Shown here piece by piece: positions 1 to 64,000 of a stretch of DNA of 64,000 nt. The notes under the pieces are model-generated. The model saw nothing but the letters and a program-made list of their open reading frames with translations. It did not search any database and was not told the origin of the DNA. The position numbers and the translations under genes are program-made. This DNA comes from Geothrix sp. 21YS21S-2 (GTDB lineage Bacteria > Acidobacteriota > Holophagae > Holophagales > Holophagaceae): the NCBI RefSeq assembly GCF_030846775.1, contig NZ_CP132910.1:4467001-4531000 (forward strand). Reading direction: 5' to 3'. The number at the start of each line of letters is the position of its first letter. Positions within the stretch are counted from its first letter, which is position 1.

Positions 1-1
1 C

Positions 2-475
2 CTGGCCGGGGCCTACGACGTGATCGTGTTCAAGCACTGCTTCCCCGTGAGCTCCATCCGGGAGGACGACGGCGCCCCCTCGGCCTCGTCCCGGAAGAAG
101 ACCCTGGCCAACTACAAGCTCCAGTACGAGGCGCTCAAGGCCCGAATGCGCGAGTACCCGGGCAAGACCTTCATCGTCTGGACCGGCGCGGCCCTCACCG
201 AGGCCGCCACCCGCCCGGAGGACGCCGAGCGCGCGCGCCAGTTCGCCGCCTGGGTGAAGGACACCTGGGACGAGAAGGGCGACAACATCTTCGTGTGGGA
301 CTTCCGGGACCTGGAGACCGACGGCGGCCTGTACCTGAAGCCCGGCCGTTCCGTCACGGCGGGGGATTCGCATCCGTCGGCCGAATTCGCCAGAAGGGCC
401 GCGCCCCTCCTGGGCAAACGAATCGTGGACGTCATCGAGGGCCGGGGCGACGACTCGAGCCTCACGGGCCTCTGA
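2..475 (+). CDS. SGNH-hydrolase-like protein, 5' end outside window
   Basis: The reading frame is open from the first bases of the window, so the true start lies upstream and only the last 157 residues are seen. A GTG at 20 is an internal valine codon rather than a likely start. The C-terminal part carries GDSHPS near the end, which resembles the block V Asp/His region of SGNH/GDSL hydrolases. The earlier blocks with the serine nucleophile would lie upstream, so the activity cannot be confirmed. The next gene starts 9 nt downstream after a good AGGAGG, suggesting co-transcription with the methyltransferase. The fold assignment is an inference from one weak motif. Confidence 0.5.
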   Translation: MAGAYDVIVFKHCFPVSSIREDDGAPSASSRKKTLANYKLQYEALKARMREYPGKTFIVWTGAALTEAATRPEDAERARQFAAWVKDTWDEKGDNIFVWDFRDLETDGGLYLKPGRSVTAGDSHPSAEFARRAAPLLGKRIVDVIEGRGDDSSLTGL

Positions 476-484
476 GGAGGAAAC

Positions 485-1321
485 ATGTCTGACGTGGATC
501 TGGACGGGCTCAAGGCGAAGGTGGAAGCGCTCCTGGTCCCGGTCGCGGGGAGCGAGGCCGGCGCGGAGGCCGCGCGGATCATCGCCGCCGCCCGCGGCAT
601 GGCTCCGGCGGACGCCGAGGCCCAGGTGCTGGCCTGGTCCGGGAAGCGCGCGGAAGGCGCGCCCCTGGGCCTGGTGCTCGGCAGGCAGCCCTTCCTCGGG
701 GTCGAACTGCTCACGGGCAGCGACGTCCTGGCCGCCCGGGAGGAGACGGAGATCCTGGGGCGCGAGGTCCTGGCCGCGCTCGAGGCGGCCGGGGAGGGCG
801 GGCTCCGCATGATCGACATGGGCTGCGGCTCGGGAAACCTGGGCTGCGCGGTGGCCGTGCTCCAGCCCCGGGTGCGGGTCTGGGCCTCCGACCTCACCGA
901 GAGCTGCGCGGCCCTCACCCGCGAGAACGTCGGCCTGCACGGCCTGGAGGACCGCGTCCAGGTGTCGCGGGGGGACCTCTTCGAGCCTCTCAAGGGCCGG
1001 GGCCTGGAGGGCACCATGGACGTGGTAGCCATGAACCCGCCCTACATCCCTTCCACGTCCCTGGAGAAGACGCACGCCGGCCTCCTGCGCCACGAGCCCC
1101 GGGAGGCCTTCGACGGCGGCCCCTACGGCATCTCCATCGTCTCCCGCTTCCTCCAGGAGGCCCCCGCCTTCCTGAAGCCCGGGGGGCGCGTGCTGTTCGA
1201 GTTCGGACTGGGCCAGGCCCGGCTGATCCAGGCGCTGGTGGCCAAGAACCCGGCCTACGCCGGCTGCCGCTTCGCCACGGACGCGGCGGGGGAAGCCCGG
1301 GTGGCGGTCCTCACGACCTAG
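485..1321 (+). CDS. PrmC/HemK-like N5-glutamine methyltransferase
   Basis: A 278-residue SAM-dependent methyltransferase. The motif I glycine loop MGCGSGNLG lies near residue 113 and the catalytic NPPYIP near residue 183, the hallmark of enzymes that methylate glutamine amide nitrogens, such as PrmC on release factors. The N-terminal helical part with PLGLVLGRQPFLG matches the PrmC region usually read as PLqYilG..F.G. The protein is somewhat divergent from housekeeping PrmC and there is no prfA next to it, so the substrate could be different. The start is fixed by AGGAGG just upstream. Its 3' end overlaps the convergent KAS III gene by 11 nt. Confidence 0.75.
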   Translation: MSDVDLDGLKAKVEALLVPVAGSEAGAEAARIIAAARGMAPADAEAQVLAWSGKRAEGAPLGLVLGRQPFLGVELLTGSDVLAAREETEILGREVLAALEAAGEGGLRMIDMGCGSGNLGCAVAVLQPRVRVWASDLTESCAALTRENVGLHGLEDRVQVSRGDLFEPLKGRGLEGTMDVVAMNPPYIPSTSLEKTHAGLLRHEPREAFDGGPYGISIVSRFLQEAPAFLKPGGRVLFEFGLGQARLIQALVAKNPAYAGCRFATDAAGEARVAVLTT

Positions 1322-2393
1322 GGAAGCGGTACACCACGGCGTTGATGTTCATCCCCGCCCCCACCGAGGCGAACACCACCGTGTCGCCGGGCCTGATCGC
1401 GTGGCCCTCCAGGTCGCCCTTGAGGATCAGGTCCAGCATCGTGGGGATCGTCGCCACGGAGCTGTTGCCCAGCCAGGAGATGGTCATGGGCATGAGCCCG
1501 GGAGGGGCGCCCTCCAGGCCCGCGAGCCGGCACAGCGCCTCCAGGATCGCCTCGTCCATCTTGAGGTTGGCCTGGTGGATGAGGACCTTGGCGACCGTCC
1601 GCAGGTCCACGCCGGCCTTGTCCAGGCAGTCCTTCACGGCGCCGGCCACGTGGTGGAGGGCGTAGCGGTAGAGCTTGCGGCCCTCCATCTTCAGGAAGAA
1701 GGCCTCGAGGAAGGCCGAGTCCCGGTAGGAAGGGCCCATGAGCAGCATGGTGGAGTGCTCGAAGGTGTCGGAGCGGGCCGCGTGGGCCAGGATGCCCTCG
1801 CCGGGCTCCCCCTCGCGGCCCTCGAGGATCACGGCGCCGGCGCCGTCGGCGTAGATCAGGCTGTCCCGGTCGTGGGGGTCCGAGACCCTCGAGAGGGTGT
1901 CGGCGCCCATGACCAGCACCCGCCGGGCCGCGCCCGCGCGGATCATGCAGTCGGTCTGGATCACGCCCTGGAGCCAGCCCGGGCACCCGAAGACCAGATC
2001 GAAGGCCACGGCGCCGGGGTTCCGGATGCCCAGGCGCGCCTTGACCCGCGCGGCCAGGGACGGCACGAGATCCGACCGGTGGGCGTTGGGGCGGACGTTG
2101 CCGAAATTGTGGGCCACGATGAGCCCGTCCAGGGACTCCCGGTCGATGCCCGAGGAAGCCAGGGCGTCCTCGGCGGCCAGGAAGGCCATGTCCGAAGTCA
2201 GGAGGTCGTCGGGCGCGTAGCGCCGCTCATGGATGCCGGTGATGGCCTCGAACTGTTCGAGGATCTCCTCGTTGGGCTTGTCGATCGGTTGGTGGTCGGG
2301 ACCGTGGAACTGATGGTGCATGAAGGCCGAATTCGGAACGATGACGGCCGGAATGTGCCTGCCGGTGCCCACGATGATGGTCTGGATCGCCAT
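1311..2393 (-). CDS. 3-oxoacyl-ACP synthase III-like (KAS III/FabH family)
   Basis: A 360-residue thiolase-fold enzyme. The catalytic triad can be read as Cys137 in FGCPGW, His in LIHQAN and Asn in WLGNSS, in the order and spacing of FabH-type condensing enzymes that start fatty-acid synthesis or make related beta-keto or hydrocarbon products. At 360 residues it is longer than E. coli FabH (about 317), with an extended N-terminal loop (residues 20-45). There are no neighbouring fab genes, so a specialised rather than housekeeping role is possible. The gene stands alone on the minus strand with a 120-bp upstream gap shared with the divergent peptidase. Confidence 0.8.
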   Translation of the reverse strand: MAIQTIIVGTGRHIPAVIVPNSAFMHHQFHGPDHQPIDKPNEEILEQFEAITGIHERRYAPDDLLTSDMAFLAAEDALASSGIDRESLDGLIVAHNFGNVRPNAHRSDLVPSLAARVKARLGIRNPGAVAFDLVFGCPGWLQGVIQTDCMIRAGAARRVLVMGADTLSRVSDPHDRDSLIYADGAGAVILEGREGEPGEGILAHAARSDTFEHSTMLLMGPSYRDSAFLEAFFLKMEGRKLYRYALHHVAGAVKDCLDKAGVDLRTVAKVLIHQANLKMDEAILEALCRLAGLEGAPPGLMPMTISWLGNSSVATIPTMLDLILKGDLEGHAIRPGDTVVFASVGAGMNINAVVYRFPRS

Positions 2394-2513
2394 GCAAACC
2401 CCTTTTACAGAGTAGCCTCGCGGCAGGGGGGCGAGAAAGGTGTGATCCCTGCCCTAAACGGTGACACCTCGTAATGCGTTACACTTTTTAACCCTCATCG
2501 GTCAGGAGACCCT

Positions 2514-4586
2514 ATGCAGAAAAGCGGATTGTTGGCGAAACTCGTGGCTGGATCCATGATCCTGGCCACCCCCGTCCTGGCCGCAGCGCCGGAGAAGGCC
2601 CCCGCCGCCGCGGCGAAGGCCGGTCCCACCTACGGCGCGTTCGGCGTCGACACCCCCGGCATGGACAAGGCGGTCAAGCCCGGCGACGACTTCGGCCAGT
2701 TCGTCAACGGCGTCTACCTCAAGAACCTCGAGATCCCCGCGGACCGCGCCAGCTTCGGGATGTTCGACAAGCTCCGCGACCTGAGCCAGGAGCGCACCCG
2801 CGGCATCGTCGAGGCCGCCGCCAAGGCCAAGGGCGCCAGGAAGGGCAGCGAGGAGCAGAAGGTCGGGGACTTCTACGCAAGCTTCCTGGACGAGGCCGCC
2901 ATCGAGGCCAAGGGGCTCGCCCCCCTCAAGCCCCAGCTGGACGCCATCGCCGCCATCGCGGACCGCACCCAGCTGGCCAAGGTCATGGGCGCGGCCTCCC
3001 GCATCGGCATCAACACGCCCGTGGCCGCGGGCCCCGAGCAGGACCTGAAGGATCCCTCCATCTATTCCGTCTACGTGGGCCAGGGCGGCCTGGGCCTGCC
3101 GGACCGGGACTACTACCTCGACACCAAGAACCCCAAGTTCGCCGAGATCCGCGCCAAGTACCAGACCCACATCGCGGCCATGCTGCGCCTGGCGGGCATC
3201 GCCAATCCCGAGGCCAAGGCCAAGGCCATCTACGACCTGGAAGTGAAGATCGCCACCGCCCACTGGACCCAGGTGGAGAACCGGCAGATCGAGAAGCTCT
3301 ACAACCCCATCCCGCGCACGGGCCTCGATGCCGCCTACCCCGGACTGGACTGGACGGCGCTGCTCACCGCCGTCGGCGTCAACGACCAGAAGCAGCTGAT
3401 CATCGCCAATCCCAGCGCCATCGCCGGCGCGGCCAGGCTCCTGGCCAGCGAGCCCCTGGACACCTGGAAGGACTACCTGGCCTTCCACACGATCAAGGAC
3501 GCCGCCCCCTTCCTGCCCAAGGCCATCGTGGCCGAGAATTTCGCCTTCAACGGCACGGTGCTCTCCGGCCAGCCCGAGATGCAGCCCCGCTGGAAGCGCG
3601 GCGCGGACTTCACCACCGGCGCCCTGGGCGAGGCCGTGGGCAAGCTTTACGTGAAGAAGTACTTCCCCCCCGAGGCCAAGGCCCAGATGGACGCCCTGGT
3701 CAGGAACATCATCGCGGCCATGGACCAGCGCCTGTCCAACCTCACCTGGATGGACCCCAAGACCAAGGCCGCGGCCCGGGCCAAGCTCGCCAAGTTCACC
3801 CCCAAGATCGGCTACCCCGAGAAGTGGCGTGACTACTCCAAGCTCGAGATCGTGCGCGGCGACGCCCTGGGCAACGCCGTCCGGGCCGCCGAGTTCCGGT
3901 TCCAGCGCCAGCTGGACAAGATCGGCAAGCCCATCGACCGCTCCGAGTGGGGCATGACGCCCATGACGGTCAACGCCTACGCCAACCCCCTGTGGAACGA
4001 GATCGTGTTCCCCGCCGCCATCCTGCAGCCCCCCTTCTTCGATCCCAAGGCCGACCCGGCCGTGAACTACGGCGGCATCGGCGCCGTCATCGGCCACGAG
4101 ATCAGCCACCACTTCGACGACCAGGGCCGCAAGTTCGACATGGACGGCAAACTCTCCGACTGGTGGACCTCGGAGGACGTCAAGCGCTTCACCGCCCTCA
4201 CCGACAAGGTCGTCAAGCAGTACGCCGAGTACGAGCCCCTCAAGGGCTCCCACGTCAACGGCGAGCTGACCCTGGGCGAGAACATGGCGGACCTGGCCGG
4301 CGTCACCGTCGCCCTGGACGCCTACCACAAGTCCCTGGCCGGCAAGCCCGCCAAGGTCGTGGGCGGCTACACCGGCGACCAGCGCTTCTTCCTGGGCTTC
4401 GGCCAGATCTGGCGCTCGCGCTACCGCGACGCCAACCTGCTCAACCGCATCACCACCGACCCCCACACCCCCGGTTTCGTGCGGCCCACGGTCGTGCGCA
4501 ACCTGGATGCCTGGTACGAGGCCTTCGGCGTCAAGGCCGGAGAGAAGCTCTACCTGGCCCCTGCCGACCGCATCAAGGTCTGGTAG
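2514..4586 (+). CDS. M13 (neprilysin/PepO family) zinc metallopeptidase
   Basis: A 690-residue exported endopeptidase. The first ~24 residues form a signal peptide (positive start, hydrophobic stretch, Ala-rich cleavage region). The zinc site HEISHH sits near residue 528 and the third ligand in GENMAD near residue 589, matching the HExxH...ExxxD pattern of M13. NAYANP upstream corresponds to the substrate-binding N-A-Y/F motif of neprilysins. The length is typical of bacterial PepO-like enzymes. The C-terminus is KVW, as usual for the family. It probably degrades peptides in the periplasm. It is monocistronic, with a strong GC hairpin behind it. Confidence 0.92.
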   Translation: MQKSGLLAKLVAGSMILATPVLAAAPEKAPAAAAKAGPTYGAFGVDTPGMDKAVKPGDDFGQFVNGVYLKNLEIPADRASFGMFDKLRDLSQERTRGIVEAAAKAKGARKGSEEQKVGDFYASFLDEAAIEAKGLAPLKPQLDAIAAIADRTQLAKVMGAASRIGINTPVAAGPEQDLKDPSIYSVYVGQGGLGLPDRDYYLDTKNPKFAEIRAKYQTHIAAMLRLAGIANPEAKAKAIYDLEVKIATAHWTQVENRQIEKLYNPIPRTGLDAAYPGLDWTALLTAVGVNDQKQLIIANPSAIAGAARLLASEPLDTWKDYLAFHTIKDAAPFLPKAIVAENFAFNGTVLSGQPEMQPRWKRGADFTTGALGEAVGKLYVKKYFPPEAKAQMDALVRNIIAAMDQRLSNLTWMDPKTKAAARAKLAKFTPKIGYPEKWRDYSKLEIVRGDALGNAVRAAEFRFQRQLDKIGKPIDRSEWGMTPMTVNAYANPLWNEIVFPAAILQPPFFDPKADPAVNYGGIGAVIGHEISHHFDDQGRKFDMDGKLSDWWTSEDVKRFTALTDKVVKQYAEYEPLKGSHVNGELTLGENMADLAGVTVALDAYHKSLAGKPAKVVGGYTGDQRFFLGFGQIWRSRYRDANLLNRITTDPHTPGFVRPTVVRNLDAWYEAFGVKAGEKLYLAPADRIKVW

Positions 4587-4599
4587 GCCCGGTTCCCGC

Positions 4600-4637
4600 C
4601 GCGGCGGCCCTTTCCCGGCGACGGGGGGGCCGCCGCG
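4600..4637 (+). terminator. GC-rich hairpin after M13 peptidase gene
   Basis: Bases 4600-4610 and 4627-4637 form a perfect 11-bp inverted repeat around a 16-nt loop that can pair further. It begins 13 nt after the peptidase stop. It lacks a following T-run, so it is either a weak or factor-assisted terminator or simply an RNA-stabilising hairpin. Confidence 0.4.
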
Positions 4638-4683
4638 TTGCGTATCCGGGGGCCCCGGTGGGATGCTGGGGACGAGGTGCGTC

Positions 4684-4998
4684 ATGCATGTGATCGTGGA
4701 TTTCACGGTGGTGCCGGTGGGCACCGGGGTCTCCCTCTCCCGGTACATCGCCGAAGTGGAGCGGGTGCTGGCGGATTCCGGGCTTACGTACGAGCTGCAC
4801 GCCAACGGCACGAACGTCGAGGGGGAGTGGGACGCGGTCATGGGCGCCGTCCGCGCCTGCCACGAGCGGCTCCACGCCATGGGCGTGCCCCGCATCCACA
4901 CGGACATCAAGCTGGGCACGCGCTCCGACCGGCCCCAGCGCATGGCCGACAAGGTCGCCTCCGTGAAACGGGTTCTGGGGCCCGTGACGAACGGGTGA
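4684..4998 (+). CDS. Thiamine-binding/MTH1187-YqgV family protein
   Basis: A 104-residue small ferredoxin-like-fold protein of the MTH1187/YqgV/Ykof-type family (Pfam Thiamine_BP). Recognisable are the N-terminal strand VIVDFTVVPVGTG, ELHANGTNVEGEW in the middle and the HTDIKLGTRSD segment near the end, which form the conserved core. Family members bind thiamine or related pyrimidines and often act as small cytosolic carriers. The catalytic role, if any, is unknown. The ATG at 4684 was chosen because the family begins just before this strand and the sequence upstream is not protein-like. Nothing nearby belongs to thiamine metabolism. Confidence 0.75.
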   Translation: MHVIVDFTVVPVGTGVSLSRYIAEVERVLADSGLTYELHANGTNVEGEWDAVMGAVRACHERLHAMGVPRIHTDIKLGTRSDRPQRMADKVASVKRVLGPVTNG

Positions 4999-5028
4999 CA
5001 AAGGGGCCAATAACCTTCCATTAATCAG

Positions 5029-5042
5029 GAAGTTGTAACTTC
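5029..5042. promoter_or_regulatory. 14-bp palindrome upstream of exbD-like gene
   Basis: GAAGTTGTAACTTC has 6-bp perfect arms around a 2-bp centre. It lies in the 107-bp gap upstream of the ExbD gene, about 64 nt before its start. It could be an operator. No regulator is adjacent that obviously fits it. Confidence 0.3.
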
Positions 5043-5105
5043 TGTGGCCGCGCCTTGACGGGCCGGCCGGGGGACCGACCCTGGAGCAAATCCCAGGAGG
5101 CCCCC

Positions 5106-5570
5106 ATGGACGTGCGCCGCCAGAGCGCGAAGTCGGACATCAACATCACGCCCCTGATCGATATCGTCCTGGTGCTCCTCATCGTCTTCATCGTGATGGT
5201 GCCGGGCCTCTCCAGGGCCCTGGAGGTGGCCGTTCCCCGCATCGTCGACGGCCGCAAGGAGAAGCCCGTGGAGCCGCCGGTGGTCGTCACCCTGGACGGC
5301 GAGGGCCGGCTCTTCCTGCAGCGCGAGGAGGTGACGCTGGCGAGCCTGCGGGAGCGGCTGGTGCCCGTCGTGATGCTCCAGCCCCTGGGCCTGCGCAAGG
5401 TCTTCCTGAAGGTGGACGGGGAACTCGCCCACGAGCGGGCCGTGCAGGTGCTGGACCAGATCCGCGTGGCCTCCGACCAGGCCCGCCGGGAGACCCGCGC
5501 CAGGCCCGGCTTCCAGGAGGAGGACGGCGGACCCGTCAAGGTGGCCCTCACCCGGCTCAAGGCAACCTAG
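5106..5570 (+). CDS. ExbD/TolR-type biopolymer transport protein
   Basis: A 154-residue inner-membrane protein with the ExbD layout: short cytoplasmic N-terminus, DINITPLIDIVLVLLIVF transmembrane segment at about residues 12-35 carrying the conserved Asp of the proton path, then a periplasmic domain. Such proteins energise TonB- or Tol-type systems together with ExbB/TolQ. No ExbB or TonB gene is adjacent, so the partner must be encoded elsewhere. The start ATG at 5106 follows CCAGGAGG and avoids the longer upstream reading, which is not protein-like. A convergent TetR gene ends 3 nt after its stop. Confidence 0.88.
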   Translation: MDVRRQSAKSDINITPLIDIVLVLLIVFIVMVPGLSRALEVAVPRIVDGRKEKPVEPPVVVTLDGEGRLFLQREEVTLASLRERLVPVVMLQPLGLRKVFLKVDGELAHERAVQVLDQIRVASDQARRETRARPGFQEEDGGPVKVALTRLKAT

Positions 5571-5573
5571 TCA

Positions 5574-6185
5574 TCAGGCCGGGCGCTGGGCCCTTGCGAG
5601 GAGGGCTTCCAGCGCCTTGCGGGCCCAGTCCCCGGCCCGTTCCTCCCGCAACAACCTTGAGGCGTGGTGGTAGGCAAGGGTGATCGCCCGGAACTCGAAG
5701 GCCAATTGATCCGGATCCTGGGAGGGGTGGGCGAACTCCGCGAAGCTCTCGGCCGCCTTTCTGTGGGAGTCGCGCTGGAGGCGCAGGAGGGTCTCCCGCA
5801 CGGGGCCTTCCCGGTCGTCGAATTCCACGCAGGCGCCGGTGATGGGGCAGCCCCCGGGCAGGCCCGGGTCGTCGATCCAGGCCATGACCGTCTGGAGGAT
5901 GAAGGTGAGGCGTTCGGGGCCCGGGGCCAGCCGCGCGCCGGGGGCGGCGCGCTCCCGGACGGTCCGGGCCGCGTGCTCCAGGGTGGCCACCTGCAGGGCC
6001 GACTTGGAACCGAAGTGGGCGAAGAGGCCGCTCTTGGACATGGGCAGGGCCGCGGCCAGGGCGCCGATGCTCAGGCCCTCCAGGCCGTCGCGGCTGGCGA
6101 TGCGCATCGCCTCGTCCAGGATGCGCGCCCGGGTGCTGTCGCCTTTTTCCGCCAAACCTGACCTCCTGGAGGGTCCCGAGCCCAA
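5574..6185 (-). CDS. TetR/AcrR family transcriptional regulator
   Basis: A 203-residue repressor. The N-terminal helix-turn-helix is clear: RARILDEAMRIASRDGLEGL, then the recognition part SIGALAAALPMSKSGLFAHF (residues ~20-60), matching the TetR signature. The ligand-binding C-terminal half has GGCPI in the position seen in the YxaF/LmrA-like group. The first ~12 residues may not be translated, and a start nearer AEKGD is possible. It is divergent from a cupin gene, with a near-perfect TetR-type palindrome (6244-6265) in the shared promoter, so it very likely represses itself and the cupin gene. Confidence 0.9.
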   Translation of the reverse strand: MGSGPSRRSGLAEKGDSTRARILDEAMRIASRDGLEGLSIGALAAALPMSKSGLFAHFGSKSALQVATLEHAARTVRERAAPGARLAPGPERLTFILQTVMAWIDDPGLPGGCPITGACVEFDDREGPVRETLLRLQRDSHRKAAESFAEFAHPSQDPDQLAFEFRAITLAYHHASRLLREERAGDWARKALEALLARAQRPA

Positions 6186-6243
6186 GCGGCCCCTGATTCA
6201 AAAGCGTACCCGGCCCTTGCGCCGGATTGTCGGATTGGTTAAA

Positions 6244-6265
6244 TTAACACGAACGGTCGTGCTAA
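6244..6265. promoter_or_regulatory. Probable TetR operator
   Basis: TTAACACGAACGGTCGTGCTAA is an almost symmetrical 22-bp palindrome (core CACGA/TCGTG, 18 of 22 positions symmetric). It lies between the divergent TetR gene (start 6185) and the cupin gene (start 6312), where an autoregulatory TetR operator is expected. Assignment to this TetR is inferred from position. Confidence 0.65.
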
Positions 6266-6311
6266 AATAACGCAACCGCCCTTTTCCACCCCCTTCCCAG
6301 GAGCGAACGCC

Positions 6312-6764
6312 ATGACCCAAGCCGCGCAGTCCCTCGCCCGGTCCACCCACTTCACCGCCGCGGATTTCGGCGCGCTGGACCGGTGGAGGGCCTTTGAAAT
6401 GGATCATCCCCGGCGTGGCCGGATCACCGGCAAGACCTTCCTGGGGCAGGTGCTGGGCCTCACCGGCATGGAGGTGTCCTTCGGTTCCATGGCCCCTGGG
6501 GAGGCCTCGCCTTTTTCCCATTCCCACAAGCAGAACGAGGAACTGTACGTGTTCCTGACGGGGCAGGGGGAAATGCAGGTGGATGGGGAGCGGTTTCCGC
6601 TCAAGGCCGGTTCCGCCATCCGCATCGAACCTGCGGGCGTCCGGGCCTGGAGGGCGACGGGAACCGAACCCCTCACGTTCCTGGTGATCCAGGCCAAGGC
6701 CGGCAGCCTGGAGCAGGCCACGGCCTCGGATGGGGTGATCGCGGAGCAGCCTCCGGTCTGGTAA
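6312..6764 (+). CDS. Cupin-domain protein
   Basis: A 150-residue single-domain cupin. The first cupin motif is seen as FSHSHKQNEELYVFLTGQGE (about residues 70-89; His/His/Glu metal ligands). The second is weaker, around PLKAGSAIRIEPAGVRAWRA. The substrate cannot be told from sequence; such proteins range from isomerases to dioxygenases and sensors. It is transcribed divergently from the TetR gene and probably under its control, so it may detoxify or bind the TetR ligand. Confidence 0.8.
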   Translation: MTQAAQSLARSTHFTAADFGALDRWRAFEMDHPRRGRITGKTFLGQVLGLTGMEVSFGSMAPGEASPFSHSHKQNEELYVFLTGQGEMQVDGERFPLKAGSAIRIEPAGVRAWRATGTEPLTFLVIQAKAGSLEQATASDGVIAEQPPVW

Positions 6765-6850
6765 GCCAGCGGCGGGCGATCGGGAACGGGCACGATCCAG
6801 AACGGTTCGGGAATGATACTTCGTTATACTGGGTATCCAGGAGTGCCACG

Positions 6851-7321
6851 ATGCGAGCCTTCACCCTTTCCCTGCTTCTCTGCGCCACCCTCGCGCCCCT
6901 CGCGGCCCGGGCCCCCGAGAAGGCCGTGCTGAAGACCGGCCCCTTCGATCCCGCCCGGGACAGCTTCAAGGACCTGGACCTCGCCAAGGCCGAGGCCCGG
7001 AAGACCGGCCGCCGCATCATCCTGGACGTGGGCGGCAACTGGTGCCCCTGGTGCCATCTGCTCCACGGCTTCTGGGAGGCCCAGAAGGACGTGAAGGAGC
7101 TGCGGGACAAGAACTTCGTCTTCGTGCTCGTCAACTACAGCAAGGAGGCGAAGAACGAGGCGTTCCTGGCCCAGTTCCCCAAGGTGCCGGCCTACCCCCA
7201 CCTCTTCGTGCTGGATGCCGACGGGAAGGTGCTGCACTCCCAGGACACCGGCGTGTTCGAGGAAGGCAAGGGGTACAGCCGGGAGAAGGTGACGGCCTTC
7301 CTCAAGGCCTGGAAGCCCTAG
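6851..7321 (+). CDS. Secreted thioredoxin-fold protein with CPWC site
   Basis: A 156-residue protein with an N-terminal signal peptide (about 20 residues) and a thioredoxin-like domain. The redox motif is in GGNWCPWCHLLHGF near residues 59-72. The CxxCH arrangement and YSKEAKN/VPAYPHLFVLD resemble the thioredoxin_7/DUF255-type group rather than classical thioredoxin, and the cis-proline is in VPAYPH. It probably reduces or isomerises disulfides in exported proteins. It stands alone, converging with the porin gene with a 4-nt overlap at the stop codons. Confidence 0.85.
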   Translation: MRAFTLSLLLCATLAPLAARAPEKAVLKTGPFDPARDSFKDLDLAKAEARKTGRRIILDVGGNWCPWCHLLHGFWEAQKDVKELRDKNFVFVLVNYSKEAKNEAFLAQFPKVPAYPHLFVLDADGKVLHSQDTGVFEEGKGYSREKVTAFLKAWKP

Positions 7322-8517
7322 AAGGCCCACCCCAGGCCCAGGTTCACCCGGTTCTGCGCGGTGTCGTTCCTGAAGCGCCGCAGGTCGGCCTTGAGCACCA
7401 CGTGGGGGTTCAGGTTGAAGTTGAAGCCCGCGGTCCAGATCCTCTCGGACGGGGCGGGCGCCGGCGTGAGGGAGGCGGGGGCCAGGGCCTCGAAGGCCGC
7501 GGCGGTGTTCACGGACTCGTAGCGCACGAAGGGGGCCAGGGCGTAGGAGCCCGAGGACCACGCATGCCACGCGGCCTGGCCGAACCAGCCCTCGAAGCGG
7601 CTGGGCACCAGGGTGGGGTTGCCCACGCGGGTCTGGTTGAACGCAGCGGTGTCGGCCACGGTGCCCCGGGCGTAGACGGCGCTCAGGTCGAAGGGCCCCG
7701 GGGTCCAGCGGGCGTGGACGTCCCAGAGGGTGGCGGCCATGGCCGGCATGTCGGGCTGGCCCTGGGCGCCCTTGGCGTGGAACCAGGAACCCCCCAGGAG
7801 GAGGCCCGGCACGCCCCGCCAGTTCACCGCCGCGAAGGCCGCGAGGTCGTGGGAGCGCGCCCCGCTCAGCTCCTGGTGCACCGCGCCCAGGGGCGACTCG
7901 GCGCCCTCCGTGCTGGCGGCGTCCCACTTGGAGAAGTCGAACCCGGTGGAGACGCCGGCCTGGAGCACGATGCCGTTCTCGAAGGAGCCCACCACCTGGA
8001 GGCCCCCCTCGCGCCAGGTGCTGGGGATGATGGCGGTCTCCACCGCGTTGCGCTCCACGCCGTAGAAGGCGGTGGGCTCGTGGCGCTCGTTGAGCAGGCC
8101 CGCGGGCACCAGGAAGAGTCCGCCCCGCAGGGACCACGTGGGGGAGAGGCGGTGCTGGATGTAGGCCTGTTCGATCTCCACCTCGCCCTTGTCGTCGGAG
8201 GAGCTCACGGCGTGCTCCACTTCCAGCTCCGTGACCAGCTCGGTGCGGTCGTCGAAGCGGTGGGTGAGGGCGAGCACGAAGCGGCGCAGGTCGGCGGTGT
8301 CCCTGGAGCCGTCCTTGGAGAAGTGGGAGAACTGGATCTCGCCGTAGCCCCCCAGGACGGTGTCCGAGGCGGGGCGGGCGGAGAGTTCGCCCTTCATGCG
8401 CTCGAGCTCGCGGGACAGGGCGTCCACGCGCTTGGCGAGGTCCTCGGGGGGGGCCTGGGCGCGCAGGGCCGAAAGGGCGAGGCAGGCGGTGAGCAGGGAA
8501 AGGCGCAGGGATTTCAA
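7318..8517 (-). CDS. Outer-membrane beta-barrel porin
   Basis: A 399-residue exported protein: a signal peptide ending near LRAQA, a short coiled-coil-like segment (LAKRVDALSRELERMKGEL, residues ~27-45), then alternating amphipathic strands ending in aromatic residues and a C-terminal phenylalanine (LGWAF) as expected for BAM-inserted barrels. GGYGEIQFSHF at the barrel start is typical of OprP/OprO-like or zinc/phosphate-type porins of Gram-negative bacteria. Substrate unknown. The gene starts 9 nt after the peroxidase stop on the same strand, so the two probably form an operon. Confidence 0.8.
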   Translation of the reverse strand: MKSLRLSLLTACLALSALRAQAPPEDLAKRVDALSRELERMKGELSARPASDTVLGGYGEIQFSHFSKDGSRDTADLRRFVLALTHRFDDRTELVTELEVEHAVSSSDDKGEVEIEQAYIQHRLSPTWSLRGGLFLVPAGLLNERHEPTAFYGVERNAVETAIIPSTWREGGLQVVGSFENGIVLQAGVSTGFDFSKWDAASTEGAESPLGAVHQELSGARSHDLAAFAAVNWRGVPGLLLGGSWFHAKGAQGQPDMPAMAATLWDVHARWTPGPFDLSAVYARGTVADTAAFNQTRVGNPTLVPSRFEGWFGQAAWHAWSSGSYALAPFVRYESVNTAAAFEALAPASLTPAPAPSERIWTAGFNFNLNPHVVLKADLRRFRNDTAQNRVNLGLGWAF

Positions 8518-8526
8518 GGGGGCTCC

Positions 8527-9693
8527 TTAGCGGGTGTAGCCGTCGGTGAGGGTCTTCAGGAAGGCGACGACGTCGTCGACCTCGGCGTCGGTGAGGGCCG
8601 GCGCCTGGCCGGGCAGGCGGTTATAGGGGACTTCGGTGACGTTGACGTTCCCGTGGTACTTCGATGGCAGATCGTCGAACTTCATCACCGTGCCGTCGGG
8701 CGCCACCGGGTAGTATTTCTCCGGGTTGGTGTCCCGCTGCACGTAGAACGTCACCGCGTCCTTGAGCGAGGTGAAGCGCCCGTTGTGGAAGAGGACCCGG
8801 CGCAGGGCCACGTTGCGCAGGCTGGGCACCTTGAAGGCCCCGTAGAGGTCCGGCCGGTCGATGTCCGCGCGGGCGCCCAGGCCCAGGTCGAAGAACTCGG
8901 GATCGGCGTTGGCCGACAGCGCCGGGTTGCGGGGGACGCCCAGCACGTCGTAGGTGAAGTCCGTGAACAGGGGCTGGTCGCCCGACGAGGGGTGGCAGGC
9001 GGCGCAGTTGCCCTTCCGGGGGTCGTTGAAGAGGGCCAGCCCCCGGGCCTCCGCATCGGACAGGCGGACACTGCCCCGCAGGAAGGCGTCGTACTTGCTG
9101 GAGAACGGCTGGAATTCCGCGTCCTCCCGCTGGTACTGCTGGAGGGCCAGGGTCATGCAGCGGTAGGCCTGTTCGGGGTCCGAGAAGATGGCGTCTCCGT
9201 AGACCGCCCGGAAGGACGCGGCGTAGGGCGCGGCCGCCAGCTTGGCCACCACCGCCGCCTTGCTGGGCATGGCCATCTCCACCGGATTGAGGAAGGGGCC
9301 GCCCGCCTGGGCCGCCAGGGATTCCGCGCGGCCGTCCCAGAAGAACCCGCCCGTGGGCGTGCCCTCGGAGTCGTAGTGGAAGGCCGTGTTCCCGGCCAGG
9401 TAGCGGATGGAGGGGGACTGCCGCGTGCCCTGCAGGTTCATGGCCGGGCCGCCCAGCTGGGCGGGCAGGTCGTTGTCCGCCCCATGGGCCGCTTCGGCCA
9501 CGTGGCAGGTGGCGCAGGACTGCAGCCCCGAGGCGGAAAGCGAGGTGTCCTTGAAGATCTGCTCGCCCAGGCTGGCGGCCGGGGAGAGACCGCCGGCGTC
9601 CGCCGGCTTCACGGCGCTGCCGCAGGCCAGGGCCAGGGCCAAGGCGAGCCCGGCCCCCGGCAGGAGGCAGAGGTTTCGTGTTCGGGCAGACAT
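8527..9693 (-). CDS. Di-heme cytochrome c peroxidase/MauG family lipoprotein
   Basis: A 388-residue periplasmic enzyme with two CxxCH heme c sites: CATCH near residue 61 and CAACH near residue 232, plus the AFHYDSEGTPTGGFFWDGR region typical of bacterial cytochrome c peroxidase/MauG proteins. The N-terminus is a hydrophobic signal ending LALACGS, a good lipobox. Family members reduce hydrogen peroxide or oxidise other substrates using electrons from small cytochromes. It lies upstream of the porin in a two-gene unit. A Fur-like palindrome precedes it, hinting at iron-dependent control, and the pair could act in metal acquisition. Confidence 0.88.
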   Translation of the reverse strand: MSARTRNLCLLPGAGLALALALACGSAVKPADAGGLSPAASLGEQIFKDTSLSASGLQSCATCHVAEAAHGADNDLPAQLGGPAMNLQGTRQSPSIRYLAGNTAFHYDSEGTPTGGFFWDGRAESLAAQAGGPFLNPVEMAMPSKAAVVAKLAAAPYAASFRAVYGDAIFSDPEQAYRCMTLALQQYQREDAEFQPFSSKYDAFLRGSVRLSDAEARGLALFNDPRKGNCAACHPSSGDQPLFTDFTYDVLGVPRNPALSANADPEFFDLGLGARADIDRPDLYGAFKVPSLRNVALRRVLFHNGRFTSLKDAVTFYVQRDTNPEKYYPVAPDGTVMKFDDLPSKYHGNVNVTEVPYNRLPGQAPALTDAEVDDVVAFLKTLTDGYTR

Positions 9694-9752
9694 GCTACCT
9701 CCCGGTCTTCCGGTTGCGGGTTGGACGTTCAGGTGTCAGAACGTCATGGTAA

Positions 9753-9773
9753 TGAGAACGAGACTAATTCTCA
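9753..9773. promoter_or_regulatory. Fur-box-like inverted repeat
   Basis: TGAGAA (9753-9758) and TTCTCA (9768-9773) form a perfect inverted repeat across 21 bp with a 9-bp centre, inside an AT-rich stretch 60 nt upstream of the di-heme peroxidase start. The half-sites match common Fur-box variants (AATGAGAAT...ATTCTCATT). Binding by Fur is an inference. Confidence 0.45.
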
Positions 9774-9818
9774 ATTAAGAACCATGAATTGTCAACACCC
9801 TTTTTGGATGTCCGTTCG

Positions 9819-11189
9819 CTACTCGACGTTGAGGGCGGACATCATGGGATCCCAGGGCGGCAGCAGCTCCGCCTGGGTGCCGAAGACGTCCAGCACGGCC
9901 TTGGGCACCACGGAGCGGGGCACCACCACCACCTGCACGAAGTGGTCGAACCAGCCGTCCATCATGGTGTAGTAGCCCTTCTTGCCGCCCTTGTCGCCCC
10001 AGGAGTTCTCCACCAGCCACTTCACCGGCTTGCCGTCCGCCATGTCCACGCCCGTGAAGACCATGTTGTGGTTGGGCACGCTGCGCCGGCTCTCGAAGCA
10101 CTCCCGCCGGTCCATGGCGAAGTCCATGCCGTAGAGGGAGGTGAAGTCGCGCACGCCGGGCATGAGCAGGCCTTCCTCGCGCTGCATGTCCTGGCTCACG
10201 TCGGCGCCGAACCACACCAGGCGGTCGGAGAGGACGCAGGTCTTGGCCGCCTCCTTCAGGACCTCCAGGGGGCAGTTCACGAAGAACATGTTGGGGGCGT
10301 CCAGGAGGGCGCGGTCCAGGTCGATCTCGTACTTCTTCTGGTAGGCCAGGGTGGGGATGGAATAGAGGGCCACGAAGTCGTCCAGGTCGGCGCCGATGGC
10401 CGTCTTGTAGAAGTCCTTGGGAGTCCAGGCCTTGAGGGGGGTCACCTGCTTGTCCTTGGCGACGTGGCGCCAGGTGAACTTCGACGGAGGGACGCCCAGG
10501 TGCATGGCCAGGATGCGGTACACGTCCTTCATGGCCTGCAGCTTGAGGGCCTCCACGGCGGCGGCGTCCTTGGCCGCGCGGATCCGCACGCCCGCCACCT
10601 TCAGGCGCAGGAACAGCACCTGGTTCATGGCCGCGGAATTGGACGAGCTGAAGGTCTCGGGCATCACGTCCTTGGGCACGACCCCGTACTTCTTCACCAG
10701 GTCCACGAAGCCCTGCCAGTTGCCGCCCTCCTGCACGGGGCTGCCCAGGAGGAACTCCACGCGCCGGTCCGTGTGGGCCGCCCCCCGGGTGCGGGCGATG
10801 GCGTCCAGGAAGAGGTTGGCCTTCTCCAGCTTGTCGTAGAAGAAGAGGTAGTTCTGGCTCAGCTCGAGGTTGTCGCAGCCCAGCCTTGAGGCGCCCGTGC
10901 GCCGGAACATGTTCAGGGCGGAGAACATCCAGCAGCGGCCGCTGGCCATCTGGTTGGCCACGGGCTCGTCGGCGATGCGCTTGGTGAAGTGCGCGTCCAC
11001 GGCGGTGATGCGGGACCAGTCCTCGGCCAGCTTGCGGCCGTCGTTCTGGGCCAGGGCGTTCTTCAGGGCGCGGAAGCCGCCGTCCTGGGGACAGGCGGCC
11101 GCGAGCTGGTCGAGGCGCTCGGGCGTGAGGGCCTGCGCCAGCAGGGGCGAGGCGGCGATGAGGAGGGGGAGGCAGAGCCGGGCGAACAT
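9819..11189 (-). CDS. Secreted C1 (bleomycin hydrolase/PepC-type) cysteine peptidase
   Basis: About 456 residues. Signal peptide at residues 1-20, then the papain-fold bleomycin hydrolase family: catalytic Cys in SGRCWMFSALN (near residue 84), His in PNHNMVFTGVD and Asn in LVENSWG near the C-terminus. Typical PepC/bleomycin hydrolases are cytosolic, so the signal peptide is notable and suggests a periplasmic or surface aminopeptidase. The ATG at 11189 is preferred over the upstream GTG at 11195 because CAGGAG then sits 5 nt before the start. It is the only gene in its unit and divergent from menA. Confidence 0.88.
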   Translation of the reverse strand: MFARLCLPLLIAASPLLAQALTPERLDQLAAACPQDGGFRALKNALAQNDGRKLAEDWSRITAVDAHFTKRIADEPVANQMASGRCWMFSALNMFRRTGASRLGCDNLELSQNYLFFYDKLEKANLFLDAIARTRGAAHTDRRVEFLLGSPVQEGGNWQGFVDLVKKYGVVPKDVMPETFSSSNSAAMNQVLFLRLKVAGVRIRAAKDAAAVEALKLQAMKDVYRILAMHLGVPPSKFTWRHVAKDKQVTPLKAWTPKDFYKTAIGADLDDFVALYSIPTLAYQKKYEIDLDRALLDAPNMFFVNCPLEVLKEAAKTCVLSDRLVWFGADVSQDMQREEGLLMPGVRDFTSLYGMDFAMDRRECFESRRSVPNHNMVFTGVDMADGKPVKWLVENSWGDKGGKKGYYTMMDGWFDHFVQVVVVPRSVVPKAVLDVFGTQAELLPPWDPMMSALNVE

Positions 11190-11268
11190 GTACACTCCTG
11201 GGGATGCTCCATTATGACGGTTCCGGGCGCTGGCCCTGCGTCACAATGGAGCCATCCAGGAGGCGGGC

Positions 11269-12138
11269 ATGGCGACAGCGGCACAGTGGGTGGCGGGCGC
11301 CCGTCCCTTCACCCTCCCCGCCGCCCTGGCCCCCGTCGCCGCCGGCACCGGGGCCGCGGCGGCGCTGCACGGCGCCGGCGCACTGCGGGCCGCCCTGGCG
11401 CTTGCGGTGGCCCTGGCCCTTCAGGTGGGGGTGAACTTCGCCAACGACTATTCCGACGGCATCCGCGGCACGGACGCCAACCGCGTGGGCCCCTTCCGCC
11501 TCACCGGCTCCGGGGCCGCGCGTCCCCGCGCCGTGCTGGGGGCGGCCCTGGCCTCCTTCGGCTTCGCCGCCGCCGCGGGGCTGGCGCTGGTGGCCCTGTG
11601 CGGGGCCTGGTGGCTCCTGGCCGTGGGCGCCGCGTGCCTTCCCGCCGCATGGTTCTACACCGGGGGGCGCAGGCCCTACGGCTACCGCGGCCTGGGCGAG
11701 GTTTTCGTGTTCATCTTCTTCGGCCTGGTGGCGGTGCTGGGCACCACCTGGTCCCAGGCGGGGCGGCTCTCCCTGCCCGCGGTGTGCGCCGCGGTGGGGG
11801 TGGGCGCCCTGGCCTGCGCCATCCTGGTGGCGAACAACCTCCGGGACATCCCCACGGACGCGGCTTCCGGGAAGCTGACGCTGGCCGTGAAGCTGGGCGA
11901 CGCGGGAACGCGCCGGCTCTACGCCGCTCTGGTGGGCGCAGCGGCCCTGGCCCTGGTGCCCGCGGTCCTGGAGCGCCCCTGGGCCGCGCTCACGTTCCTG
12001 GTGGCGCCCCTGGCGTTCGGGCCCCTGAAGGCCGTCCTGGGCGGGGCGATGGGGAAGGACCTGCTGCCGGTTCTGCGCCACACGGGGCGCCTGGAGCTGG
12101 CGTACGGGTTGCTCCTGGGGTTGTCGCTGTCCCTCTAG
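11269..12138 (+). CDS. menA: 1,4-dihydroxy-2-naphthoate polyprenyltransferase
   Basis: A 289-residue integral membrane prenyltransferase of the UbiA superfamily. The first aspartate-rich motif reads NFANDYSDGIRGTD (about residues 59-72), followed by RVGPFRLT, which is the MenA form. The second active-site region is ANNLRDIPTDAASGKLTLAVKLG. It joins a polyprenyl chain to DHNA in menaquinone synthesis, implying menaquinone as the respiratory quinone. No other men genes are adjacent. The start ATG follows a purine-rich GGAGGCGGGC stretch. Confidence 0.92.
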   Translation: MATAAQWVAGARPFTLPAALAPVAAGTGAAAALHGAGALRAALALAVALALQVGVNFANDYSDGIRGTDANRVGPFRLTGSGAARPRAVLGAALASFGFAAAAGLALVALCGAWWLLAVGAACLPAAWFYTGGRRPYGYRGLGEVFVFIFFGLVAVLGTTWSQAGRLSLPAVCAAVGVGALACAILVANNLRDIPTDAASGKLTLAVKLGDAGTRRLYAALVGAAALALVPAVLERPWAALTFLVAPLAFGPLKAVLGGAMGKDLLPVLRHTGRLELAYGLLLGLSLSL

Positions 12139-12296
12139 GGCCCGCCGGATCCGCGTTCGACCTCGACCCTGGCGGATGCGGTCATCCCGGCTCCCTTCCC
12201 GAAAGTATGGCTCCGCCCTGCTCCCGGGCCGGCCCTGGGTTCCGGGGAACCTTTGGGCACCTCCAGGCAATATTAAATATTAATTAGAGGCAGCCC

Positions 12297-14588
12297 ATGC
12301 CCAGTCCCCGCCTTGTTCCCATCCTCGCCGCCACCCTGGGCCTGGCCGTGTCCGCCGAGATCCCCGCGGAGCAGGCCCTGGGCATCTACGGCCAGACGGC
12401 TCCCGCCCACCGGGAACTCTCCCCCCTCTGGGGCATGGTTTCCCTCAAGTCAGGCCTGCTCCGGAACCTGCGCCTGTACGGGGCCTACGGCCCGGCGCCC
12501 CTGGCGGAACTTCCCCGGCACCCCGGCCTCCATGGGGCCAATGACCATCCCCAGGATGCGGTGGCAGGGGTGATCCAGTACCTTTTCCCTTCCCCGGACG
12601 GCGTCAATTTCGTGCCCAACCAGCGCACGAAGGATCCCATCGGGGCGCTGTCCAGGGAGCGCGAGAAGGGACTGCCCAGGATCCTGGCGCTCCTGGACGC
12701 CATCACGTTCCGCAAGGGCTCCATGGCGGACGCCCGCGGCGCCTCCTCCTCCCGGGCCACCGGCTCCCCCGATGAGGCGGAGCGGGACCTTCGCGCCGAC
12801 GTGATACGGATCCTGGGGGGCGGTTCCCCCGATCCCGATTCCGGGTACCACCGGATCCTGGGCTCCTTCGCGACGATGCTCGCCCGGGGGGTGCGCCAGG
12901 AGGTGGCCGATGGCGGCCGCGCCTACCCTCCCCGGGTGGTGGAGATGGCCCTTCTGGGCTATGCCTGGACGGTGGCCGACCACGTGGATGAACTGTACCG
13001 GGCCTTCAGCCCGGGGCTGCTCCTCGGGCCGCCCGAGAGAAGGCCCCAGCCGCCCGCAGGCCAGGCCTACCCCGACGCCCGGTTGCCTGGAGTTCTGGAA
13101 CGCATGGAGGTGCACCGGGCGGGCGGAGGCGAGCCGGTTCTTCCCGATGAGCTCGCGGTGTTCCTGAACGACCAGCGCACCCAGGGACCCCTTCCCGAAC
13201 TCGTCAACTACGGCATGGCCCGCCACGGCGAAGCCCGCTATCCGGACTGCGGGGAAACCTCCCTGCGCAATTTCTTCAACATCGCCTTCACCCATGAGGG
13301 GGTGTTTTCCGAGGGCCGCTTCGCCGCCTTCCTGCACCGCTTCCCGGCTCCCCCCACGGCAAAGCTGATGGAGCTCCAGGCGTTCTACCGGCGGTTCCCC
13401 CGCATCGCCCACCAGACCACCCAGGCGGCCCGGGACGCGTGGAGCGCCATCGTATCGGGCCTCAACCACCCCGGGGATCCCCTGCCCATCGTCTACCGCA
13501 ACGGCACGCACAACCTGAAGGGCGCAGGCCTCAGGAACATGCTGAACCTCATCGCCCACCTGCTGCCCGATCCGCTCCTCAACGGCCCCTGGCAGGGGGG
13601 CCCAGGCCTCGCCCAGGCCACCGGCAAGCTCGATCGCCTGTGCGAGCTGGTGTCGACGGAAGGCCGGACCTTCGCTTGGCAAGCCGTCAAAGGCGGGTGG
13701 GAAGGCATGGATTTCGGGACCCTGGACTTCACCCTCAACCGGGAACCGGGCTTCGCATGGACCTTCCGGCCGGGACACTTCGCCATGCATTCCCTGGTGA
13801 ACCGGAGCCCCGCCTGGGGGCTCCGGCAGATGGAGGTTCCCGCGGATGCCCCCCTGCTGGGGGCCTGGCGCGACCATTTCGTGGGGATCGGGCCGCCCCG
13901 GGAGGCATGGCACCTCTTCGCCACGAATCTCGATTCCCCGGACGTGGCCCTCAATGCCATCCAGTCCATCCTGGACGCCCATTCCGGAACCCTGCTGCCC
14001 ACGATGCTGCTCCTGGTGGAGAAGGTCATCCCCATCGACGCGGATGCCTACGAAGCCCTGGCCGGTGTCCTGCACAACGCCGGGGCGGAGAGGCTGGGCC
14101 CCCCCTGGTACCCCATCCCCTTTGTCCGCGCCCTGCCGCAGGAACAGAAGGCGGCCCTTTTCCTGGCGGCCGACATACCCGGCCAGAGTCCGCAGATGGC
14201 CCTCTGGGTCCCCTTCTGGATCCAGCACGGTCTCGACCCGTCCACGCGGTTCCTTGGCGGCGTCTCCATCCTGGCCTGGTGCGCCGGGAGCGGTTCGCTC
14301 CCCCTGGTCCAGGAGGCCCTTCGGGCGGGTGCGCGGGCGAACGATATGGACGAGAGGGGGCTGACGCCCCTCCTGGGTGTGGTCATGGCCTGGAAGGAAA
14401 ACCCTGTCTTCTCCACCGACGGGCACGCCCTCGTGCAGGTGCTGCTCGACGCGGGAGCGGATCCCCTGCTGGCCGATGGAGGGGGATACGCTCCGCTGGG
14501 CCTGGCCCAGAAGTTGGGGCTGGCCGAATTCGCCGGACAATTCGAGCGGAACTTGATGGAAAAGGCCGAGAGGAAAGGGGCCTTCTGA
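12297..14588 (+). CDS. Large secreted protein of unknown function with ankyrin-like C-terminus
   Basis: A 763-residue protein I do not recognise. Residues 1-20 look like a signal peptide. The central region carries a distinctive YPDCGETSLRNFFNIAF segment (about residues 314-330), which could hold a catalytic or metal-binding Cys/Glu pair, but this is a guess. The last ~110 residues contain two ankyrin-like repeats (DMDERGLTPLLGVVM and ALVQVLLDAGADPLLADGGG). An AT-rich stretch (12270-12285) just upstream probably holds the promoter, and AGAGG precedes the ATG. A broken transposase lies directly downstream, so the gene may be recently acquired. An effector-like or scaffold role is possible but unproven. 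Confidence 0.7.
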   Translation: MPSPRLVPILAATLGLAVSAEIPAEQALGIYGQTAPAHRELSPLWGMVSLKSGLLRNLRLYGAYGPAPLAELPRHPGLHGANDHPQDAVAGVIQYLFPSPDGVNFVPNQRTKDPIGALSREREKGLPRILALLDAITFRKGSMADARGASSSRATGSPDEAERDLRADVIRILGGGSPDPDSGYHRILGSFATMLARGVRQEVADGGRAYPPRVVEMALLGYAWTVADHVDELYRAFSPGLLLGPPERRPQPPAGQAYPDARLPGVLERMEVHRAGGGEPVLPDELAVFLNDQRTQGPLPELVNYGMARHGEARYPDCGETSLRNFFNIAFTHEGVFSEGRFAAFLHRFPAPPTAKLMELQAFYRRFPRIAHQTTQAARDAWSAIVSGLNHPGDPLPIVYRNGTHNLKGAGLRNMLNLIAHLLPDPLLNGPWQGGPGLAQATGKLDRLCELVSTEGRTFAWQAVKGGWEGMDFGTLDFTLNREPGFAWTFRPGHFAMHSLVNRSPAWGLRQMEVPADAPLLGAWRDHFVGIGPPREAWHLFATNLDSPDVALNAIQSILDAHSGTLLPTMLLLVEKVIPIDADAYEALAGVLHNAGAERLGPPWYPIPFVRALPQEQKAALFLAADIPGQSPQMALWVPFWIQHGLDPSTRFLGGVSILAWCAGSGSLPLVQEALRAGARANDMDERGLTPLLGVVMAWKENPVFSTDGHALVQVLLDAGADPLLADGGGYAPLGLAQKLGLAEFAGQFERNLMEKAERKGAF

Positions 14589-14603
14589 TTACTCCGGGCC
14601 CGG

Positions 14604-14885
14604 CGGAGAACACCCTCCACGTGCGATCGAAGGGGCTGGGCCACCATGGCCACGAGCTCGATTTCCGAGCCCATGACCATGGCGATCCACTCCTGCAGGA
14701 ACAACTTGGAGGAGCTGGGGTTGGCCTGCTCGTGGGAGTCCTGGAGGGAGGCTCGCATCCGGGGAGGCTTCCGCGGTCTTCAGGTTGGGGTTGCGCAGGG
14801 CCTCCAGCATCTCTGCCTGGTGGGCGGTGAGGTTCGAGGGGTTCTTCAGCCAGGCATAGCATGCCTTCTTCAGCTCAGGGTCGGC
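14604..14885 (-). pseudogene. ISL3-family transposase remnant, frameshifted
   Basis: On the minus strand the frame reads PELKKACYAWLKNPSNLTAHQ, then after a frameshift near 14757 continues as FLQEWIAMVMGSEIELVAMV and LRSHVEGVL. These match, in order, the C-terminal region of ISL3 (IS204/IS1001/IS1165) transposases, where LLLKNPENLT is followed by a W-containing helix and a LK.HW.GIL segment. Both ends are missing and the C-terminal catalytic part after HVEGVL is lost. No inverted repeats remain visible. The overlapping open frame on the plus strand is a shadow. Confidence 0.7.
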
Positions 14886-14915
14886 CGATCGCGGTAGGTT
14901 ACTCGCCCGTGAGTC

Positions 14916-15419
14916 CTACCTGGCTGTTCCCGCCAGGTCGGTGGAATCGGGGAGTTGCTGCACCCGCACGACTCCCTTGGGCCGCTCGAAGGCTTGCGCT
15001 TCCCAGGGCTGGGTGAGGACCTGCATCTGCAGGCTTCCTGGTTCGGGCGTCAGGACCTGCCAGCGGATAAGCAAATCGTTCCCCTCGGCCACCGGCTCCA
15101 TGAACCTAATGGAGTAGCCGCCCGTGCCCTTCTCTCCCGCGTACGCCACCACTGCGATGCAGGTGGTGAAATCCAAGGGGGGCGTGTCCCTCCTGAGCTT
15201 TCGCCACACGTTGTTCCAGTGCCCGGCATCCAGGACTACTTCCGAGCCCGGAACCCGGTCCCCGCCATGGACATCGCGCCACGCCCTCACTGGGATGGCC
15301 TGCTTCGGTTCATTCGGGCCCGGGGTAGCCGCGGCGGCGAGGCTGCAGATCAGGCTGAACCCCGGAAGGGCCGCGATCGCCAATCTTCCGGCCAGGAACA
15401 AAGGTGTCACTCTGGACAT
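14916..15419 (-). CDS. Secreted PrcB_C-domain-like protein
   Basis: A 167-residue exported protein. Residues 1-30 form a signal peptide. The domain that follows has W..VWRKL, then CIAVVAYAGEKGTGGYSIRF, the strand-turn-TGGYSI core of the PrcB C-terminal domain (named after a Treponema protease-complex subunit), and ends with repeated hydrophobic strands. It has no catalytic motif and probably binds or stabilises another exported protein. It lies between a dead transposase and an AT-rich segment, so it may be part of a small acquired patch. Confidence 0.6.
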   Translation of the reverse strand: MSRVTPLFLAGRLAIAALPGFSLICSLAAAATPGPNEPKQAIPVRAWRDVHGGDRVPGSEVVLDAGHWNNVWRKLRRDTPPLDFTTCIAVVAYAGEKGTGGYSIRFMEPVAEGNDLLIRWQVLTPEPGSLQMQVLTQPWEAQAFERPKGVVRVQQLPDSTDLAGTAR

Positions 15420-15618
15420 GTTTTCTCCTTAATATGATTTTATAAAAGCTTTAGATTCAGCCATTCGGCTTGAATCAAGCTGGCATGGTGACGATGTTAT
15501 CCTAAGGCCGACCAAAACAAAATGGGATTTAACGATAAGTAAATAGTCGATTTTCTTTATAAATTTGGCATTTTCTAAATAGGAAATATTTAATTATTTT
15601 CAGGTGACTAAAGGCTTG
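15420..15618. other. AT-rich intergenic scar
   Basis: About 200 bp with far lower GC than the rest of the window (runs such as TTTATAAATTTGGC and AAATATTTAATTATTTTC). It holds the promoter region of the PrcB_C-like gene but no convincing gene. Together with the eroded transposase and the gene fragments on each side, it looks like a boundary left by insertion and decay. Confidence 0.5.
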
Positions 15619-15891
15619 TTATAGCTCGTTATGCTTTCGCATTTCGCAAAAAGCCTTGTTCGATCCCGCCGGCCATCCCTGGCGCCGAAGGTGCCAGGAG
15701 AGGACGCCTCCACACACGCCCGCGATACCCAGGAACCCCAACCCCAAGCCCCTGGCCCCTAACAGGCACTTCTCCACCCCGAACAGGGCCATGGAGATCA
15801 TGGTGGACCCCGCGAGCCCGTTGAGGAAGGCGGTGGCCAGATCGTTCCGGGGCGCGACCTCGGCGCAGGCGCGCGCCACCGATCCCCACAT
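15619..15891 (-). CDS. Possible small membrane protein or gene remnant
   Basis: A 90-residue reading from ATG 15891. Two hydrophobic segments (about residues 18-45 and 48-70) look like a helical hairpin, and the end ...FCEMRKHNEL runs into AT-rich DNA. The frame also stays open upstream with protein-like sequence (LRAFCRRIRPRAL), so this may be the tail of a longer decayed membrane protein. I do not recognise it. No ribosome binding site stands out. Confidence 0.35.
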   Translation of the reverse strand: MWGSVARACAEVAPRNDLATAFLNGLAGSTMISMALFGVEKCLLGARGLGLGFLGIAGVCGGVLSWHLRRQGWPAGSNKAFCEMRKHNEL

Positions 15892-15968
15892 AAGCGCGCG
15901 GGGGCGGATCCTGCGGCAGAAGGCGCGGAGCACGCCGTCCGGCTCGGGGCGGTAAGGAGGGTCACCCC

Positions 15969-16115
15969 AGCCACGCCATCGTGGAGGCCAGGCAGTTCCT
16001 GGGCTCGGAAGGGCTGCTTTGGACGGAGTACGTGGCGACCTCCCGCCACATGGAGTACATGCTCTGGCCGCGGCTTGCGGCACTGGATGTGAACTTCCGT
16101 CCCCTGGACGATTGA
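15969..16115 (+). pseudogene. Probable 3' gene remnant
   Basis: In this frame 48 codons end at TGA 16113-16115, and the peptide (SHAIVEARQFLG...LWPRLAALDVNFRPLDD) has the composition and ending of a real protein C-terminus, unlike the other frames. There is no start or ribosome binding site nearby. I read it as the tail of a gene whose 5' part has been lost, consistent with the scar just upstream. Function unknown. Confidence 0.3.
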
Positions 16116-16122
16116 GGCCCGT

Positions 16123-17397
16123 TCAGGCCGAGGCCGCGTGGAGGGCCCAGGTGAGCGCCATGCAGTCCGCCACGCCGCCCATGGTCAGGTTGTCCCGGCG
16201 GTAGTCCTCGTTCAGGGCCAGCAGGAAGGGCTCGGGATCCCGCCCCATGTCCAGGAGGCCCTGGAGGGCCGCCCCGTCCCGGCGGAGACGCTCGAGGCCC
16301 TCCAGCCCGCAGCGGCGGACGGCGGTGGTGTCCTCCACCGTGCGCATCAGCGTGGCCATGAGGCGGAAGCCCGCCAGGCGCGGCTCCAGGCCGGCCTCCA
16401 GGGCGTCGCGGTAGGCGGGCCAGCCGTGCTCGAACACTGCGGGCAGGCCCTGCAGGGCCTCGGCCTGGATGCCGCCCAGGCCGTGGCGGGCGCGCAGTTC
16501 GGCGCCGATGGTGCCCTGGGGCGGGCAGGCCGAGAAGAACTTCGCGGCCAGGTCCGCGATGGCGCCGCGGAGCTGGGAGATGCGGCCCTTGCACTGGCAG
16601 GCCGCCAGCAGCGTAAGGCCGGACAGGAAGATATAGCCCTTGTGGCCGTTGGTGCCGATCTCCCGCAGCATGCGGTCCTCGGCGTCGCGGCCGGCCTGGT
16701 TGAGTTCGTTCAGGGGCCGCTGCTCGCCGAAGCGCTCCAGCAGCTCCCCGTAGTAGAGGGGCAGGAGGTCCGCCGATGCCCGCATGGCCTCGAAGGTGAG
16801 GTCCGGGTGCGAGCCGCAGTCGCGGCGGTCCACGAGGCCGGGCTTGGGGGTCAGCTCCAGCTCGCGCAGGGCGCCCCGGTGGAGGGTGGCGGCGAGTGTC
16901 TCCGGCAGGAGCCGCTGGGGGGTGCTGTGCTCGTGGAGCAGGGCGTCCACCTTGGCCAGGAGCTCGGCGGCGGAGTGGCGCCCGGCCCGGATGCACTCCC
17001 GGGCGGGTTCCGCGCAGAGGAGGCAGGGGCGCTGGGGCAGGCCCAGGGAGGCCCGGTCCACCTGCGTGCCGTCGGGGCGGTAGACGTCGATGTCCAGGAT
17101 CCGGCCGGAGGGGGTAAGGCCCTCCAGGGCCACGGCGGCGGCCTTGACCTGGGCGGGGTCGCCCGCGGAAAACGCGATGTGGAAGGGACCCAGGGCATCG
17201 AAACCCGAATGGGCGGCCACGGCCTCCAGACCGTCCAGGGCCCCCTGCGCCAGCCGGGAGAGGCCCGGGCGGTGCTTGGCGGGGCCGGGGACGTTGCAGC
17301 TGACGAACAGGATGGAGGCGGCGTCCCCGCACTGGGCCAGGGCCCGGCGGAGCTCGCGCTCCCGTTCGTCGCGGGCGGCGAGGAAGACGCTATTCAT
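16123..17397 (-). CDS. citXG: Fused CitX-CitG: citrate lyase holo-ACP synthase / triphosphoribosyl-dephospho-CoA synthase
   Basis: A 424-residue fusion. The N-terminal ~165 residues are CitX-like (apo-citrate lyase phosphoribosyl-dephospho-CoA transferase; GRILDIDVY and RPCLLC are typical). The C-terminal ~250 residues are CitG-like, with ELTPKPGLVDRRDCGSH, GTNGHKGYIF and a final LTMGGVADCMALT. The two activities make and attach the 2'-(5''-triphosphoribosyl)-3'-dephospho-CoA prosthetic group to CitD. CitX and CitG are separate in many bacteria and fused in some, such as Haemophilus. Last gene of the cit operon, overlapping citF by 8 nt. Confidence 0.92.
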   Translation of the reverse strand: MNSVFLAARDERERELRRALAQCGDAASILFVSCNVPGPAKHRPGLSRLAQGALDGLEAVAAHSGFDALGPFHIAFSAGDPAQVKAAAVALEGLTPSGRILDIDVYRPDGTQVDRASLGLPQRPCLLCAEPARECIRAGRHSAAELLAKVDALLHEHSTPQRLLPETLAATLHRGALRELELTPKPGLVDRRDCGSHPDLTFEAMRASADLLPLYYGELLERFGEQRPLNELNQAGRDAEDRMLREIGTNGHKGYIFLSGLTLLAACQCKGRISQLRGAIADLAAKFFSACPPQGTIGAELRARHGLGGIQAEALQGLPAVFEHGWPAYRDALEAGLEPRLAGFRLMATLMRTVEDTTAVRRCGLEGLERLRRDGAALQGLLDMGRDPEPFLLALNEDYRRDNLTMGGVADCMALTWALHAASA

Positions 17398-18928
17398 GGA
17401 CCTTCCTGACCACGTCGATGATGGAGCCGTCCCGGTACTCGATGAGCGCCACGACCTCGTCCTCGAACTCGATGGGCCTCGGCTTGCCGGTGACCCGGGT
17501 GATCTCCTCGTGGAACTGGCGGATGTCCTTCACCGGGAGGTTGCGGCGCTTGAGTTCGGCCACCAGGTCGGGGTGCTTGCTGGAGACGCAGATGCCGCGC
17601 TCGGTGACGATGACGTCCACGGTCTCCCCGGGGGTGGTGACGGTGGTGACGGCGTCCCGCACCACCGGGAGCCGGCCGCGGATGGAGGGGGCCACCACGA
17701 TGGCGAGCTTGGCGCCCGCGGCCACGTCGCAGTGGCCGCCGGTGTTGTGCAGGAGGTAGCCGCTGGACTCGGTGTTGACGTTGACGTTGAAGTCCACGTC
17801 CACCTCGGTGGCGCCCAGGATGACGCAGTCGAGCATGTTGGCCACGCACCCTCGGTTGAAGGGGCTGGCGTAGAGGTCGGCGGAGATCTCACGGTGGCAG
17901 GGGTTGCGCCGCATGGAGTCCACGGCCCGGTTGTCGAAGCACTGCACGTCGAAGAGCGTCTCGAAGTAGCCCTCCTCCAGCATGTCGACGAAGTAGCCCG
18001 TGATGCCGCCGCAGCCGAAGCTGCCCTTGACCTTGTTCTCGGCCATGAGGCGGCGCACGTTGTCGGCCACGGCCAGGGACGTGCCGCCGGCGCCGGTCTG
18101 GAAGGAGAAGCCGTCCTTGAGCAGGCCCGAGGCGTGGATGACCTCGGAGGCGTACTTGGCGATGAGCAGGCCCGCGGGGTCGCGGGTGACGCGGGTGGTG
18201 GTGGAGACGATCTTCTTGGGGTCGCCCAGGGACTCGATCTGCACCACGTAGTCCACGTCGGACTGGGAGATGCTGATGGGGGCCGCGGGGTAGCGCACCA
18301 GGTTGTCGGTGACGGCCACCACCTTCTTGGCGTAGCGGGCGTCGGTGTAGGCGTAGCCCAGGGAGCCGCAGGCCGACGGCCCGTGCACGCCGTTCATGTT
18401 GCCGGTGACGTCGCAGCAGGGGGCCGCGATGAAGGCGGCGTCCACTTCCACCTCGCCCGTGACCAGGGACCGGGCCCGGCCGCCGTGGCTCCGCACGATG
18501 ATGTCGCACTTCAGCTCGCCCTTGCTCACCATCTGGGCGATGAGGCCGTTGACGCCGGTCTCGATGCGGGTGATGACGCCCTTGCGGATGTAGGGGATGA
18601 TCTCCGCGTGCACGTCGTGCACGGAGCTGGAGGCGATGCCCATGTCCATGAGACCCATGGCGTCCAGTTCCTTCACCAGCAGGTTCAGCAGCAGGTCGCC
18701 GTTGCGCAGGTGGTGGTGGGTGGAGATGTTCATGCCGTCCCGGAGCTCGCACTTCTCCAGCGCGGCCCGCAGGCTGGGCAGGAGCTTGGAGTCGGAGGGG
18801 TGGCGGCGCACCAGGGGCCGCGTGGCCCGCAGGACCTCGGGCTTCTTGTTCCAGGGATCGACGTAGGGGTCGAGGGTGCGGCCCCTCCACAGGGCCGGGA
18901 TCTCCCGTCCGAGGCTATTTTTCGCCAT
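17390..18928 (-). CDS. citF: Citrate lyase alpha subunit (citrate CoA-transferase)
   Basis: A 512-residue CitF. It starts with NSLGREIPALW and keeps the family core (LRNGD, GKSFGCGG-like SFGCGGITGYF, the CoA-transferase glutamate region and a long conserved C-terminal half with GICVSSKHPDL and EFEDEVVALIEYRDGSIIDVV). It exchanges the acetyl group on CitD for a citryl group in the cytoplasmic citrate lyase complex. Length is normal. It overlaps citE by 14 nt and citXG by 8 nt, indicating translational coupling. Confidence 0.96.
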   Translation of the reverse strand: MAKNSLGREIPALWRGRTLDPYVDPWNKKPEVLRATRPLVRRHPSDSKLLPSLRAALEKCELRDGMNISTHHHLRNGDLLLNLLVKELDAMGLMDMGIASSSVHDVHAEIIPYIRKGVITRIETGVNGLIAQMVSKGELKCDIIVRSHGGRARSLVTGEVEVDAAFIAAPCCDVTGNMNGVHGPSACGSLGYAYTDARYAKKVVAVTDNLVRYPAAPISISQSDVDYVVQIESLGDPKKIVSTTTRVTRDPAGLLIAKYASEVIHASGLLKDGFSFQTGAGGTSLAVADNVRRLMAENKVKGSFGCGGITGYFVDMLEEGYFETLFDVQCFDNRAVDSMRRNPCHREISADLYASPFNRGCVANMLDCVILGATEVDVDFNVNVNTESSGYLLHNTGGHCDVAAGAKLAIVVAPSIRGRLPVVRDAVTTVTTPGETVDVIVTERGICVSSKHPDLVAELKRRNLPVKDIRQFHEEITRVTGKPRPIEFEDEVVALIEYRDGSIIDVVRKVHE

Positions 18929-19826
18929 GGATCACCTCGTCGGTCAGGTCAAAGTCGATCATCCCGAAGGCGATGGCCGTCTTCAGGACGCGGGCGGCGC
19001 GGGTGACGACGGGCGCGTCGACCATCCTGCCCTTGAGCGAGATCACGCCGGTGCCCATCTCCCGGGCGCGCTTGATGGCGTCCATCACTTCCAGGGCGTG
19101 CTCGATCTCCTTGGCCGCGGGGCGGAACACCTCGTGGATGATCTCGATCTGCCTGGGGTTCACCAGGGACTTGCCCGTGAAGCCCAGGCGCTTGATGAGG
19201 GCCGTCTCGGCGCGCAGCGCCTCCATGTCGTTGACGTCGGGGAAGATGGTGTCGATGACCTGGAGGCCGGCGGCCTTGGCGGCCCACACGATCTGGGTGC
19301 GGGCGGAGAAGAGCTCCTCGCCGGTCTTGGTGCGGTCGATCTCCATGGAGGCCGTGAAGTCCTCGGCGCCGAAGGCCAGGGCCACCAGGCGCGGAGAGCT
19401 GACCGCGGTCAGCACGCTGTTGAGCACCCCCTGGGCGCTCTCGATGGAGGGGATGATCTTGAAGTGGCCGATCTCCAGGCCCAGGTGCTCCTCCTGCTCG
19501 GTGAGCAGGGTGTCGAGCTTCTCCACCACCTCGGGGTTGTCGGCCTTGGGCAGGCGGATCCCGTCCGGCAGGGCAGGGAGGATCTCCCGCAGGTCGTCCA
19601 GCGCGTAGGGCGTGTCCAGCCCGTTGATCCGGACGAACATCTCCTTGTTGCGGTCGGTGTAGGACCGCAGGAAGTTGCGGGCCAGGAGCCTCGCGGCGTC
19701 CTTCTCCTGGAGGGGGACGGCGTCCTCCAGGTCGATCATGACGACGTCGGCCTCGAAGACCGGGATGTTCTGCAGCATCCCGGGCATGTTGCCGGGGACG
19801 TACAGCAGGGAACGGCGGAGCTTCAT
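18915..19826 (-). CDS. citE: Citrate lyase beta subunit (citryl-ACP lyase)
   Basis: A 303-residue CitE of the HpcH/HpaI aldolase superfamily. LRRSLLYVPGN at the N-terminus, VVMIDLEDAVPLQEKD (metal-binding Asp/Glu), then VRINGLDTPY and LALAFGAEDFTASM are the standard signatures. It cleaves citryl-ACP to oxaloacetate and acetyl-ACP with Mg2+. Full length with no obvious defects. It lies between the PPC-domain gene and citF in the operon. Confidence 0.96.
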   Translation of the reverse strand: MKLRRSLLYVPGNMPGMLQNIPVFEADVVMIDLEDAVPLQEKDAARLLARNFLRSYTDRNKEMFVRINGLDTPYALDDLREILPALPDGIRLPKADNPEVVEKLDTLLTEQEEHLGLEIGHFKIIPSIESAQGVLNSVLTAVSSPRLVALAFGAEDFTASMEIDRTKTGEELFSARTQIVWAAKAAGLQVIDTIFPDVNDMEALRAETALIKRLGFTGKSLVNPRQIEIIHEVFRPAAKEIEHALEVMDAIKRAREMGTGVISLKGRMVDAPVVTRAARVLKTAIAFGMIDFDLTDEVIHGEK

Positions 19827-19833
19827 GGATCCC

Positions 19834-20304
19834 CTACCTTTCTTCGAAGAAGAGGGTGTCGACGCCGCTCGAGGTGGAGTGGTAGCGCTCGATGCCCGTC
19901 ACCAGGTACTCGGCCAGGACGATTTCGCAGGTGGCGAACACCTCGGCGTCCACCAGCTGGCCCCCCACCACCTCGCCGCCGGCCTTGGAGGCCAGGATGT
20001 AGAACTGGGCGCCCAGCTTCTTGCCGGCGCCCGGGGCGATGTTGCCCGAGAGCCCCAGCATCTCCAGGGGGCCTTCCACCCGGTGCTTGCGGGTGCGGGG
20101 TTCGGTCAGGGGCAGGTGGGCCCCGGTCTGGATGTCCCTGAACTCCACGTCACGCACCGAACCGATGGCCGAGACCATGGACGCGAAGGTGATGTTCTGG
20201 GAACTGCAGAACTCCAGGAGGGTGGGGACGATGCGCGCACCCGGCTGGATCTTGATGATGAAGCGCCGGCCTGTGACGCACTCGCGGGACCATACCTTGT
20301 CCAT
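19834..20304 (-). CDS. PPC (DUF296)-domain protein in the cit operon
   Basis: A 156-residue single PPC/DUF296 domain protein. The N-terminal FIIKIQPGARIVPTLLEFCS, the ASMVSAIGSVRDVEF strand and the LGLSGNIAPG...LGAQFYILASKAGGEVVGGQL region fit the bacterial PPC trimer fold. Such proteins lack the AT-hook of plant homologues, and their function in bacteria is mostly unknown; some bind metals or small ligands. The frame is open far upstream, but the ATG at 20304 sits 2 nt after the citD stop and gives the usual family length. Its place between citD and citE implies a role in citrate metabolism or its regulation. Confidence 0.8.
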   Translation of the reverse strand: MDKVWSRECVTGRRFIIKIQPGARIVPTLLEFCSSQNITFASMVSAIGSVRDVEFRDIQTGAHLPLTEPRTRKHRVEGPLEMLGLSGNIAPGAGKKLGAQFYILASKAGGEVVGGQLVDAEVFATCEIVLAEYLVTGIERYHSTSSGVDTLFFEER

Positions 20305-20306
20305 GA

Positions 20307-20570
20307 CTACTCCTGGGAAGCTCTGTGAATGGCGGTTTCCACCCGGGCGGCGATGGCGTAGTCCAGGGCGCCGCGGTCCGAGACGCGGACGTGGCCGGCG
20401 GCCACGCCCAGCTCCTGCAGGGTCGCCTCGATGCGGGCCCGGATCAGGTGCTCGAACTGCTTCTTCACGGTGGATTCGATGTCGATCTGGAGGGTTTCGG
20501 CGGGCTCGACCACGACCATGAGGTCGCTGGACTGCATGGTGCCCGCGGTGGACTTGCGTCGGATCTGCAT
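20307..20570 (-). CDS. citD: Citrate lyase gamma subunit (acyl carrier protein)
   Basis: An 87-residue acyl carrier. AGTMQSSDLMVVVEP aligns with the CitD prosthetic-group site, placing the attachment serine at Ser14. The rest (TLQIDIESTVKKQF, IRARIEATLQELGV, RGALDYAIAARVETAI) is the conserved helical/beta core. It carries the acetyl/citryl thioester during the lyase cycle and is modified by CitXG. Nearly contiguous with citC upstream and the PPC gene downstream. Confidence 0.95.
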   Translation of the reverse strand: MQIRRKSTAGTMQSSDLMVVVEPAETLQIDIESTVKKQFEHLIRARIEATLQELGVAAGHVRVSDRGALDYAIAARVETAIHRASQE

Positions 20571-20573
20571 GGA

Positions 20574-21608
20574 CTAGGCTCCCTGGAGGCGCCCGGCGAT
20601 GGGCCGGGCTTCGTCGGATCGGAGGAACTGGAGGGTGGAAGGGGGCACCAGGGACGCCAGGGTCCCGAAGTCCCCGGCGGCGAAGGCGGCGCGCACCCGG
20701 GTCGCGCTGACCGGGGCGCCGGCGGCCTCGAGGCGGGCCACTTCCGTGACGGCGACGCCGGCGGGGGGCAGGATCTCGGCCATGGCGGCGTTGTAGGCCC
20801 GGGTCGCGGGGCAGAGGGGCTCGGTCCCGGCGAAGCGGCGGACGACGTGGAAAGCCGGGGCGATGCGCCGGGCGAAGAGATCCAGGTCCAGGCGCATCTG
20901 GGCCTGGGCGGCCTCGTCCTCGCGCTTGAGGAAGTAGGCGGGGAAGGTCCCGGCGGACACCGCGTAGCGGGAGGTCTCCAGGACGGTGACGTTGGGCAGG
21001 TGGGCCGTGGCCTCCCGGGCCAGGCGCAGGCGCGCCGCGAAGGGGAAGACGGAGCAGTCCTCGCTCACCACGAAGAGGAGGAGCCGGTCCACCTCCTTCG
21101 CGGCCCGTTCCGCCAGGTGGAGGTGGCCCAGGGTGAAGGGGTTGCCGTTGAGGACGATGGCGCCGTTGCGGCCCGGCGCGGCGGGATGGGAGGCCAGGTA
21201 GGCCTCCAGGCCCGGCCCGTGCTCCAGGAGCGCCGCCGTGCCGTGGGTGGCCAGGAGCCGGAAGTTCAGGGCCTCGAAGGTCCCGGTGTTCTGGGGCCGG
21301 GTGAAGAGGAAGAGGGTCCCGTGGCCCGCCTCCATGCCCGAGAGGACGAGCCGGGTCACCAGGGCGCCCAGGGTGTCCGTGCCCTGGAACTCGGGAGCTA
21401 TGGCCAGCATCTTGAGGACATAGCCCTTCCTGGCGCCGCATGCCGCGAGGCGCCCGCCGTCGTACCAGCCCACCAGGTCATCCACCCCGGGTTCAAAACG
21501 AAGGCCCTGGGACTCGATGAGTTCCCGGGCCTCGCGTTCCGTGGGCTGGTCGAACAAGACGTGCTCCGTGAAGGGTCCGCCCGCAGTATAGGACCGGGGG
21601 CCTTTCAA
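20574..21608 (-). CDS. citC: [Citrate (pro-3S)-lyase] ligase
   Basis: A 344-residue CitC. An N-terminal GNAT-like region (residues ~10-120, LKMLAIAPEFQGTDTLGALV) is followed by the nucleotidyltransferase domain, with IVLNGNPFTLGHLHLAERAA as the HxGH-type ATP-binding motif. It acetylates the thiol of the CitD prosthetic group using ATP and acetate, activating the lyase. First gene of the operon citC-citD-PPC-citE-citF-citXG. No citrate transporter or CitAB sensor is nearby, so uptake must be encoded elsewhere, or the pathway handles internal citrate. Confidence 0.93.
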   Translation of the reverse strand: MKGPRSYTAGGPFTEHVLFDQPTEREARELIESQGLRFEPGVDDLVGWYDGGRLAACGARKGYVLKMLAIAPEFQGTDTLGALVTRLVLSGMEAGHGTLFLFTRPQNTGTFEALNFRLLATHGTAALLEHGPGLEAYLASHPAAPGRNGAIVLNGNPFTLGHLHLAERAAKEVDRLLLFVVSEDCSVFPFAARLRLAREATAHLPNVTVLETSRYAVSAGTFPAYFLKREDEAAQAQMRLDLDLFARRIAPAFHVVRRFAGTEPLCPATRAYNAAMAEILPPAGVAVTEVARLEAAGAPVSATRVRAAFAAGDFGTLASLVPPSTLQFLRSDEARPIAGRLQGA

Positions 21609-21623
21609 CTACCTTACAGTCTT

Positions 21624-21654
21624 CTATTAGTGAGGACCGTCACGGAGCGGTCAA
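21624..21654 (-). promoter_or_regulatory. Possible cit operon promoter
   Basis: On the minus strand TTGACC (complement of 21649-21654) and TAATAG (complement of 21624-21629) are 19 bp apart, directly upstream of citC. The spacer is longer than ideal and the -35 box overlaps the mscL stop codon, so this is only a candidate. Confidence 0.3.
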
Positions 21655-22043
21655 TCGACCTGGCTAGTGCAGAATTTGCAACGTTTGGCTGCGAGGGGAA
21701 TCGTCTCCAGGCACTCGGGGCAGGTCTTGGTGGAGGGCGCCGCGGGCTCCTCCTTCTTCTTCATGAGGGTGCCCACCAGCTTCACCAGGAAGAGGAAGAC
21801 GACCCCGGCGATGATGAGGAAGTTCAGGGTCGCGCCCAGCACCACCCCGATGCGCAGCTTGCCCACGGCCCACTGCTCCCAGACCATGTTGGCCGGCAGC
21901 ACGTAGCTCACCAGCGGCATGACGATGCCGCTCACGAAGGCCTTGACGATCTCCCCGAAGGCGCCGCCGACCACCACGGCCACGGCCAGGTCCACCACGT
22001 TTCCCTTGGCCACGAAGGCCTTGAACTCCTGGATGAGGGACAT
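21651..22043 (-). CDS. mscL: Large-conductance mechanosensitive channel with C-terminal zinc ribbon
   Basis: A 130-residue MscL. IQEFKAFVAKGNVVDLAVAV is the N-terminal helix and TM1 pore segment; TM2 (FLIIAGVVFLFLVKLV) follows, and residues 1-100 match standard MscL. Instead of the usual charged helical bundle, the tail ends in a CPECLETIPLAAKRCKFC zinc-ribbon-like motif (two CxxC pairs). It releases solutes on osmotic downshock. The tail could bind zinc or alter gating. The gene is between argR and the cit operon on the same strand. Confidence 0.94.
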   Translation of the reverse strand: MSLIQEFKAFVAKGNVVDLAVAVVVGGAFGEIVKAFVSGIVMPLVSYVLPANMVWEQWAVGKLRIGVVLGATLNFLIIAGVVFLFLVKLVGTLMKKKEEPAAPSTKTCPECLETIPLAAKRCKFCTSQVD

Positions 22044-22082
22044 GCTCAGCTCCTTGGTTGGGGCCCGCTCGGCAGGCCGGCT

Positions 22083-22493
22083 TCAGATGCCTCGAATCAG
22101 ACGTTCCCGGATTTCGAGTTCCAGTCTATCAAGCAAGCTGCTGTTCACGGGCGCCGCGAAGATCGTATCGTCCCCGGCCAGGGTGCCGGCCAGGGAGGGC
22201 AGGCCGGCCTGGTCCAGGGCCAGGGCCATGGCCTGGGCGTACCCAGGGGTGGTCTTGAGGATGAGCAGGGTGGGGGGAACCTTCTGGAGCGTGTAGGGGT
22301 GGGAGGGGGGCAGGGCGGGCAGGGCGCGGCGGTAGCGGCCCTCCTCCTTGCGGATGTTCAGCTTCTTCATGTGCCGGGAGAGGGTGGAGAGCGTCAGGTC
22401 GAAGCCCTCCCTGCGGAGCAGCTCCAGGAGATCCCCCTGTTCGGTGATTTCCAGGCGGGAGAGATGGCGGAGAATGGCTTCGTCCAAGTTCAT
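22083..22493 (-). CDS. argR: Arginine repressor
   Basis: About 136 residues from ATG 22493. The N-terminal winged helix is LDEAILRHLSRLEITEQGDLLELL with TLSTLSRHMKKLNIRKEEG as recognition helix and wing. The C-terminal oligomerisation and arginine-binding domain has LAGTLAGDDTIFAAP, the signature GTiAGdDTifv of ArgR/AhrC. Other starts exist at 22508 (ATG) and 22520 (TTG), but they overlap a repeated ATTTGCA block and lack support. It is divergent from the arginine operon, whose promoter region carries six ATTTGCA elements, so ArgR is the likely regulator of both. Confidence 0.9.
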   Translation of the reverse strand: MNLDEAILRHLSRLEITEQGDLLELLRREGFDLTLSTLSRHMKKLNIRKEEGRYRRALPALPPSHPYTLQKVPPTLLILKTTPGYAQAMALALDQAGLPSLAGTLAGDDTIFAAPVNSSLLDRLELEIRERLIRGI

Positions 22494-22500
22494 GGGGCTA

Positions 22501-22668
22501 ATTTGCATCGATTTGCACAAATTTGCAAGCAGTCTTGTTTAACTCATAATCATAAATTTACAGTCCTGTCGTAGCTTTTTCGCTTGACCCCCCATACGGG
22601 GACGCGCACAATTTGCATTACATGACCGGTATTTCCGTGTTTTTGCATCCAATGACCGCAAATTTGCA
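22501..22668. promoter_or_regulatory. Array of ATTTGCA elements between argR and argD
   Basis: ATTTGCA occurs at 22501-22507, 22511-22517, 22521-22527, 22611-22617 and 22662-22668, with TTTTGCA at 22641-22647. The first three are exactly 10 bp apart. The later ones are offset by 90, 30 and 21 bp, so nearly all face the same side of the helix. Bases 22658-22667 form the perfect palindrome GCAAATTTGC. One copy overlaps the proposed argD -10 box and three lie just before argR. The arrangement fits a cooperative operator for ArgR. Identity of the binding protein is inferred. Confidence 0.7.
22584..22612 (+). promoter_or_regulatory. Predicted arginine operon promoter
   Basis: TTGACC (22584-22589), a 17-bp spacer, then CACAAT (22607-22612). 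An ATTTGCA element overlaps the -10 box, ideal for repression. Transcription would begin near 22619-22622, right at an ATG, so the mRNA may be leaderless. Confidence 0.5.
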
Positions 22669-23824
22669 GCCCCCCGCCCTCCTCCCCACCTACACCCCCT
22701 TCCCCTTCCCCCTGCTCCGCGGCGAACGCGACCGGGTCTTCGATCCCCTGGGAAGGAGCTACTGGGACTTCTACGGCGGGCACTGCGTGGCCAGCACCGG
22801 CCACTCCCACCCCCTGGTGGCCGAGGCCATCGCGGTCCAGGCCCGGGAGCTGATCTTCTACAGCACCGCCGCGGAACTGCCCGTGCGGTCCCGGGCGGCC
22901 AAGGCCCTTCTGGACTTCGCGGAGTCCGGCCGGGACGCGGGCATGGCCTCCATCTTCTTCTGCAACAGCGGCGCCGAGGCCAACGAGAATGCCCTGAAGA
23001 TGGCCTGCCGGCTCACCGGGAGGCACAAGTTCGCGGCCTTCCAGGGCGGCTGGCACGGGCGCTCCACCCTGGCCCTGTCCGTCACCGACGACCCCGCCAT
23101 CACGGATCCCTACGCGCCCCTCCTGGCGCCCTGCCTGCGCCTGCCCTGGAACGACGTGGAGGCCCTGGAGGCCGCCGACTTCTCGGACGTGGCCGGCGTG
23201 ATCATGGAGCCCATCCAGAGCATGTCGGGCATCCGGCCCGCCACCGCCCCCTTCATGATCAAGGTGCGGGAGAAGACGAAGGCCGCCGGCGCCATGCTCA
23301 TCTACGACGAGGTCCAGACCGGCATGGGCCGCCTGGGGCACCCCTTCGCCGCGGGCCTCCACGGCGTCCGCCCCGACATGATCACCTCCGCCAAGGGCCT
23401 CGCCTCGGGCGTGCCCATGGGGGCGCTGCTCCTGTCGGCCGAGGCCGCCGCCTCCGTCAGGCCCGGGGACCTGGGCAGCACCTTCGGCGGCGGGCCCCTG
23501 GCCTGCGCCGCGCTCCTGGCCACCCTCACGGTGATCCGCCAGGAGGGCCTCCTGCAGAACGTCTTCGTGCGCGAGCAGGAGATCCGCGAGGCGCTCGCGG
23601 GCACCTGCGTCACGGAGATCCGCGGTTCGGGCCTGCTCCTGGGCCTGGTGGTGCCGGGCCGGGCCAAGCAGCTCAAGGCCCACCTCCAGGACCGGCACAT
23701 CCTCGTGGGCGGCAGCGGCGATCCCGACGCCCTGCGCCTCATGCCCCCCCTCAACGTGACCCGGGCCGCGGTCGACGCCCTGGCCGAAGCCGTCCGCACC
23801 TTCCCCGCTGGAGATTCCAAATGA
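22622..23824 (+). CDS. argD: Acetylornithine aminotransferase
   Basis: A 400-residue class III PLP aminotransferase. LLPTYTPFPFPLLRGERDRV and YWDFYGGHCVASTGHSHP are typical ArgD. The PLP site includes NSGAEANENALKMA, IYDEVQTGMGR and the lysine in SAKGLASGVPMGA. It converts N-acetylglutamate semialdehyde to N-acetylornithine. No ribosome binding site precedes either ATG at 22622 or 22652; I chose 22622 because the predicted promoter would start transcription there. First gene of argD-argF'-argB-argE-argH-argG-(P-loop)-argC, overlapping argF' by 4 nt. Confidence 0.9.
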   Translation: MTGISVFLHPMTANLQPPALLPTYTPFPFPLLRGERDRVFDPLGRSYWDFYGGHCVASTGHSHPLVAEAIAVQARELIFYSTAAELPVRSRAAKALLDFAESGRDAGMASIFFCNSGAEANENALKMACRLTGRHKFAAFQGGWHGRSTLALSVTDDPAITDPYAPLLAPCLRLPWNDVEALEAADFSDVAGVIMEPIQSMSGIRPATAPFMIKVREKTKAAGAMLIYDEVQTGMGRLGHPFAAGLHGVRPDMITSAKGLASGVPMGALLLSAEAAASVRPGDLGSTFGGGPLACAALLATLTVIRQEGLLQNVFVREQEIREALAGTCVTEIRGSGLLLGLVVPGRAKQLKAHLQDRHILVGGSGDPDALRLMPPLNVTRAAVDALAEAVRTFPAGDSK

Positions 23825-24813
23825 GACACGCCACCGGCATCAGCGATTTCGGCATCGAGGGCCTGGAGGAGATCCTCGCCCGCGCCATCCAGTGGAAGGC
23901 GGGAACGCATCCGAAGCACCTCGTGGACCGGATCCTCGGCATGGTGTTCTTCAACCCCAGCCTGCGCACCCGCGCCTCCTTCGAGGCCGTCATGGCCCGG
24001 GGCGGCGGCTCGTCCATCGTCCTGGAAGTGGGCAACGGCGTATGGAAGCTGGAGGACCGCATCGGCGCCATCATGGACGGGGACCGGGCCGAGCACATCA
24101 AGGAGGCCGCGCCCGTCCTGGCGCGCTACGTGGACCTGCTCGCCGTGCGCACCTTCGCCGCGGGCGTCAGCGACGCGGAGGACCACGCGGATCCCGTCAT
24201 GAACGGCTTCCGCAACCACTCCACCGTGCCCACCCTCAGCATGGAGAGCGCCCGGGAGCACCCCTGCCAGGGCCTCGCCGACCTCATGACGGCCCGGGAG
24301 ACCTTCGGCTCCACCAGGGGCCTGCCCGTGACCCTCACCTGGGCCCCCCACATCAAGCCGCTGCCCAAGGCCGTGCCCAACAGCTTCCTGCTCACCGCAG
24401 CGGCGGCCGGCTGCGAGGTGCGCGTGGCCCACCCCGAGGGCTTCGAGCTCCAGGGCGAGGTCCTTGCCCAGGCCCAGGCCCTGGCCAAGGGCGCGGGCGG
24501 CAGCGTCTCCTTCACGAAGGACCAGGGCGAGGCCGCAGCCGGCAGCCGAGTGGTCTACGCCAAGGCCTGGGGCCCGTCCACGGAGGGCGGCCTGAAGGCG
24601 GAGGCCGTCAAGGACCACCCCGACTGGATCTGCTCCCCCGACCTGATGCGCAAGGCCGCCCAGGACGCGATCTTCATGCACTGCCTTCCCGTGCGCCGCA
24701 ACGTCGAAGTGGCCGACGGCGTCCTGGACGGCCCCTGGAGCCGGGTCGTGGACGAGGCGGAGAACCGCTTCCACGTGCAGCGGTCCCTGGTCCAGTGGCT
24801 TCTGGAGGCCTAG
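23821..24813 (+). CDS. argF': N-acetylornithine (or N-succinylornithine) carbamoyltransferase
   Basis: A 330-residue transcarbamylase. FFNPSLRTRASFEAVM is the carbamoyl-phosphate loop and HCLPVRRN the ornithine-side motif. Sequence around VWKLEDRIGAIMDGDRAEHI and MESAREHPCQ matches the acetyl/succinyl-ornithine subfamily of Xanthomonas and Bacteroides, not ordinary ArgF. By eye, the Glu in AEHI aligns with Glu92 of Xanthomonas AOTCase, the residue known to favour acetyl over succinyl substrates. The organism therefore likely carbamoylates N-acetylornithine and deacetylates later. Specificity is inferred. Same operon, 3 nt before argB. Confidence 0.88.
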   Translation: MRHATGISDFGIEGLEEILARAIQWKAGTHPKHLVDRILGMVFFNPSLRTRASFEAVMARGGGSSIVLEVGNGVWKLEDRIGAIMDGDRAEHIKEAAPVLARYVDLLAVRTFAAGVSDAEDHADPVMNGFRNHSTVPTLSMESAREHPCQGLADLMTARETFGSTRGLPVTLTWAPHIKPLPKAVPNSFLLTAAAAGCEVRVAHPEGFELQGEVLAQAQALAKGAGGSVSFTKDQGEAAAGSRVVYAKAWGPSTEGGLKAEAVKDHPDWICSPDLMRKAAQDAIFMHCLPVRRNVEVADGVLDGPWSRVVDEAENRFHVQRSLVQWLLEA

Positions 24814-24816
24814 ACA

Positions 24817-25692
24817 ATGGTACGTTCCTCGAATCCCTTCGACGCCCTGCACAACGCCGCCAAGTACGTGCGGAAGTTCCGCGGCAAGCCCTTCGTGGTC
24901 AAGCTCGGCGGCGAGATCCTGGAGGATCCCGCCCTGCGCAAGGCCGTCTGCACCCAGCTGGCCCTGCTGTGGAGCTTCTCCATCCCCCTGGTGATCGTCC
25001 ACGGCGGCGGCGCCGGCCTGGACGCGCTCTGCAACGAGCTGGGCCTGGAGACCACCAAGGTCGCCGGCCGGCGCGTGACCTCGGCCCCCGTGCTGGACGC
25101 CGCCAAGATGGCCTTCAAGGGCCGCATCCAGATGGACCTCCTCGCTTCGCTGGAGGTCGCCGGGCTTCCCGCGGTGGGCCTCTCCGGCCAGGACGCGGGC
25201 CTCGTGAAGTCCCACAAGCGGCCCGTGGGCGAGGTGGACTACGGGCTCGTGGGCGACGTGGACACCGTGGACCCCTCGGTCCTCCGGCACCTCCTGGACG
25301 GCGGCTACGTCCCCGTGGTGGCGCCCTTCTCAGCCACGGCCGAGGGCCAGGTGCTCAACACCAACGCCGACACCATCGCCGCCGAGATCGCCGCGGCCCT
25401 GGGGGTGGAGAAGCTGTTCTTCATCCTGAAGGTCCCCGGGCTCCTGCGGGACGTGGCCGTGCCCAGCAGCCTGGTGCCCCTGGCCGACCTGCAGACCCTC
25501 AAGGAGCTGGAAGGCGCCATCAAGGACGGCATGAAGCCCAAGATCACCGCGGCCCGGCGGGCCCTGGAGGGCGGCGTGAAGAGCGTCCACCTGGTTTCGG
25601 GCAGCAGGCCCGACGCCATCCTGGCCGAGGTGTTCACCAACGAGGGCAGCGGCACCATGCTGGTCGCCGACCGGAACGAGGTGGGCGCATGA
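24817..25692 (+). CDS. argB: Acetylglutamate kinase
   Basis: A 291-residue amino-acid kinase: FVVKLGGEILED and IVIVHGGGAGLDALC form the phosphate-binding loops, followed by LLASLEVAGLPAVGLSGQDAG, LNTNADTIAAEIA and the C-terminal KITAARRALEGGVKSVHLVSG. It phosphorylates N-acetylglutamate. There is no fused acetyltransferase domain, so it cannot supply the first step of the pathway by itself. The stop overlaps the argE start (ATGA). Confidence 0.93.
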   Translation: MVRSSNPFDALHNAAKYVRKFRGKPFVVKLGGEILEDPALRKAVCTQLALLWSFSIPLVIVHGGGAGLDALCNELGLETTKVAGRRVTSAPVLDAAKMAFKGRIQMDLLASLEVAGLPAVGLSGQDAGLVKSHKRPVGEVDYGLVGDVDTVDPSVLRHLLDGGYVPVVAPFSATAEGQVLNTNADTIAAEIAAALGVEKLFFILKVPGLLRDVAVPSSLVPLADLQTLKELEGAIKDGMKPKITAARRALEGGVKSVHLVSGSRPDAILAEVFTNEGSGTMLVADRNEVGA

Positions 25693-26741
25693 TGGCGCCC
25701 GCGGCCCTCCTGGAATCCCTGGTGGCCATTCCCAGCGTGTCCCACGCCGAACAGGCCGTGGCGGACCACGTCGCGGCCCTGCTGGGCGCCGAGGGCTTCG
25801 AGGTGCGCCGCACGGGCAACAGCCTCTGGTTCGAGGTGGGCACCGAAGGTCCCCGCATCCTCTTCGCCAGCCACCTGGACACCGTGCCCCCCTGTGACGG
25901 CTGGAGCAGCGATCCCTTCACCCCGTCCTGGAACGGCGACCGCCTCACCGGGCTGGGCGCCAACGACGCCAAGGGCTGCGTGGCGGCCATGATCCTGGCG
26001 GCCGTGGAGCTGCGCGGCCTCAAGGGCGCCCGCGCCGTGTTCGCCTTCACCGAGGGCGAGGAGGTGGGCGGCAAGGGCATCCGGGAGGTGCTGCCGGACC
26101 TGGGCAGGCTGGACGCCGCCGTGGTGGGGGAGCCCACCGGCCTGGAGATCTGCGCCGCCCAGCGGGGCATGCTCATCCTGCGCTGCACCGCCCGGGGCGA
26201 GGCCGCCCACGTGGCCCACAGCCCCCTGGGCGAGAACGCCATCCACAAGGCGGCCCGCGACATCCAGAAGCTCGCCGCCATGACCTTCGAGCCCCACCCC
26301 CTCCTGGGCGAGACCCGCGCCCAGGTGACCCAGGTGCAGGGGGGCAGGGCCCGCAACCAGGTTCCCGACAGCTGCGAGTTCTTCGTGGACCTGCGCACCA
26401 CCCCCAACCTGGACCACGCCCTCACCGCCGAGCGCATCGCGCTGGTGCTGGAGAGCGAAGTGGCCGTGCACTCCATGCGCTACGAGGCCGTGGCCACCGG
26501 CCTGGACGAGCCGGTGGTGAAGGCGGCCCTGGCCGCCTCGGGCCGCAAGGCGCCCCGAGGCTCCGCCACGGCTTCCGACTGGGCCTTCCTGGCCCACCTC
26601 CCCGCCGTGAAGGCGGGCCCCGGCGACACGCACCGAAGCCACCGCCCCGACGAATGGATCTCCCTGTCCGAGCTGGAAGGCGGCATCGCGTTCTACGCGG
26701 CTTTGGCCCGGGAATACGCCAAGGAGGCCTGCCGTGTCTAA
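25689..26741 (+). CDS. argE: M20 deacetylase, ArgE/LysK-like (N-acetylcitrulline or N-acetylornithine)
   Basis: A 350-residue M20 metallopeptidase. Metal ligands are in FASHLDTVPP, LGANDAKGC and FTEGEEVGG, with a later HRSHRPDEW supplying the last histidine. The dimerisation domain lies between. In pathways using an acetylornithine carbamoyltransferase, the deacetylase acts on N-acetylcitrulline, which is what operon context predicts here. Sequence similarity is closest to the ArgE/DapE/LysK group, which cannot be split by eye. The frame is open far upstream within argF', but the ATGA overlap with argB fixes the start at 25689. Confidence 0.85.
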   Translation: MMAPAALLESLVAIPSVSHAEQAVADHVAALLGAEGFEVRRTGNSLWFEVGTEGPRILFASHLDTVPPCDGWSSDPFTPSWNGDRLTGLGANDAKGCVAAMILAAVELRGLKGARAVFAFTEGEEVGGKGIREVLPDLGRLDAAVVGEPTGLEICAAQRGMLILRCTARGEAAHVAHSPLGENAIHKAARDIQKLAAMTFEPHPLLGETRAQVTQVQGGRARNQVPDSCEFFVDLRTTPNLDHALTAERIALVLESEVAVHSMRYEAVATGLDEPVVKAALAASGRKAPRGSATASDWAFLAHLPAVKAGPGDTHRSHRPDEWISLSELEGGIAFYAALAREYAKEACRV

Positions 26742-28068
26742 GCCGCTCTGGGCCAAGGACCTCCCCCTGGACGAGGAACTCCACCGCTTCACCGTCGGGG
26801 ACGATCCCGAGACCGACCTCCACCTCCTCGCCAGCGACGCCGCCGGCAGCGCCGCCCATGCGCGGATGCTGGGCGAGACGGGCTTCCTGGCCGAAGCCGA
26901 GGCCCGGGCCCTGGTGGGCGCCCTGGACGGCCTGCGCCAGGAGGCCCTGCGGGGCGAACTGGTGATCCTGCCCGAGGAGGAGGACGGCCACACCGCCCTG
27001 GAGCACGCCCTGGAGCGCCGCCTCGGGGAGACCGGCCGCCGCATCCACCTGGCCCGGTCCCGCAACGACCAGGTGGCCACGGCCCTGCGCCTCCACATGC
27101 GGGACCGGGCCCTGGACCTGGGCTCGGCCATGCACGCCGTCGCCCGGGCCTTCCTGGACCTGGCCGTGCGCGAGGAGACCACGCCCCTGCCGGGCTTCAC
27201 CCACCTGCGCAAGGCCATGCCCGCCACCTGGGGCATGTGGGCCTCGGCCTTCGCCGAGGGCCTGCTGGAGGAGCTGGAGGCCCTGCCGGCCCTTTGGGGC
27301 CGCCTGGACCGGTGCCCCCTGGGCGCCGCCGCCGGCTTCGGCGCCCCCGTCGCCGTGGACCGGGGCCTCAGCGCCGCGCTCCTGGGCTTCAGCCGCGTGC
27401 AGAACAGCCCCATGGACGTGATGAACAGCCGGGGCCGGTACGAGCAGGCCCTGGCCGCCTGGATCGTCTCCGCCGCCGGTACCCTCGAGAAGGCCCTCTG
27501 GGACCTGAACCTCTACAGCACCGAGTCCTTCGGTTTCGTGACCCTGCCCGACGCCTTCACCACGGGCAGCAGCCTCATGCCCCAGAAGCGCAACCCCGAC
27601 GCCCTCGAACTGGCCCGGGCCCGCTGCCGGGAACTGCGGGGCCTGGCGGGCCTCCTGGGGCACCTCGCGGGGGGCCTCCCCTCCAGCTACCACCGGGACC
27701 ATCAGCTCCTGAAGGCGCCCTTCGTGGAGCTCCTGGGCAAGGGCGAGGAGCTCTTCCGCATCACCTCCCGGCTCCTGCCCGGCCTCAAGGTGGACCGGGA
27801 GGCCTGCGCCGCCGCCATCACCCAGGAGCTCCACGCCGCCGCCCGGGCCTGCCGCCTCGCCGCCGAGGGCCAGCCCTTCCGCGACGCCTACGTCCAGGTG
27901 GCCCGCGAGATCCAGGACGGCACCTTCCGCCCCGAGTCCGCCGTCCCCGTGCGCCTGGGCCTGGAGCGCACCGCCGAGGCCCTGGCTTCGTCCTCCGCCT
28001 GGATCAAGGGCCGCCGGGCCTTCCTGAAAACGACCTACGAACAACTCTTCGCCTGGGGTGCCAAATGA
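26734..28068 (+). CDS. argH: Argininosuccinate lyase
   Basis: A 444-residue fumarase/aspartase superfamily enzyme. Clear are HLARSRNDQVATALRLHM (substrate-binding region), LPGFTHLRKAMP with the TxxQ/K-H motif, and the signature GSSLMPQKRNPD carrying the catalytic serine loop. It splits argininosuccinate to arginine and fumarate. GTG start at 26734 overlaps argE by 8 nt. Its stop overlaps the argG start by 4 nt. Confidence 0.95.
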   Translation: MSKPLWAKDLPLDEELHRFTVGDDPETDLHLLASDAAGSAAHARMLGETGFLAEAEARALVGALDGLRQEALRGELVILPEEEDGHTALEHALERRLGETGRRIHLARSRNDQVATALRLHMRDRALDLGSAMHAVARAFLDLAVREETTPLPGFTHLRKAMPATWGMWASAFAEGLLEELEALPALWGRLDRCPLGAAAGFGAPVAVDRGLSAALLGFSRVQNSPMDVMNSRGRYEQALAAWIVSAAGTLEKALWDLNLYSTESFGFVTLPDAFTTGSSLMPQKRNPDALELARARCRELRGLAGLLGHLAGGLPSSYHRDHQLLKAPFVELLGKGEELFRITSRLLPGLKVDREACAAAITQELHAAARACRLAAEGQPFRDAYVQVAREIQDGTFRPESAVPVRLGLERTAEALASSSAWIKGRRAFLKTTYEQLFAWGAK

Positions 28069-29252
28069 GCCACCGCGTCCTTCTCGCCTTCTCCGGGGGC
28101 CTCGACACCTCGTACTGCGTCCTCTACCTGAAGTCGCTCGGCCACGAGGTCCACACCGTCACCGTGGACACCGGCGGCTTCTCCCCGGCCGAACTGGAGC
28201 GCATCGAGGGCATGGCCGCGAAGCTGGGTTCGGCCTCCCACGCCACCATCGACGCCCGGGAGGAGCTGTTCCAGGACTACCTGCGTCACCTGGTGGCCGG
28301 CAACGTCCTGCGGGGCGGGCTCTATCCGCTGTCCGTGAGCGCCGAGCGGGTCTGCCAGGCCCGGCGCGTGGTCACCCACGCCCGGGACATCCGGGCCACG
28401 GCCCTGGCCCACGGCTCCACCGGCGCCGGCAACGACCAGGTGCGCTTCGACGTGGCCTTCCGGGCCCTGGCGCCGGACCTGGCCCTCATGGCCCCCATCC
28501 GTGAACTGGCCCCCAGCCGCGCCGAGGAGAGGACGTACCTGGCCGAGCGCGGCTTCCCCTTCCCCGAGAAGGTGGAGTCCTACAGCGTCAACGAAGGCAT
28601 GTGGGGCACGAGCATCGGCGGCAAGGAGACCCTGGACCCCTGGCAGAACCTGCCCGAGGCCGCCTATCCCGGCGGCGAGGTGGACCCGCTCACCCCGGCC
28701 CGCACCCTGGTCCTGGGGTTCTCCAACGGCGTCCCCGTTTCGCTGGACGGCGCGGAACGGGGCCCCGTCGGCGTGATCCAGGCCCTCAACGAGGTGGGGA
28801 GCACCTACGGCATCGGCCGCGGCATCCACCTGGGCGACACCATCCTGGGCATCAAGGGCCGCGTGGCCTTCGAGGCCCCCGGCGCCCACCTGGTCATCAC
28901 CGCCCACCGGGAGCTGGAGAAGCTCGTCCTCACCGGCAAGCAGCTCTTCTGGAAGGAGTCCCTGGGCAACCTCTACGGCAGCCTCCTGCACGAGGGGCAC
29001 TTCTTCGACCCCATCTGCCGGGACCTGGAGGCCTTCCTGGCCTCCACCCAGGACGCGGTCACCGGCGACGTGCGCCTGGAGCTGCGCCCCCGGGCCTTCG
29101 CCGTCCAGGGCGTCAAGTCCCCGCGCAGCCTCGTGCGCCCGGACATGGCCAGCTACGGCGAGAGCACCCGCCTCTGGACGGGCGCCGAGGCCGCGGGCTT
29201 CGCGCACATCTTCGGCGTGCCCCAGATGATCGCCCTCAAGGCCAAGGGATGA
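28065..29252 (+). CDS. argG: Argininosuccinate synthase
   Basis: A 395-residue ATP-pyrophosphatase-family enzyme. LLAFSGGLDTSYCVLYL is the PP-loop, followed by HGSTGAGNDQVRFD, YSVNEGMWGTSIGG and QALNEVGSTYGIGRG, which form the citrulline/aspartate sites. It joins citrulline and aspartate. The sequence belongs to the divergent ArgG group found in Bacteroidetes-like pathways rather than the E. coli type, an impression from the short PP-loop N-terminus. The ATG at 28065 overlaps the argH stop. Confidence 0.94.
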   Translation: MSHRVLLAFSGGLDTSYCVLYLKSLGHEVHTVTVDTGGFSPAELERIEGMAAKLGSASHATIDAREELFQDYLRHLVAGNVLRGGLYPLSVSAERVCQARRVVTHARDIRATALAHGSTGAGNDQVRFDVAFRALAPDLALMAPIRELAPSRAEERTYLAERGFPFPEKVESYSVNEGMWGTSIGGKETLDPWQNLPEAAYPGGEVDPLTPARTLVLGFSNGVPVSLDGAERGPVGVIQALNEVGSTYGIGRGIHLGDTILGIKGRVAFEAPGAHLVITAHRELEKLVLTGKQLFWKESLGNLYGSLLHEGHFFDPICRDLEAFLASTQDAVTGDVRLELRPRAFAVQGVKSPRSLVRPDMASYGESTRLWTGAEAAGFAHIFGVPQMIALKAKG

Positions 29253-29263
29253 AGGGAGCTTCG

Positions 29264-30316
29264 ATGCGCATCCACCTGGACAAGATCGCCTCGGTGACGA
29301 GGAACCTGGGCCTGGGCCGCTGGGTCACCCTGGGCGAGGCCGTCGAGGCCCGGGAGGGCTCGGTCATCGCCGGCCGCATCTGCGGCGAGAAGACCGTCTA
29401 CAACGAGCTGGAGGACGTCCACGGCCGCATGAGCGTGCTCCACGACGGCGACATCATCGTGGGCGCCCTGGGCCACCGCAACGCGCTGCAGGGCTACGAG
29501 GGCGTGCTGCCCACCAAGGTCGCCCCCGGCGACCGGCTCCACCTCCTGAACCTGGGCGGGGTGCTGGGCCACTGCGTCTCCAGCAACCCGGGAGTGGGCG
29601 CCCCCTTCGAAGTGGAGGTGCTGGGCCAGGTGCTCAGCTTCCCCCAGTTCGGGAGCCGCCTGGGCCAGCCCGCGTTCATCCAGGAGAAGGCGGTGCAGGG
29701 CAAGCCCCTGGCCACGCCCGTGCCCGTGGTGTACGTGGCCGGCACCTGCATGAACGCCGGCAAGACCCTCGCCGCCTGCGTCCTGGTGCGCGCCTTCACC
29801 CAGGCGGGCTACAAGGTCGGCGGCGCCAAGCTCACCGGCGTCAGCCTCCAGCGGGACATCCTGGCCATGCAGGACTACGGCGCCGAGGCCATCCTGGACT
29901 TCACGGACGCCGGCGTCACCTGCACCGGCCCCGCCACCGCGCCCGGCGCGGCCCGCGCCATCTTCACGGAACTGGCGGACCGGGGCGTGGACCTGATCAT
30001 CGCCGAGACCGGCGACGGCATCATGGGCGAGTACGGCGTCCAGGCCATCCTGGAGGACGAGGCCCTGCGCAAGTGGGGCGTGGCCTACGTCCTGTGCGCC
30101 AACGACCCCGTCGGCGTCGAGGGCGGCGTCAGGAACCTGAAGGAGGCCTACGGCATCCAGGTGGACGTGGTGGCCGGCCCGGCCACGGACAACCGCGTGG
30201 GGGGCCGCTTCGTGGCCACCCTGGGCCTGCCGGCCCACAACGCCCGGTCCCAGGCCAGGGAACTGGGAGCGCTCGTCCTGGAAAAGGTGCGGGCCGCCCT
30301 GGAGGTGAAGCCGTGA
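29264..30316 (+). CDS. P-loop protein of DUF1611/MobB-like type in arg operon
   Basis: A 350-residue protein of unknown function. Residues 1-140 form a beta-rich N-terminal domain (GRWVTLGEAVEAREGSVIAG, DGDIIVGALGHR). The C-terminal part is a P-loop domain with VVYVAGTCMNAGKTLAACV (Walker A, near residues 155-173), LIIAETGDGIMGEYG and a YVLCANDPVGVEGG segment. It recalls DUF1611 and dethiobiotin-synthase/MobB folds. DUF1611 includes DgcN, a D-glutamate N-acetyltransferase. Being wedged between argG and argC in an operon with no visible N-acetylglutamate synthase, it is a candidate for that step. The ATG at 29264 has GGGAG 5 nt before it. Confidence 0.7.
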   Translation: MRIHLDKIASVTRNLGLGRWVTLGEAVEAREGSVIAGRICGEKTVYNELEDVHGRMSVLHDGDIIVGALGHRNALQGYEGVLPTKVAPGDRLHLLNLGGVLGHCVSSNPGVGAPFEVEVLGQVLSFPQFGSRLGQPAFIQEKAVQGKPLATPVPVVYVAGTCMNAGKTLAACVLVRAFTQAGYKVGGAKLTGVSLQRDILAMQDYGAEAILDFTDAGVTCTGPATAPGAARAIFTELADRGVDLIIAETGDGIMGEYGVQAILEDEALRKWGVAYVLCANDPVGVEGGVRNLKEAYGIQVDVVAGPATDNRVGGRFVATLGLPAHNARSQARELGALVLEKVRAALEVKP

Positions 30317-31314
30317 AGCTCGACGCCGCCATCCTGGGCGCCTCCGGCTACGGGGGCGGGGAACTGCTGCGGTGGCTCTCGGGCCACCCCGCATGCGCAA
30401 GCCTGCGCGGCACCTCACGCCACGCGGGACGGGCCTTCGGCGACGTGCATCCCAACCTGCGCGGCATCGTGCCCGGCGTCCTGGAGGAGGCCATCGACTG
30501 GTCCTCGTTCACGGGCAGCGAACAGCCCGTGGTCTTCTCGGCCCTGCCCCACGGGGAGCTGGCGGCCCTGCTGCCCGGCCTGGAGCGCGCCTGGGACAAG
30601 GCCGGCATCGCGGACAAGGTCCTCCTCCTGGACCTGAGCACCGACTTCCGGGGCGTGGAGCACCGCCCCCGCTTCGTCTACGGCCAGCCCGAATGGAACC
30701 GCGCCGCGCTAAAGGGCGCCCGGCGCGTGGCCTGCGCGGGCTGCTTCGCCACCGCCCTGGAGCTGGCCCTCCTGCCCCTGCGCGGCCTGGACGTGGGCTT
30801 CCTGGCCGCCACCGGCGCCACCGGCTCCAGCGGCAGCGGCGCCACCCCCGTGGAGGGCACCCACCACCCCCTGCGCGCCCAGGATTTCCGCGCCTACAAG
30901 CCCTTGGCCCACCAGCACATGGCCGAGGTCAACGCCGCCATGGCCGAGCTGGGCATCCAGGGCGACCTGGCCTTCGTGCCCCAGAGCGCGCCCATGGTGC
31001 GGGGCATCTTCATGTCCCTGCAGTTCCGCCTTCCCCAGGGCCTCACCGGGGAGGGCCTGGCCGCCCGGACCGCCGAGGCCTTCCAGGACGCCCCCTTCGT
31101 GCGCATCGTCACCGGCTCCCCCCGGGTGGGCGCCGTGGCCGGCGGCGCCTTCTGCGACGTCGCGACGGCGTCGGACGGCCGGAACGGCGTGGTGATGACC
31201 GCCATCGACAACCTGGGCAAAGGCATGGCCTCCCAGGCCGTGCAGTGCATGAACCTGGCCCTGGGCCTGCCGGAGACGGCCGGGCTCATGGTGCCGGGGT
31301 GCTATCCGGGCTGA
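30313..31314 (+). CDS. argC: N-acetyl-gamma-glutamyl-phosphate reductase
   Basis: A 333-residue NADP-dependent reductase. AILGASGYGGGELLRWL is the nucleotide-binding loop, VACAGCFATALELALLPL holds the catalytic cysteine, and HHPLRAQDFRAYKPLAHQH the active-site histidine region. It makes N-acetylglutamate semialdehyde. The GTG start overlaps the preceding stop (GTGA). Last gene of the operon, overlapping the convergent HEPN gene by 13 nt. Confidence 0.94.
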   Translation: MKLDAAILGASGYGGGELLRWLSGHPACASLRGTSRHAGRAFGDVHPNLRGIVPGVLEEAIDWSSFTGSEQPVVFSALPHGELAALLPGLERAWDKAGIADKVLLLDLSTDFRGVEHRPRFVYGQPEWNRAALKGARRVACAGCFATALELALLPLRGLDVGFLAATGATGSSGSGATPVEGTHHPLRAQDFRAYKPLAHQHMAEVNAAMAELGIQGDLAFVPQSAPMVRGIFMSLQFRLPQGLTGEGLAARTAEAFQDAPFVRIVTGSPRVGAVAGGAFCDVATASDGRNGVVMTAIDNLGKGMASQAVQCMNLALGLPETAGLMVPGCYPG

Positions 31315-31760
31315 GGAGGGGAACCTGTCACCAGGTCATCCAGGTCCACCCCTGGAGTGAACCCGGTGAGGCCCGAGGCCCAGCGAACCACGTCCTTGGC
31401 AAGGTCGATGGCTTCCACCCAGTCGTCGTGGGTGAGGGCAGGGTATAAGCCCGGGTAGCGAGTCTGTACGGCATACCGGGTCAGAATGGCGGCGTTGTCG
31501 ACTTCTGGAGGAATCGTGACTCCGTTTTCATCAAGAAAGTCGGTCAGTTCACCGAGGTCATGGGTGAACCCGGAATCCAGTTGCCGATGCCTGCAGACTG
31601 CCTTTAGGGCCTTCTCAGCGGACTGTTGTGCCTGGTAAAAGAGATCCTCGATGGCAATCGGAAATTCCGGCCTCCGTGCAGCCATGGCGAAGGAACTGAA
31701 GGCCCTGGCCATCCATTCTTCTGCGGTGCCGTGGCTCGGCCTAGGCCTGGACTTCGGCAC
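31302..31760 (-). CDS. HEPN-domain protein (toxin side of HEPN/MNT pair)
   Basis: About 152 residues, helical. EDLFYQAQQSAEKALKAV, HDLGELTDFL and YAVQTRYPG...THDDWVEAIDLAKDVVRW are the conserved helices of the PF05168 HEPN family. HEPN proteins of such pairs are often RNases or toxins silenced by the neighbouring nucleotidyltransferase. The GTG at 31760 is preferred because AAGGA precedes it by 7 nt and lies within the end of the MNT gene (20-nt overlap). A later ATG would shorten it by 16 residues. Confidence 0.75.
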   Translation of the reverse strand: MPKSRPRPSHGTAEEWMARAFSSFAMAARRPEFPIAIEDLFYQAQQSAEKALKAVCRHRQLDSGFTHDLGELTDFLDENGVTIPPEVDNAAILTRYAVQTRYPGLYPALTHDDWVEAIDLAKDVVRWASGLTGFTPGVDLDDLVTGSPPQPG

Positions 31761-32175
31761 GGTACAATTCCTTGCCTTCGGAAAGCGCGAAATGATAGAC
31801 CAGCCAAGGGTCCTGGCCATGGATCTCAAGGTCGCATTCGCTGATGACCAGGACATCAGAGGCCATTCCGAGCCCGCGCAGGCTCCGGTAGATGTCCTTG
31901 GAGGCCCGGTTCTGGTCGACGTCGTTTGCGACCACCACCAGCACATCCAGATCGCTATGGGGACCCATCTTCCCACGGGCCGCGGAGCCGAAAAGGATCA
32001 CCCGTGAAGGATGGACGGCATCGATGATCCTCCTCGTAAGGTCGGGAACGATTTCTCCGAGGATTTCCTCCTTGGAAAGGGACCGTGCCAACCTGCTCGG
32101 GCGATGGCGATCGATCCCCGGCCGCGACGCAGTCCGGTGGGCATCGGGAACGTCCGGGTTTCCAGGCAAGGCCAT
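31741..32175 (-). CDS. MNT nucleotidyltransferase (antitoxin side of HEPN/MNT pair)
   Basis: 144 residues with the minimal polymerase-beta-like nucleotidyltransferase core. VILFGSAARGKMGPHSDLDV contains the GSx10DxD active site. MNT proteins neutralise partner HEPN toxins, in known cases by AMPylating them. The ATG at 32175 follows AGGTGG. The frame stays open upstream to 32226 but without support. Together with the HEPN gene it forms a compact two-gene module between argC and ilvD. Confidence 0.82.
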   Translation of the reverse strand: MALPGNPDVPDAHRTASRPGIDRHRPSRLARSLSKEEILGEIVPDLTRRIIDAVHPSRVILFGSAARGKMGPHSDLDVLVVVANDVDQNRASKDIYRSLRGLGMASDVLVISECDLEIHGQDPWLVYHFALSEGKELYRAEVQA

Positions 32176-32355
32176 TTCACCACCTTTCGGTTCCAGTATG
32201 CTCCGGCGGGCATGGGTTATTGTCAATCCTGGCGTGGATTAATTGAGAATTCCAGTTTGATCCTGCATTCGGAAAACAATTAGGTCCATTAGGGTATCCA
32301 CGGGTGATCCGATCCTCCCCCCATAAGGCGATAGGATGAAGCCAGGGAGCCTTCC

Positions 32356-34035
32356 ATGCGATCCGACACCGTGAAAAAGGGCATCGAACGCGCCGGGCAC
32401 CGCAGCCTCCTGCGGGCCGCGGGGCTCAAGGACGAGGACTTCGCCAAGCCGTTCATCGGGATCTCGAACTCCTACACCGACATCGTGCCGGGGCACACCC
32501 ACCTGCACGAGTTCGCCAAGGTGGTGAAGGAGGCCGTGCGGGAGGCGGGGGGCGTGCCCTTCGAGTTCAACACCATCGCCGTGGACGACGGCATCGCCAT
32601 GGGACACCTGGGCATGCGGTACTCCCTGCCCAGCCGGGAGCTCATCGCGGACGCGGTGGAGACCATGGCCATGGCCCACTGCTTCGACGCGCTCATCTGC
32701 ATCTCGAACTGCGACAAGATCACGCCGGGCATGGTCCTGGGGGCGCTGCGGGTGAACGTGCCCACCATCTTCGTCACGGGCGGGCCCATGATGGCCGGCC
32801 AGAAGCCGGACGGTTCGCGGTCCGACCTGATCACGGTGTTCGAGGGCGTGGGCAAGGTGCAGAGCGGCGAGATGACGGAGAAGGAGCTGGACGCCATCGA
32901 GGCCAGCGCCTGCCCCACCTGCGGCTCCTGCTCGGGGATGTTCACGGCCAATTCCATGAACTGCCTCCTGGAGGCCATCGGGCTGGCGCTGCCGGGCAAC
33001 GGCACCATCCCCGCGGTGGACCCGCGCCGCCCCTTCCTGGCCAAGGCGGCGGCCCTGCAGATCTTCGACCTGCTGGACCGGGACCTGAAGCCCAGGGACC
33101 TGGTGACGGCGGCCTCGCTCCACAACGCCTTCGCCCTGGACATGGCCATGGGCGGCTCCACCAACACCGTGCTTCACGGCCTGGCCATCGCCCACGAGGC
33201 GGGCGTGGACTTCCCCCTCGCCAGGCTCAACGAGATCTCGGCGGTGACCCCCTGCATCTGCAAGGTCTCGCCCTCGGTGTCCCACGTGCACATCCAGGAC
33301 GTGGACCGGGCCGGGGGGATCAGCGCCATCCTCAAGGAGCTGTCCCGCCGCCCGGGGCTCCTGAACCTGGAGGCGCCCACGGTGACGGGCCGGACCCTGG
33401 GCCAGACCATCGCCTCCGCCTCCATCAAGGACCCGGCGGTGATCCGGACGCTGGAGGATCCCTACTCCGTGGACGGGGGGCTGGCGGTGCTCTTCGGCAA
33501 CATCGCGCCCCAGGGCAGCATCGTGAAGAGCGCCGGCGTTGATCCCGCGTGCCTCGTGTTCGAGGGGGAGGCCCTGGTCTTCGAGAGCCAGGACGAGTGC
33601 CTGGCGGCCCTGATGCTGCGCCAGGTGAAGCCCGGCCACGCTGTGATCATCCGCTACGAGGGGCCCCGCGGGGGCCCGGGCATGCCGGAGATGCTCTCGC
33701 CCACGGCCATGATCAAGGGGCAGGGGCTGGGAACGTCGGTGGCGCTGATCACCGACGGGCGCTTCTCGGGCGGCACGGCGGGCCTCTGCATCGGCCACGT
33801 GAGCCCCGAGGCCATGGAGGGCGGCCCCATCGCCCTGGTGCGCACCGGGGACCGGGTCCGCATCGACATCCCGGCCCGCACCCTGGACATCGTGGTGGAC
33901 GCGGACGAAATGGAGCGCCGGCGCGCGCAGTGGGTCCGCCCCGCGCCCAAGATCACCCGGGGCTGGCTGGGCCGGTACGCCCACCTGGTGACCAGCGCCA
34001 GCCGCGGCGCCGTGATGGAGCTGCCGCGCACCTGA
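32356..34035 (+). CDS. ilvD: Dihydroxyacid dehydratase
   Basis: A 559-residue IlvD/Edd family enzyme. Iron-sulfur ligands are in [11 protein letters not shown] and [38 protein letters not shown] at the N-terminus and [20 protein letters not shown] near the C-terminus are signatures. It makes the 2-keto acids for valine and isoleucine. It stands alone rather than with ilvBNC. The nearest related gene is ilvA about 8 kb away. The start follows CCAGGGAG. Confidence 0.96.
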
Positions 34036-34141
34036 CGCGGATCCCGCTGTTTTTTCCAGGTCTTCCGGAAGATCCTTCCGAAGATCGTTGGACGCGAAGG
34101 GCCGGGAAGTTATCCTGGATGCGAATCCGCGCATTCCCGGA

Positions 34142-34174
34142 GCGAACCCCCGGCCCTCGCCGGGCCCCGTTCGC
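34142..34174. other. Stem-loop between ilvD and glycosyltransferase
   Basis: GCGAAC (34142-34147) pairs with GTTCGC (34169-34174) and CCCGGC (34149-34154) with GCCGGG (34159-34164) around a 4-nt loop. There is no T-run. The 220-bp gap also holds the palindrome TCTTCCGGAAGA at 34061-34072. They may act as an ilvD 3' end structure or a site for the next promoter. Confidence 0.35.
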
Positions 34175-34255
34175 CCCTGCGGATTCGACGTTCGGCGGTG
34201 GCGTCAAAGGGCAGCACGCGGCCGTGCCACATTGGAAATCGACTGGAGATGGTGC

Positions 34256-35473
34256 ATGCGGCTTGTGATTCTGCACAGAGGGTTCCTGGCGCGGGGCGGG
34301 GCGGAGATCCTGGCCCTGGTGCAGGCCCAGGATCTCGTCAGGGCGGGGGTCGACGTGCAGGTGGTCACCTTCGCCTACGACCCGGTCCACTGGAAGGGCC
34401 CCCTGGAGGAGATCCCGGTGCACCTGGTGCCCAGGCACCATTGGACCGACCTGCCCTTCGCCCTGGACCGGAACGCCATGCTCCGGCACCGGACCAAGCG
34501 GGTGGCGGCCCTGCTCCGGACGCTGGCCCCCGACGTGGTGCTGGCCCACAACCATCCCTCCCCCGCCATGCTCGGCGCCTGCGCCGTGGACGCCCGGAAG
34601 CTCTGGTTCTGCCACGAACCCCCCCGGGGACTCTACCCCCGCCAGACCAACCGGTTCCTCACCGAGGCCAACGCCAAGGGCCTCCTTTCCGGCCACCCGG
34701 AGCTGGCCCGGGGCATGGACCGCCACCTGTCCCGGGAACGGGAGAACAAGTGGGACTGGCGGCGCGGCGTTGAATTCGACCAGGCCGGGATCGCCAAGCT
34801 GGACGGCATCGCCGCCAACAGCTCGTACACCCGCGCCAGCGTGGCCGCGGCCTACGGAGGACGCCCGGCGGAGGTGCACTACCCCGTGGTGCCCATGGAC
34901 CCCCTGCCGCACCGGTCCGGGATCAACCGGGACGGGCTCCAGGTGCTGGTCCAGACCCGCCTCGAGCTCATGAAGAACGTCGACACCGTGATCCGCGGCT
35001 TCCGGCTGGCCAGGCCCCACCTGGGCTCCCAGGCCAGGCTCCACGTGGTGGGCAAGGGCGAGGCCCTGGAGAGCCTCCAGGCCCTGGTGAAGGAGCTGGA
35101 ACTGGACGACGCGGTGACCTTCCACGGCTTCCTCTCCGACGCCGAACTGAGGGCGCTCCGCCAGTCCTGCGACGTCTTCGCCCTGGTGCCCTGGGACGAG
35201 CCGTTCGGCATGGTCTACCCTGAGGCCGCCGCGGCGGGCCTCCTCCTCATCGGCCCCGACCACGGCGGTCCCGAGGAGATCCTGGGAGGCGGCCGCTACG
35301 GCTGGTGCGTCCCGCCCCACGCCCCGGTGGCGCTGGCCGAGACCCTGTGCACCGTGTTCCGCAGCAGCGACGCCGAGGCCGACCAGATGCGCCTTAGGGC
35401 GCTGAACGCCTGCCAGGCCCGGTTCGCGCCGGACGTGGTGCTGCCAAGGTTCCGGAAATGGGTGACGGGCTAG
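34256..35473 (+). CDS. GT4-family glycosyltransferase
   Basis: A 405-residue GT-B fold transferase. RGFLARGGAEILAL is the N-terminal glycine loop, NSSYTRASVAAAY and VQTRLELMKNVDTVIRGF lead into the C-terminal nucleotide-sugar domain, with HVVGKGEALESL and the EPFGMVYPEAAAAGLLLIG segment holding the E-x7-E motif. It transfers sugars onto a lipid, polysaccharide or protein; the acceptor is unknown. The ATG at 34256 follows GGAG. The open frame upstream is not protein-like. It ends overlapping the convergent hypD-like gene by 4 nt. Confidence 0.85.
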   Translation: MRLVILHRGFLARGGAEILALVQAQDLVRAGVDVQVVTFAYDPVHWKGPLEEIPVHLVPRHHWTDLPFALDRNAMLRHRTKRVAALLRTLAPDVVLAHNHPSPAMLGACAVDARKLWFCHEPPRGLYPRQTNRFLTEANAKGLLSGHPELARGMDRHLSRERENKWDWRRGVEFDQAGIAKLDGIAANSSYTRASVAAAYGGRPAEVHYPVVPMDPLPHRSGINRDGLQVLVQTRLELMKNVDTVIRGFRLARPHLGSQARLHVVGKGEALESLQALVKELELDDAVTFHGFLSDAELRALRQSCDVFALVPWDEPFGMVYPEAAAAGLLLIGPDHGGPEEILGGGRYGWCVPPHAPVALAETLCTVFRSSDAEADQMRLRALNACQARFAPDVVLPRFRKWVTG

Positions 35474-37806
35474 AATTCCTGGTGCTCAGTCCGGTGGATG
35501 ATCTCGTTCTGCAGTTCCCGTGACAGGTCGCAGAAGTAGTCCGAGTATCCCGCCACCCGCACGATGAGGTCCCGGTGGCCGCCCGGGTCGGCCTGGGCCT
35601 CCTTCAGGGTGGCGGCGGTGACCACGTTGAACTGGACGTGGTGGCCGTCCATCTTGAAGTAGCCGCGCACCAGATGGAGGAGGCGGTCGATGCCGTCCTC
35701 CCCGGCCAGGAGGCCCGGCGTGAACTTCATGTTGAGGAGGGTGCCGCCGGTCTTCACGTGGTCCATCTTCCCGGCGGAGCGCAGGACGGCGGTGGGGCCG
35801 GACCGGTCCGCGCCCTGCACGGGGGAGATGCCCTCGGAGACGGGCTTCCCGGCCTTCCTGCCGTCGGCCGACGCCTGGCACACCTGGCCGAAGTACACGT
35901 GGCAGGTGGTGGGCAGCATCTCCAGGCGGTAGGCGCCGCCCTTGCCGTTGGGGCGGCCGTCCACGGCGTGGAAGAGGAACCGGAAGACCCGCACCATGAC
36001 GTCGTCCGCCGCCGGGTCGTCGTTGCCGTACTTCGGGGCCTTGTGGAGGAGGCGCTGGCGCAGGACCTCGCTGCCGGCGAAATCCGCGTCCAGGGCCGCG
36101 ACGAGTTCCGGCAGCGCGGACGGGCCCAGGGCCTTGATGGCGGCAAGGCTGTCGGTGACGGTGCCGATGCCCACGGCCTGGATGAAGGTGTTGTTGTACC
36201 GGGCGCCGCCCGCGTTGTAGTCCTGGCCCCGCTTGATGCAGTCGTCGGTGAGCACGGACAGGAAGGGCGCGGGCATGCGCGTGGCGTAGAGGCGCTCGAT
36301 GAGCTGGTTGCCGCGGATCTTGATGTCCAGGAAATGGCGGGTCTGGGCCTCGAAGGCGGCCATGGCCTCCTCGAAGGTGGCGGGCGTTCCCGTGCGCGGC
36401 CCCAGGGGCTTTCCGGTGCGGGCGTCCACGCCGTCGTGGAGGGCCAGCTCGAGCATCTTGGGCAGGTTGAAGTAGCCGGTGAGGATGTAGGCCTCCTTGC
36501 CGAAGGCGCCCACCTCCACGCACCCGGAGCACCCGCCCTCCCGGGCGTCCTCCAGGGACTTGCCCTGGCGCAGCTGCTCCTCCACCACCGCGTCCGCGTT
36601 GAACAGCGAAGGGAATCCGTAGCCGTTGCGGATCACCCGCAGCGCGCGCCTGAGCACGGCGTCGGGGGTCTTGCGGGAGACCTGCACGTTGCTGCTGGGC
36701 TGGAGGAGGTGCATCTCCTCGACGATCTCCAGCAGGAGCTCCGTGAGCTCGTTGCTGCCGTCGCTGCCGTCCGGCAGGAGCCCGGCAAGGTTCAGGTTGG
36801 CGAAATCGGTGTAGGTGCCGCTCTCGGCCGCCGTGACGCCCACCTTGGGGGGCGCGGTGTGGTTGTTGAACTTCACGAAGAAGCACTCCAGCAGCTCCCG
36901 CGCCGCCTCCCGGGTGAGGGTGGCGTCCTTCAGTCCGGCCCGGTAGAAGGGCAGGAGGTGCTGGTCCAGGTGCCCGGGGCTGAAGGCGTCCCAGCCGTTG
37001 AGCTCGGTGATGACGCCCTGGTGGCAGAACCAGTAGTACTGCAGCGCCTCCTGGAAATCCCGCGGCGCCTGGGCCGGCACCCGCCGGCACACCGCGGCGA
37101 TGCGCAGCAGCTCCTCCCGTCGAGCCGGGCCGCACGCCAGGGCCTGGCGTTCCGCTTCCTGCGCGTGACGCTCCGCAAGGAGGATCAGGGCGTCGCAGGA
37201 GATGCGCATGGCCTCCAGCTCGGCGCGCTTGTCGCCGGCCTCGGGGTCCCTTTCGAAATCCAGGGCCGCGTCGCTGCGCCGGATGTCCTCCTGGAAATCC
37301 CGCAGGCCCCGGGTGTAGATCTTGCCGTCCAGGACGGTGTGCCCCGGCGCCCGCTGCTCCATGAACTCCGTGAAGACCCCCGCGTCGTAGGCCTCGAGCC
37401 ACTCCGGCGGCAGCAGGGCCCAGATCTGGTCCCGCAGGCTCCGGTCCCGCCAGTAGGGGATGACGTCCCGCTCGTAGGCCTCGACCATGGCCGCGTCCAC
37501 GCGGTAGCGGGTCATGGGCCGGGAGTCCAGGATTCGCAGGTCCTCCACGGAATGGCAGGTGAGTTCGGGGAAGGTGGGCACGGCCTTGGGGCGCGGTCCG
37601 CGCTCGCCCACGATCAGTTCCCCGTCGCCGATCCACACCGTCTTGTGCCGGCAGAGGTGCTGGAAGGCCAGGGCCCGCATGACCGGGACGGCGTGCTTGC
37701 CCAGGTGCTCACGGTAGAAGGCGGTGACCAGCTGCGCCCGTTCGGGGCTCAGGGAGGGGACGGCCTCCAGGCTTTCCTGGCGGAGACGGGCGGTGCGTTC
37801 GTTCAT
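35470..37806 (-). CDS. hypD: Glycyl radical enzyme, trans-4-hydroxy-L-proline dehydratase type
   Basis: 778 residues. The C-terminal glycyl radical loop is RVAGYSDYFCDLSRELQ. The active-site thiyl cysteine and acid are in GCSGCVEVGAFGKEAY (about residue 428, CxE pattern). TGYFNLPKMLELALHDG, MPAPFLSVLTDDCIKRG, YNAGGARYNN, MLPTTCHVYFG and KTGGTLLNMKFTP track the HypD of Clostridioides difficile almost motif by motif. HypD dehydrates trans-4-hydroxyproline to pyrroline-5-carboxylate, which ProC reduces to proline. Other pyruvate formate-lyase-like activities are less likely. Preceded by its activase with a 4-nt overlap. Oxygen-sensitive chemistry implies use under anoxia. Confidence 0.88.
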   Translation of the reverse strand: MNERTARLRQESLEAVPSLSPERAQLVTAFYREHLGKHAVPVMRALAFQHLCRHKTVWIGDGELIVGERGPRPKAVPTFPELTCHSVEDLRILDSRPMTRYRVDAAMVEAYERDVIPYWRDRSLRDQIWALLPPEWLEAYDAGVFTEFMEQRAPGHTVLDGKIYTRGLRDFQEDIRRSDAALDFERDPEAGDKRAELEAMRISCDALILLAERHAQEAERQALACGPARREELLRIAAVCRRVPAQAPRDFQEALQYYWFCHQGVITELNGWDAFSPGHLDQHLLPFYRAGLKDATLTREAARELLECFFVKFNNHTAPPKVGVTAAESGTYTDFANLNLAGLLPDGSDGSNELTELLLEIVEEMHLLQPSSNVQVSRKTPDAVLRRALRVIRNGYGFPSLFNADAVVEEQLRQGKSLEDAREGGCSGCVEVGAFGKEAYILTGYFNLPKMLELALHDGVDARTGKPLGPRTGTPATFEEAMAAFEAQTRHFLDIKIRGNQLIERLYATRMPAPFLSVLTDDCIKRGQDYNAGGARYNNTFIQAVGIGTVTDSLAAIKALGPSALPELVAALDADFAGSEVLRQRLLHKAPKYGNDDPAADDVMVRVFRFLFHAVDGRPNGKGGAYRLEMLPTTCHVYFGQVCQASADGRKAGKPVSEGISPVQGADRSGPTAVLRSAGKMDHVKTGGTLLNMKFTPGLLAGEDGIDRLLHLVRGYFKMDGHHVQFNVVTAATLKEAQADPGGHRDLIVRVAGYSDYFCDLSRELQNEIIHRTEHQEF

Positions 37807-38636
37807 GACTGACCTCCGACCTTGATTCCATGGTTCCTGAAGCGCTGCGCCAGCTCCTCCATGCGCTCCGGCGCGGGGGGCCGGAGGCCGTCCAGGGCGT
37901 AGTGCCTGCCCAGGCGCGCGAACTTCGCCGAACCGGTGGCGTGGTAGGGCAGGAGGTCCACCTGCGCGCCGGGAAGGGTGGCCACGAAGCGGGCCGTGGC
38001 GTCCATGTTCGCGTCGTCGTCGTTGACCCCCGGGACCACCGGCACGCGGACCCGGAGGTTCGGGTGGGTCCTGCCCAGGGCCTCGAGCGCCGTGAGGATC
38101 TCCGCGTTGTCCACGCCCGTCCAGTGCAGGTGGCGCGGGCCGTCCATGTGCTTGAGGTCGAAGAGGACGAGGTCGGCCAGCGCGGCGGTCTCCTGCAGGC
38201 GCCCTGCGGGCAGGCCGCAGGTGTCCAGGGCCGTATGCACGCCCCGGGCCCGCAGCGCGGCCAGGGCCGCCCCCACGAACGCGGCCTGGAGCAGGGGCTC
38301 GCCGCCCGAGAATGTGACGCCCCCGCCGGACTCGTCGAAGAAGATGCGGTCCCGCAGCACCTCCTCCACCAGCTCCTCCACCTCCACGTCCCGGCCCAGC
38401 ATGCGGCGCGCGCCGGTGGGGCAGGCTTCGGCCTTGGCGTCCTCCGGGAAGGGGCCGCAGGTGCCGCACCGGATGCACAGGCCCTCCTGGAGCACCGCCT
38501 CCCGGCAGGGGGACTGGCTCTCGGGGTTGTGGCACCAGGCGCAGTCCAGGGGGCAGCCTTTCATGAACACGGTGGTGCGCAGGCCCGGGCCGTCGTGGAG
38601 GGAGAAACGCTGGATGTTGAAGACCCGTCCCTTCAC
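37803..38636 (-). CDS. Glycyl radical enzyme activase (radical SAM)
   Basis: 277 residues. The radical SAM cluster is FMKGCPLDCAWCHNPE (CxxxCxxC near residues 29-36). A ferredoxin-like insert has CIRCGTC followed by ACPTGARR, enough for one auxiliary 4Fe-4S cluster where many activases have two. VTFSGGEPLLQ is the SAM-binding GGE motif. It abstracts a hydrogen from the glycine of the adjacent hydroxyproline dehydratase. It overlaps that gene and the GntR gene by 4 nt each, so subunit balance is translationally coupled. Confidence 0.92.
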   Translation of the reverse strand: MKGRVFNIQRFSLHDGPGLRTTVFMKGCPLDCAWCHNPESQSPCREAVLQEGLCIRCGTCGPFPEDAKAEACPTGARRMLGRDVEVEELVEEVLRDRIFFDESGGGVTFSGGEPLLQAAFVGAALAALRARGVHTALDTCGLPAGRLQETAALADLVLFDLKHMDGPRHLHWTGVDNAEILTALEALGRTHPNLRVRVPVVPGVNDDDANMDATARFVATLPGAQVDLLPYHATGSAKFARLGRHYALDGLRPPAPERMEELAQRFRNHGIKVGGQS

Positions 38637-39298
38637 GCGCGCTCCTGGAAGTAGACCTGGTTGACGAAGGCCTCCTGCACCTTGAAGCCCCAGTGCACGT
38701 CCCGGAGGTAGGCCGCCGCGTCCTCGAACCGGCCCTTTTCCAGGAGGTCGACCATCTCCTCGTGCTCCCGCAGGCCGCTGTTCTCCCAGCTGGTGTGGAT
38801 CCGCTCGAACTTCCGGCTCCAGTCGTAGAGCTGCTGCTTCTTCAGGTGGACCAGGGCGGTGATGCGCCGGTTCCCCTGGCGCTCCAGGAAGAAGTCGTGG
38901 AACGCGTAGTTGTGGGCGTAGTAGGCGTGCCAGTCCCCGGCTTCCACGGCCGCGGTGGCCAGCCGGTCCAGCTCCCGGAGCCGGGCGAGGTCCCCGGGGC
39001 CCAGGGGCGCCGAGGCCAGCACGGCGCTGGCTTCCAGGGCCCCCACCAGCTGGTAGATCTCCTTGATGTCCGTGGCGTCCAGGGCCCGCACCGATACCCC
39101 CCGGCGGGGGGAGATGGTGACGAACTCCTCGGCCTCGAGCTGGATAAGGGCGTCCCGCAGCGGGGTCCGGCTCACCCCCAGTTCCGCGGCGAGGCGGTTG
39201 AGGTCCAGGAAGGCCGAGCTGGTCAGCGCGCCCGACTTGAGCTCGGCCTTCAGGTGGTCGTAGACCTGTTCCCGCAGGGACTTCGCGACGATGGCCAT
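38633..39298 (-). CDS. GntR-family (FCD) transcriptional regulator
   Basis: 221 residues. The winged-helix domain comprises LREQVYDHLKAELKSGAL, LDLNRLAAELGVSRTPLRDAL and an LEAEEFVTISPRRGVSVR wing (residues 8-75). The C-terminal helical FCD domain has YAHNYAFHDFFLERQGN with metal-binding-type Asp/His residues. The long open frame upstream belongs to another frame of the M24 gene; the ATG at 39298 lies 2 nt after that gene's stop. Position inside the hydroxyproline operon suggests it senses hydroxyproline or pyrroline-5-carboxylate and binds the inverted repeat at 40691-40709. Confidence 0.9.
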   Translation of the reverse strand: MAIVAKSLREQVYDHLKAELKSGALTSSAFLDLNRLAAELGVSRTPLRDALIQLEAEEFVTISPRRGVSVRALDATDIKEIYQLVGALEASAVLASAPLGPGDLARLRELDRLATAAVEAGDWHAYYAHNYAFHDFFLERQGNRRITALVHLKKQQLYDWSRKFERIHTSWENSGLREHEEMVDLLEKGRFEDAAAYLRDVHWGFKVQEAFVNQVYFQERA

Positions 39299-39300
39299 GG

Positions 39301-40671
39301 TCACCCCCGGGCCGCTTCGATCTCGAGGGCGGTGCGGGGCTTGGGCGGGCCCAGGCGGCGGGCTCCGGTGGCGGTCACCAGGAAGTCCTCCTCGATGCGC
39401 AGGCCGCCGAAGCCCGCGTAGGCCTCCAGGGCGCCGTAGTCGATGAAGTCCCTGAAGCGGCCCTCGGCGCGCCAGCGCTCCGTCAGCTCGGGCATGAAGT
39501 AGATGCCGGGCTCCACCGTGAGGACGAAGCCCTCCTGGAGCTCCCGGGCCAGGCGCAGGGACTTCAGGCCGAACTGGGTGCTGCGGGGCCGGCCCTCGTA
39601 GCCCACCAGGGTTTCGCCCAGATTCTCCATGTCGTGCACGTCCAGGCCCATGAGGTGCCCCAGCCCGCAGGGGAAGAAGAGGGCGTGGGCCCCCTGGTCC
39701 ACGGCGTCCTCGACGTCTCCCTTCATCAGTCCCAGGTCCTTGAGGCCGGCCGCGAGGGTCCGGCAGGCCAGGAGATGGACCTCCCTGAAGTCGATGCCCG
39801 GGCGCAGCGCCCCCTCCGCGGCCAGGAAGGCCCCGAGGACCAGGTCGTGGATGTCCCGCTGGCGCGCGGTGAACGCGCGGTCCACGGGGAAGGTGCTGGA
39901 CAGGTCCCCGGCGTAGTGGCCCGCCGTCTCCGCGCCCGCGTCCAGGAGGAAGAGCTGGCCGCTCTCCAGGGTGTTGCCGTAGTGGTGGTTGTGCAGCACG
40001 CCGCCCCGGACGGTGGCGATGACGGGGAAGGAGAGCCCGCCGCCGGCGGCCAGGGCGATGTCGGTGACGCGGCCCATGATCTCGGCCTCCCGCATGCCGG
40101 GGCGGGCCATGGCCATGGCCTCCAGGTGCATGCGCACCGAGGTGTCCACGGCGCGTTCGATCTCCTCGACCTCGGCGGGGGACTTCCGGATGCGCAGTTC
40201 CGCCACGGCGCGGATGAAGGCCGCCGAGGGCTGGGGGGCGCGGGGGCCCAGGCCCTCGAGGAGGCGCAGGTGGTGTTCGGCCCGGTAGGGAGGCAGGATG
40301 TGCACGGGACGCCCGGAGGCCTGGGCCCGGCAGAGGTGCTCCTTCAGGGCCGCTGCGGGGGCGGTGAAGGCGATGCCGGCGGCGTCGGCGAGGTCCCGCA
40401 CCAGGGGTTGGGGCCCCATCCACACGATGTCGTCCAGGGTGCAGTCGTCCCCGAACAGGGTGGCGCGGTCCTCGTCCAGGTCCAGGATGGCCGCGAAGCC
40501 CGGGCGGTCCACGCCCGTGAAATAGAGGAAGGTGCTGTCCTGCCGGAACGGGAAGGCGTTGTCGGCGTAGTTCATGGGGCTCTCCTCGTTGCCGAGGAGG
40601 AGCAGGATGCCCGAGGGAATCTGCGCCTTGAGGCGGTTGCGGCGCTCCGCGCAGGGAAGGGAACCGGGCAT
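39301..40671 (-). CDS. M24 Xaa-Pro aminopeptidase/prolidase
   Basis: 456 residues. An N-terminal aminopeptidase P domain (GILLLLGNEESPMNY, FRQDSTFLYFTGVDRPGFAA) precedes the pita-bread catalytic domain, with metal ligands in LLDAGAETAGHYAGDLSSTF, GLGHLMGLDVHD, TVEPGIYF and GGLRIEEDF. It removes residues ahead of proline or splits X-Pro dipeptides. As first gene of the hydroxyproline operon it can free (hydroxy)proline from collagen-like peptides. The ATG at 40671 has GGAG 7 nt upstream. Farther upstream residues overlap the operator and are not protein-like. Confidence 0.92.
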   Translation of the reverse strand: MPGSLPCAERRNRLKAQIPSGILLLLGNEESPMNYADNAFPFRQDSTFLYFTGVDRPGFAAILDLDEDRATLFGDDCTLDDIVWMGPQPLVRDLADAAGIAFTAPAAALKEHLCRAQASGRPVHILPPYRAEHHLRLLEGLGPRAPQPSAAFIRAVAELRIRKSPAEVEEIERAVDTSVRMHLEAMAMARPGMREAEIMGRVTDIALAAGGGLSFPVIATVRGGVLHNHHYGNTLESGQLFLLDAGAETAGHYAGDLSSTFPVDRAFTARQRDIHDLVLGAFLAAEGALRPGIDFREVHLLACRTLAAGLKDLGLMKGDVEDAVDQGAHALFFPCGLGHLMGLDVHDMENLGETLVGYEGRPRSTQFGLKSLRLARELQEGFVLTVEPGIYFMPELTERWRAEGRFRDFIDYGALEAYAGFGGLRIEEDFLVTATGARRLGPPKPRTALEIEAARG

Positions 40672-40690
40672 GGGGGACTCCAGAGGAAAG

Positions 40691-40709
40691 CTGATATCTA
40701 ATATATCAG
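40691..40709. promoter_or_regulatory. Operator of the hydroxyproline operon
   Basis: CTGATAT and ATATCAG form a perfect 7-bp inverted repeat around CTAAT, 19 bp in total, 20 nt upstream of the M24 gene start. It is AT-rich in a GC-rich setting and is the size expected for an FCD-GntR dimer. The adjacent GntR is the natural candidate; binding is inferred. Confidence 0.65.
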
Positions 40710-40737
40710 ATTTCAAATCGCTCCCTGCACGGAACCC

Positions 40738-40767
40738 TTGACATCGCCATTGCACCCTGTTTCTAGT
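40738..40767 (+). promoter_or_regulatory. Promoter of the ilv leader transcript
   Basis: A perfect TTGACA (40738-40743) is followed 18 bp later by TCTAGT (40762-40767). Transcription would begin near 40774, almost at the leader ATG (40776), so the leader peptide mRNA is probably leaderless or nearly so. Confidence 0.6.
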
Positions 40768-40775
40768 TGAAATCA

Positions 40776-40913
40776 ATGATGACCATGTCCCGCACCTTCG
40801 CCCCCGCCGCCGGCCACGCCGGTTTGGCCGGCGTCCGCGCGCTCGGGACCGTCCTCGCCCTTAGCAACCTGTCGGTGGTCGTAATTATTGACCACGGGGC
40901 GGGGGCCATCTAG
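40776..40913 (+). CDS. Branched-chain amino-acid leader peptide (attenuator control)
   Basis: A 45-codon ORF ending TAG at 40911-40913. Its last third reads LGTVLALSNLSVVVIIDHGAG, with three Val and two Ile codons in a row at 40875-40889 and several Leu codons just before, resembling the E. coli ilv leader run SVVVIII. GGGGCGG at 40896-40902 can pair with CCGCCCC at 40937-40943 (antiterminator), which competes with the terminator at 40939-40964. A ribosome stalled on Val/Ile codons would favour read-through to lysR-ilvA; one reaching the stop would cover 40896-40902. Alternative starts are ATG 40779 and 40785. Confidence 0.8.
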   Translation: MMTMSRTFAPAAGHAGLAGVRALGTVLALSNLSVVVIIDHGAGAI

Positions 40914-40938
40914 CCAGCAGAACCAGTTCACCCCTTCC

Positions 40939-40969
40939 GCCCCGCACCCCAAAGGTCGCGGGGCTTTTT
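40939..40969 (+). terminator. Attenuator terminator before lysR-ilvA
   Basis: GCCCCGCACC (40939-40948) pairs with GGT-C-GCGGGGC (40954-40964, one bulged C) around a 5-nt loop, followed by TTTTT (40965-40969). It ends 16 nt before the LysR start, so its only evident use is premature termination of the leader transcript. Confidence 0.85.
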
Positions 40970-40985
40970 CGTTCTGGAGTCCTCC

Positions 40986-41882
40986 ATGAACCTGTCCGAT
41001 CTCGAGATCCTGGTGTGCCTCGCCGAGGAGGGGAGCTTCTCCCGCGTCGCCGAGAAGCTCAACCGCTCCCAGCCCGCCGTGAGCCAGGCCATCCGGCGCC
41101 TGGAGGAGACCTTCGAGGTGCAGCTCCTGGACCGCACCTCCCGGCGCGCGGTGCTCACGGGGGCCGGCTCGGCGCTGGTGTCCTACGCCGGGCGCATGCT
41201 CCACCTGTGGGACGGGGCGGTCAAGACCATGGCGGAGCGCCGCAACGGCAAGCGCGGGGTGCTCCGCCTTGCGGCCAACGGGCTCCTGTGCGACTACCTC
41301 CTGCCGTCCCTCATCGAGGGCTTCCGTCTGGACCACCCGCACGCCAAGATCGAGCTGGTGCAGTGTCCGGCCTCCGGGATCCCCACGGCCCTCCTGGACC
41401 AGGACCTGGATTTCGGCTTCCTCTCCTATGCGCCCAGCCACCGGGACCTGGAGACCCAGGCCCTCTTCCGGGACGACCTGGTGCTGGCGGTGCCCCCGCA
41501 GCACCCCTTCGCGCGCTTCAGCCAGGTGAGCTTCCAGCAGATGGCGGGGGAGGCCTTCCTGGCCCACTCGGCCGCCTCGCCCAGCCGCAAGCGCCTGGAC
41601 TACCAGTTCGGACAGGAAGGGGTCGCGCTCCGGGTCGCCATGGAGCTGCCCAGCCTCGAGTCCATCAAGCGCTTCGTCGCCGCCGGCGCCGGCATCGCCA
41701 TCCTGCCCCGGCTCTGTCTTGAGCGGGAGCTGAAGGACGGCAGCCTCGTCGCGCCGCGCATGAAGTCCCAGTCCATCGGCCGTGACATCCGGGTGGCCTG
41801 GCGCCGCACCCGGGGCGCCTCGCCCCTGGCCGGCGACTTCCTCGACCAGACGGCCCGGAGGTTCAAATGCAGGGCAGCCTAG
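40986..41882 (+). CDS. LysR-family regulator cotranscribed with ilvA
   Basis: 298 residues. The helix-turn-helix is LEILVCLAEEGSFSRVAEKL with NRSQPAVSQAIRRLE as recognition helix. The effector-binding domain follows from residue ~90 (GVLRLAANGLLCDYLLPSL, FVAAGAGIAILPRLCLE). It sits between the Val/Ile attenuator and ilvA and overlaps ilvA by 16 nt, so it is itself controlled by branched-chain amino-acid supply. It may act like IlvY on other ilv genes; the target is unknown. Confidence 0.88.
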   Translation: MNLSDLEILVCLAEEGSFSRVAEKLNRSQPAVSQAIRRLEETFEVQLLDRTSRRAVLTGAGSALVSYAGRMLHLWDGAVKTMAERRNGKRGVLRLAANGLLCDYLLPSLIEGFRLDHPHAKIELVQCPASGIPTALLDQDLDFGFLSYAPSHRDLETQALFRDDLVLAVPPQHPFARFSQVSFQQMAGEAFLAHSAASPSRKRLDYQFGQEGVALRVAMELPSLESIKRFVAAGAGIAILPRLCLERELKDGSLVAPRMKSQSIGRDIRVAWRRTRGASPLAGDFLDQTARRFKCRAA

Positions 41883-43390
41883 ATCCGGAGGGTCTGGCGG
41901 TCTTCAACGGCATGCTCACCGCGCCCGTGTACGACGTGGCCGTGGAGTCCCCCCTGGAGGCCGCCCCGCTCCTTTCCGCCGCCCTGGGCAACCGGGTCTG
42001 GTTCAAGCGCGAGGACCTGCAGCCCGTCTTCTCCTTCAAGCTGCGGGGAGCCTACGCCAAGATGGCGAAGCTCGGGACGGACGAGCTCGCCCGGGGCGTG
42101 GTGGCGGCCTCGGCGGGGAACCACGCCCAGGGCGTGGCCCTGGCGGCGAAGAGGCTGGGCTGCAGGGCGGTCATCGTCATGCCCCTGACGACCCCTGCCA
42201 TCAAGGTGGACGCGGTGCGGCGCCTGGGCGGGGAGGTGCGGCTCCACGGCGACTCCTTCGACGAGGCCGCCGCCGAGGCCCGGCGCCTGGCGGAGGAGGG
42301 GCTGACGCCCATCCACCCCTACGACGACCCGGACGTCATCGCCGGGCAGGGCACGGTCGGTCTGGAACTGCTCCGCCAGCGGCCCCGGGGCCTGGACGCG
42401 GTGTTCGTCCCGGTGGGCGGGGGCGGGCTCATCGCCGGCGTGGCCACCTGCATCAAGCGGCTCATGCCCGCCATCCGCGTCATCGGCGTCGAGCCCGCGG
42501 ACTCCGACTGCCTGGCCCGGGCCCTGGCCGCGGGCCGGCCCGTGAAGCTCGACCACGCCGGGATCTTCGCGGACGGCGTGGCGGTGCGCCAGGTGGGGGA
42601 GCTCCCCTTCCGCCTGTGCCGCAACACCGTCGACGAGGTGGTGCGGGTGGGCACGGACGAGATCTGCGCGGCCATCAAGGACGTCTTCTCCGAGAACCGC
42701 ACCGTGCTGGAACCCAGCGGCGCCCTGTCGGTGGCGGGCCTGCGGAAGTGGTCGGAGGGCAGGAAGGGCCTGGACCTGGCGGCCATCCTCAGCGGGGCGA
42801 ACCTCAACTTCGACCGGCTCCGCTTCGTGGCGGAACGGGCGGGGTCCGGGGAACAGCGGGAGGCCCTGTTCGCGGTGGTCATCCCCGAGCGCCCCGGCAG
42901 CTTCCGGGCCTTCTGCGAGCTCATCGGGAACCGCTCCATCACGGAGTTCAACTACCGCTACTCGGACGCGTCCAGCGCGCGGATCTTCGTGGGGATCCAG
43001 GTGTCGGGCCGCGGGGAGGTGGACGCGCTCATGGCGCTCTTCCACGCCAACGGACTCGTGGCGGTGGACCTCACCGACAACGAGCTGGCCAAGCTCCACC
43101 TGCGCCACCTGGCCTGGGGCTTCACGCCCAACCCGGAGCTGGAGCGGGTGTACCGGTTCGAGTTCCCCGAGCGCCCCGGCGCTCTGCTGCGCTTCCTGAC
43201 GCGCATGAGCCAGGGCTGGAACATCACGCTCTTCCACTACCGCAACCACGGCGCCGACGTGGGCCGGGTGCTCGCGGGCATGGAGGTGCCGCGGGAGGAC
43301 GAGGGCGCCTTCTGGACCTTCCTGGGGGAGCTGGGGTACGAATGGACGGACGAGAAGGACAATCCGGCCTACCGCTTCTTCCTGGCTTGA
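41867..43390 (+). CDS. ilvA: Biosynthetic threonine ammonia-lyase
   Basis: A 507-residue fold-type II PLP enzyme. The PLP lysine lies in FSFKLRGAYAK (near residue 57), the glycine-rich phosphate cup in VPVGGGGLIAGVA. The C-terminal regulatory half has two ACT-like repeats, beginning FAVVIPERPGSFRAFCELI and YRFEFPERPGALLRFLTRM, as in the feedback-inhibited E. coli IlvA. It makes 2-ketobutyrate, the first committed step to isoleucine. Controlled by the Val/Ile attenuator upstream. Its stop codon lies inside the predicted -35 box of the next unit. Confidence 0.95.
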   Translation: MQGSLDPEGLAVFNGMLTAPVYDVAVESPLEAAPLLSAALGNRVWFKREDLQPVFSFKLRGAYAKMAKLGTDELARGVVAASAGNHAQGVALAAKRLGCRAVIVMPLTTPAIKVDAVRRLGGEVRLHGDSFDEAAAEARRLAEEGLTPIHPYDDPDVIAGQGTVGLELLRQRPRGLDAVFVPVGGGGLIAGVATCIKRLMPAIRVIGVEPADSDCLARALAAGRPVKLDHAGIFADGVAVRQVGELPFRLCRNTVDEVVRVGTDEICAAIKDVFSENRTVLEPSGALSVAGLRKWSEGRKGLDLAAILSGANLNFDRLRFVAERAGSGEQREALFAVVIPERPGSFRAFCELIGNRSITEFNYRYSDASSARIFVGIQVSGRGEVDALMALFHANGLVAVDLTDNELAKLHLRHLAWGFTPNPELERVYRFEFPERPGALLRFLTRMSQGWNITLFHYRNHGADVGRVLAGMEVPREDEGAFWTFLGELGYEWTDEKDNPAYRFFLA

Positions 43391-43415
43391 CCCGGGATGC
43401 CCCATGCCCAATACT
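43387..43415 (+). promoter_or_regulatory. Predicted promoter of the asnB leader
   Basis: TTGACC (43387-43392) overlaps the ilvA stop codon. After a 17-bp spacer comes AATACT (43410-43415). The start of transcription would fall about 43421-43423, on the ATG at 43422. The match is moderate (4 of 6 at -10), and read-through from ilvA is an alternative. Confidence 0.5.
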
Positions 43416-43421
43416 TCCACC

Positions 43422-43481
43422 ATGACTTTCGCGTCCGTCAACTTCGCCAATATCAATCCGCCCCCGGGGTGGAGTTGGTGA
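43422..43481 (+). CDS. Asparagine-containing leader peptide before asnB
   Basis: A 19-codon ORF, MTFASVNFANINPPPGWSW, ending TGA at 43479-43481. Three of six consecutive codons (43440-43457) are Asn. An in-frame ATG at 43404 would add six residues including one more Asn. GGGGTGG (43466-43472) can pair with CCGCCCC (43504-43510), which shares bases with the terminator stem at 43507-43526. A ribosome stalled at the Asn codons leaves 43466-43472 free, so the antiterminator forms; one at the stop covers it, so the terminator forms. This is the layout of amino-acid attenuation, with the product of AsnB as the sensed amino acid. Confidence 0.7.
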   Translation: MTFASVNFANINPPPGWSW

Positions 43482-43506
43482 TCTGACCGGATCGTCCTCG
43501 CTTCCG

Positions 43507-43535
43507 CCCCACGTTCACGCGTGGGGCTTTTTTTT
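43507..43535 (+). terminator. Intrinsic terminator/attenuator before asnB
   Basis: CCCCACG (43507-43513) and CGTGGGG (43520-43526) form a perfect 7-bp stem with a 6-nt loop, followed by C and eight T residues (43528-43535). It ends 21 nt before asnB. It would terminate ilvA read-through as well as the leader transcript. Confidence 0.9.
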
Positions 43536-43556
43536 ATCTCCCCGAAAGGACCTCCC

Positions 43557-45245
43557 ATGTGCGGCATCCTGGCCATTCTCGACATCGACCCGACCCGTTC
43601 CAATTCCGGCGAGCTCCGCAGGCAGGCCCTCTCCATGGCCCGGAAGCTCAGACACCGGGGGCCCGACTGGAGCGGCATCTACAGCGACGACCACGCCATC
43701 CTCGCCCATGAGCGGCTCTCCATCGTGGACGTGGAGCACGGCGCCCAGCCCCTGGTGGACACGCTCACCGGCAACCTCCTCACGGTCAACGGGGAGATCT
43801 ACAACCACAAGGACCTCCAGAGGGGGCTCCGGGAGCGCCACGACTTCCAGACGAAGTCCGACTGCGAGGTGATCCTCTACCTCTACGACGAGGAATCCCC
43901 GAAGAAGTTCCTCAACGCCATGAACGGGATCTTCGCGTTCGTGCTCTACGATCCCCGCAACGGCAGCTACCTCATCGCCCGGGACCCCATCGGCGTCGTG
44001 CCCCTCTACCTGGGCTGGGACCGCCAGGAGAACCTCTACGTGGCCTCCGAACTCAAGGCCCTGACGGGCCACTGCGAGCGCATCCAGGAGTTCCCGGCGG
44101 GGTGCTTCTACCAGGGGCACGAGAAGGAGAAGGGGTTCCAGCGGTACTACGAGCCGAAGTGGGCGGAGCCCGGCTTCGTCCCGTCCAGGCCCTACGACGC
44201 CCTGGCGCTGCGCAAGGCCCTCACCGACGCCGTGCACCGGCAGCTCATGTGCGACGTGCCCTACGGCCTCCTCATCTCGGGCGGCGTGGACTCCTCCATC
44301 ATCGCGGCCATCGCCGCGCGCTACCGGGAGAACCGGGTCGAGGAGGACGACCGCGGCCCGGCCTGGTGGCCCCGCATCCACTCCTTCGCGGTGGGCCTCA
44401 AGGACGCCCCGGACCTGGCGCCCGCGCGCAAGGTCGCCGAGCACATCGGCGCCATCCACCACGAGATCCACTTCACCATCCAGGAGGGCATCGACGCGCT
44501 GTCGGACGTCGTCTACCACCTGGAGACCTTCGACATCACCACCATCCGGGCCTCCACCCCCATGTTCCTCATGATGCGGAAGATCCGCGCCATGGGCATC
44601 AAGATGGTCCTGAGCGGGGAGGGCGCCGACGAGATCTTCGGGGGCTACCTCTACTTCCACAAGGCCCCCTCGGGGCCCGCCCTGCACGAGGAGACGGTGA
44701 ACAAGCTCTCGAAGCTCCACCTCTACGACTGCCTCCGGGCCAACAAGTCCGCCGCCGCCTGGAGCGTGGAGGCCCGGGTCCCCTTCCTGGACCGGGAGTT
44801 CCTGGACGTGGCCATGAACCTCGACCCCTCCCTCAAGATCCCCCGCAACACCCCCCGCAACATCGAGAAGCACCTCCTGCGCGAGGCCTTCGACGGCTGG
44901 CTCCCCGACGAGGTGCTGTGGCGCCAGAAGGAGCAGTTCTCCGACGGGGTGGGCTACGGCTGGATCAACGCCCTCAAGGCCCATGCCGAGGCCGAGATCA
45001 CCGACGGCATGATGCGCGGGGCCGGGGAGCGCTTCCCCGTGAAGACACCGCTCACCAAGGAGGCCTACCTCTACCGCCAGCTCTTCGAGTCCCACTTCCC
45101 CATGGCCACCGCCGTGAACTGCGTGCCCTTCGAGGCCAGCGTGGCCTGCTCCACAGCGGCGGCCCTGGCGTGGGACCCCTCGTTCAAGGACCGGGCCGAC
45201 CCGTCGGGGCGGGCCGTGGCGGGGGTGCACGACAAGGCCTATTAA
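43557..45245 (+). CDS. asnB: Asparagine synthetase B (glutamine-hydrolysing)
   Basis: 562 residues. MCGILAILD gives the N-terminal nucleophile Cys after Met removal. The glutaminase domain follows (HRGPDWSG, SIVDVEHGAQPLV, NGEIYNHKDL). The synthetase PP-loop is LISGGVDSSIIAAIAA (near residue 240), with VLSGEGADEIFGGY later. Length and sequence are those of E. coli AsnB rather than the longer Bacillus types. The ATG at 43557 was chosen because Cys must follow the initiator Met. Start is preceded by AAAGGA. Confidence 0.96.
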   Translation: MCGILAILDIDPTRSNSGELRRQALSMARKLRHRGPDWSGIYSDDHAILAHERLSIVDVEHGAQPLVDTLTGNLLTVNGEIYNHKDLQRGLRERHDFQTKSDCEVILYLYDEESPKKFLNAMNGIFAFVLYDPRNGSYLIARDPIGVVPLYLGWDRQENLYVASELKALTGHCERIQEFPAGCFYQGHEKEKGFQRYYEPKWAEPGFVPSRPYDALALRKALTDAVHRQLMCDVPYGLLISGGVDSSIIAAIAARYRENRVEEDDRGPAWWPRIHSFAVGLKDAPDLAPARKVAEHIGAIHHEIHFTIQEGIDALSDVVYHLETFDITTIRASTPMFLMMRKIRAMGIKMVLSGEGADEIFGGYLYFHKAPSGPALHEETVNKLSKLHLYDCLRANKSAAAWSVEARVPFLDREFLDVAMNLDPSLKIPRNTPRNIEKHLLREAFDGWLPDEVLWRQKEQFSDGVGYGWINALKAHAEAEITDGMMRGAGERFPVKTPLTKEAYLYRQLFESHFPMATAVNCVPFEASVACSTAAALAWDPSFKDRADPSGRAVAGVHDKAY

Positions 45246-45256
45246 GGAGGGAGGCG

Positions 45257-45286
45257 ATGGCACAAGGAGCCGCCCTGGGCATCTAA
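45257..45286 (+). other. Nine-codon ORF with strong ribosome binding site
   Basis: Directly after the asnB stop, AAGGAGG is followed by ATG at 45257 and the peptide MAQGAALGI, then TAA. The ribosome site is among the best in the window, yet the ORF is tiny. It may be a remnant of a downstream gene, or a second short upstream ORF for the following unit. No evidence of expression. Confidence 0.25.
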
Positions 45287-45310
45287 TCAGAGCCCGGTGC
45301 CAAGGACTGC

Positions 45311-45331
45311 CTGCACGCTTTTTGCGTGCGG
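45311..45331. other. Hairpin between asnB and chemoreceptor gene
   Basis: CTGCACGC (45311-45318) pairs with GCGTGCGG (45324-45331), allowing one G-U pair, around a loop of five T residues. No T-run follows. It may mark the asnB transcript end. Confidence 0.35.
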
Positions 45332-45377
45332 GCGTGGCGTGGGTCTGTACCTGAAGGCGCCTCGGGAGGGCTGAGCC

Positions 45378-47042
45378 ATGGAATGGTATAAATCATTGAA
45401 ACTGGCTACACAGCTGATGCTCGCCTTTTCGTTGGTCGCTCTGGTTTCCGTCACGGTGGGCCTCCTGGGCATGTCCAACACCGGCAAGGTGGACGGGATG
45501 ATGAAGGACATGTTCGACAACAACCTCATGTCCCTGAAATACGTGGGCGAAGCGCGAAGCTCCTTCATCATGTTCGCCCGGGTGGCGAACATCTATTTCG
45601 TCGCGCCGGACGCGGAACGGCGGCGGGAGGCGAGGGCCTCCATGGAGAAGGCCCGGAAGGAGCTGTTCGACATGGTGGCCAAGGAAAGGGCCACCCGGAT
45701 GGTGCCCGAGGAGGTGGCCCTCTGGAGCGCCTTTGACGCGGCCTGGCCGGCGTACGAGGACGGGGTGGGGCGCTACCTCGCCATGGTCGATTCCGGCAGG
45801 CTCGAGGACGCGCGGCAGTACCTTTTCGCGGAGGTCCGGCCCAAGACCCATGCCCTGGACGCCGCCCTGACCCGGATCCAGGACCTCAACATCCGGGATG
45901 CGGAAAGCACCCACCAGCAGAGCGCCGCGGTGGTCTCCAGCCTCCGGATCCAGACCGGCCTGATCGTCCTGGCGGGTTTCGCGGCCGCGTTGGGCATCGG
46001 GTTCCTCGTGGCCCGGCACATCAAGAAGCAAGTGGGCGGGGAACCGGCAGACGCCGCGGCCATTGCCCGGCGGGTCGCCATCGGGGATCTGACCATGGAG
46101 GTGGCGACCGTACCCGGGGATGGGGACAGCATGATGGCCTCCATCCGGGACATGGTGAAGAAGCTTTCGGAGGTCGTGGCCCGGATCCAGGAAGCCTCCG
46201 CGTCCATGGTGGGGGCCTCGGACCAGCTGAGCGCCACCGCGCAGTCGCTGAGCCAGGGAGCCAGCGAACAGGCCTCCAGCGTGGAGGAAACCAGCTCGTC
46301 CTTGGAGCAGACCAGCGCCTCCATGGAGGAAATGAGCGCCTCCATTTCCCAGAACAATGAAAACGCCAAGGTGACCGGGGATATCGCCATCCGGACCTCC
46401 CGGGAAACGGTCGAAGGGGGCCAGGCCGTCCAGGAGACCGTTGGGGCCATGAAACTCATCGCCAAGAAGATCGCCATCATCGACGACATCGCCTACCAGA
46501 CGAACCTGCTGGCCTTGAACGCGGCCATCGAGGCGGGCCGCGCGGGTGAGCACGGCAAGGGCTTCGCGGTGGTGGCGGCGGAGGTGCGCAAGCTGGCGGA
46601 GCGCAGCCAGGAGGCCGCCGCGGAGATCGGCGAACTGGCCTCCGGGAGCGTGGTCCTGGCGGAGCGGGCCGGAGCCCTCCTGGCGACCATCGTGCCGTCC
46701 ATCCAGAAGACCTCCGACCTGGTGCTGGAGATCGCCGCCGCCTCGTCGGAACAGAACACGGGGGTCGTCCAGATCAACGGCGCCATAACCCAGATCAGCC
46801 AGGCCATCGGTCAGATCAGTACGGCCGTGGCGCAGAATGCCGCGGCCTCCGAGGAGCTGGCGTCCACCTCCGAGGAGGTGAACGCCCAGGCCCTGGAAAT
46901 GCAGTCGACCATCGCCTTCTTCCATCTCGAGGACGCCCCGCGGCCCCGGAAGGCCCCGGTGCGCACCCCGCCTCCGCCCAGGAACGCCCACGTAGCGCCT
47001 CGCCTCCCCCTCAAGGAGGATCCGGAATTCGCCAAGTTCTGA
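45378..47042 (+). CDS. Methyl-accepting chemotaxis protein
   Basis: 554 residues. TM1 is at about residues 10-30, followed by a four-helix-bundle periplasmic sensor (~35-190, with no cysteine or PAS motif), then TM2 around [20 protein letters not shown] and a HAMP region ([13 protein letters not shown]). The signalling hairpin tip is [20 protein letters not shown] with [20 protein letters not shown], the conserved CheA/CheW contact. There is no C-terminal NWETF tether for CheR/CheB. Ligand unknown. No che genes are adjacent, so it joins a pathway encoded elsewhere. Confidence 0.93.
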
Positions 47043-47204
47043 GCGGACGGTCCCCGCATTCCGGAAGGGCGGGCATTCACCGGCGCAGGATCGACGCCCG
47101 GCGGCGAATGCCTTCGATCCGGCGGCAGGTCTGAACGGCGGCGGGCCTGGCCCGTCTATCCTCAGGAAGCTGGATCTTGACCCGCCTGCTCCTTGGAATC
47201 CGCC

Positions 47205-48413
47205 ATGAGACCTGCCGTCCTTCTGGGAATCCCCGTCGCCTTCGCCCTGGCGGGCTGCGCCGCCTGGGTGGCCATCAGGCCCAAGCCCCAGGCGCAGTGG
47301 CGGTTCGCCAAGGTGGAAGTGGGGGACGTGAGCCGGAAGGTGACGGCCACGGGTACCGTGAACGCCCTGACCCAGGTGTCCGTGGGCACCCAGGTGTCGG
47401 GCGTGGTGACCAGCCTCTACGCGGACTTCAACAGCATCGTGAAGAAGGGCCAGGTCGTGGCCCGCATCGACGCCACCGTGAACGAGACCCTGGTGGCCGA
47501 CGCCCTGGCGAGCCTGCGCAAGGCGAAGTCCGCCTGCGTCCTGGCGAAGGACGACCTGGAGCGGAACAGGCGCCTGGCCGCGGAGAAGCTCCTGTCCACC
47601 GCCGACCTGGACGCCAAGGTCAACGCCTATGAGACCGCCCTGGGCAACCTGGAGTCCGCCCAGGCCTCGGTGCGCAAGGCGCGCATCAACCTCGCCTACT
47701 GCACCATCACGGCGCCGGTGGACGGGGTGGTGGTGTCCCGCGTGGTGGACGTGGGGCAGACGGTGGCGGCCAGCTTCAGCACGCCCAGCCTCTTCTCCAT
47801 CGCCAACGACCTCTCCCGCATGAAGGTGACCGCGGCCATCGACGAGGCCGACATCGGGTCGATCCGGACGGGGCAGGAGGCGACCTTCACCGTGGACAGC
47901 TACCCGGGCATGGCCTTCCGGGGCTCCGTGAGCGAAGTGCAGCTCAACCCCACGGTATCGAGCAACGTGGTCACCTACTCCGTGGTGATGGAGGTGGCCA
48001 ACGTGCCCCGCCCCGCCGCCGCGGGACAGACCTCGAAGGCCTCCGCCACGGCGCGCTACGCCCCCGCCGGAAGCCCCGTCTACCGCGGCGAGATGGCGCT
48101 ATTCCCGGGCATGACGGCCAACGTGTCCATCCTCACCGCGGACCGCAGGAACGTGCTGCGGGTGCCCAACGCGGCCCTGCGCTTCAATCCGGGAGGGCAG
48201 CCCGCGCCCAGGGGAGACAAGGTCTGGGTGCTGGAGAACGGCGCCCCCAGGGCGATCCCCGTGAAGGTCGGCACCAGCGGCAGCCAGTTCTCCGAAGTGT
48301 CCGGGGAGGGCGTCCGGGAGGGGCTGACGATCCTCGCCGGCACCGAGACCGCCGCCGCCACGCCCGCCAAGGCCTCGCCCCTGGGCGGCCCGGGCGGCCC
48401 TCCTCCCCGCTGA
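47205..48413 (+). CDS. MacA-like periplasmic adaptor (HlyD/RND-MFP family)
   Basis: 402 residues. The N-terminal anchor is hydrophobic and contains LAGCAAW, a possible lipobox. The barrel-lipoyl-hairpin layout follows: GTVNALTQVSVGTQVSG, SIVKKGQVVARID, a coiled-coil hairpin (~residues 90-150), and the second lipoyl half INLAYCTITAPVDGVVVSR. It links an inner-membrane ABC permease to an outer-membrane channel. ATG 47205 is preferred over TTG 47193. The MacB-like permease starts 7 nt downstream. Confidence 0.88.
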   Translation: MRPAVLLGIPVAFALAGCAAWVAIRPKPQAQWRFAKVEVGDVSRKVTATGTVNALTQVSVGTQVSGVVTSLYADFNSIVKKGQVVARIDATVNETLVADALASLRKAKSACVLAKDDLERNRRLAAEKLLSTADLDAKVNAYETALGNLESAQASVRKARINLAYCTITAPVDGVVVSRVVDVGQTVAASFSTPSLFSIANDLSRMKVTAAIDEADIGSIRTGQEATFTVDSYPGMAFRGSVSEVQLNPTVSSNVVTYSVVMEVANVPRPAAAGQTSKASATARYAPAGSPVYRGEMALFPGMTANVSILTADRRNVLRVPNAALRFNPGGQPAPRGDKVWVLENGAPRAIPVKVGTSGSQFSEVSGEGVREGLTILAGTETAAATPAKASPLGGPGGPPPR

Positions 48414-48420
48414 GGCCGTC

Positions 48421-49647
48421 ATGGACATCCGCGAGCTCTTCCGCCTGGCCCTGGCATCCCTCACCCGCAACCTTTCCCGGGCCATCCTCACCATGCTGGG
48501 GATCATCATCGGCGTGGGGTCCGTCATCGTGATGATCGGCATCGGCACGGGCTCCAAGGAGGCCACCCTGGCCGTCATCCAGAACATGGGATCCAACACG
48601 CTCATCATCTTCAACGGCGGGAGTTCCGCCAACAGCCGCATGGGGCCCATGGCCGCGGGGGGCGTGGAGGTGCTCCGGGAGGAGGACGCCGCCCTCATCG
48701 AGCAGGAGCTCTGCGCCACCAGCGTGGTGGCCGCCACCCCGCAGGTGAGGACCTCCCAGGCCGCGGTCTTCCAGAGCTTCAACTACCTCACCAGCATCCA
48801 GGGCGCAGGGGAAGGCTTCGCGCGCATCCAGGGCTGGACGGTCCGGGACGGCCGGGTCTTCACGAAGGGCGAGGTGAAGAGCCAGGCCAAGGTGTGCGTG
48901 GTGGGCACCACCGTCGTCAAGAACCTCTTCCCCGGCGGGGAGGATCCCATCGGCCAGGTCATCCGCATCGGCAAGCTCCCCTTCGAGATCGTCGGCCTCC
49001 TGGAGTCCAAGGGCGCCGGCATGATGGGGGACCAGGACGACGTCATCGTCGCACCCTATTCCACCGTGATGCACAAACTCATGGGCCGGGACCGGATCTC
49101 CAACCTCCTGGTGAGCGCGCAGGAGGGCCGGGCCCAGCTCGCCGAGAACGAGATCAGGGCCCTGCTCCGGCAGCGCCTGCGCGTGGCCGAGAAGGACGAG
49201 TCCCCCTTCACGATCCGCAAGCAGGACGACCTGGTGAAGATGATGAGCCAGCAGGCCGATGTGCTGACCCTCTTCCTGGCCCTGGCGGCCGCCATCTCCC
49301 TGGTGGTGGGCGGCATCGGCATCTCCAACATCATGCTGGTGTCGGTCACCGAGCGCACCCGGGAGATCGGCGTCCGGCGCGCCATCGGGGCCCTGCGGCG
49401 CACGATCCTGCTGCAGTTCCTCACGGAGGCCGTGGTGATGTCCATCCTGGGCGGGGCCATCGGCATCGCCCTGGCCGGCGCGACCCTCTGGATCCTGCGC
49501 AGCGCGACCACGACCCCCGCGGTGATGGAGACCTGGGCCGTGGCGCTGGGCCTGGGCTTCAGCGGGACGGTGGGGGTGCTGGCGGGATTTCTCCCGGCGC
49601 TGAAGGCCTCACGGCTGGATGTGATCGATGCGCTGAGGTACGAATAG
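48421..49647 (+). CDS. MacB/FtsX-type ABC transporter permease
   Basis: 408 residues. TM1 is LTMLGIIIGVGSVIVMIGIG, followed by a large periplasmic MacB_PCD domain (~45-240) and three C-terminal TM helices including LVVGGIGISNIMLVSVTERTR and EIGVRRAIGALR, the coupling region. It lacks the ATPase domain that in E. coli MacB is fused at the N-terminus, and no ATPase gene is adjacent. The ATPase must be supplied from elsewhere, or the transporter is incomplete. Probable export of peptides, lipoproteins or drugs. Confidence 0.9.
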   Translation: MDIRELFRLALASLTRNLSRAILTMLGIIIGVGSVIVMIGIGTGSKEATLAVIQNMGSNTLIIFNGGSSANSRMGPMAAGGVEVLREEDAALIEQELCATSVVAATPQVRTSQAAVFQSFNYLTSIQGAGEGFARIQGWTVRDGRVFTKGEVKSQAKVCVVGTTVVKNLFPGGEDPIGQVIRIGKLPFEIVGLLESKGAGMMGDQDDVIVAPYSTVMHKLMGRDRISNLLVSAQEGRAQLAENEIRALLRQRLRVAEKDESPFTIRKQDDLVKMMSQQADVLTLFLALAAAISLVVGGIGISNIMLVSVTERTREIGVRRAIGALRRTILLQFLTEAVVMSILGGAIGIALAGATLWILRSATTTPAVMETWAVALGLGFSGTVGVLAGFLPALKASRLDVIDALRYE

Positions 49648-49893
49648 CTAACGCCTGATCTCCTTCAGCGCCCCCGCCAGCGCGTCCAGGGCCTCCGGCG
49701 GCGCGTCGGGCTCCGGCTTCAGGGCCTTCCTCGCGATGCCCGGCAAGGCCTCCAAGCCTCTCAGGAAAGCCCTGCAGGCCCAGCACAGGGCCAGATGGAC
49801 GGCGATGCCCAGGCGCTGGGTGAAGGGAAGGGATCCTTCCCGGTACTCGGTGGCCAGGGTCTGGACCTCGCGGCAGGTGGGCATGAGCTTCAC
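49648..49893 (-). CDS. Zinc-finger (zf-HC2-like) anti-sigma-type protein
   Basis: About 81 residues. The N-terminal Cys in MPTCREVQ and the HLALCWACRAFL motif (HxxxCxxC) match the ZAS/zf-HC2 zinc finger of anti-sigma factors. There is no transmembrane segment, so it would be a soluble, possibly redox- or metal-sensitive, anti-sigma factor. The GTG at 49893 overlaps the sigma gene stop (GTGA). Last gene of the RiPP operon; its partner is the sigma factor just upstream. Confidence 0.75.
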   Translation of the reverse strand: MKLMPTCREVQTLATEYREGSLPFTQRLGIAVHLALCWACRAFLRGLEALPGIARKALKPEPDAPPEALDALAGALKEIRR

Positions 49894-50498
49894 GGGCGGC
49901 CTCCCTGGACGAAGGTTCGAAGGCGGGACTGGACCAGGACGCGGGCGCGGTGCAGGCGCTGGCGCACCGCGGCGGGTTCCAGCCCGAGGTGGCGGGCGAT
50001 GTCGGAGGTCTCCCAGTCCTCGAGGTCCTTGAGGACGAAGACGTCCCGGTGGCCGTCGGGGAGGTCGTCCAGGGCGGCCAGGAGGCATTCGCGGAGCTCC
50101 CGCTTCTCCACCAGGCCGTGGGCCTCGGCCTCCACGTGCCACTCCGGGCCGTGCCGCTCCTGGTGGTGGCCGTCCCGGTCGAAAGGACCCAGGCCGGGGA
50201 AGTCGGCGGGTTCGGGGTTCCGGCTCCGGGTGCGGCGGTGCATGAGGGCGGAATTGATGCACACCTTGTAGGCCCAGCTGGAGAATCGGCTGCGGCCCTC
50301 GAAGCCGGGCAGGTCCCGGAAGATGCCGATGAGCGCGTCCTGCAGGGCGTCCTGGGTGTCCGAGACGTTGCCCAGGATGCGGTTGATGCCGTTGTGGAAG
50401 AGGCTCAGGTGGGGCCGCACGAGGTCGCCGAAGGCGTCCGAATCGCCCTGGGAGGCCAGTCGGATGAGCTGCGCTTCGGTCGGGGGAGTCCCTGTCAT
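49890..50498 (-). CDS. ECF-type RNA polymerase sigma factor
   Basis: 202 residues. Region 2 reads DALQDALIGIFRDLPGFEGRS and FSSWAYKVCINSALMHRR. Region 4 is LLAALDDLPDGHRDVFVLKD with DIARHLGLEPAAVRQRLHRA as helix-turn-helix. The linker between them is unusually histidine-rich (GHHQERHGPEWH), which could bind metal. The ATG at 50498 overlaps the upstream hvfC-like gene by 4 nt. Placement inside a HvfABC operon parallels the sigma-F controlled DUF692 genes of Caulobacter, so it likely drives this operon under metal stress. Confidence 0.9.
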   Translation of the reverse strand: MTGTPPTEAQLIRLASQGDSDAFGDLVRPHLSLFHNGINRILGNVSDTQDALQDALIGIFRDLPGFEGRSRFSSWAYKVCINSALMHRRTRSRNPEPADFPGLGPFDRDGHHQERHGPEWHVEAEAHGLVEKRELRECLLAALDDLPDGHRDVFVLKDLEDWETSDIARHLGLEPAAVRQRLHRARVLVQSRLRTFVQGGRP

Positions 50499-51226
50499 CG
50501 TCCCGCTAGGGTAAACCCCGCGATGGCGCCCGTCTCGCGCAAATCCTCCAGGAACGCCACGGAAGGCCCGGTGTCCGCGATGCCCAGCTCCTCGAGCACC
50601 TCCCCCAGGGGCCGGGAGGCGCCCTCCGTGAGCAGGTAGGCCGTGGCCGGGGTCAGTTCCAGGGTCTCGAAGAGGCCCTCGCGGTCGCGATAGGCGAGGA
50701 GGTGGACGGTTCCCGGCTCCGGGCGGGGAGCCGCCTCCGAGGCGAGGTGCACGGCGTGGGCGTACGACACCAGCCGCGTGGCTGCATCCAGCACCACCCG
50801 GGACCCGGGTCCGGGCGAGGGGGCGAGGCCCTCCGGGGCGGGCAGGTCCTCGAAGCGGTACACGAGGGTCTCCAGGAGCTCCCAGTGGACGAGCTCCTGC
50901 AGGAAGGGCCAGCGGTCCAGGCCCCAGCCGGTGCGCGCCAGCCAGCCCAGGAAGGCCGGCGCGATGTCCCGGTGGTGCTGGCTGGGGACGCAGCGGGCCT
51001 CGAGGAAGGCGTCCACGCAGGGTGTCCATGCGTGCTCCTCCTCGAGCAGGGCCAGGGTGACGGGGAACATGGTCTCCAGGGGGTCCACCAGGCTCGGCCG
51101 GGCCAGGTCCCGGTAGGCCAGGAGCCCCTCCCGCAGGCCGTCGAAGGGCTCGCCGGAGGGGGGGACGGCGTCCAGCACGAGGGCCGCCAGGGAACGCTGG
51201 AGGTGCAGGGTCCGGGACTCAGGCAT
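50495..51226 (-). CDS. hvfC: HvfC-like DUF2063 protein
   Basis: 243 residues. The N-terminal DUF2063 domain has LHLQRSLAALVLD, YRDLARPSLVDPLETMFPVT and AWTPCVDAFLEARCVPS. The C-terminal half is the winged partner-binding domain (LTPATAYLLTEGASRPLGEV). In HvfB/HvfC and MbnB/MbnC pairs this protein recruits the precursor to the DUF692 iron enzyme. It overlaps hvfB by 8 nt and the sigma gene by 4 nt. Family identification is firm; partner role is by analogy. Confidence 0.85.
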   Translation of the reverse strand: MPESRTLHLQRSLAALVLDAVPPSGEPFDGLREGLLAYRDLARPSLVDPLETMFPVTLALLEEEHAWTPCVDAFLEARCVPSQHHRDIAPAFLGWLARTGWGLDRWPFLQELVHWELLETLVYRFEDLPAPEGLAPSPGPGSRVVLDAATRLVSYAHAVHLASEAAPRPEPGTVHLLAYRDREGLFETLELTPATAYLLTEGASRPLGEVLEELGIADTGPSVAFLEDLRETGAIAGFTLAGR

Positions 51227-52061
51227 GGACCGGCCCCAGGGCCTCGTCGTAGACGGCCTGGAGCGCCTCGCGCTCCGCCAGGAGCTCGGCCAGCTCCGGG
51301 ATGTGGCTGTCCCGTTCCAGCAGCACGGGGACCCGCCTGCCGATGCGCTGGAGGGTCCAGCGCATGAGCTCGGCCACCGGCCCGATGACCGGGGCGCCGT
51401 GGGTGTCCACCGTCAGGTCCCCGATCTTCCGGTGCCCGGCGATGTGCATCTGGACCACCCGGTGCAGGGGCATGGAGGCCAGCCATTCCCGGGGGTCGAA
51501 CCCGAAGTTCAGGGCGTTGACGTAGACGTTGTTGATGTCCAGGAGCCAGCCCGCGTCAGCGCCTTCCAGCACCTCGGCGATGAACTGGGCCTCGTCCATC
51601 TCCCCCCGGCCCAGGGGGGCGTAGTAGGTGATGTTCTCGAGGATCAGGGGCACCGGCAGGCGCGCCTGCAGGTCCCGGGCCCGGCGGATGGTGTGCCGCG
51701 CCGCCTCCCGGGTGAAGGGCAGGGGGAGCAGGTCGTGAAGGCAGCTGCCGTCAACGCTGGTGAAACACAGGTGCTCGGAATGCCAGGGGGTGCCGGTCCG
51801 CGTCAGGAACTTGCCCAGTTCCAACAGGTAGTCCTTGTCCCAGGTATCGAAGCCCCCCAGGGAGATCGCGAGGCCGTGGGTGAGGACCGCGTCCCGTTCC
51901 AGCACCGCCATGGCCCACCGGTGGTGGCGGCCCCCTTCCCCGATGAGGTTCTCGGGGCAGGTCTCCCAGAACGGGACCCCCAGCCCCGGATCCCGGGCCA
52001 CGGCCTCCATGTGGGGACGCCGCAGGCCCAGGCCGATGCCGGTGAAGGGGGTCGGCTCCAT
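51219..52061 (-). CDS. hvfB: HvfB-like DUF692 (MNIO) iron oxidative enzyme
   Basis: 280 residues, TIM-barrel DUF692. Conserved metal-ligand segments are seen: GIGLGLRRPHME, FWETCPENLIG, PWHSEHLCFTS, ILENITYY, WLLDINNVYVNALNFG, MHIAGHRKIGDLTVDTHG and LERDSHIPEL. Multinuclear non-heme iron enzymes of this family turn precursor cysteines into oxazolone/thioamide or thiooxazole groups. The ATG at 52061 is the first credible start and lies 7 nt after the precursor gene. It presumably modifies the five cysteines of the adjacent HvfA-like peptide. Confidence 0.92.
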   Translation of the reverse strand: MEPTPFTGIGLGLRRPHMEAVARDPGLGVPFWETCPENLIGEGGRHHRWAMAVLERDAVLTHGLAISLGGFDTWDKDYLLELGKFLTRTGTPWHSEHLCFTSVDGSCLHDLLPLPFTREAARHTIRRARDLQARLPVPLILENITYYAPLGRGEMDEAQFIAEVLEGADAGWLLDINNVYVNALNFGFDPREWLASMPLHRVVQMHIAGHRKIGDLTVDTHGAPVIGPVAELMRWTLQRIGRRVPVLLERDSHIPELAELLAEREALQAVYDEALGPVHA

Positions 52062-52068
52062 GGCGGGC

Positions 52069-52401
52069 CTAGGGCTTCGCCGGGGCGGGGTCCTTCTTCT
52101 CCTTCTTGTCCTTGCCGCAGGAACCGTCCTTGCCGCAGGAGCCGTCCTTGCCGCAGGAGCCGTCCTTCTTGGCCTTCTTGTCCTTGCCGCAGGAGCCGTC
52201 CTTCTTGGCCTTGGCGCCTTCCTCCTTCTTCCCCTTGGCGGCATCGTCCTTCTTGGCGTCGGCGCCGCAGGACCCGGCGGCGGTGAGCGCGGCGCCCTGC
52301 CCCTGGGTGGCGACCCGGGTGGCGGCGATGGTGGGGGTGCCCGTGAGGAGGACGGCGCCTGCGCTGAAGAGGGTGGCTGCCCCGATGAGCTTGGTGATCA
52401 T
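52069..52401 (-). CDS. hvfA: HvfA/bufferin-like RiPP precursor with DGSCG repeats
   Basis: 110 residues. Residues 1-27 are a signal peptide ending TIAA. The mature part is Lys/Asp/Gly-rich with cysteines only at 45, 71, 83, 89 and 95, each in a GSCG context; four are in DGSCGKD, and the last three are spaced exactly six residues apart. In known HvfA/bufferin precursors the modified cysteines lie in EGKCG-type repeats. Here D replaces E and S replaces K. Strong AAGGAG precedes the ATG. First gene of hvfA-hvfB-hvfC-sigma-zinc finger. Expected product: an exported copper-binding modified peptide; the modification is inferred. Confidence 0.88.
   Translation of the reverse strand: MITKLIGAATLFSAGAVLLTGTPTIAATRVATQGQGAALTAAGSCGADAKKDDAAKGKKEEGAKAKKDGSCGKDKKAKKDGSCGKDGSCGKDGSCGKDKKEKKDPAPAKP
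52108..52164 (-). repeat. Tandem 18-bp coding repeats in RiPP precursor
   Basis: Three copies of an 18-bp unit encoding DGSCGK (residues 80-98), nearly identical at DNA level, with a further diverged copy at residues 68-74. The repeats could expand or contract by slippage and so alter the number of modified cysteines. Confidence 0.8.
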
Positions 52402-52533
52402 GTTGTCTCCTTGCAGGTGGATCCGGTATCCGGAACCGCGGGATGCGGCTATTTTGATACGCGGATTCAGTCGCTAGGGATTAGGGTGCGCCCAGGGGCC
52501 GCCCTGTGACAAGGAACTTCGGAGCCCGCCGGA

Positions 52534-53883
52534 TCAGGGGCGACCGCCCAGGGCCGCCAGCCTTCCGAGGGCATCGGCCAGCGCCGCCCGGTCCGTGGCC
52601 GCCCCCAGGGAGATGCGCACCCCGTCGGGGTTCTGGCGCCCCGAGGCGAAGACGCCCGCGGGCACGACCACCACCCCGGCCGCGGCGGCGGCCTGGGCGA
52701 AGGCCGCGGACCCGCCGGGAGGGGCCGTGAGCCAGAGGTGGGGGCAGTGCGGCTCCCCCCGCCAGGCCAGGCCTTCCAGCTGGTCCCGGGCGATGCGGTG
52801 GCGGGCCGCCAGCTCCTTGCGCTGGGCCACGAGGCGCCGCCAGGCGGTGCCGTCCTCCATCCACCGGGTGGCCAGGGCCATGGCCAGGGGCGAGACGTAC
52901 CAGCTGGTGTGGTGCTCGGCGTCCCGGGCGCGGGCCCTCTGGTCCCGGGGGAAGGCGAGGTAGCCCAGGCGCAGGCCCGGGGCGACGGTCTTGGAGAGCC
53001 CCGTGAGGTAGACCACCCGCTCCGGGGCCAGGGCCGCCAGGGCCGGGGGGGCGTCCTCGCTGAGCAGCCCGTAGACGTCCTCCTCGATGATCAGGACGTC
53101 CCACTTCCTGGCTATGGCCACCAGGGTGCGCCGCCGGTCCAGGCCCAGGGTGGCGGTGGTGGGGTTCTGGAGCGTGGGGGAGAACACCGCGAGCCGGATC
53201 CCGGCCCGGCACGCGCCCTCGAAGGCGCTGGGGAGGATGCCCTCGGCGTCCATGGCCAGGGCGTGCAGGCGCCGCTTCCAGTGCCGGGCCGCGGCCTTGA
53301 GGCCGGGGTAGACCAGGCTCTCGCAGGCGATCTCCTCGGCGTCGGGGAAGAGGGAGATGGCGGTGTCCATGGCGTGCTGGGCGCCGGCGCACACCAGGAG
53401 GTCCCCCGGCGCGGTCTCCACGGACCGGCGTTTCAGCCACCGGCAGACGGCGTCCAGGTGCGCCAGGGTGTCCCCGGCCCCGGGGTAGTGCAGGAGCCGC
53501 GCCGCGGCCCCCGCGTCCAGGCGGCGCAGGGCCGCGGCCAGGTCCGGGTCGCTCGCGGCCACGGGGGGGATGTTGGCGGAAAGGTCGATGACCCCGCCCA
53601 GGGGCTTCTGCTGCAGGGCGAACAGCGCGGCCTCGGAGGCCACTCCCAGCACGTAGGTGCCCCGGCCCACCTCGCCCCCCAGGTAGCGCCTGCGGGCGGC
53701 CTCGCGGTAGGCGCGGCTCACGGTGCTCACGTTCACGCCCAGGAGATCGGCCAGGAGCCGGTGGGTGGGGAGCTGGTCCCCGGGCCTGAGGCGGCCCAGC
53801 CGGATCGCGTCGCCGATGGCGTCGGCGATGGCGAGGTAGGCGGGCTGGTCCGAGGCCGGGAGATGAGGTACCCACATTGTCAT
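52534..53883 (-). CDS. MocR-family (GntR-aminotransferase) regulator
   Basis: About 449 residues. The winged-helix part (residues 10-75) has YLAIADAIGDAIRLGRLRPG, LLADLLGVNVSTVSRAY and a GRGTYVLG wing. A fold-type I aminotransferase domain follows with CAGAQHAMDTAI, FSPTLQNPTTATLG, IIEEDVYGLL and the PLP lysine in TGLSKTVAPGLRLGYL. MocR proteins use bound PLP to sense amino compounds. It is divergent from an operon ending in a cysteine desulfurase, so cysteine is a plausible effector. An ATTGT/ACAAT inverted repeat (53876-53892) overlaps its start. No ribosome site is evident. Confidence 0.9.
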   Translation of the reverse strand: MTMWVPHLPASDQPAYLAIADAIGDAIRLGRLRPGDQLPTHRLLADLLGVNVSTVSRAYREAARRRYLGGEVGRGTYVLGVASEAALFALQQKPLGGVIDLSANIPPVAASDPDLAAALRRLDAGAAARLLHYPGAGDTLAHLDAVCRWLKRRSVETAPGDLLVCAGAQHAMDTAISLFPDAEEIACESLVYPGLKAAARHWKRRLHALAMDAEGILPSAFEGACRAGIRLAVFSPTLQNPTTATLGLDRRRTLVAIARKWDVLIIEEDVYGLLSEDAPPALAALAPERVVYLTGLSKTVAPGLRLGYLAFPRDQRARARDAEHHTSWYVSPLAMALATRWMEDGTAWRRLVAQRKELAARHRIARDQLEGLAWRGEPHCPHLWLTAPPGGSAAFAQAAAAAGVVVVPAGVFASGRQNPDGVRISLGAATDRAALADALGRLAALGGRP

Positions 53884-53934
53884 GCATACAATCATGCGAC
53901 ACGTGCACACAAAATGGAACCCGGAGGACAGGCC

Positions 53935-54255
53935 ATGCCCAGTGTGACGTGCAGGGGAACCGCGGTGGAACTGAATGAAGAGGGCTTCCTGGTGGATCCC
54001 GGGGTCTGGGACGAGGAGCTGGCCCTGGCCCTCGCAAGGCAGGAGGAGGGCCTCGAGGCGCTCAACGAGCAGCACTGGTCCGTGATCCGGTTCATCCGGG
54101 GCCACTTCCTGGAGCACGAGGCCGCCCCCATGGTGCGCCAGGTGTGCAAGGGCTCCGGCGTGCCCCTCAAGCAGATCTACGATCTCTTCCCCGGCGGCCC
54201 GGCCCGGGGGGCCTGCAAGCTCGCGGGCCTGCCCAAGCCCGACGGCTGCGTGTAG
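53935..54255 (+). CDS. dsrC: DsrC family sulfur carrier with both C-terminal cysteines
   Basis: 106 residues. LNEEGFLVDPGVWDEELALA and LNEQHWSVIRFIRGHFLE are the DsrC/TusE core; KQIYDLFPGGPARGACKLAG leads to the flexible tail. Cys94 and Cys105 (C-x10-C, penultimate Cys) are both present, which marks true DsrC rather than TusE, which has only the last. DsrC carries sulfur as a persulfide or trisulfide and is reoxidised by membrane Dsr/Tmc complexes. No dsrAB is seen. The ATG at 53935 follows GGAGGA. First of four overlapping or near-adjacent genes. Confidence 0.92.
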   Translation: MPSVTCRGTAVELNEEGFLVDPGVWDEELALALARQEEGLEALNEQHWSVIRFIRGHFLEHEAAPMVRQVCKGSGVPLKQIYDLFPGGPARGACKLAGLPKPDGCV

Positions 54256-54257
54256 CC

Positions 54258-54842
54258 GTGAATCCCGCGCTCCCCGCCGGACTGTGGTGCGGCCTCCTGC
54301 TGGGGGCCCAGCTGCTGCGGGCCCGGGCCCTCGGACGCAGGCCGCTCTTCGCCCCTGCCGCGGGCGATCCCGCAGCCGGCGTGCGCTACGCCTTCACCGG
54401 GGCCATGCTGCCCTGGGCGAAGGAGAGCGTGCGCCTGAATCCAGGTTCGTACGCCGCCGGCATCGCCTACCACCTGGGCATCGCGGCGGCCTTCGCCCTG
54501 GTGTTCGTCCCCTCCCGGGCCCTGGCGGCCCTGGCCCTCCTGGGGGCGCTTGCGGGCTGCTCGCTGCTGGCGAAGCGGATCGTGATGCCCCACCTGCGCG
54601 GGCTCTCCAACGCCGACGACTTCGTGTCCAATGCCCTGGCGACGGCCTTCGCCGGCATCGCCGCGGCCGGCCCGGCCACGTCGCGCATCCTGCCCTGGGC
54701 CTGCGCGGCCCTGCTGGTGTACATCCCCCTGGGCAAGATCCGCCACTGCGCCTTCTTCTTCCTCAGCCGCTACCACCTCGGGGCCTTCTTCGGGCGCCGG
54801 GGCACCTTCCCCCCCGCGGCCCAGGAGCGCCTCCATGGTTGA
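54258..54842 (+). CDS. Membrane cytochrome b-like subunit (DsrM/TmcC/NarI-like)
   Basis: About 194 residues, GTG start 2 nt after dsrC. Five hydrophobic segments can be drawn. Histidines lie in GIAYHLGIA (second segment) and in GKIRHCAFFFLSRYHLG (last segment), the two places where NarI-type cytochromes ligate two b hemes. Together with the HdrD-like protein that overlaps its end by 8 nt it resembles the DsrMK or TmcBC modules that pass electrons between DsrC and menaquinone. Sequence identity is low and the assignment rests on topology plus context. Confidence 0.72.
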   Translation: MNPALPAGLWCGLLLGAQLLRARALGRRPLFAPAAGDPAAGVRYAFTGAMLPWAKESVRLNPGSYAAGIAYHLGIAAAFALVFVPSRALAALALLGALAGCSLLAKRIVMPHLRGLSNADDFVSNALATAFAGIAAAGPATSRILPWACAALLVYIPLGKIRHCAFFFLSRYHLGAFFGRRGTFPPAAQERLHG

Positions 54843-56133
54843 AACCATCGATCTCGAGAAGGGCCTCCAGGCCTTCCGGGCCCGGCTCGGGGAGGCGGAC
54901 GCCGCCCACCTCAACGCCTGCGTGCACTGCGGCCTCTGCGCCCAGAGCTGCCACTACTACCGCATGGACCCGCAGCTGGAGAACGTCCCCGCCCGCAAGC
55001 TGGACCTCGTCGCGCAGGTCTTCCGCCGGCACTTCACGGTCCTGGGCAGGCTGGGCCTCCAGGGTGCGGCCCTGGACGACGCCATGGCCAAGGCCTGGCT
55101 GGACGCGGTGTACGGGCGATGCTCCCTGTGCGGGCGATGCTCCCTGAACTGCACCGTGGGCATCAACCTGCCGCGGGTCTTCAAGGCCGCCCGGGCCGCC
55201 CTGACGGCCATGGGCCTGGCGCCCGCGGACCTGCAGGCCACCGTGGACAACTCGCTGCGCCACGGCAACAACATGGCCATCACCCGGGAGGACTGGGTGG
55301 AGACCGTGGACTGGCTGCAGGACGAGCTCCGGGCGGAGACCGGAGACCCCCTGGCCGAGATGCCCATGGACCGCCACGGCGCGAAGATCCTGTTCACCGT
55401 CAACCCCCGCGAGCCCAAGTTCTTCCCCCTCTCCCTCCAGGCCAGCGCCAAGGTGTTCTGGGCCGCCGGGGAGGACTGGACCCTGGCCTCGGAGGGGTGG
55501 GACCTCACCAATTACGGCCTCTTCAACTGCAACGACAAGGAAGCCGGGACGATCACGCAGAGCCTGGTCGACGCCATGGAGCGCCTGGGCTGCGAGACCC
55601 TGGTGATCGGGGAGTGCGGCCACGGCTTCGCCAGCGCCCGCTGGGAGGGGCCCGAGTGGCTCCAGGCGGCCTATCCCTTCAAGGTGCGCAGCTTCCTAGA
55701 GGTCATGGACGAGTACCTGGAGCAGGGCCGCATCCGGGTGGACCCGGGCATGAACACCAAGGCCGTCACGCTCCACGACCCCTGCAACCTGGTGCGCCAC
55801 GGCGGCGTCACCGAGCCGCAGCGGCGCATCCTGGCGAAGACGGTCTCCTGTTTCCGCGAAATGACCCCCAACCGCGCGGAGAACTTCTGCTGCGGCGGCG
55901 GCGGGGGCCAGCTGGCCATGGGCGCCTACAAGGAGCGCCGCATGCGCTCGGGCGGCATGAAGGCGCAGCAGATACGCGACTCGGGCGCCAAGGTCGTGGT
56001 GGCGCCCTGCCACAACTGCATCGACCAGCTCTCGGAACTGAACAAGGAATACAAGCTGAACGTCCAGATCAAGACGGTCGCCGAGATGGTGGCCGACGCA
56101 CTGGTGACCGAACCCCCCACAGGTGAGCCATGA
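54835..56133 (+). CDS. HdrD/DsrK/TmcB-like iron-sulfur subunit
   Basis: 432 residues. Two N-terminal 4Fe-4S sites are NACVHCGLCAQSCHYY (~28-43) and CSLCGRCSLNCTVG (~98-111). The C-terminal CCG domain has HDPCNLVRHGG, NFCCGGGGGQLAMG and VVAPCHNCIDQLSELN, matching the noncubane 4Fe-4S site of heterodisulfide reductase. An earlier CCG half is degenerate (LFNCNDKEAG). Such subunits reduce or oxidise the DsrC disulfide/trisulfide. Encoded between the cytochrome b-like gene and the desulfurase with 8-nt and 4-nt overlaps. Confidence 0.9.
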   Translation: MVETIDLEKGLQAFRARLGEADAAHLNACVHCGLCAQSCHYYRMDPQLENVPARKLDLVAQVFRRHFTVLGRLGLQGAALDDAMAKAWLDAVYGRCSLCGRCSLNCTVGINLPRVFKAARAALTAMGLAPADLQATVDNSLRHGNNMAITREDWVETVDWLQDELRAETGDPLAEMPMDRHGAKILFTVNPREPKFFPLSLQASAKVFWAAGEDWTLASEGWDLTNYGLFNCNDKEAGTITQSLVDAMERLGCETLVIGECGHGFASARWEGPEWLQAAYPFKVRSFLEVMDEYLEQGRIRVDPGMNTKAVTLHDPCNLVRHGGVTEPQRRILAKTVSCFREMTPNRAENFCCGGGGGQLAMGAYKERRMRSGGMKAQQIRDSGAKVVVAPCHNCIDQLSELNKEYKLNVQIKTVAEMVADALVTEPPTGEP

Positions 56134-57347
56134 CCCAGACCGGAACCCTTTCCCCCTTCCAGGCCCATTCCCCCGCGGGGGGGCTGACGTACCTCGACAA
56201 CGGGGCGACGTCCTTCCCCAAGCCGCCGGAAGTCTACGAGTTCATGGACACCTTCTACCGCACCTACGGCGTGAACCCGGGCCGCAGCGGTTTCGACCTC
56301 TGCATCGAGGCGGGCACGCTGCTCGACACCACCCGCAAGCTGCTCACCGCCTTCTTCGGAGGCACGGACCCCAACCGCCTCGTCTTCGGCTACAACTCCA
56401 CCGACGCCCTGAACCTGGCCATCTTCGGCACCCTCGCCGAAGGGGACCACGTCATCACCACCCACCTGGAGCACAACGCCACGCTGCGCCCCCTCTGGCA
56501 CCTCCAGGAGGCCGGCACCCAGGTGGACTGGGTGGACTTCGAGGACGACGGCTACGTGGATCCCGCGAAGATCATCGCCCGCATGATGAAGGGCACCCGC
56601 GCCGTGGTCATGAACCACGGAAGCAACGTGCTGGGCACGGTGCAGGACGCCGCGGCGGTGGGACGCGCATGCAGGGAACGCGGAATCCTCTTCATCCTGG
56701 ACGTGAGCCAGACCGCGGGCATGGTGCCCGTGAAGATGGACGAGCTGGGGGCGGACATCGTCTGCTTCACCGGCCACAAGAGCCTCATGGGCCCCATGGG
56801 CATCGGCGGGATGTACGTGCGGGAGGGCGTGGAGATCCGGCACACCCGCGCCGGCGGCACCGGCGTGCGCAGCGCCCAGCGCAACCACCTGGACGAGTAT
56901 CCCTACCGCATGGAGTACGGCACCCCCAACCTCCCCGGCATCGCGGGCCTCAACGCCGGCGTCAACTGGGTGAACCGCCACGGCCTCGGGGCCATCCACC
57001 ACCACGAGATGGAGCTGTGGCGCCAGCTGCGGGACGGCCTGAAGGCCATCGAGGGCGTCACGCTCTACTGCCAGGAGGACGCCGGCAAGGAGCGCATCAG
57101 CGTCCTGACCTTCAACGTGGACGGCCTGGAGGCCGCCGACACCGGCACCATGCTGGACGTGGACTACAACATCGCCTGCCGCACCGGCCTGCACTGCACC
57201 CCCATGGTCCACGAGCACCTGGGCACGGACAGGCTCCACGGCGCCGCGCGCTTCGGCATCGGCCCCTTCAACACGTCCGCGCACATCGCTGCGGCGGTTT
57301 CGGCCGTGGGCGAGATCGCGGAGATGCAGCGCAAGCGCAAGCACTGA
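56130..57347 (+). CDS. Class V aminotransferase, cysteine desulfurase-like
   Basis: 405 residues, fold-type I PLP enzyme. TYLDNGATSFPKPPEVYEF opens the protein. LEHNATLRPLWHL and ILDVSQTAGMVPV follow. The PLP lysine is in CFTGHKSLMGPMGIGG, and IACRTGLHCTPM holds the candidate catalytic cysteine on the extended loop. This is the SufS/CsdA-like layout. ATGA overlap with the HdrD-like gene ties it to the dsrC operon, where it could supply persulfide sulfur from cysteine to DsrC. Transfer to DsrC is inferred from context; TusA is absent from the cluster. Confidence 0.88.
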   Translation: MTQTGTLSPFQAHSPAGGLTYLDNGATSFPKPPEVYEFMDTFYRTYGVNPGRSGFDLCIEAGTLLDTTRKLLTAFFGGTDPNRLVFGYNSTDALNLAIFGTLAEGDHVITTHLEHNATLRPLWHLQEAGTQVDWVDFEDDGYVDPAKIIARMMKGTRAVVMNHGSNVLGTVQDAAAVGRACRERGILFILDVSQTAGMVPVKMDELGADIVCFTGHKSLMGPMGIGGMYVREGVEIRHTRAGGTGVRSAQRNHLDEYPYRMEYGTPNLPGIAGLNAGVNWVNRHGLGAIHHHEMELWRQLRDGLKAIEGVTLYCQEDAGKERISVLTFNVDGLEAADTGTMLDVDYNIACRTGLHCTPMVHEHLGTDRLHGAARFGIGPFNTSAHIAAAVSAVGEIAEMQRKRKH

Positions 57348-57361
57348 ACGTTTTTCATTCC

Positions 57362-57489
57362 TTTCTCGGCGAACCTCGGCCGCCTCGGCGATGCATTCCG
57401 TTTCAAGACGCTCCGGCGCATTGATTCTTTGCGCCGCAAGAGCATGGAAAATGAATGCATCGCCGAGGCGGCCGAGGTTCGCCGAGAAA
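57362..57489. repeat. 37-bp perfect inverted repeat with 54-nt spacer
   Basis: Bases 57362-57398 and 57453-57489 are perfect reverse complements. Each arm is built from repeated CTCGGCG/CGCCGAG blocks. The structure fills the whole gap between two convergent genes (stops at 57347 and 57495). It could serve as a two-way transcription end, but its internal repetition resembles dispersed palindromic repeats found in many GC-rich bacteria. Confidence 0.9.
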
Positions 57490-57494
57490 AAAAT

Positions 57495-58499
57495 CTAGGC
57501 AAGCGCTCCCGGGGCCGGGTTGAGGCCATCCATGGCCCTTCGCAGGGCCTCGCGGATCGTGAAGTCGTCGCGGTCCGCGGGGTCCGCGGGGTCCCACAGG
57601 GCGATGCCCACGGCGATGGGACCGAACTTCGCGCGCACCCGCTGCACCAGGAATTCCGCGCCGTCCAGCGAGGTGCGGGGCAGGAGGAGCAGGAAGGTCT
57701 CCTTGCCCATGTCCACCAGCAGGTCCTCGCCGCGGGCCTGGTCGGAGATCTCGCGCAGGGCCTTGCGTGTGTCCCGGTTCAGCGAGGTCTTCCAGGCCAC
57801 CAGGGCCATGGGCTCGGAGCGCCTGCGGGCCATGAAGAGGTAGGCCTTGAGCCAGATATCGAGGTAGCGCCGGCTGGGGAGGCGCGTGGCCTGGGCCTCC
57901 AGGGCGCTGTCCTCCACCACGGACATGGTGAGGTCCAGGGCCTCCCGCGTCATGTGGAGCTCCTGCTTGAGGAGCTCGATCTCCATGGCGCTGCCCAGGA
58001 GGTTGGCCACCATGCTCACGAAGACGATGTCGGCGCGGGAGTATTTCTGGGGGGTGGAGCTCTGGACGCTCAGCACGCCGATGACCTTGTCGCCCTTTCG
58101 CAGGGGCACCCCGATGTAGGAGCGCACGGCCATGTCCTGGAAGGCGCTGTGGCCCTTGAGGTCCGTGTCCTCCTTGGCGTCCCGGATCACCAGCGTCCGC
58201 GGCGAGTGCTCCAGCACCTGGGGGCAGAAGTTCTTGTTGGGGTCGAAGGTGGAGAGGTCCAGGTCGGAGCCGTCCAGGGTCGCCCACCAGAGGGTCTCGT
58301 AGCCCAGGTCGGTGATCCGGACGATGACGGCCCGGTCCACCATCAGCTGGGACACCAGCAGCTTGAGGCCCTTCTCGAAGAGCTCCGTGGCGTCCGGGAA
58401 GCCGGGCTCCACCAGCTCCCGGAGGGCATCCAGGTGCATGGGACGCCGGGATTTGGCTCCTGCTTTGGCGGCGGAGGCGTTCTTCCTCGACTTGTTCAT
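57495..58499 (-). CDS. GAF-domain protein with degenerate GGDEF-like C-terminus
   Basis: 334 residues. A lysine-rich start is followed by a GAF domain (~30-180; VDRAVIVRITDLG, MAVRSYIGVPLRKGDKVIGVLSVQS). The C-terminal ~150 residues align with a GGDEF fold (PMALVAWK, DLLVDMGKETFLLLLPRTSLDGAEFLVQRV), but the GGDEF motif itself is replaced by MGKETF, so it cannot make cyclic di-GMP. It probably acts as a ligand sensor or protein-binding module. Start at ATG 58499, with no long leader. Confidence 0.78.
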   Translation of the reverse strand: MNKSRKNASAAKAGAKSRRPMHLDALRELVEPGFPDATELFEKGLKLLVSQLMVDRAVIVRITDLGYETLWWATLDGSDLDLSTFDPNKNFCPQVLEHSPRTLVIRDAKEDTDLKGHSAFQDMAVRSYIGVPLRKGDKVIGVLSVQSSTPQKYSRADIVFVSMVANLLGSAMEIELLKQELHMTREALDLTMSVVEDSALEAQATRLPSRRYLDIWLKAYLFMARRRSEPMALVAWKTSLNRDTRKALREISDQARGEDLLVDMGKETFLLLLPRTSLDGAEFLVQRVRAKFGPIAVGIALWDPADPADRDDFTIREALRRAMDGLNPAPGALA

Positions 58500-58551
58500 G
58501 CCGTGATTATATCCAACCGGGGGTCGGGTCCACCTTCCTGCGCAAAAAAGA

Positions 58552-59451
58552 CTAGAACTCCGGCGGCGTGAGGGTCCGCAGGTAGTCGGTGAGCAGCCGG
58601 TGACGGCCCAGAGCCGCCCGGCGCTTCTTCTGGTAGATGAAGAACCGGTCCTCCCGGGGCCGGACACCCGGCAGAACCGCGGTGAGCGCCCCCCGCTCCA
58701 GTTCGCCCAGCACGCTGTAGGTGGGGGCCAGCAGGACCCCGAGGCCCTCCACGGCGGCGTTGATCATGGCCCGGATGTGGTTGACCTCGATGATCCGGTG
58801 GAAGTCGGGCCGGCCCTCCTCGGGAAGGGCCAGGAGGAATCGATGCCACCAGGCGCCCGCCTTGTCCAGGGAGAGCACCGGCCGGGAGCCCAGGTCCCCG
58901 GGGGAGGCGATCCCGCCGGTGGCCAGGAAGGACGGCGCGGCGGCCACCACGTAGGTCTCGATGAACCAGGGGAGCTTCTGCAGGTCGGGCAGGAGGTGCT
59001 CCCGGCAGTCGATGATGATGTCCAGGTCGTCCCGCAGGAGGGGCGTGAGCAGGTCGTGGGCGAGGGTGAAGTCGATCTCCAGGTCCGGGTGCTCCGCAAG
59101 GAAGGGGCCCATGTGGCGCATGAGGATGCTGCTGCCGAATTCGACCGTGGCCCCCAGGCGCAGGCGCCCCCCCGCCGTGGCCAGCCCCAGGCCCTCGGCG
59201 GCGGCCTCCAGGGTCGCGAAGACCTCCTCGCAGGCCTGGAAGAGGTGCCGCCCATCCTCGGTCAGGCGCGGCTCCCGGTTCCGGCGGTCCACCAGGAGGG
59301 TGCCGGCGCCGGCCTCCAGCTTGGCCACCGCGTGGCTGATGGCGGACTGCGTGAGGTTCAGCTTCCGGGCGGCCCGGGTGAAGCTCCCGGTGGTGCCCAG
59401 GGCGTGGAAGGCTCGCAATTGGTACAGGTCTAGTTGGTTGGCCATATCCAT
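58552..59451 (-). CDS. LysR-family regulator divergent from aldehyde dehydrogenase
   Basis: About 299 residues. HTH: LRAFHALGTTGSFTRAARKL with NLTQSAISHAVAKLE. The effector domain begins near residue 90 (GRLRLGATVEFGSSILM) and ends before the RTLTPPEF tail. It is divergent from the ALDH gene with 85 bp between starts, the classical LysR-target layout, so it likely activates that gene in response to an aldehyde or amino-acid breakdown product. A second ATG at 59445 is possible. Confidence 0.9.
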   Translation of the reverse strand: MDMANQLDLYQLRAFHALGTTGSFTRAARKLNLTQSAISHAVAKLEAGAGTLLVDRRNREPRLTEDGRHLFQACEEVFATLEAAAEGLGLATAGGRLRLGATVEFGSSILMRHMGPFLAEHPDLEIDFTLAHDLLTPLLRDDLDIIIDCREHLLPDLQKLPWFIETYVVAAAPSFLATGGIASPGDLGSRPVLSLDKAGAWWHRFLLALPEEGRPDFHRIIEVNHIRAMINAAVEGLGVLLAPTYSVLGELERGALTAVLPGVRPREDRFFIYQKKRRAALGRHRLLTDYLRTLTPPEF

Positions 59452-59464
59452 GAATTGTACTCAT
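59450..59464. promoter_or_regulatory. Possible LysR binding site (T-N11-A)
   Basis: ATGAATTGTACTCAT has perfect 4-bp arms (ATGA/TCAT) and fits T-N11-A. It overlaps the LysR gene's own start, suggesting autoregulation. Short arms make chance occurrence possible. Confidence 0.3.
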
Positions 59465-59536
59465 AGTTGGCGTGAAAAGAACGATTTTGAGTGTCAGTTT
59501 CAATGGGCGTATATATCTAGGCCAGAGGTGAACGAC

Positions 59537-61063
59537 ATGCAGGCAGTCATGGAGAAGGTCCTGGCGAAACTCGGAATCGCGGAGCACAACCTGGGCGGGT
59601 TCAACGGGGAATGGATCGGCAGCGGCCGCAACCAGGACGTCGTCTCCCCGGTGGACGGCGCCACGCTGGCCACCGTGGCCAACATCACCAAGGAGGAGTT
59701 CGACGCCGTGCTGGCCCGGACCCACGAGGCCTGGAAGTCCTGGCGCCTGGTGCCCGCCCCCAAGCGGGGCGAGGTGGTCAAGGAGCTGGGCGACGAGCTG
59801 CGCCGCAACAAGGAGGCCCTGGCCGAGCTGGTCACCCTGGAGATGGGCAAGACGCTGCGGGAGGGCCTGGGCGAGGTCCAGGAGATGATCGACATCTGCG
59901 ACCTGGCGGTGGGCCTGTCCCGGCAGCTCTACGGCCTGACCATGCCCAGCGAGCGCCGCATGCACCGCCTGCAGGAGCAGTGGCTCCCCCTGGGCGTCGT
60001 GGGCGTGATCACCGCCTTCAACTTCCCCGTGGCCGTGTGGAGCTGGAACACCGCCATCGCCCTGGTGTGCGGCGACACGGTGCTGTGGAAGCCCTCCAGC
60101 AAGACGCCCCTGACCGCCATCGCCTGCACCCGCATCGCCGAGCGCGTCCTGCGCAAGTTCGGCTACGATCCCGCCATCTGCAGCCTGGCCATCGGCAGGG
60201 GCAGCGACATCGGCGACCTCATCAACACCGACCCCCGGGTGGCCCTGGTGTCCTACACGGGCTCGGTTCCCGGCGGGCGCCACGTGGGCAGGCTGGTGCA
60301 GGAGCGCTTCGGCCGCCACATCCTCGAACTGGGCGGCAACGGCGCCGTGATCGTCAGCGAGAAGGGGGATCTGGAGACGGCCCTGACCTCGGTCTACTTC
60401 GGCGCCATCGGCACCTCGGGCCAGCGCTGCACCTCCACCCGGCGCGTGATCGTCCACGAGTCCATCTACGACGGGTTCGTGGCCAGGCTCAAGGACATGT
60501 ACGCCAAGACCCGCATCGGCGACCCGAGGGACGCCAACAACCTCATGGGCCCCCTGGTGGACGGCGGCGCGGTGGCCACCATGCTGGAGGCCATCGGGAC
60601 CATCAAGGCCCAGGGCGGCACCATCCTGGCCGGCGGCGAGCGCCTGCCCCTCCCCGGCGGGTGCTACATCACCCCCTGCCTCGCCGAGGTGCCCGCGGAA
60701 CTGCCCATGACCCGGGAGGAGACCTTCGCCCCGGTGCTCTACCTCACCCGGTACTCGACCATCGAGGAGGCCATCGCCATCCAGAACGACGTCCCCCAGG
60801 GCCTGTCCAGCGCCATCATCACCAACGACATGCGGGAGTCCGAGCTCTTCCTGTCCGCCGCCGGCAGCGACTGCGGCATCGCCAACGTGAACACCGGCAC
60901 CAGCGGCGCCGAGATCGGGGGCGCCTTCGGCGGGGAGAAGGAGACCGGCGGTGGGCGCGAAAGCGGCTCCGACGCGTGGAAGGCCTACATGCGCAGGCAG
61001 ACGAGCGCGATCAACTTCAGCGGGAAGGTCGAGTTGGCCCAGGGCATCACCCTCGAACTCTGA
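59537..61063 (+). CDS. ALDH7-type aldehyde dehydrogenase (aminoadipate semialdehyde-like)
   Basis: 508 residues. WLPLGVVGVITAFNFPVAVW, VLWKPSSKTPL, LELGGNGAVIVSEKGDLE (general base Glu) and FGAIGTSGQRCTSTRRVIVH (nucleophile Cys) define the family. The tail GEKETGGGRESGSDAWKAYM is typical of the antiquitin/ALDH7 branch, which oxidises alpha-aminoadipic semialdehyde (piperideine-6-carboxylate) in lysine breakdown. ATG 59537 has GAGGTG 7 nt upstream. No lysine-catabolic gene is adjacent, so the substrate is not certain. Confidence 0.88.
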   Translation: MQAVMEKVLAKLGIAEHNLGGFNGEWIGSGRNQDVVSPVDGATLATVANITKEEFDAVLARTHEAWKSWRLVPAPKRGEVVKELGDELRRNKEALAELVTLEMGKTLREGLGEVQEMIDICDLAVGLSRQLYGLTMPSERRMHRLQEQWLPLGVVGVITAFNFPVAVWSWNTAIALVCGDTVLWKPSSKTPLTAIACTRIAERVLRKFGYDPAICSLAIGRGSDIGDLINTDPRVALVSYTGSVPGGRHVGRLVQERFGRHILELGGNGAVIVSEKGDLETALTSVYFGAIGTSGQRCTSTRRVIVHESIYDGFVARLKDMYAKTRIGDPRDANNLMGPLVDGGAVATMLEAIGTIKAQGGTILAGGERLPLPGGCYITPCLAEVPAELPMTREETFAPVLYLTRYSTIEEAIAIQNDVPQGLSSAIITNDMRESELFLSAAGSDCGIANVNTGTSGAEIGGAFGGEKETGGGRESGSDAWKAYMRRQTSAINFSGKVELAQGITLEL

Positions 61064-61126
61064 ATCCCTGGTGAGTGACGAAGGTTCGGGCGTATCATTG
61101 GGTTATTCAATTCTCCCCTGAGCCCC

Positions 61127-61741
61127 ATGCGAATCCTGATTGTCGATGATGAGCCCATCCTCCTCCTGGCCCTCCAGCGCTCCTTCAGGCTGGAGCAGCC
61201 GGAGTGGGAAGTGGTCATGGCCCGGTCGGCTTCGGAGGCCCTCGAGCAGCTGAGGCTCCAGGCCTTCGACGTGCTGGTCACGGATATCCGCATGCCGGGC
61301 ATGGACGGGATGGCCCTGCTGGGCGAGGTGCGGGCCGACCCCCTCCTGACGGACACGACGGTGATCTTCATGACCTCCCTGGACGACCGGGAGAGCATGC
61401 GGGCAGGAATGATTGCCGGGGCCGATGACTACCTCACCAAGCCCTTCACGCCGTCCGAGCTTTTGGCGGCCATCGGCGGGCGGCTCCGCCGGAAGGAGAT
61501 GGTTCCCCTCCTGACGCGGGAGGCCCAGGTTTCCCGGGAGCAGCTGGCGGGGCTCCTGACCGAGCGCGAGACCGAGGTGCTCGTCAACATCGGCCGCGGC
61601 CTGGTCACCAAGGAGATCGCCGCCGAGCTGGGCATCAGCCCCCGCACCGTGGATGTCCACCGCACCAACCTGATGCGCAAGCTGGACCTGCACAACGCCA
61701 CCGCCCTGGCGCGGCTCGCGATCAAGGCCCAGCTGGTGTAG
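61127..61741 (+). CDS. NarL/FixJ-type response regulator
   Basis: 204 residues. Receiver domain (1-120): ILIVDDEPILLL, LVTDIRMPGMDGM with the phosphoacceptor Asp, FMTSLDD and DDYLTKPFTPSEL. A LuxR-type helix-turn-helix follows (LTERETEVLVNIGRGLVTKE, LGISPRTVDVHRTNLMRKL). It acts as a DNA-binding response regulator. The neighbouring DHp-like protein and second receiver gene suggest a multi-part phosphorelay. No full kinase is seen in the window. Confidence 0.92.
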   Translation: MRILIVDDEPILLLALQRSFRLEQPEWEVVMARSASEALEQLRLQAFDVLVTDIRMPGMDGMALLGEVRADPLLTDTTVIFMTSLDDRESMRAGMIAGADDYLTKPFTPSELLAAIGGRLRRKEMVPLLTREAQVSREQLAGLLTERETEVLVNIGRGLVTKEIAAELGISPRTVDVHRTNLMRKLDLHNATALARLAIKAQLV

Positions 61742-61826
61742 GTAATCTACCCTATGGTCATCATTCGGCCGTGGGCGTAGGTTTTCTCCAGGGACGGGAC
61801 CCGAAGGGTCCGGAACCCGGAGGCAC

Positions 61827-62186
61827 ATGGCCGAGCAGGAACGAACGACCCCCCCGGACACCAGCGAGGCCGACTCCCAGCTGGGGGAGTTCCTCCACGA
61901 GATGAACACGCCCATCCAGTACCTGGCCCTCAATCTGAGCTTCCTTCAACACGGGTGCCGCCGGCTCTCCCGGATCCTGGAGGCCCACCATGCGGCCATG
62001 GGGGCCTATCCCCGGGAGGTCGCCGAGCACCTGCTCCGGGTGGAGGGCGAACTGGACCTGCCCTTCCTGCATGACGAGCTCCCGAAGGTCCTGGCCGAGT
62101 CCATGGAGGGCCTGGCCACGGTCTCCCGCATCCTTGCGGCCATGCACCACGCGAATGCCGAAAAAGGGGAATCCCATGCCAGCTAG
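61827..62186 (+). CDS. Stand-alone DHp-like histidine domain protein
   Basis: 119 residues. GEFLHEMNTPIQYLALNLSF is an H-box like HEINNPIQ of hybrid histidine kinases, followed by two long helices (LLRVEGELDLPFLHDELPKV, ESMEGLATVSRILAAM) forming a four-helix dimer core. There is no ATP-binding catalytic domain in it or fused nearby. It may work as a histidine phosphotransfer protein between the flanking receivers, or as a phosphatase or inhibitor. It overlaps the next receiver gene by 11 nt. Confidence 0.7.
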   Translation: MAEQERTTPPDTSEADSQLGEFLHEMNTPIQYLALNLSFLQHGCRRLSRILEAHHAAMGAYPREVAEHLLRVEGELDLPFLHDELPKVLAESMEGLATVSRILAAMHHANAEKGESHAS

Positions 62187-63327
62187 GGTCCTGTTCGTGG
62201 ACGACAACCTTCTCCACCTGAAGGCCATGGAAAGGACCTTCCGGGACCTGTACGAGGTGACCGTGGCCGGGTCCGGCCACGAGGCCCTGGACCTCATCAT
62301 GGATTCCCCCCCCTTCGCGGCCATCGTCTGCGACATGCGGATGCCCGGGATGGACGGCGTCGAGCTTCTGCAGGAGGTCCAGTCCCTGTCCCCCGACTCC
62401 ACCCGGATCATGCTCACGGGCCAGGAGGACCAGCTGACCGCCGTGGAGGCCCTGAACAGCGGCAACGTCTTCCGCTTCCTCACCAAGCCCTGCGACAACC
62501 GGGCCGTGGCCGCGGTGCTGGAGGCCGGCGTGCGCCAGTACGACCTGCTCTGCTCCAGCCGGGTCCTCCTCGAGGAGACCCTCGCCGGCAGCGTGCAGGT
62601 GCTGGTGGACCTGCTGTCGGTGTTCGATCCCAAGGCCTTCGGCCAGGCCCAGGAGACCCGCGAGTACGCCCTGAGGATCGCCGGGAAGCTGGGCATCCCG
62701 TCCCCCTGGGACCTGGGCCTGGCGGCCCTGCTCGCGCCGGTGGGGCGCATGGCCCTGCCCCTGCCGATCCAGTCCAAGCTGAACTGGTCGGAGCCCCTCA
62801 CCCCGGCCGAACAGGCCGTATTCGTGCGGATACCCGAGAGCGGGGCCCGCATCGTGGGGAACATCCCCCGCCTGCAGCCCGTGGCCCGGATCATCCGGTA
62901 CGCGACCAAGAACTTCGACGGCGCCGGCTACCCCGAGGACGGGGTCCGCGGCGAGGAGATCCCGCTGGAGTCGCGGATCCTGCGCGTGCTGACGGACTTC
63001 CTGGAGGGCCTCCGCCTGCGCCGGTCGAAGACGGTCGTGCTGGAGCAGCTCAAGCTGGCCAAGGGCGCCTACGACCCGCGGGTCCTGGGCGTGCTGGAGG
63101 AGCTCCTGCAGGTTCAGCCGCCGGCCGCCGAGGGCGCGGACCCCGGCCGCAGGCTCGTGGCCATCCGGGAGCTGACGCCCGGCATGTGCCTGGTCGAGGA
63201 CCTCTGCACCCCCGAGGGGGCCCTGGTCCTGGCCGCGGGCACGCGGCTGGCCCAGATCCACCTGGAGCGCCTGCGCAGCGTGGCCTCCATCGCGAGGCTG
63301 GTGGAGGCGATCCTGGTGGAGCAGTAG
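62176..63327 (+). CDS. Receiver protein with degenerate HD-GYP-like domain
   Basis: 383 residues. The receiver is intact (VLFVDDNLLHLKAM, VCDMRMPGMDGVELL, MLTGQEDQLTAVEAL, FRFLTKPCDN). The second domain follows RpfG-type HD-GYP proteins in layout (LLEETLAGSVQVLVDLLSV, ETREYALRIAGKLG, KNFDGAGYPEDG), but the HD metal-ligand pairs are missing, with LLAPVGRMALP where LHDIGK is expected. It should therefore not hydrolyse cyclic di-GMP and may only bind it or a partner. Its ATG lies in the end of the DHp-like gene. Confidence 0.82.
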   Translation: MPARVLFVDDNLLHLKAMERTFRDLYEVTVAGSGHEALDLIMDSPPFAAIVCDMRMPGMDGVELLQEVQSLSPDSTRIMLTGQEDQLTAVEALNSGNVFRFLTKPCDNRAVAAVLEAGVRQYDLLCSSRVLLEETLAGSVQVLVDLLSVFDPKAFGQAQETREYALRIAGKLGIPSPWDLGLAALLAPVGRMALPLPIQSKLNWSEPLTPAEQAVFVRIPESGARIVGNIPRLQPVARIIRYATKNFDGAGYPEDGVRGEEIPLESRILRVLTDFLEGLRLRRSKTVVLEQLKLAKGAYDPRVLGVLEELLQVQPPAAEGADPGRRLVAIRELTPGMCLVEDLCTPEGALVLAAGTRLAQIHLERLRSVASIARLVEAILVEQ

Positions 63328-63377
63328 CCGGAGAAGTCGAGGATGACTGCTTTTCATCCTGCTTTCATCCCCGTCCA

Positions 63378-63431
63378 TCCCCGTTCATCCCCGGCGAAAC
63401 AAGCGCTTGATTTGCCGGGGATGAACGGGGA
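63378..63431. repeat. 54-bp near-perfect palindrome adjoining group II intron
   Basis: TCCCCGTTCATCCCCGGC (63378-63395) and its exact complement (63414-63431) flank a centre that is itself palindromic (CAAGCGCTTG, 63400-63409). The arms consist of repeated CATCCCCG units, seen also at 63366-63373. The intron begins at the very next base. Confidence 0.9.
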
Positions 63432-64000
63432 GTGCGCCAGGCCAAGCCTGGGCGAGGAGGATGGATGACCTAAGACAGACTGAAACCTCGCAATGGAGCC
63501 CAGCGGGGAGGCAGCAAGCCCCGCCCGGCAAAGCTGGCCAGCAGCCGGAACCGAGTCTTGCGTGGGGAAGGGCGACCGACCTCGTGAAGCGTAGACAGGG
63601 AGTGCATGGGCCGTGTGATGGAGCCCCGAAAGCATCCAACCGTGGGAGTCGACGCCGTTCTCCGATCGGAAGACAGCACCCGAAGGTCGCAAGGGCCTGA
63701 CCGTAGGGTCCCACCGGGGTCATAGAGCAGGGCACGTGCACAGGGGTTCCCCAGGAACCTGGGAGATCCAGCCATCTCCGCCAACAACCCAGTGGTGAGG
63801 GAAGCCACGTAAAACGAACCCAGGCTCGCCGGGGGGTGCCGCCCCCGGCGGGAGCGAACAGCCGGCACAGGGCGGTACCGCAAACTGAAGGAAACGAAGG
63901 AGCGCGGGAGGGGTGGCCGGAAGTCGGAGCAGCTCATAGTAGCGATGATCGCGGGGAACCGGGCCGCCGGGACCCGCTGGAGCCAAGGAGCTGCCGGATC
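63432..64000 (+). mobile_element. Group II intron, 5' part (continues past window end)
   Basis: GTGCGCC at 63432 fits the GTGYG 5' end of group II introns. The following 500 nt are dense in stem-loops, show no real gene and contain stretches familiar from intron domain I (AAGGGCGACCGACCTCGTG, GCAAGGGCCTGACCG, CTCATAGTAGCGATGATC). The intron-encoded protein begins near the window end. Insertion directly 3' of a large palindrome is the habit of bacterial class C introns, which prefer stem-loops or terminators; the class itself cannot be fixed here. The 3' end and domains V/VI are outside. Confidence 0.72.
63945..64000 (+). CDS. Group II intron-encoded protein, N-terminus only
   Basis: The frame RKSEQLIVAMIAGNRAAGT matches the usual N-terminal lead-in of intron reverse transcriptase/maturase proteins. 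The first ATG in frame is at 63945. The frame is open back to a stop near 63810, so an alternative upstream start is possible. Only about 18 residues are inside the window, so reverse transcriptase motifs cannot be checked. Confidence 0.5.
   Translation, partial: MIAGNRAAGTRWSQGAAG

Follow-up and report, generated by a model that had tools for sequence, protein, structure and literature searches.

A PPC/DUF296 gene between citD and citE encodes a candidate accessory subunit of one bacterial citrate lyase lineage

Introduction

Citrate lyase is, in its textbook composition, an alpha-beta-gamma enzyme. The citCDEFXG operon of Escherichia coli K-12 (NC_000913.3) has citC, citD, citE, citF, citX and citG in the order and direction that are also found in the DNA described here, and it adjoins citT and dpiBA. 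For Geobacter bemidjiensis, the available part of a publication gives seven locus tags, Gbem_3862-3856, for the six named genes citCDEFXG and proposes citrate lyase for carbon dioxide fixation (PMC2996986). In view of this proposed role, the control of citrate lyase would matter in this organism. These passages name no PPC/DUF296 protein, and searching the text of the paper for DUF296 returned no hit.

Here, a stretch of 64,000 nucleotides from Geothrix sp. 21YS21S-2 (contig NZ_CP132910.1, hereafter the window) was analyzed, in which a PPC/DUF296 gene lies within a cit operon. Neither a publication describing the PPC gene of cit operons nor an assay of this piece in citrate lyase was found in the open-licence literature.

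Organization of the cit operon

The open reading frames and Pfam matches of the window give the minus-strand order citC-citD-PPC-citE-citF-citXG at positions 16123-21608. The lyase subunits are represented by citD (20307..20570), encoding the acyl carrier (gamma) subunit of 87 amino acids (PF06857, 6.3e-28; TIGR01608, 95.7 bits, above the cut-off of 63.5), citE (18915..19826), encoding the beta subunit of 303 amino acids (PF03328, 1.7e-58; TIGR01588, 339.8 bits, below the cut-off of 443.4), and citF (17390..18928), encoding the alpha subunit of 512 amino acids (PF04223, 7.7e-170; TIGR01584, 631 bits, above the cut-off of 501). They are true homologues of the E. coli proteins, with identities of 44% for CitF, 41% for CitE and 40% for CitD. 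The citrate lyase ligase is encoded by citC (20574..21608; PF08218, 1.2e-57; TIGR00124, 233 bits, not reaching the cut-off of 262), whose ORF is listed with a TTG start. At the other end of the operon, citXG (16123..17397, 424 amino acids) contains a holo-ACP synthase domain (PF03802, residues 5-156) and a triphosphoribosyl-dephospho-CoA synthase domain (PF01874, residues 171-420), with the NCBIfam models for CitX and CitG scoring under their cut-offs. Both Pfam domains lie within a single ORF, and the fusion claimed in the earlier note is confirmed; E. coli, in contrast, has separate citX and citG genes. The genes for CitD, CitE and CitF and for the maturation enzymes CitC, CitX and CitG are clustered, and the cluster is predicted to encode a citrate lyase with a phosphoribosyl-dephospho-CoA cofactor on CitD.

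The PPC/DUF296 gene (19834..20304, 156 amino acids; PF03479, 4.7e-20, 72.5 bits vs. a cut-off of 25) is the single PF03479 match of the genome. It lies between citD, 2 nt before it, and citE, 7 nt after it, in agreement with the gaps given in the earlier note. In E. coli, citD and citE overlap by 4 nt and no gene lies between them. Within the window, citF overlaps citE by 14 nt and citXG by 8 nt.

The flanking ORFs scanned include no citrate transporter and no two-component system, in line with the absence of a transporter and of CitAB claimed in the earlier note. Pfam assigns these to MscL, ArgR, an aminotransferase, a carbamoyltransferase, UbiA, PrcB_C and a di-haem peroxidase, and the flanking ORFs 12297-14588, 9789-10889, 7318-8517 and 15619-16083 have no Pfam match. 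The broad CitMHS family has five matches elsewhere in the genome, away from the cit locus, and the 2HCT family has zero matches in the genome.

A promoter scan revealed no sigma-70-like site between mscL and citC. A GTATAC-type element before citC is kept in Geomonas and its relatives. Its conservation in Geomonas would fit a PPC that binds DNA and thereby controls transcription of the cit operon, as would the label 'putative DNA-binding protein' carried by several PPCs in the PDB and the DUF296 protein LmiA, for which EMSA, ChIP and footprinting are reported to show promoter binding (PMC7667037). However, the PPC gene is flanked by subunit genes on both sides and moves from phylum to phylum together with the operon, the element was seen among close relatives only and was not tied to PPC, and the PPC proteins are acidic, with a pI of 6.3 for the window PPC and of 5.1-6.9 across 25 cit-PPCs, which is a weak hint only. 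Such a regulator appears very improbable.

Distribution and single origin of the PPC gene

The earlier note implied that the order citD-PPC-citE is rare; this has to be abandoned, since the order is standard across a whole lineage. PPC-bearing cit loci include Geomonas, Citrifermentans, Malonomonas and Propionivibrio. The expectation that close relatives keep the gene in their cit operon held, with citC-citD-PPC-citE-citF in a locus of the same genus (L003) as well as of another Holophagaceae genus (L004). The recurrence of the order was likewise borne out: PPC stands immediately ahead of citE-citF in all 37 loci found by the PPC profile, and 36 of the 37 have citD directly before PPC. The Malonomonas locus has a separate carboxyltransferase/biotin/OAD-beta set upstream.

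Among 195 genomes of Desulfuromonadia, 42 bear CitF. Wherever this CitF is at least 65% identical to that of the window (locus identities being tblastn identities to the window proteins), the PPC gene is present (37/37 genomes), and it is found in none of the five genomes with a divergent CitF. A cit-type PPC (E <= 1e-50) occurs in three of 396 Acidobacteriota genomes, all Holophagaceae with a close CitF and the same gene order, the absence outside these three being a result of the PPC search; CitF was above the cut-off in 60 of the 396 genomes, and 20 CitF loci were retrieved. In this locus set, the CitXG fusion was seen in acidobacterial loci only, and it is a trait separate from the PPC gene. 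Cit-PPCs were not found in viral contigs and plasmids, and no fusion of PPC with CitD or CitE was noticed in the loci read.

The complete list comprises 80 loci with and 27 without PPC, several of them from one genome. For the trees only distinct CitFs were used, sequences below 450 amino acids and near-duplicates having been removed. In the tree of the resulting 89 sequences, the 61 PPC-bearing ones form one side of a single branch (SH-aLRT 99), corresponding to one change. PPC was gained once, and no loss is seen in the sampled clade, which extends over Acidobacteriota, Desulfuromonadia and Rhodocyclaceae. Since this lineage always has the coupled extra gene, its lyase complex, maturation or control would have a further piece.

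The coupling to the lyase genes is tight, with a spacing of -8 to +18 nt between PPC and citE in 47/47 loci and of -4 to +24 nt between citD and PPC in 45/46 loci. In an Eisenbacteria MAG, PPC is still with citE-citF while citD lies on a separate contig. PPC distances correlate most strongly with those of CitE (r 0.82; partial 0.386) and most weakly with those of CitX (0.64), both values being without a proper null. The earlier note had proposed that PPC could assist lyase assembly or sense a ligand; of this proposal, dedication to the lyase is supported by the strict co-occurrence, the coupling to citD and citE and the confinement to one clade. A mere passenger gene linked by chance would share the single origin and nothing further; the zero losses among 61 lyases, the purifying selection described below, the tight coupling and the citE linkage kept when citD moved make it extremely improbable.

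The same operon and co-occurrence data would also suit a ligand-sensing regulator which switches the lyase on and off and prevents a futile cycle with citrate synthase, rather than belonging to the complex at all times. The ligand pocket in the related fold of acetolactate decarboxylases points in this direction. However, regulators specific to a host generally disappear or are exchanged with greater frequency, and there are zero losses among the 61 distinct lyases of this clade across several phyla. We consider such a switch unlikely, even though G. bemidjiensis has citrate synthases besides its cit cluster, as stated in the available part of PMC2996986.

Fold, loop and metal site of the PPC protein

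The window PPC scores above the curated cut-off of its family and has the PPC fold in its AlphaFold2 model (pLDDT 86.8). The top structure matches of this model are PPCs (Z 16-20), with 2h6l (AF0104), 2dt4, 2hx0, 2nmu, 2p6y, 3htn and 3hwu among the similar structures; by sequence, 2h6l is the closest (1.4e-9 alone, 6.3e-19 by profile). Weaker fold matches are acetolactate decarboxylases (Z 7.7-10.1) and the zinc-containing PTD012 (Z 5.4).

For residue comparisons, one non-cit PPC (L135) was excluded from an alignment of 62 rows, leaving 61 distinct cit-PPCs; the non-cit PPCs were L005-L014 and L082, the last of which was not used for the loop. A cit-specific loop at residues 58-74 (20083..20133, minus strand) exceeds its counterpart in the compared non-cit PPCs by six residues. 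Its residues I58, G61, A62, P65, R70 and H74 are all present in 60/61 cit-PPCs, and P65 falls in the insertion that is missing from 10/10 non-cit PPCs. The clade also has further residues that are rare or absent among these ten. A second clade trait is the C-terminal tail of CitE, consisting of its last 11 residues (18918..18950, minus strand), which is conserved in the PPC-bearing clade and has the same length in 55/55 of its CitEs having the counting motif. The CitE model is of moderate quality (pLDDT 75.7) and holds little information on the tail. Loop and tail both go with the PPC gene; because all correlations stem from one evolutionary gain, each may be a trait of the clade with no bearing on the other.

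At the putative metal site, Q100, Y102 and Q116 of the window PPC (19957..20007, minus strand) replace a H-x-H...H triad, which the non-cit PPCs compared have. The triad is complete in 50/61 cit-PPCs. The first and third ligands are missing in six, which are from Holophagaceae and near relatives and include the window PPC, and the third ligand is missing in five of a Rhodocyclaceae-type group. The triad suggests that the ancestral cit-PPC site held metal. Gene, position and loop are retained where the ligands were lost, and two pairs of metal-less PPCs have dN/dS values of 0.097 and 0.167; PPC remains under purifying selection despite the loss of the triad in the lineage of the window. Neither this loss nor the loop and CitE tail that accompany the PPC gene figure in the earlier note.

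The triad present in most cit-PPCs, together with the fold common to acetolactate decarboxylases and, weakly, PTD012, raises the question of an enzyme that requires metal and converts an intermediate or product of the lyase, for instance as thioesterase/deacetylase of acetyl-CitD or as oxaloacetate decarboxylase; the window copy would be a degenerate pseudoenzyme. Citrate lyase deacetylase (EC 3.1.2.16) hydrolyses acetyl-citrate lyase, and this activity is reportedly known from Rhodopseudomonas gelatinosa and R. palustris, going by the title of a paper. On the other hand, likeness of fold is no proof of activity, and gene, place and loop persist where ligands are lost, a loss that weakens a role as oxaloacetate decarboxylase. 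We regard an enzyme of this kind as rather unlikely. The window PPC, in which the His triad of the PPC fold is absent, would not be a metalloenzyme like alpha-acetolactate decarboxylase, whereas its metal-bearing relatives may be. In a more specific form, the lyase would have four components and PPC an acetolactate-decarboxylase-like metal centre acting on the acyl-carrier thioester or oxaloacetate, leaving a structural pseudoenzyme in Holophagaceae; this form appears quite unlikely. If it is true, bacterial PPC proteins would be assigned a definite function inside an enzyme complex, and PPC could be the gene behind the deacetylase activity. On the identity of this deacetylase, nothing was found by title in the open-licence literature on Rubrivivax citrate lyase, nor in the available part of PMC8307300.

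Proposed role of PPC

Taken from sequence and gene order, a dedicated accessory subunit of one bacterial citrate lyase lineage is a proposal to which we give roughly even chances. Such a subunit would probably be constitutive. Due to the tight gene coupling, PPC would be synthesized together with CitD and CitE. It would probably dock on the CitE/CitD part via loop 58-74 and the other cit-specific residues, perhaps contacting the extra C-terminal tail of CitE, and would contribute to keeping the assembly of acyl carrier and lyase together, to its maturation or to its gating. We infer a physical association of PPC with CitDEF, its stoichiometry, the contact to the CitE tail and an effect on activity. 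In Holophagaceae the metal site is gone and the protein retained, so that PPC there would have to serve structure or regulation rather than catalysis by a metal. The cit-PPC is perhaps derived from a metal-binding PPC, which was possibly catalytic.

The complete triad in 50/61 proteins would rather suit catalysis or sensing as the task of most cit-PPCs, and a DUF296 protein of another organism is reported to bind DNA in the available part of PMC7667037. With the cit-PPCs, bacterial PPC/DUF296 proteins gain a concrete function that can be tested, and the branch that lost its metal site represents a natural experiment on structural vs. catalytic roles.

Comparison with known systems

In Citrifermentans bremense (L044), PPC is the seventh gene of the cit locus, and the seventh cit locus tag of G. 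bemidjiensis is presumably PPC as well. E. coli CitE lacks the C-terminal tail found here, whereas its CitD has a longer C-terminus. With the known archaeal and bacterial PPC/DUF296 structures such as 2h6l the fold is shared, but the window PPC is without the His triad and the cit-PPCs contain the six-residue insertion. In LmiA of enterohaemorrhagic E. coli, a DUF296 domain contains histidines 85, 87 and 101, whose spacing of 2 and 14 is that of the cit-PPC triad; the available part of its description reports a transcription regulator and describes no cit operon (PMC7667037). Alpha-acetolactate decarboxylase and PTD012 have a related fold but are larger proteins with 9-14% identity, and the window PPC differs from them as it lacks even the triad of its own family.

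The citrate lyase operon of Geothrix

The cit operon of the window is encoded on the minus strand and comprises citC (20574-21608), citD (20307-20570), the PPC/DUF296 gene (19834-20304), citE (18915-19826), citF (17390-18928) and citXG (16123-17397). Gene calls and coordinates bear out the citD-PPC-citE order described in the earlier note as well as its CitXG fusion, which is a single gene. The operon is compact throughout, with intergenic gaps or overlaps of a few bases (14 at most). The NCBIfam equivalog cut-offs are passed by CitF and CitD and missed by CitC, CitE and the CitX domain, which is a first sign of a divergent lineage. Apart from the PPC protein (156 residues, computed 17.0 kDa and pI 6.3), the genome, a single contig of 5.25 Mb, has no PF03479 match.

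Upstream of the citC start, at a distance of 42 nt and in the same direction, lies mscL (21651-22043), the product of which has a UPF0547 match at its C-terminus. The flank at 22083-26741 looks like an arginine-biosynthesis region (with ArgR, a class-III aminotransferase and a carbamoyltransferase), its remaining members being recognized by ORF reading only.

Distribution of the PPC gene

Three PPC proteins used as queries against genome_contigs (84,980 species genomes) yielded 37 loci. The gene order holds across these genomes, since the PPC gene directly precedes citE-citF in all 37 and is itself directly preceded by citD in 36. The exception, an Eisenbacteria-labelled MAG (L045, PPC gene at 8001-8477), keeps PPC-citE-citF-citX-citG but lacks citC and citD ahead of the PPC gene; its citD is on another contig. 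Among the host organisms are Geomonas, Citrifermentans bremense, Malonomonas rubra, Geoalkalibacter, Propionivibrio dicarboxylicus, Rhodocyclaceae-like MAGs and Holophagaceae.

Of 396 Acidobacteriota genomes, 3 encode a close PPC (E at most 1e-50), all of them Holophagaceae: the window's own, one of the same genus and one of the same family. Each of these also has a close CitF along with the gene order of the window, and the absence from close relatives that had been considered was thus not found. One other acidobacterial genome with a CitF above 550 bits (G193) represents a separate lineage (50% identity) without the PPC gene.

A survey with CitF as bait (PF04223, E at most 1e-60), in which PPC was not a query, found CitF in 42 of 195 genomes from the class that contains Geomonas. 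The PPC gene is present in all 37 whose CitF is 65-73% identical to that of the window and in none of the five with 39-43%. CitF was found in 3 of 300 Burkholderiales genomes, the PPC gene being present in P. dicarboxylicus, the search centre, and not in the other two; among 329 Pseudomonadota genomes, five have CitF, again with the PPC gene in P. dicarboxylicus and not in the four classical ones (five loci). E. coli K-12 has no PPC gene between citD and citE. P. dicarboxylicus encodes a second, non-cit PF03479 protein elsewhere (L082), and nine other genomes checked contain the cit one alone.

A single clade of PPC-bearing CitFs

A tree was built from 89 distinct CitFs, those of E. coli and of the classical type among them. 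A single branch (SH-aLRT 99) separates all 61 PPC-bearing sequences from the rest, and the PPC label changes once, compared to a mean of 24 after shuffling. The tree contains some weak forks and a few long outgroup branches. A second tree, of 83 rows, which leaves out E. coli and five classical CitFs, agrees, and no PPC loss was seen inside the clade. In this second tree, the Rhodocyclaceae CitFs nest among those of Desulfuromonadia, so that the operon seems to have passed from one phylum to another together with the PPC gene. Two loci labelled 'Deltaproteobacteria' (L037) and 'Bacillota' (L041) group with Holophagaceae, and these record labels are probably wrong.

In 47 loci, the interval between the PPC gene and citE measures -8 to +18 nt; that between citD and the PPC gene is -4 to +24 nt in all but one of 46 loci and 86 nt in the remaining one. 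The starts behind these figures were picked by script, and some few of the loci belong to the same genome. Spacing of such size is usual for translationally coupled subunits. One gain, no loss seen, tight coupling and joint movement with the operon favour a dedicated part of the lyase over a host regulator, to which they fit more poorly. We therefore give about an even chance to the PPC protein being a dedicated accessory subunit of citrate lyase, which would associate with CitDEF. A separate ligand-sensing regulator appears improbable, and a DNA-binding regulator very improbable.

citXG is fused in frame in the acidobacterial loci L036, L037, L038, L040 and L041 (L035 is cut by the contig end), and citX and citG are separate in the non-acidobacterial loci of the set. 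A CitMHS-family transporter and a porin lie upstream of the operon in P. dicarboxylicus, and carboxyltransferase, biotin-carrier and OAD-beta subunit genes in M. rubra; glycosyltransferases occur in the context of Geomonas. Some loci thus look made for citrate use and others neutral. In Geomonas and relatives (L042-L051), a conserved GGTATAC...GTTAC/GGTTT-type element with GTATAC-like half sites, perhaps an operator, precedes citC within about 100 nt of the script-chosen start.

In some PPC-less loci with divergent CitF (Acidobacteriota, Desulfuromonadia), CitD and CitE are fused in one protein of about 400 aa, recognized where scanned by PF06857 and PF03328 in a single ORF: L135:15688-16914, L125:5498-6718, L134:3737-4954, and also L033, L034, L123, L124, L126 and L127. 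No citC, citX or citG matches were found in the locus stretches examined. Neighbours are fumarase-type and Fe-S/cytochrome b genes (L124, L125) or an aconitase-family gene (L135), and these loci may encode a different acyl-lyase, e.g., citramalate lyase.

The metal site of the PPC protein

The AlphaFold2 model (pLDDT 86.8; residues 59-64 below 50) matches PPC structures best (2dt4, Z 19.9; AF0104, 2h6l, Z 19.1), with acetolactate decarboxylases next (Z 7.7-10.1) and PTD012 as a weak further match (Z 5.4). Compared with ten non-cit PPCs from the window's phylum, the cit-PPCs share G12, G22, G48, G87, N88, G115, E127 and R140 and are distinguished by E8, R13, R14, I58, G61, A62, P65, R70, H74, F123, E132, G137 and S143, P65 lying within a six-residue insertion. 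Of 61 distinct cit-PPCs, 60 retain the six loop residues (I58, G61, A62, P65, R70, H74).

The H-x-H...H triad of the PPC family is complete in 50 of these 61. Its spacing equals that of the three histidines of the DUF296 protein LmiA of enterohaemorrhagic E. coli, for which the authors propose zinc binding (PMC7667037). A metal-dependent catalytic role would agree with such a site. Nevertheless, the third position is Gln in five cit-PPCs of a Rhodocyclaceae-type group, and in six of the window's lineage at least the first and third residues are gone (Q100, Y102 and Q116 in the window). Since purifying selection is kept in metal-less pairs (PPC dN/dS 0.097 for L036/L037, 0.167 for window/L035), the role in this lineage can hardly rest on the metal site. 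For the cit-PPCs as a whole, metal-dependent catalysis is considered unlikely.

Candidate partners and comparison with known systems

Over 33 loci, the distances of PPC correlate best with those of CitE (0.82, partial 0.386), followed by CitF (0.79), and least with those of CitX (0.64); lacking a proper null, these values are no more than a pointer to a partner. The CitE tail of the PPC clade spans a constant 37 residues from a K-[MIL]-[VI]-D motif in all 55 CitEs with the motif, which four of 59 lack, including the window's Arg variant of the same tail length. The tail thus exceeds that of E. coli CitE (26 residues by the same count) by about 11, and the CitD C-terminus is shorter than in E. 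coli. The CitE model has a moderate pLDDT of 75.7. The tail and the short CitD end both go together with the PPC gene, but on one branch, so that a tie to it is only suggestive; the PPC-less CitE of L034 also has a 37-residue end, of different sequence.

In the literature searched, covering few subscription papers, no description of a cit-operon PPC gene was found. The G. bemidjiensis genome paper assigns seven locus tags to its citCDEFXG cluster and, in the part available, does not mention PPC (PMC2996986); the seventh gene is very likely the PPC gene.

Follow-up and report, generated by a model that had tools for sequence, protein, structure and literature searches.

A probable Val/Ile leader-peptide attenuator precedes a lysR-ilvA operon in the Holophagaceae (Acidobacteriota)

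Organisation of the lysR-ilvA locus

The window analysed here, a stretch of 64 kb (bases 4,467,001-4,531,000), belongs to a single-contig genome of 5.25 Mb from the Holophagaceae, a family of the Acidobacteriota that comprises Geothrix and other genera. Within it, a gene for a LysR-family regulator is followed by ilvA, whose start overlaps the end of lysR by 16 nt. IlvA is of the biosynthetic form and carries two ACT-like C-terminal regulatory domains (Pfam, NCBIfam). The features that lie between the upstream promoter and the end of ilvA are collected in Table 1, where the relatives named are drawn from the six genomes of the window's genus that were compared (G000-G005, G000 being the window's own genome).

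A sequence-only reading of this DNA had proposed that a TTGACA promoter, a 45-codon open reading frame with a VVVII run, an antiterminator and a T-tailed terminator lie upstream of a LysR gene. The TTGACA box was found where it had been placed, accompanied by a weak -10 region, and the open reading frame was recovered together with its run of Val and Ile codons. The proposed arms of the antiterminator, 40896-40902 (GGGGCGG) and 40937-40943 (CCGCCCC), are exactly complementary, the terminator is present with the limits given for it, and LysR is the first downstream gene in G000, G002 and G005.

Divergent from these genes, on the minus strand, is an operon (35470-40671) encoding trans-4-hydroxy-L-proline dehydratase (NF043068, 1150 bits, cut-off 1100), an activase, a GntR-FCD regulator and an Xaa-Pro aminopeptidase; from its gene content, it looks like a system for the anaerobic use of (hydroxy)proline peptides. 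Close to the end of the window, a group II intron domain was matched (RF02005, 148.6 bits, 63515-63729).

Table 1. Features of the lysR-ilvA leader and operon (positions within the window)
Feature	Position	Strand	Basis
-35 box, TTGACA	40738-40743	+	Sequence; TTGAC[A/C] in G002, G005 and G003 at equal spacing to the leader ATG
Weak -10 region (TCTAGT / TAGTTG)	40762-40769	+	Ends 6 nt upstream of the ATG; leaderless start predicted
Leader peptide ORF, 45 codons + TAG, MMTMSRTFAPAAGHAGLAGVRALGTVLALSNLSVVVIIDHGAGAI	40776-40913	+	Kept in G002 and G005; C-terminal part in G003
Control codons GTG GTC GTA ATT ATT (Val-Val-Val-Ile-Ile)	40875-40889	+	Sequence, codon usage
Pause/protector hairpin, GTGGTC 40875-40880 with GACCAC 40890-40895	40875-40895	+	Fold; four-sequence alignment
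Antiterminator, 40895-40903 with 40936-40944	40895-40944	+	Pairing in four-sequence alignment
Intrinsic terminator, stem-loop 40939-40964 and T-tract TTTTT 40965-40969	40939-40969	+	Sequence, folding, alignment
lysR Shine-Dalgarno, GGAG	40976-40979	+	Sequence
lysR, LysR-family regulator, 298 aa, ATG at 40986	40986-41882	+	Pfam and NCBIfam
ilvA, biosynthetic threonine ammonia-lyase, 507 aa	41867-43390	+	TIGR01124, 763.8 bits, cut-off 411

The leader peptide and its control codons

The leader open reading frame begins ATG ATG ACC, and the 45-residue peptide ends ...LSVVVIIDHGAGAI directly before the stop codon. Two of its control codons are rare in this 69% GC genome: GTA accounts for 1.6% of the Val codons and ATT for 3.5% of the Ile codons. 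Codon bias of this kind is known from attenuation leaders, where rarity is only part of the explanation (PMC1183508).

The chance expectation was estimated with a detector for a short open reading frame with 5 or more Val/Ile/Leu among six codons close to its end, or 4 consecutive Val/Ile, and a terminator just behind it. Dinucleotide-shuffled sequence gave a background of 0.067 matches per 64 kb. When 484 kb of the window's own genome were scanned (20 stretches of 20 kb, L222-L241, together with L096 and the window), there was one match, the present lysR-ilvA site; the window and 14 related loci (~230 kb) gave four, each just upstream of ilv genes. Generic promoter and terminator scanners returned no matches at the lysR-ilvA leader because the -10 region is poor, the stem is bulged and their patterns are too strict. 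Searches of the leader region against Rfam gave no riboswitch or T-box match at the gathering cut-off, all sRNA matches there fell far below cut-off, and the leader as a whole folded with an energy ordinary for its GC content (z = -1.46).

Start of the leader mRNA

In G000, G002 and G005, the end of the -10 region is separated from the leader ATG by 6, 5 and 6 nt, and at the related loci L041, L042 and L210 by 7, 5 and 6 nt; for most Geothrix leaders this distance is 19-27 nt. No Shine-Dalgarno sequence precedes the leader ATG in the window, and in G002 and G005 a GGAG is found just 3 nt ahead of the ATG, which is too near for a normal Shine-Dalgarno. Across 244 genes sampled from L222-L241, L096 and the window, TAnnnT hexamers peak at positions ending 6-7 nt before the ATG (13 of 244 genes, against a background of ~1-3 per position), and a normal Shine-Dalgarno peak is also seen. 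A regular minority of the mRNAs of this acidobacterium thus seems to be leaderless. Taken together, the placement of the leader ATG 6 nt past the -10 region and the genome-wide signal suggest that the leader mRNA is probably leaderless.

Terminator, antiterminator and the modelled switch

The terminator stem-loop reads GCCCCGCACC-ccaaa-GGTcGCGGGGC (40939-40964). The core of the antiterminator can be extended by pairing 40895-40903 (region 2) with 40936-40944 (region 3), including one G-U pair. Region 3 takes up the 5' arm of the terminator, so that the two structures exclude each other. Region 2 thereby ends at 40903, shortly ahead of the stop codon at 40911, and the distance from stop codon to terminator is 22-25 nt in four genomes.

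In an alignment of four leaders (G000, G002, G005 and G003), both the terminator and the antiterminator were paired in 100% of cells (36/36 for the antiterminator) and the pause hairpin in 95.8%, compared with 30-64% in the control where the partner was slid. Pairs changed on both sides were absent among these four leaders because the sequences are too similar. RNAalifold run on 19 sequences recovered the terminator but yielded few double changes, the spacer being rich in indels and misaligned by MAFFT.

With a ribosome modelled at the stop codon, the terminator formed with a probability of 0.98-1.0. With the ribosome stalled on the control codons and RNA present up to region 3, the probability of region 2:3 pairing was 0.85-0.87 in the window group, and the same model gave ~0.5 or more for the leaders of the wider family in all cases except G001. 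At equilibrium the terminator was more stable than the antiterminator in G000, G002 and G005, indicating that the switch must be kinetic. Region 2:3 pairing in the window, taken alone, did not exceed that of shuffles of equal composition (20% were as good); the sole sequence significant by itself was that of G003, whose region 2:3 energy was matched by 0 of 300 shuffles. Since shuffles of region 2 pair nearly as well, the antiterminator is backed by its conservation and placement and not by its energy.

Conservation of the leader and origin of the arrangement

LysR relatives were located in G002 (93%), G005 (91%) and G003 (70%). G002 and G005 have the gene order leader-terminator-lysR-ilvA and have kept the leader, the VVVII run, the antiterminator and the terminator, supporting the earlier interpretation as a Val/Ile attenuator. 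All of these elements are also present in G003, where ilvE is added to give leader-terminator-ilvE-lysR-ilvA. Among G000, G002 and G005, the C-terminal half of the leader peptide (GTVLAL[S/N]NLSVVVIIDHGAGAI up to the stop codon) is almost constant, its last 22 residues being nearly identical, and the first half is variable; the G003 leader ends ...LLGVVVVIIGGGAGGI at its stop codon.

At about 24 further loci of the Holophagaceae, ilvA is immediately preceded by a terminator and a leader that is shorter and mainly Ile-coded, and no lysR intervenes; this holds for most of the ilvA loci in Geothrix and other genera of the family. These leaders are typically ~17-24 codons long and are followed by a C-rich/G-rich terminator; examples, each given up to the stop codon, are MSHAGFALIPAAIAIIRSREGA, MSFVLRPHIAIAIIIRSAGGLPTR and MYCCPVFISMISIPHGG, with endings such as ...AIAIIxSREGA. 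One member of the window's own genus, G001, has the ilvA leader MTVLPPAAASARQGRTIRIRIPG. The terminators of the two groups are alike (CCCCGCACC..AAAGGTCGCGGGG in the window group and CCCCCCGCACCGCAAGGTCGGGGGG in the family ilvA group). The automatic table listed no recognisable leader upstream of ilvA in L194, L198, L203 and L209.

Placement of lysR within an attenuated ilvA operon was found only in the window's sublineage. The many family members with an Ile-rich leader directly before ilvA, without lysR between, argue that an Ile-sensing ilvA attenuator is most likely ancestral in the Holophagaceae. On the most parsimonious reading, lysR (and in G003 also ilvE) would have come to lie inside the operon in the window's sublineage, where the control run became Val-Val-Val-Ile-Ile. 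The earlier interpretation is refined in two respects: the attenuator most likely belonged to ilvA ancestrally, and the leader mRNA appears to be leaderless.

Two further variants were noted among these loci. At L039 (genome G030), an insertion of ~230 nt whose ends form an inverted repeat (GAGGTCATAACAAAACCC...GGGTTTTGTTATGACCTC) separates the terminator from ilvA, and L202 holds a scar-like remnant of an insertion of this type.

Proposed mechanism

The defining features of a ribosome-mediated branched-chain amino-acid attenuator that sequence can reveal are all found at this locus, and the downstream genes fit the amino acids sensed (ilvA, joined by ilvE in G003). It is therefore very probable that the leader is a transcription attenuator of this type and that it controls the lysR-ilvA operon. 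Sequence and comparison establish the elements, their conservation and the gene order; from these we infer the scheme below, from the start site and leader translation to termination, the Val/Ile response and the consequence of LysR control.

Transcription would start at the leader ATG or within ~3 nt of it, and the leader would be translated without a Shine-Dalgarno sequence. When charged Val- and Ile-tRNA are ample, the ribosome would clear GTG-GTC-GTA-ATT-ATT, reach the stop codon and mask region 2, such that the terminator forms and lysR-ilvA is switched off. With too little of either tRNA, the ribosome would stall within the run, and region 2 would pair with region 3 before region 4 exists; no terminator would then form and RNA polymerase would continue into lysR and ilvA. 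If the leader is not translated, the hairpin at 40875-40895 could hold part of region 2, again allowing the terminator to form. Because lysR (or ilvE-lysR) is located between the attenuator and ilvA, the amount of LysR would become dependent on amino-acid supply, and lysR mRNA is expected to respond to limitation for Val or Ile.

Alternative explanations

One alternative is that the terminator acts constitutively at the end of a short transcript, for example of an sRNA or a small protein gene, with lysR-ilvA being expressed by read-through or from another promoter and the Val/Ile run sensing nothing. The observation that the antiterminator of the single sequence pairs no better than shuffles is consistent with this model. 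However, the rare-codon Val/Ile run, the position of the stop codon and the terminator are conserved as a set in four genomes whose leader peptides differ in their first half, an Ile-rich leader and terminator recur before ilvA in the ~24 other family members, and the sRNA matches are too far under the Rfam cut-off to favour an sRNA, making a constitutive terminator very unlikely. It is more unlikely still that the leader is bifunctional, combining attenuation with a peptide or a released leader RNA that acts in trans. In its favour, the 45 residues exceed what attenuation needs, the C-terminal 22 residues are nearly identical in G000, G002 and G005, and there is a precedent in the Sinorhizobium trp leader peptide, which is reported to act in trans (PMC7298713). 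Conservation is nevertheless limited to the part that encodes RNA regions 1-2, so attenuation alone explains it, and most Geothrix leaders are merely 17-23 aa long.

Least probable of the alternatives is that the operon is regulated mainly by LysR acting at the promoter and that the attenuator has a residual role, with a conserved palindrome at 40690-40710 (GCTGATATCTAATATATCAGA) serving as the LysR site. This 21-bp palindrome precedes the predicted start by ~75 nt, close to where LysR sites are usually located. Near-identical copies exist in G003, G004 and G001, yet these precede gntR in G003 and G004 and an Xaa-Pro aminopeptidase-gntR pair in G001, without lysR, and no copy precedes the ilvE-lysR-ilvA operon in G003. 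Because it accompanies the divergent gntR genes, the palindrome was rejected as a LysR site; its copies before gntR and Xaa-Pro aminopeptidase genes indicate that it is likely an operator of the divergent GntR regulator. Attenuation of lysR-ilvA through Val and Ile codons is the reading we retain.

LysR paralogues and a possible relay

In a phylogenetic tree, the window's LysR groups as sister to the LysR encoded behind ilvBNC within this genus (support 98/97), and both paralogues fall within a wider clade of LysR proteins from other genera, several of them encoded divergently beside leuA. No leader was seen upstream of either ilvBNC-lysR2 or the leu operon (leuA) in the window's genome, and lysR-ilvA is consequently the only attenuated branched-chain locus found there. 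The 12-bp near-palindrome AATAGRTYTATT is present in exactly two copies in this genome, before leuA and before ilvB (G000:C1:3963983-3963994 and 3975961-3975972, within L096), and is unspecific at one mismatch. Its position makes it a candidate operator for LysR regulators of branched-chain amino-acid genes. As an operator of the lysR-ilvA operon it was rejected, being absent from that promoter within 3 mismatches.

These findings would be compatible with a relay, to which we give low credence: charging of Val- and Ile-tRNA would set the level of LysR, which would act in trans on the unattenuated ilvBNC-lysR2 and leuABC, possibly via AATAGRTYTATT. Were this true, the reach of a cis-acting attenuator would be extended to other branched-chain operons through LysR as the first cistron.

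Leaders rich in branched-chain residues were also observed at other operons. In G001 (L098, upstream of the gene at G001:C1:4090769), a Leu/Ile leader, MFSLNVLNLHLGLLLISGAGED, precedes a leuA-like gene that is followed by ilvBNC-lysR. Further such leaders with terminators lie before ilvD/ilvB-type operons at L099:7290-7415, L107:6288-6413, L103:8768-8845 and L105:8211-8342 (minus strand), loci that belong to Geothrix and other Holophagaceae genera.

Comparison with known attenuators

According to a 2010 survey, predicted attenuators in the Acidobacteria were almost without assigned function, and leader-peptide systems were unproven outside the Proteobacteria and Actinobacteria, apart from one reported case in the Firmicutes (PMC2965389). 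Our literature search, with most subscription journals outside its reach, found no published description of a lysR-ilvA attenuator. The present site and its ~24 relatives constitute a clear leader-peptide family in the Acidobacteriota, a phylum where such systems have hardly been described. Moreover, they suggest that an ancestral ilvA attenuator changed its cargo (from ilvA to ilvE-lysR-ilvA or lysR-ilvA) alongside its control codons (from Ile-rich to Val-Val-Val-Ile-Ile).

The ilvBNC operon of Corynebacterium glutamicum has the leader MTIIRLVVVTARRLP, and its transcription begins one nucleotide away from the ATG of that leader (PMC11857589, citing Morbach 2000). It shares with lysR-ilvA a Val/Ile run and a terminator and antiterminator before a branched-chain operon, and its leaderless or nearly leaderless leader resembles the start predicted for lysR-ilvA, but it belongs to an Actinobacterium, its leader has 15 codons instead of 45, and enzymes come first where here a regulator precedes ilvA. 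The present locus is therefore a probable second setting, after Corynebacterium, for leaderless translation in attenuation.

The ilvGMEDA and ilvBN operons of E. coli and Salmonella likewise use mixed branched-chain control codons and the logic of regions 1-4, and control ilvA (and ilvE, as in G003); in contrast to lysR-ilvA, they are not known to contain a regulator, and their leaders use a Shine-Dalgarno sequence. The comparison is one of arrangement, sequence similarity not being claimed. In E. coli, ilvY lies outside the ilv operon, beside ilvC. The ilvGMEDA and ilvBN leaders are among listed attenuators (PMC1183508).

In Mycobacterium tuberculosis, ilvB1NC is preceded by an upstream open reading frame rich in branched-chain residues, with LVVI codons, a terminator and the same attenuation logic; it differs in having experimental support, in its genes and in its phylum (PMC13236596). 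The same article mentions the upstream-ORF attenuator of mycobacterial whiB7 (PMC13236596). There, too, a transcription regulator gene is under attenuation. The whiB7 attenuator senses general translation stress, not one amino acid, and is not known to control a biosynthetic enzyme in its operon. Unlike whiB7, the lysR-ilvA leader is predicted to sense specific amino acids and has the biosynthetic ilvA in its operon. The mechanism proposed for lysR-ilvA is thus a known one, and what is new is the phylum and the regulator as first gene; the distinctions from known branched-chain attenuators are the phylum, a probable leaderless start, for which Corynebacterium provides a precedent, and the regulator as first cistron.

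Follow-up and report, generated by a model that had tools for sequence, protein, structure and literature searches.

In sulfate and sulfite reducers, the DsrC-DsrMK(JOP) system brings together a two-cysteine DsrC, an HdrD-related CCG protein and a NarI-like quinone-facing subunit, and the HdrD-related subunit DsrK binds DsrC (PMC3397948). The second DsrC cysteine is restricted, with few exceptions, to organisms with DsrAB, and it is usually missing from the DsrC-family proteins of organisms without DsrAB (PMC3397948). Related parts occur in the Desulfovibrio TmcABCD and Hmc complexes, in the IscS-TusA-TusBCD-TusE relay for tRNA thiolation, where a cysteine desulfurase feeds a DsrC-family protein, and in methanogen HdrDE and mycobacterial EtfD, where a CCG protein and a b-type cytochrome link a carrier in the cytoplasm to a quinone or phenazine in the membrane by electron transfer. 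Here, we describe a locus of Geothrix sp. 21YS21S-2, located in a window of 64,000 nucleotides (the whole stretch of DNA analysed), that combines dsrC with genes for a membrane subunit (CytB), an HdrD-like iron-sulfur subunit (HdrD) and a cysteine desulfurase (Csd). No description of this dsrC-CytB-HdrD-csd combination was found in open PMC papers.

Unlike DsrC-DsrMK(JOP), this module contains neither DsrAB or another siroheme reductase nor JOP genes, and it has a cysteine desulfurase where that system has its sulfur-loading enzyme. The best models for HdrD (HmcF and TmcB) and CytB (HmcE and TmcC) come from the Hmc and Tmc complexes, but the scores are less than half of the cut-offs, and the module has no multihaem cytochrome c, NrfD-type or periplasmic subunits. 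In contrast to the Tus relay, the desulfurase and DsrC are paired directly without TusBCD, the second cysteine is kept, a putative quinone-linked redox pair is added and the distribution is patchy. The carrier is presumably DsrC rather than the CoM-S-S-CoB of HdrDE or the ETF of EtfD, and the subunits are separate, whereas those of EtfD are fused.

The four genes lie tightly coupled and divergent from a MocR gene, where the initial annotation had placed them (Table 1). The CytB gene and hdrD overlap by 8 bases and hdrD and csd by 4, while dsrC and the CytB gene nearly touch. The window's flanking genes persist only in the closest relatives, and the unit therefore stops after csd. Genes for an amidohydrolase, HPPK, PhoR/PhoB, a cupin, a TonB receptor and a Ca-ATPase, together with cysS, were considered as further parts and rejected, as they recur mainly in Aminicenantes-like genomes.

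Table 1. Features of the dsrC-CytB-hdrD-csd locus, numbered by position in the window
Feature	Position	Strand	Description	Basis
dsrC	53935-54255	+	ATG to stop, 106 aa, two C-terminal cysteines C94/C105	PF04358, E 6e-32
CytB membrane subunit	54258-54842	+	GTG start, 194 aa	HmcE/TmcC weak matches, NarI-like predicted fold
hdrD-like iron-sulfur subunit	54835-56133	+	ATG, 432 aa	Two 4Fe-4S motifs and one complete CCG motif
csd, TIGR01977-type cysteine desulfurase	56130-57347	+	ATG, 405 aa	Catalytic Cys356 in RTGLHC
MocR/GntR regulator, aminotransferase-like PLP domain	52534..53877	-	Start codon uncertain, probably 53877; end 52534	
Probable MocR operator	53876..53892	none	Inverted repeat ATTGT-N7-ACAAT	Kept across aligned intergenic regions
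Second conserved box GCACACAAAAT	53905..53915	none	Repeats right half of operator	ACACAAA-like core

The identities first proposed for the four products (DsrC, NarI/TmcC-like membrane protein, HdrD-like protein and cysteine desulfurase) agree with family profile matches and, for the membrane protein, with a predicted structure closest to NarI. DsrC scored 110.7 bits with PF04358 (cut-off 24.9) and 94.9 with TIGR03342 (cut-off 53.5), which places it in the DsrC family. Its two C-terminal cysteines are invariant in 18 relatives, as in DsrC sensu stricto, and both are present in 73 of 73 module DsrCs. It is the single DsrC of the whole genome, and a whole-genome profile search detected zero PF01077 siroheme sulfite/nitrite reductase domains. 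The lack of dsrAB, initially noted around the locus, consequently holds genome-wide: no full Dsr sulfite-reduction system was found, and DsrAB, which would mark a Dsr sulfite-reduction or oxidation pathway, is not encoded. Among module genomes, the NIR_SIR domain is absent in 59 of the 65 tested. A two-cysteine DsrC in genomes free of sulfite reductase runs against the published rule that such proteins are companions of DsrAB (PMC3397948).

HdrD matched the CCG domain PF02754 (39.1 bits against a cut-off of 20.6) as well as 4Fe-4S domains, and cysteines 29/32/35/39, 96/99/102/106 and 317/352/353/392/395 are invariant in 18 relatives. Its 4Fe-4S motifs and CX(n)CCX(n)CXXC cluster motif are those of the CCG/HdrD superfamily, and structure comparison revealed a fold resembling EtfD, the best match, and HdrB. 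All equivalog scores fell under their cut-offs (HmcF 305/750, TmcB 275/735 and DsrK 217.9/400), so that none of the module proteins is assigned to DsrMKJOP, Tmc or Hmc by such scores; judged by them, HdrD is nearer to HmcF/TmcB than to DsrK. Because HdrD lies under the DsrK cut-off, it is the linkage of the genes that suggests a partnership with DsrC.

CytB matched no Pfam family, its profile matches were weak (HmcE, E 9e-8, 32 bits of 275; TmcC, E 4e-5, 23 of 240), and its own sequence profile retrieved no solved structure. Compared through its predicted structure (pLDDT 94), it is a helical bundle nearest to NarI, with a Z score of 10.9 versus 6.8 for the next unrelated fold. H72 and H163 are the only invariant histidines in 65 sequences. 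CytB is probably a single-haem, quinone-reactive cytochrome b of the NarI/TmcC/HmcE type, its haem being deduced solely from these two histidines.

Csd belongs to the cysteine desulfurases (TIGR01977, 387.7 bits against a cut-off of 377), with the PLP lysine Lys217 and the catalytic Cys356 invariant in 20 relatives; it is not SufS (TIGR01979, 227.3 against 475.1). A role in selenium handling, with Csd acting as a selenocysteine lyase, is very unlikely: the SclA model matches all 20 relatives, but the score of 277.6 with NF040779 is far under the cut-off of 525, that of TIGR01977 is above its own, and the partners in the module are sulfur proteins. Selenocysteine suggested by in-frame stops in a Csd paralogue and in some Aminicenantes-type HdrDs was ruled out, as these were merely terminal or upstream stop codons.

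Whether the four genes co-occur in relatives had been proposed as a check of the initial annotation, and they are found together in Holophagaceae and far beyond. Among 77 Holophagaceae, DsrC, HdrD and Csd were all detected in 19, part of the set in 5 and none in 53; counted singly, DsrC was present in 20, HdrD in 21 and a Csd of the module clade in 22. Fragmentary genomes or contig ends account for the mismatches. The same four proteins are likewise found as a set in Aminicenantes, Eisenbacteria, Zixibacteria, Fibrobacterota, Bacteroidota and Phycisphaerae. Their genes show at least seven arrangements, with csd co-directional or convergent, and at least nine arrangement changes fall on the Csd tree. 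Most of the phyla with the module are known through genomes from sediment, soil, lakes and digesters.

When loci were chosen only by Csd similarity, 44 of 80 had dsrC within ~8 kb and a further 4 had a module HdrD at the contig end. By our own estimate, random placement of a single dsrC in a 3-5 Mb genome would give less than ~1% per locus, so the dsrC-csd linkage is above chance. For loci that have just dsrC and csd side by side, a CytB-HdrD pair was located elsewhere in 4 of 4 genomes checked, and where a module-clade Csd had no dsrC seen beside it, DsrC was encoded elsewhere in 23 of 27 genomes and not seen at all in 4. Some dsrC-csd genomes gave no HdrD match at the threshold used (G267, G484 and G485). 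Genomes without an expected DsrC or HdrD partner are mostly drafts. As a control, DsrC loci were chosen on DsrC alone in the phylum of a Bacteroidales host; none of the 40 showed module partners at module-level scores, and DsrC in general is therefore not linked to these partners. Members of this phylum rarely carry the module. Across 57 loci, distance matrices, which share one background phylogeny, correlated at r 0.93 for CytB-HdrD and 0.83 for DsrC-Csd, versus 0.51-0.66 for the cross-pairs, and by sequence divergence the module splits into these two pairs. Linkage and co-occurrence show dsrC, the CytB gene, hdrD and csd to be one functional unit of two coupled pairs.

The resemblance of DsrC and the HdrD/NarI-like pair to DsrC-DsrMK could point to a remnant of a Dsr sulfite-reduction system left after dsrAB loss. 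This origin is extremely unlikely, given the HdrD scores above, a csd that is a fixed member of the set, and the many lineages that have the complete set but no NIR_SIR domain. Module DsrCs also cluster separately from the remaining DsrCs (6 label changes versus a shuffled mean of 59.6), and no dsrAB-bearing relative seen so far has DsrC, HdrD and Csd of these clades as an ancestral state.

The MocR gene encodes GntR and Aminotran_1_2 domains (EhuR model, 404.7 bits, below the cut-off of 480) and is divergent from dsrC in most Holophagaceae. In the intergenic region, TTGT-N7-ACAAT is kept in 17 of 17 aligned sequences (14 distinct), with the leading A in 15, and most of these sequences also contain the core of the second box. 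Around the operator, the aligned regions have largely diverged. The regulatory partnership suggested at first stands only in part: in most Holophagaceae the module comes with MocR and the probable operator, but both are absent at the examined loci beyond this family and close kin, and comparison of neighbourhoods revealed no regulator conserved with the module across phyla. MocR is a local accessory of the module, confined to Holophagaceae and close kin. The conserved operator, and a GntR-FCD regulator adjoining a related csd in Desulfobacteraceae, would suit a function in thiol-redox or cysteine/sulfide homeostasis, in which excess cysteine is removed or the thiol state adjusted with no energy conservation and MocR senses an amino acid. 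We consider such a function improbable, in view of the missing cross-phylum regulator and, as an argument only, of the cost of a dedicated quinone-linked membrane enzyme for detoxification.

The proposed loading of DsrC by Csd and exchange of electrons with quinone agree with the conserved residues, the coupled pairs and an in vitro precedent, in which E. coli IscS with cysteine persulfurates A. vinosum DsrC at the penultimate cysteine (PMC3397948). We propose, with a little less than even confidence, a DsrAB-free, quinone-linked desulfuration of cysteine through Csd, DsrC and HdrD-CytB. Csd would convert L-cysteine to alanine and pass the sulfur as a persulfide to the penultimate DsrC cysteine, C105; attack by C94 would release sulfide and leave DsrC with an intramolecular disulfide. 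A small membrane enzyme composed of HdrD, which carries the CCG cluster, and the NarI-like cytochrome b would reduce this disulfide again with electrons from menaquinol, the net reaction being cysteine + MQH2 -> alanine + H2S + MQ. Sulfur transfer, disulfide formation, quinone chemistry and, above all, direction are what we infer here.

Two-cysteine DsrC and desulfurase could instead serve a biosynthetic relay, Csd loading DsrC like TusE for delivery to a tRNA-thiolating or cofactor enzyme while HdrD-CytB merely keeps DsrC reduced. TusE is a homologue of DsrC that in E. coli receives its sulfur through a desulfurase-fed relay (PMC3397948), and some Acidobacteriota have cysS close to the module. 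We regard this as unlikely: the module is missing from most Holophagaceae, which is unexpected for tRNA thiolation, and Tus has no membrane redox pair. There is no TusBCD trio, as the whole genome holds only one marginal DsrE-family match (23.6 bits against 22.7), and the second cysteine, usually missing without DsrAB (PMC3397948), is kept in every module DsrC.

Enzymes of the NarI/HdrD type work in both directions, and the direction of the reaction is therefore not fixed by sequence. In the oxidative direction, HdrD-CytB would oxidize persulfurated or dithiol DsrC and deliver the electrons to menaquinone, with cysteine sulfur as the donor, leaving as DsrC trisulfide or polysulfide. A desulfurase product at the sulfane level suits an oxidative next step, DsrMKJOP is modelled to oxidize persulfurated DsrC in Acidobacteria with electrons passing to quinone (PMC6018796), and Mesoterricola reduces Fe(III) (PMC13064192), so acceptors exist. 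Against this stand the absence of DsrAB, the known trisulfide consumer, and of any other conserved sulfur-oxidizing gene accompanying the module, and we hold the oxidative direction to be a minor prospect.

Within the reductive desulfuration that we prefer, the module may serve anaerobic respiration or as an electron sink, a tentative proposal that we rate as somewhat less likely than not: cysteine sulfur, as DsrC persulfide and then disulfide, would accept the electrons of a menaquinol oxidase, HdrD-cytochrome b, yielding sulfide without sulfite reductase in several phyla. The energy gain would be small because the cysteine/(alanine + H2S) couple lies, by our own rough estimate, near the menaquinone potential.

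The module defines a cluster of two-cysteine DsrCs that occur without siroheme sulfite reductase, with their own desulfurase and a putative quinone-linked CCG enzyme. In metagenomes, dsrC alone or an HdrD/NarI pair should accordingly not be taken to signal sulfate reduction. Should the chemistry hold, Acidobacteriota, Bacteroidota and others would couple the turnover of cysteine to their respiratory chain, by a route to sulfide overlooked in dsrAB surveys.

The four tightly coupled genes with a divergent MocR-type regulator gene that the initial annotation described are present as claimed, and the family scans agree with their naming. The genome, a single contig of 5.25 Mb, has Holophagaceae bacterium UBA692 as its nearest named relative by the cysteine desulfurase Csd (95% identical; species-genome scan). 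The membrane protein CytB gave only weak matches to the HmcE and TmcC models in the family scan and no match in the Pfam scan.

Features of the dsrC-cytB-hdrD-csd region and its surroundings
Feature	Position	Strand	Details
Four-gene set, dsrC-cytB-hdrD-csd	53935-57347	+	2-base gap, then 8- and 4-base overlaps
dsrC	first gene of 53935-57347	+	106 aa; DsrC family score far over cut-off (family scan)
cytB, small membrane protein	second gene of set	+	194 aa, GTG start
hdrD-like iron-sulfur protein gene	third gene of set	+	432 aa; two 4Fe-4S motifs and a CCG domain
csd, cysteine desulfurase	fourth gene of set	+	405 aa; TIGR01977 387.7 bits vs cut-off 377
MocR-type regulator gene	52534-53877		divergent from dsrC
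LysR-type regulator gene divergent from aldehyde dehydrogenase gene	58552-61063		named from translations
Several overlapping open frames	63354-63986	-	low-complexity translations

These four genes form one unit. Conserved neighbourhoods and co-occurrence in relatives, on which the initial annotation had made its reading depend, were both found. Among 77 Holophagaceae, DsrC was detected in 20 genomes, HdrD in 21 and the clade of this Csd in 22, with all three in 19 and none in 53; the incomplete cases trace to fragmentary genomes or to contig ends, for example an hdrD starting 267 bases inside its contig (G069) or a contig that stops about 100 bases past dsrC (G065). The gene order is identical in 19 relatives, as far as contigs extend, and given that the flanking genes are kept in the two nearest relatives only, the unit ends at csd. 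Other Acidobacteriota families show different arrangements, among them csd convergent to dsrC-cytB-hdrD, cytB-hdrD-dsrC facing csd, and dsrC facing csd alone.

With the Csd alignment as sole query, a scan of 84,980 species genomes yielded 80 loci, of which 44 have dsrC and another 4, lying at contig ends, have the module hdrD. All four genes were found together in Aminicenantes, Eisenbacteria, Zixibacteria, Fibrobacterota (Chitinivibrionales) and Bacteroidota, as well as in Phycisphaerae, where dsrC is cut by the contig end; a Krumholzibacteriia contig carries cytB, hdrD and csd, and the position of dsrC would fall past its end. The arrangement changed at least nine times on the Csd tree, which was built by a quick method and has many weakly supported forks; seven arrangement types by themselves already require six changes. 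Of all the evidence for joint function, the strongest is that these four genes have repeatedly been linked anew. Where no dsrC was seen next to this Csd (27 genomes), DsrC was encoded elsewhere in 23, and all four examined genomes with dsrC-csd only carried a CytB-HdrD pair at a separate site, the HdrD being divergent (about 35% identity) in three. As a control, 40 loci picked on DsrC only in the phylum of a Bacteroidales host showed no module partners at module-level scores.

Within the unit, two pairs are more closely coupled. Across the 57 loci with all four proteins, distance matrices correlated at 0.93 for CytB-HdrD and 0.83 for DsrC-Csd, against 0.51 to 0.66 for the four cross-pairs; because of shared phylogeny every correlation exceeded all 999 permutations, and only the contrast between pairs is informative. 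This contrast agrees with the genomes in which dsrC-csd lies apart from cytB-hdrD, and suggests that Csd acts on DsrC, and CytB with HdrD.

Both DsrC cysteines, C94 and C105, are invariant among relatives, and all 73 module DsrCs have them; in many DsrCs of the Bacteroidota control, the first is replaced by Ala, Ser or Thr. Module DsrCs also cluster (6 label changes vs a shuffled mean of 59.6) on a DsrC tree built on few columns and with many weak forks. In HdrD, eight ferredoxin-type cysteines and C317, C352, C353, C392 and C395 are invariant; its predicted structure (pLDDT 91) most resembles that of EtfD, followed by LutA and HdrB, and model scores set it apart from DsrK, TmcB and HmcF. The two invariant histidines of CytB among 65 sequences, H72 and H163, would fit one haem b, and its predicted structure (pLDDT 94) is closest to NarI (Z 10.9 vs 6.8 for unrelated rows, helical bundles inflating Z). 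Csd has invariant K217 and C356 and is set apart by model scores from SufS and SclA; given two further TIGR01977-like genes elsewhere in the genome, the module csd is a dedicated paralogue.

That no dsrAB was in view holds beyond the window. The genome-wide search found one DsrC copy and zero PF01077 (siroheme sulfite/nitrite reductase) domains, with the control search positive in 11 of 14 known genomes; the genome therefore encodes neither DsrAB, and with it the full Dsr sulfite-reduction system to which the genes might have belonged, nor an assimilatory siroheme enzyme with this domain. The domain was also absent from 38 of 44 further Acidobacteriota carrying the set or its parts and from all 20 genomes of other named lineages, hence from 59 of 65 in total; many of these are draft MAGs, making single absences soft and the overall pattern firm. 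The other six Acidobacteriota have one PF01077 open frame each, with two domain matches in one genome, a pattern more in keeping with a single-chain assimilatory-type enzyme than with separate dsrA and dsrB.

The MocR gene is divergent from dsrC in most Holophagaceae, but no MocR was found beside the module among loci outside Holophagaceae and close kin. All 17 aligned MocR-dsrC intergenic regions (14 distinct) contain TTGT-N7-ACAAT, followed downstream in most by an ACACAAA-like box, and much of the remaining sequence diverges. In the window the first box extends to the MocR start codon, a placement of the putative operator that suggests joint control of both directions.

Related genes were seen in other contexts. 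Open frames of about 220-290 aa (one of 623 aa) with two tandem DsrC domains occur in genomes G457, G460, G466, G470 and G472, and also in G081, G181 and G376; both domains stop near profile position 101, hence without the C-terminal cysteine arm, and those of G466 lie no more than about 1 kb from an HdrD-like gene and 3 kb from a further DsrC. At three Acidobacteriota loci (L092, L094, L100), without csd or HdrD, dsrC adjoins DsrE2-like and type III sulfide-quinone-reductase (selenoprotein-subtype model) genes. In Desulfobacteraceae (loci L150, L161, L162, L167), the neighbours of a related csd (57-61% identity) are not dsrC but the genes of a GntR-FCD regulator and a phosphorylase-family protein. 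In the host genome itself (loci L225 and L232, C1:3438714-3441688), a second TIGR01977-like desulfurase gene lies near the genome's only, marginal DsrE-family match.

Regarding mechanism, Csd would persulfurate DsrC, as Escherichia coli IscS with cysteine does for A. vinosum DsrC, at the penultimate cysteine only (PMC3397948). The second cysteine would then displace sulfide, leaving a DsrC disulfide, and its strict retention speaks for such a cycle over plain sulfur passing. Judging from their families, HdrD-CytB would exchange electrons between DsrC and menaquinone: DsrK, a relative of HdrD, binds DsrC (PMC3397948), and in sulfate reducers DsrC trisulfide is reduced by DsrMK(JOP) (PMC10504309). 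The reductive direction is preferred, since the sulfur that Csd hands over is at the sulfane level and the module was not accompanied by any oxidising enzyme; the oxidative direction is less likely. By a rough estimate, the potential for converting cysteine to alanine and H2S differs little from that of menaquinone, so the energy yield would be small.

The module would work like DsrC-DsrMK, and membership tests place it outside DsrMKJOP, Tmc, Hmc and the Dsr pathway. A published rule ties the second DsrC cysteine to DsrAB, naming Methylococcaceae, Marinobacter and Lawsonia as exceptions (PMC3397948); the module DsrCs break it. Some DsrMK lineages without DsrAB appear in a 2023 survey of Dsr proteins, in whose consulted passages no desulfurase link was found. 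The combination, unfamiliar at the initial annotation, is likewise not described in the open papers searched: the parts are known, and the circuit is new.
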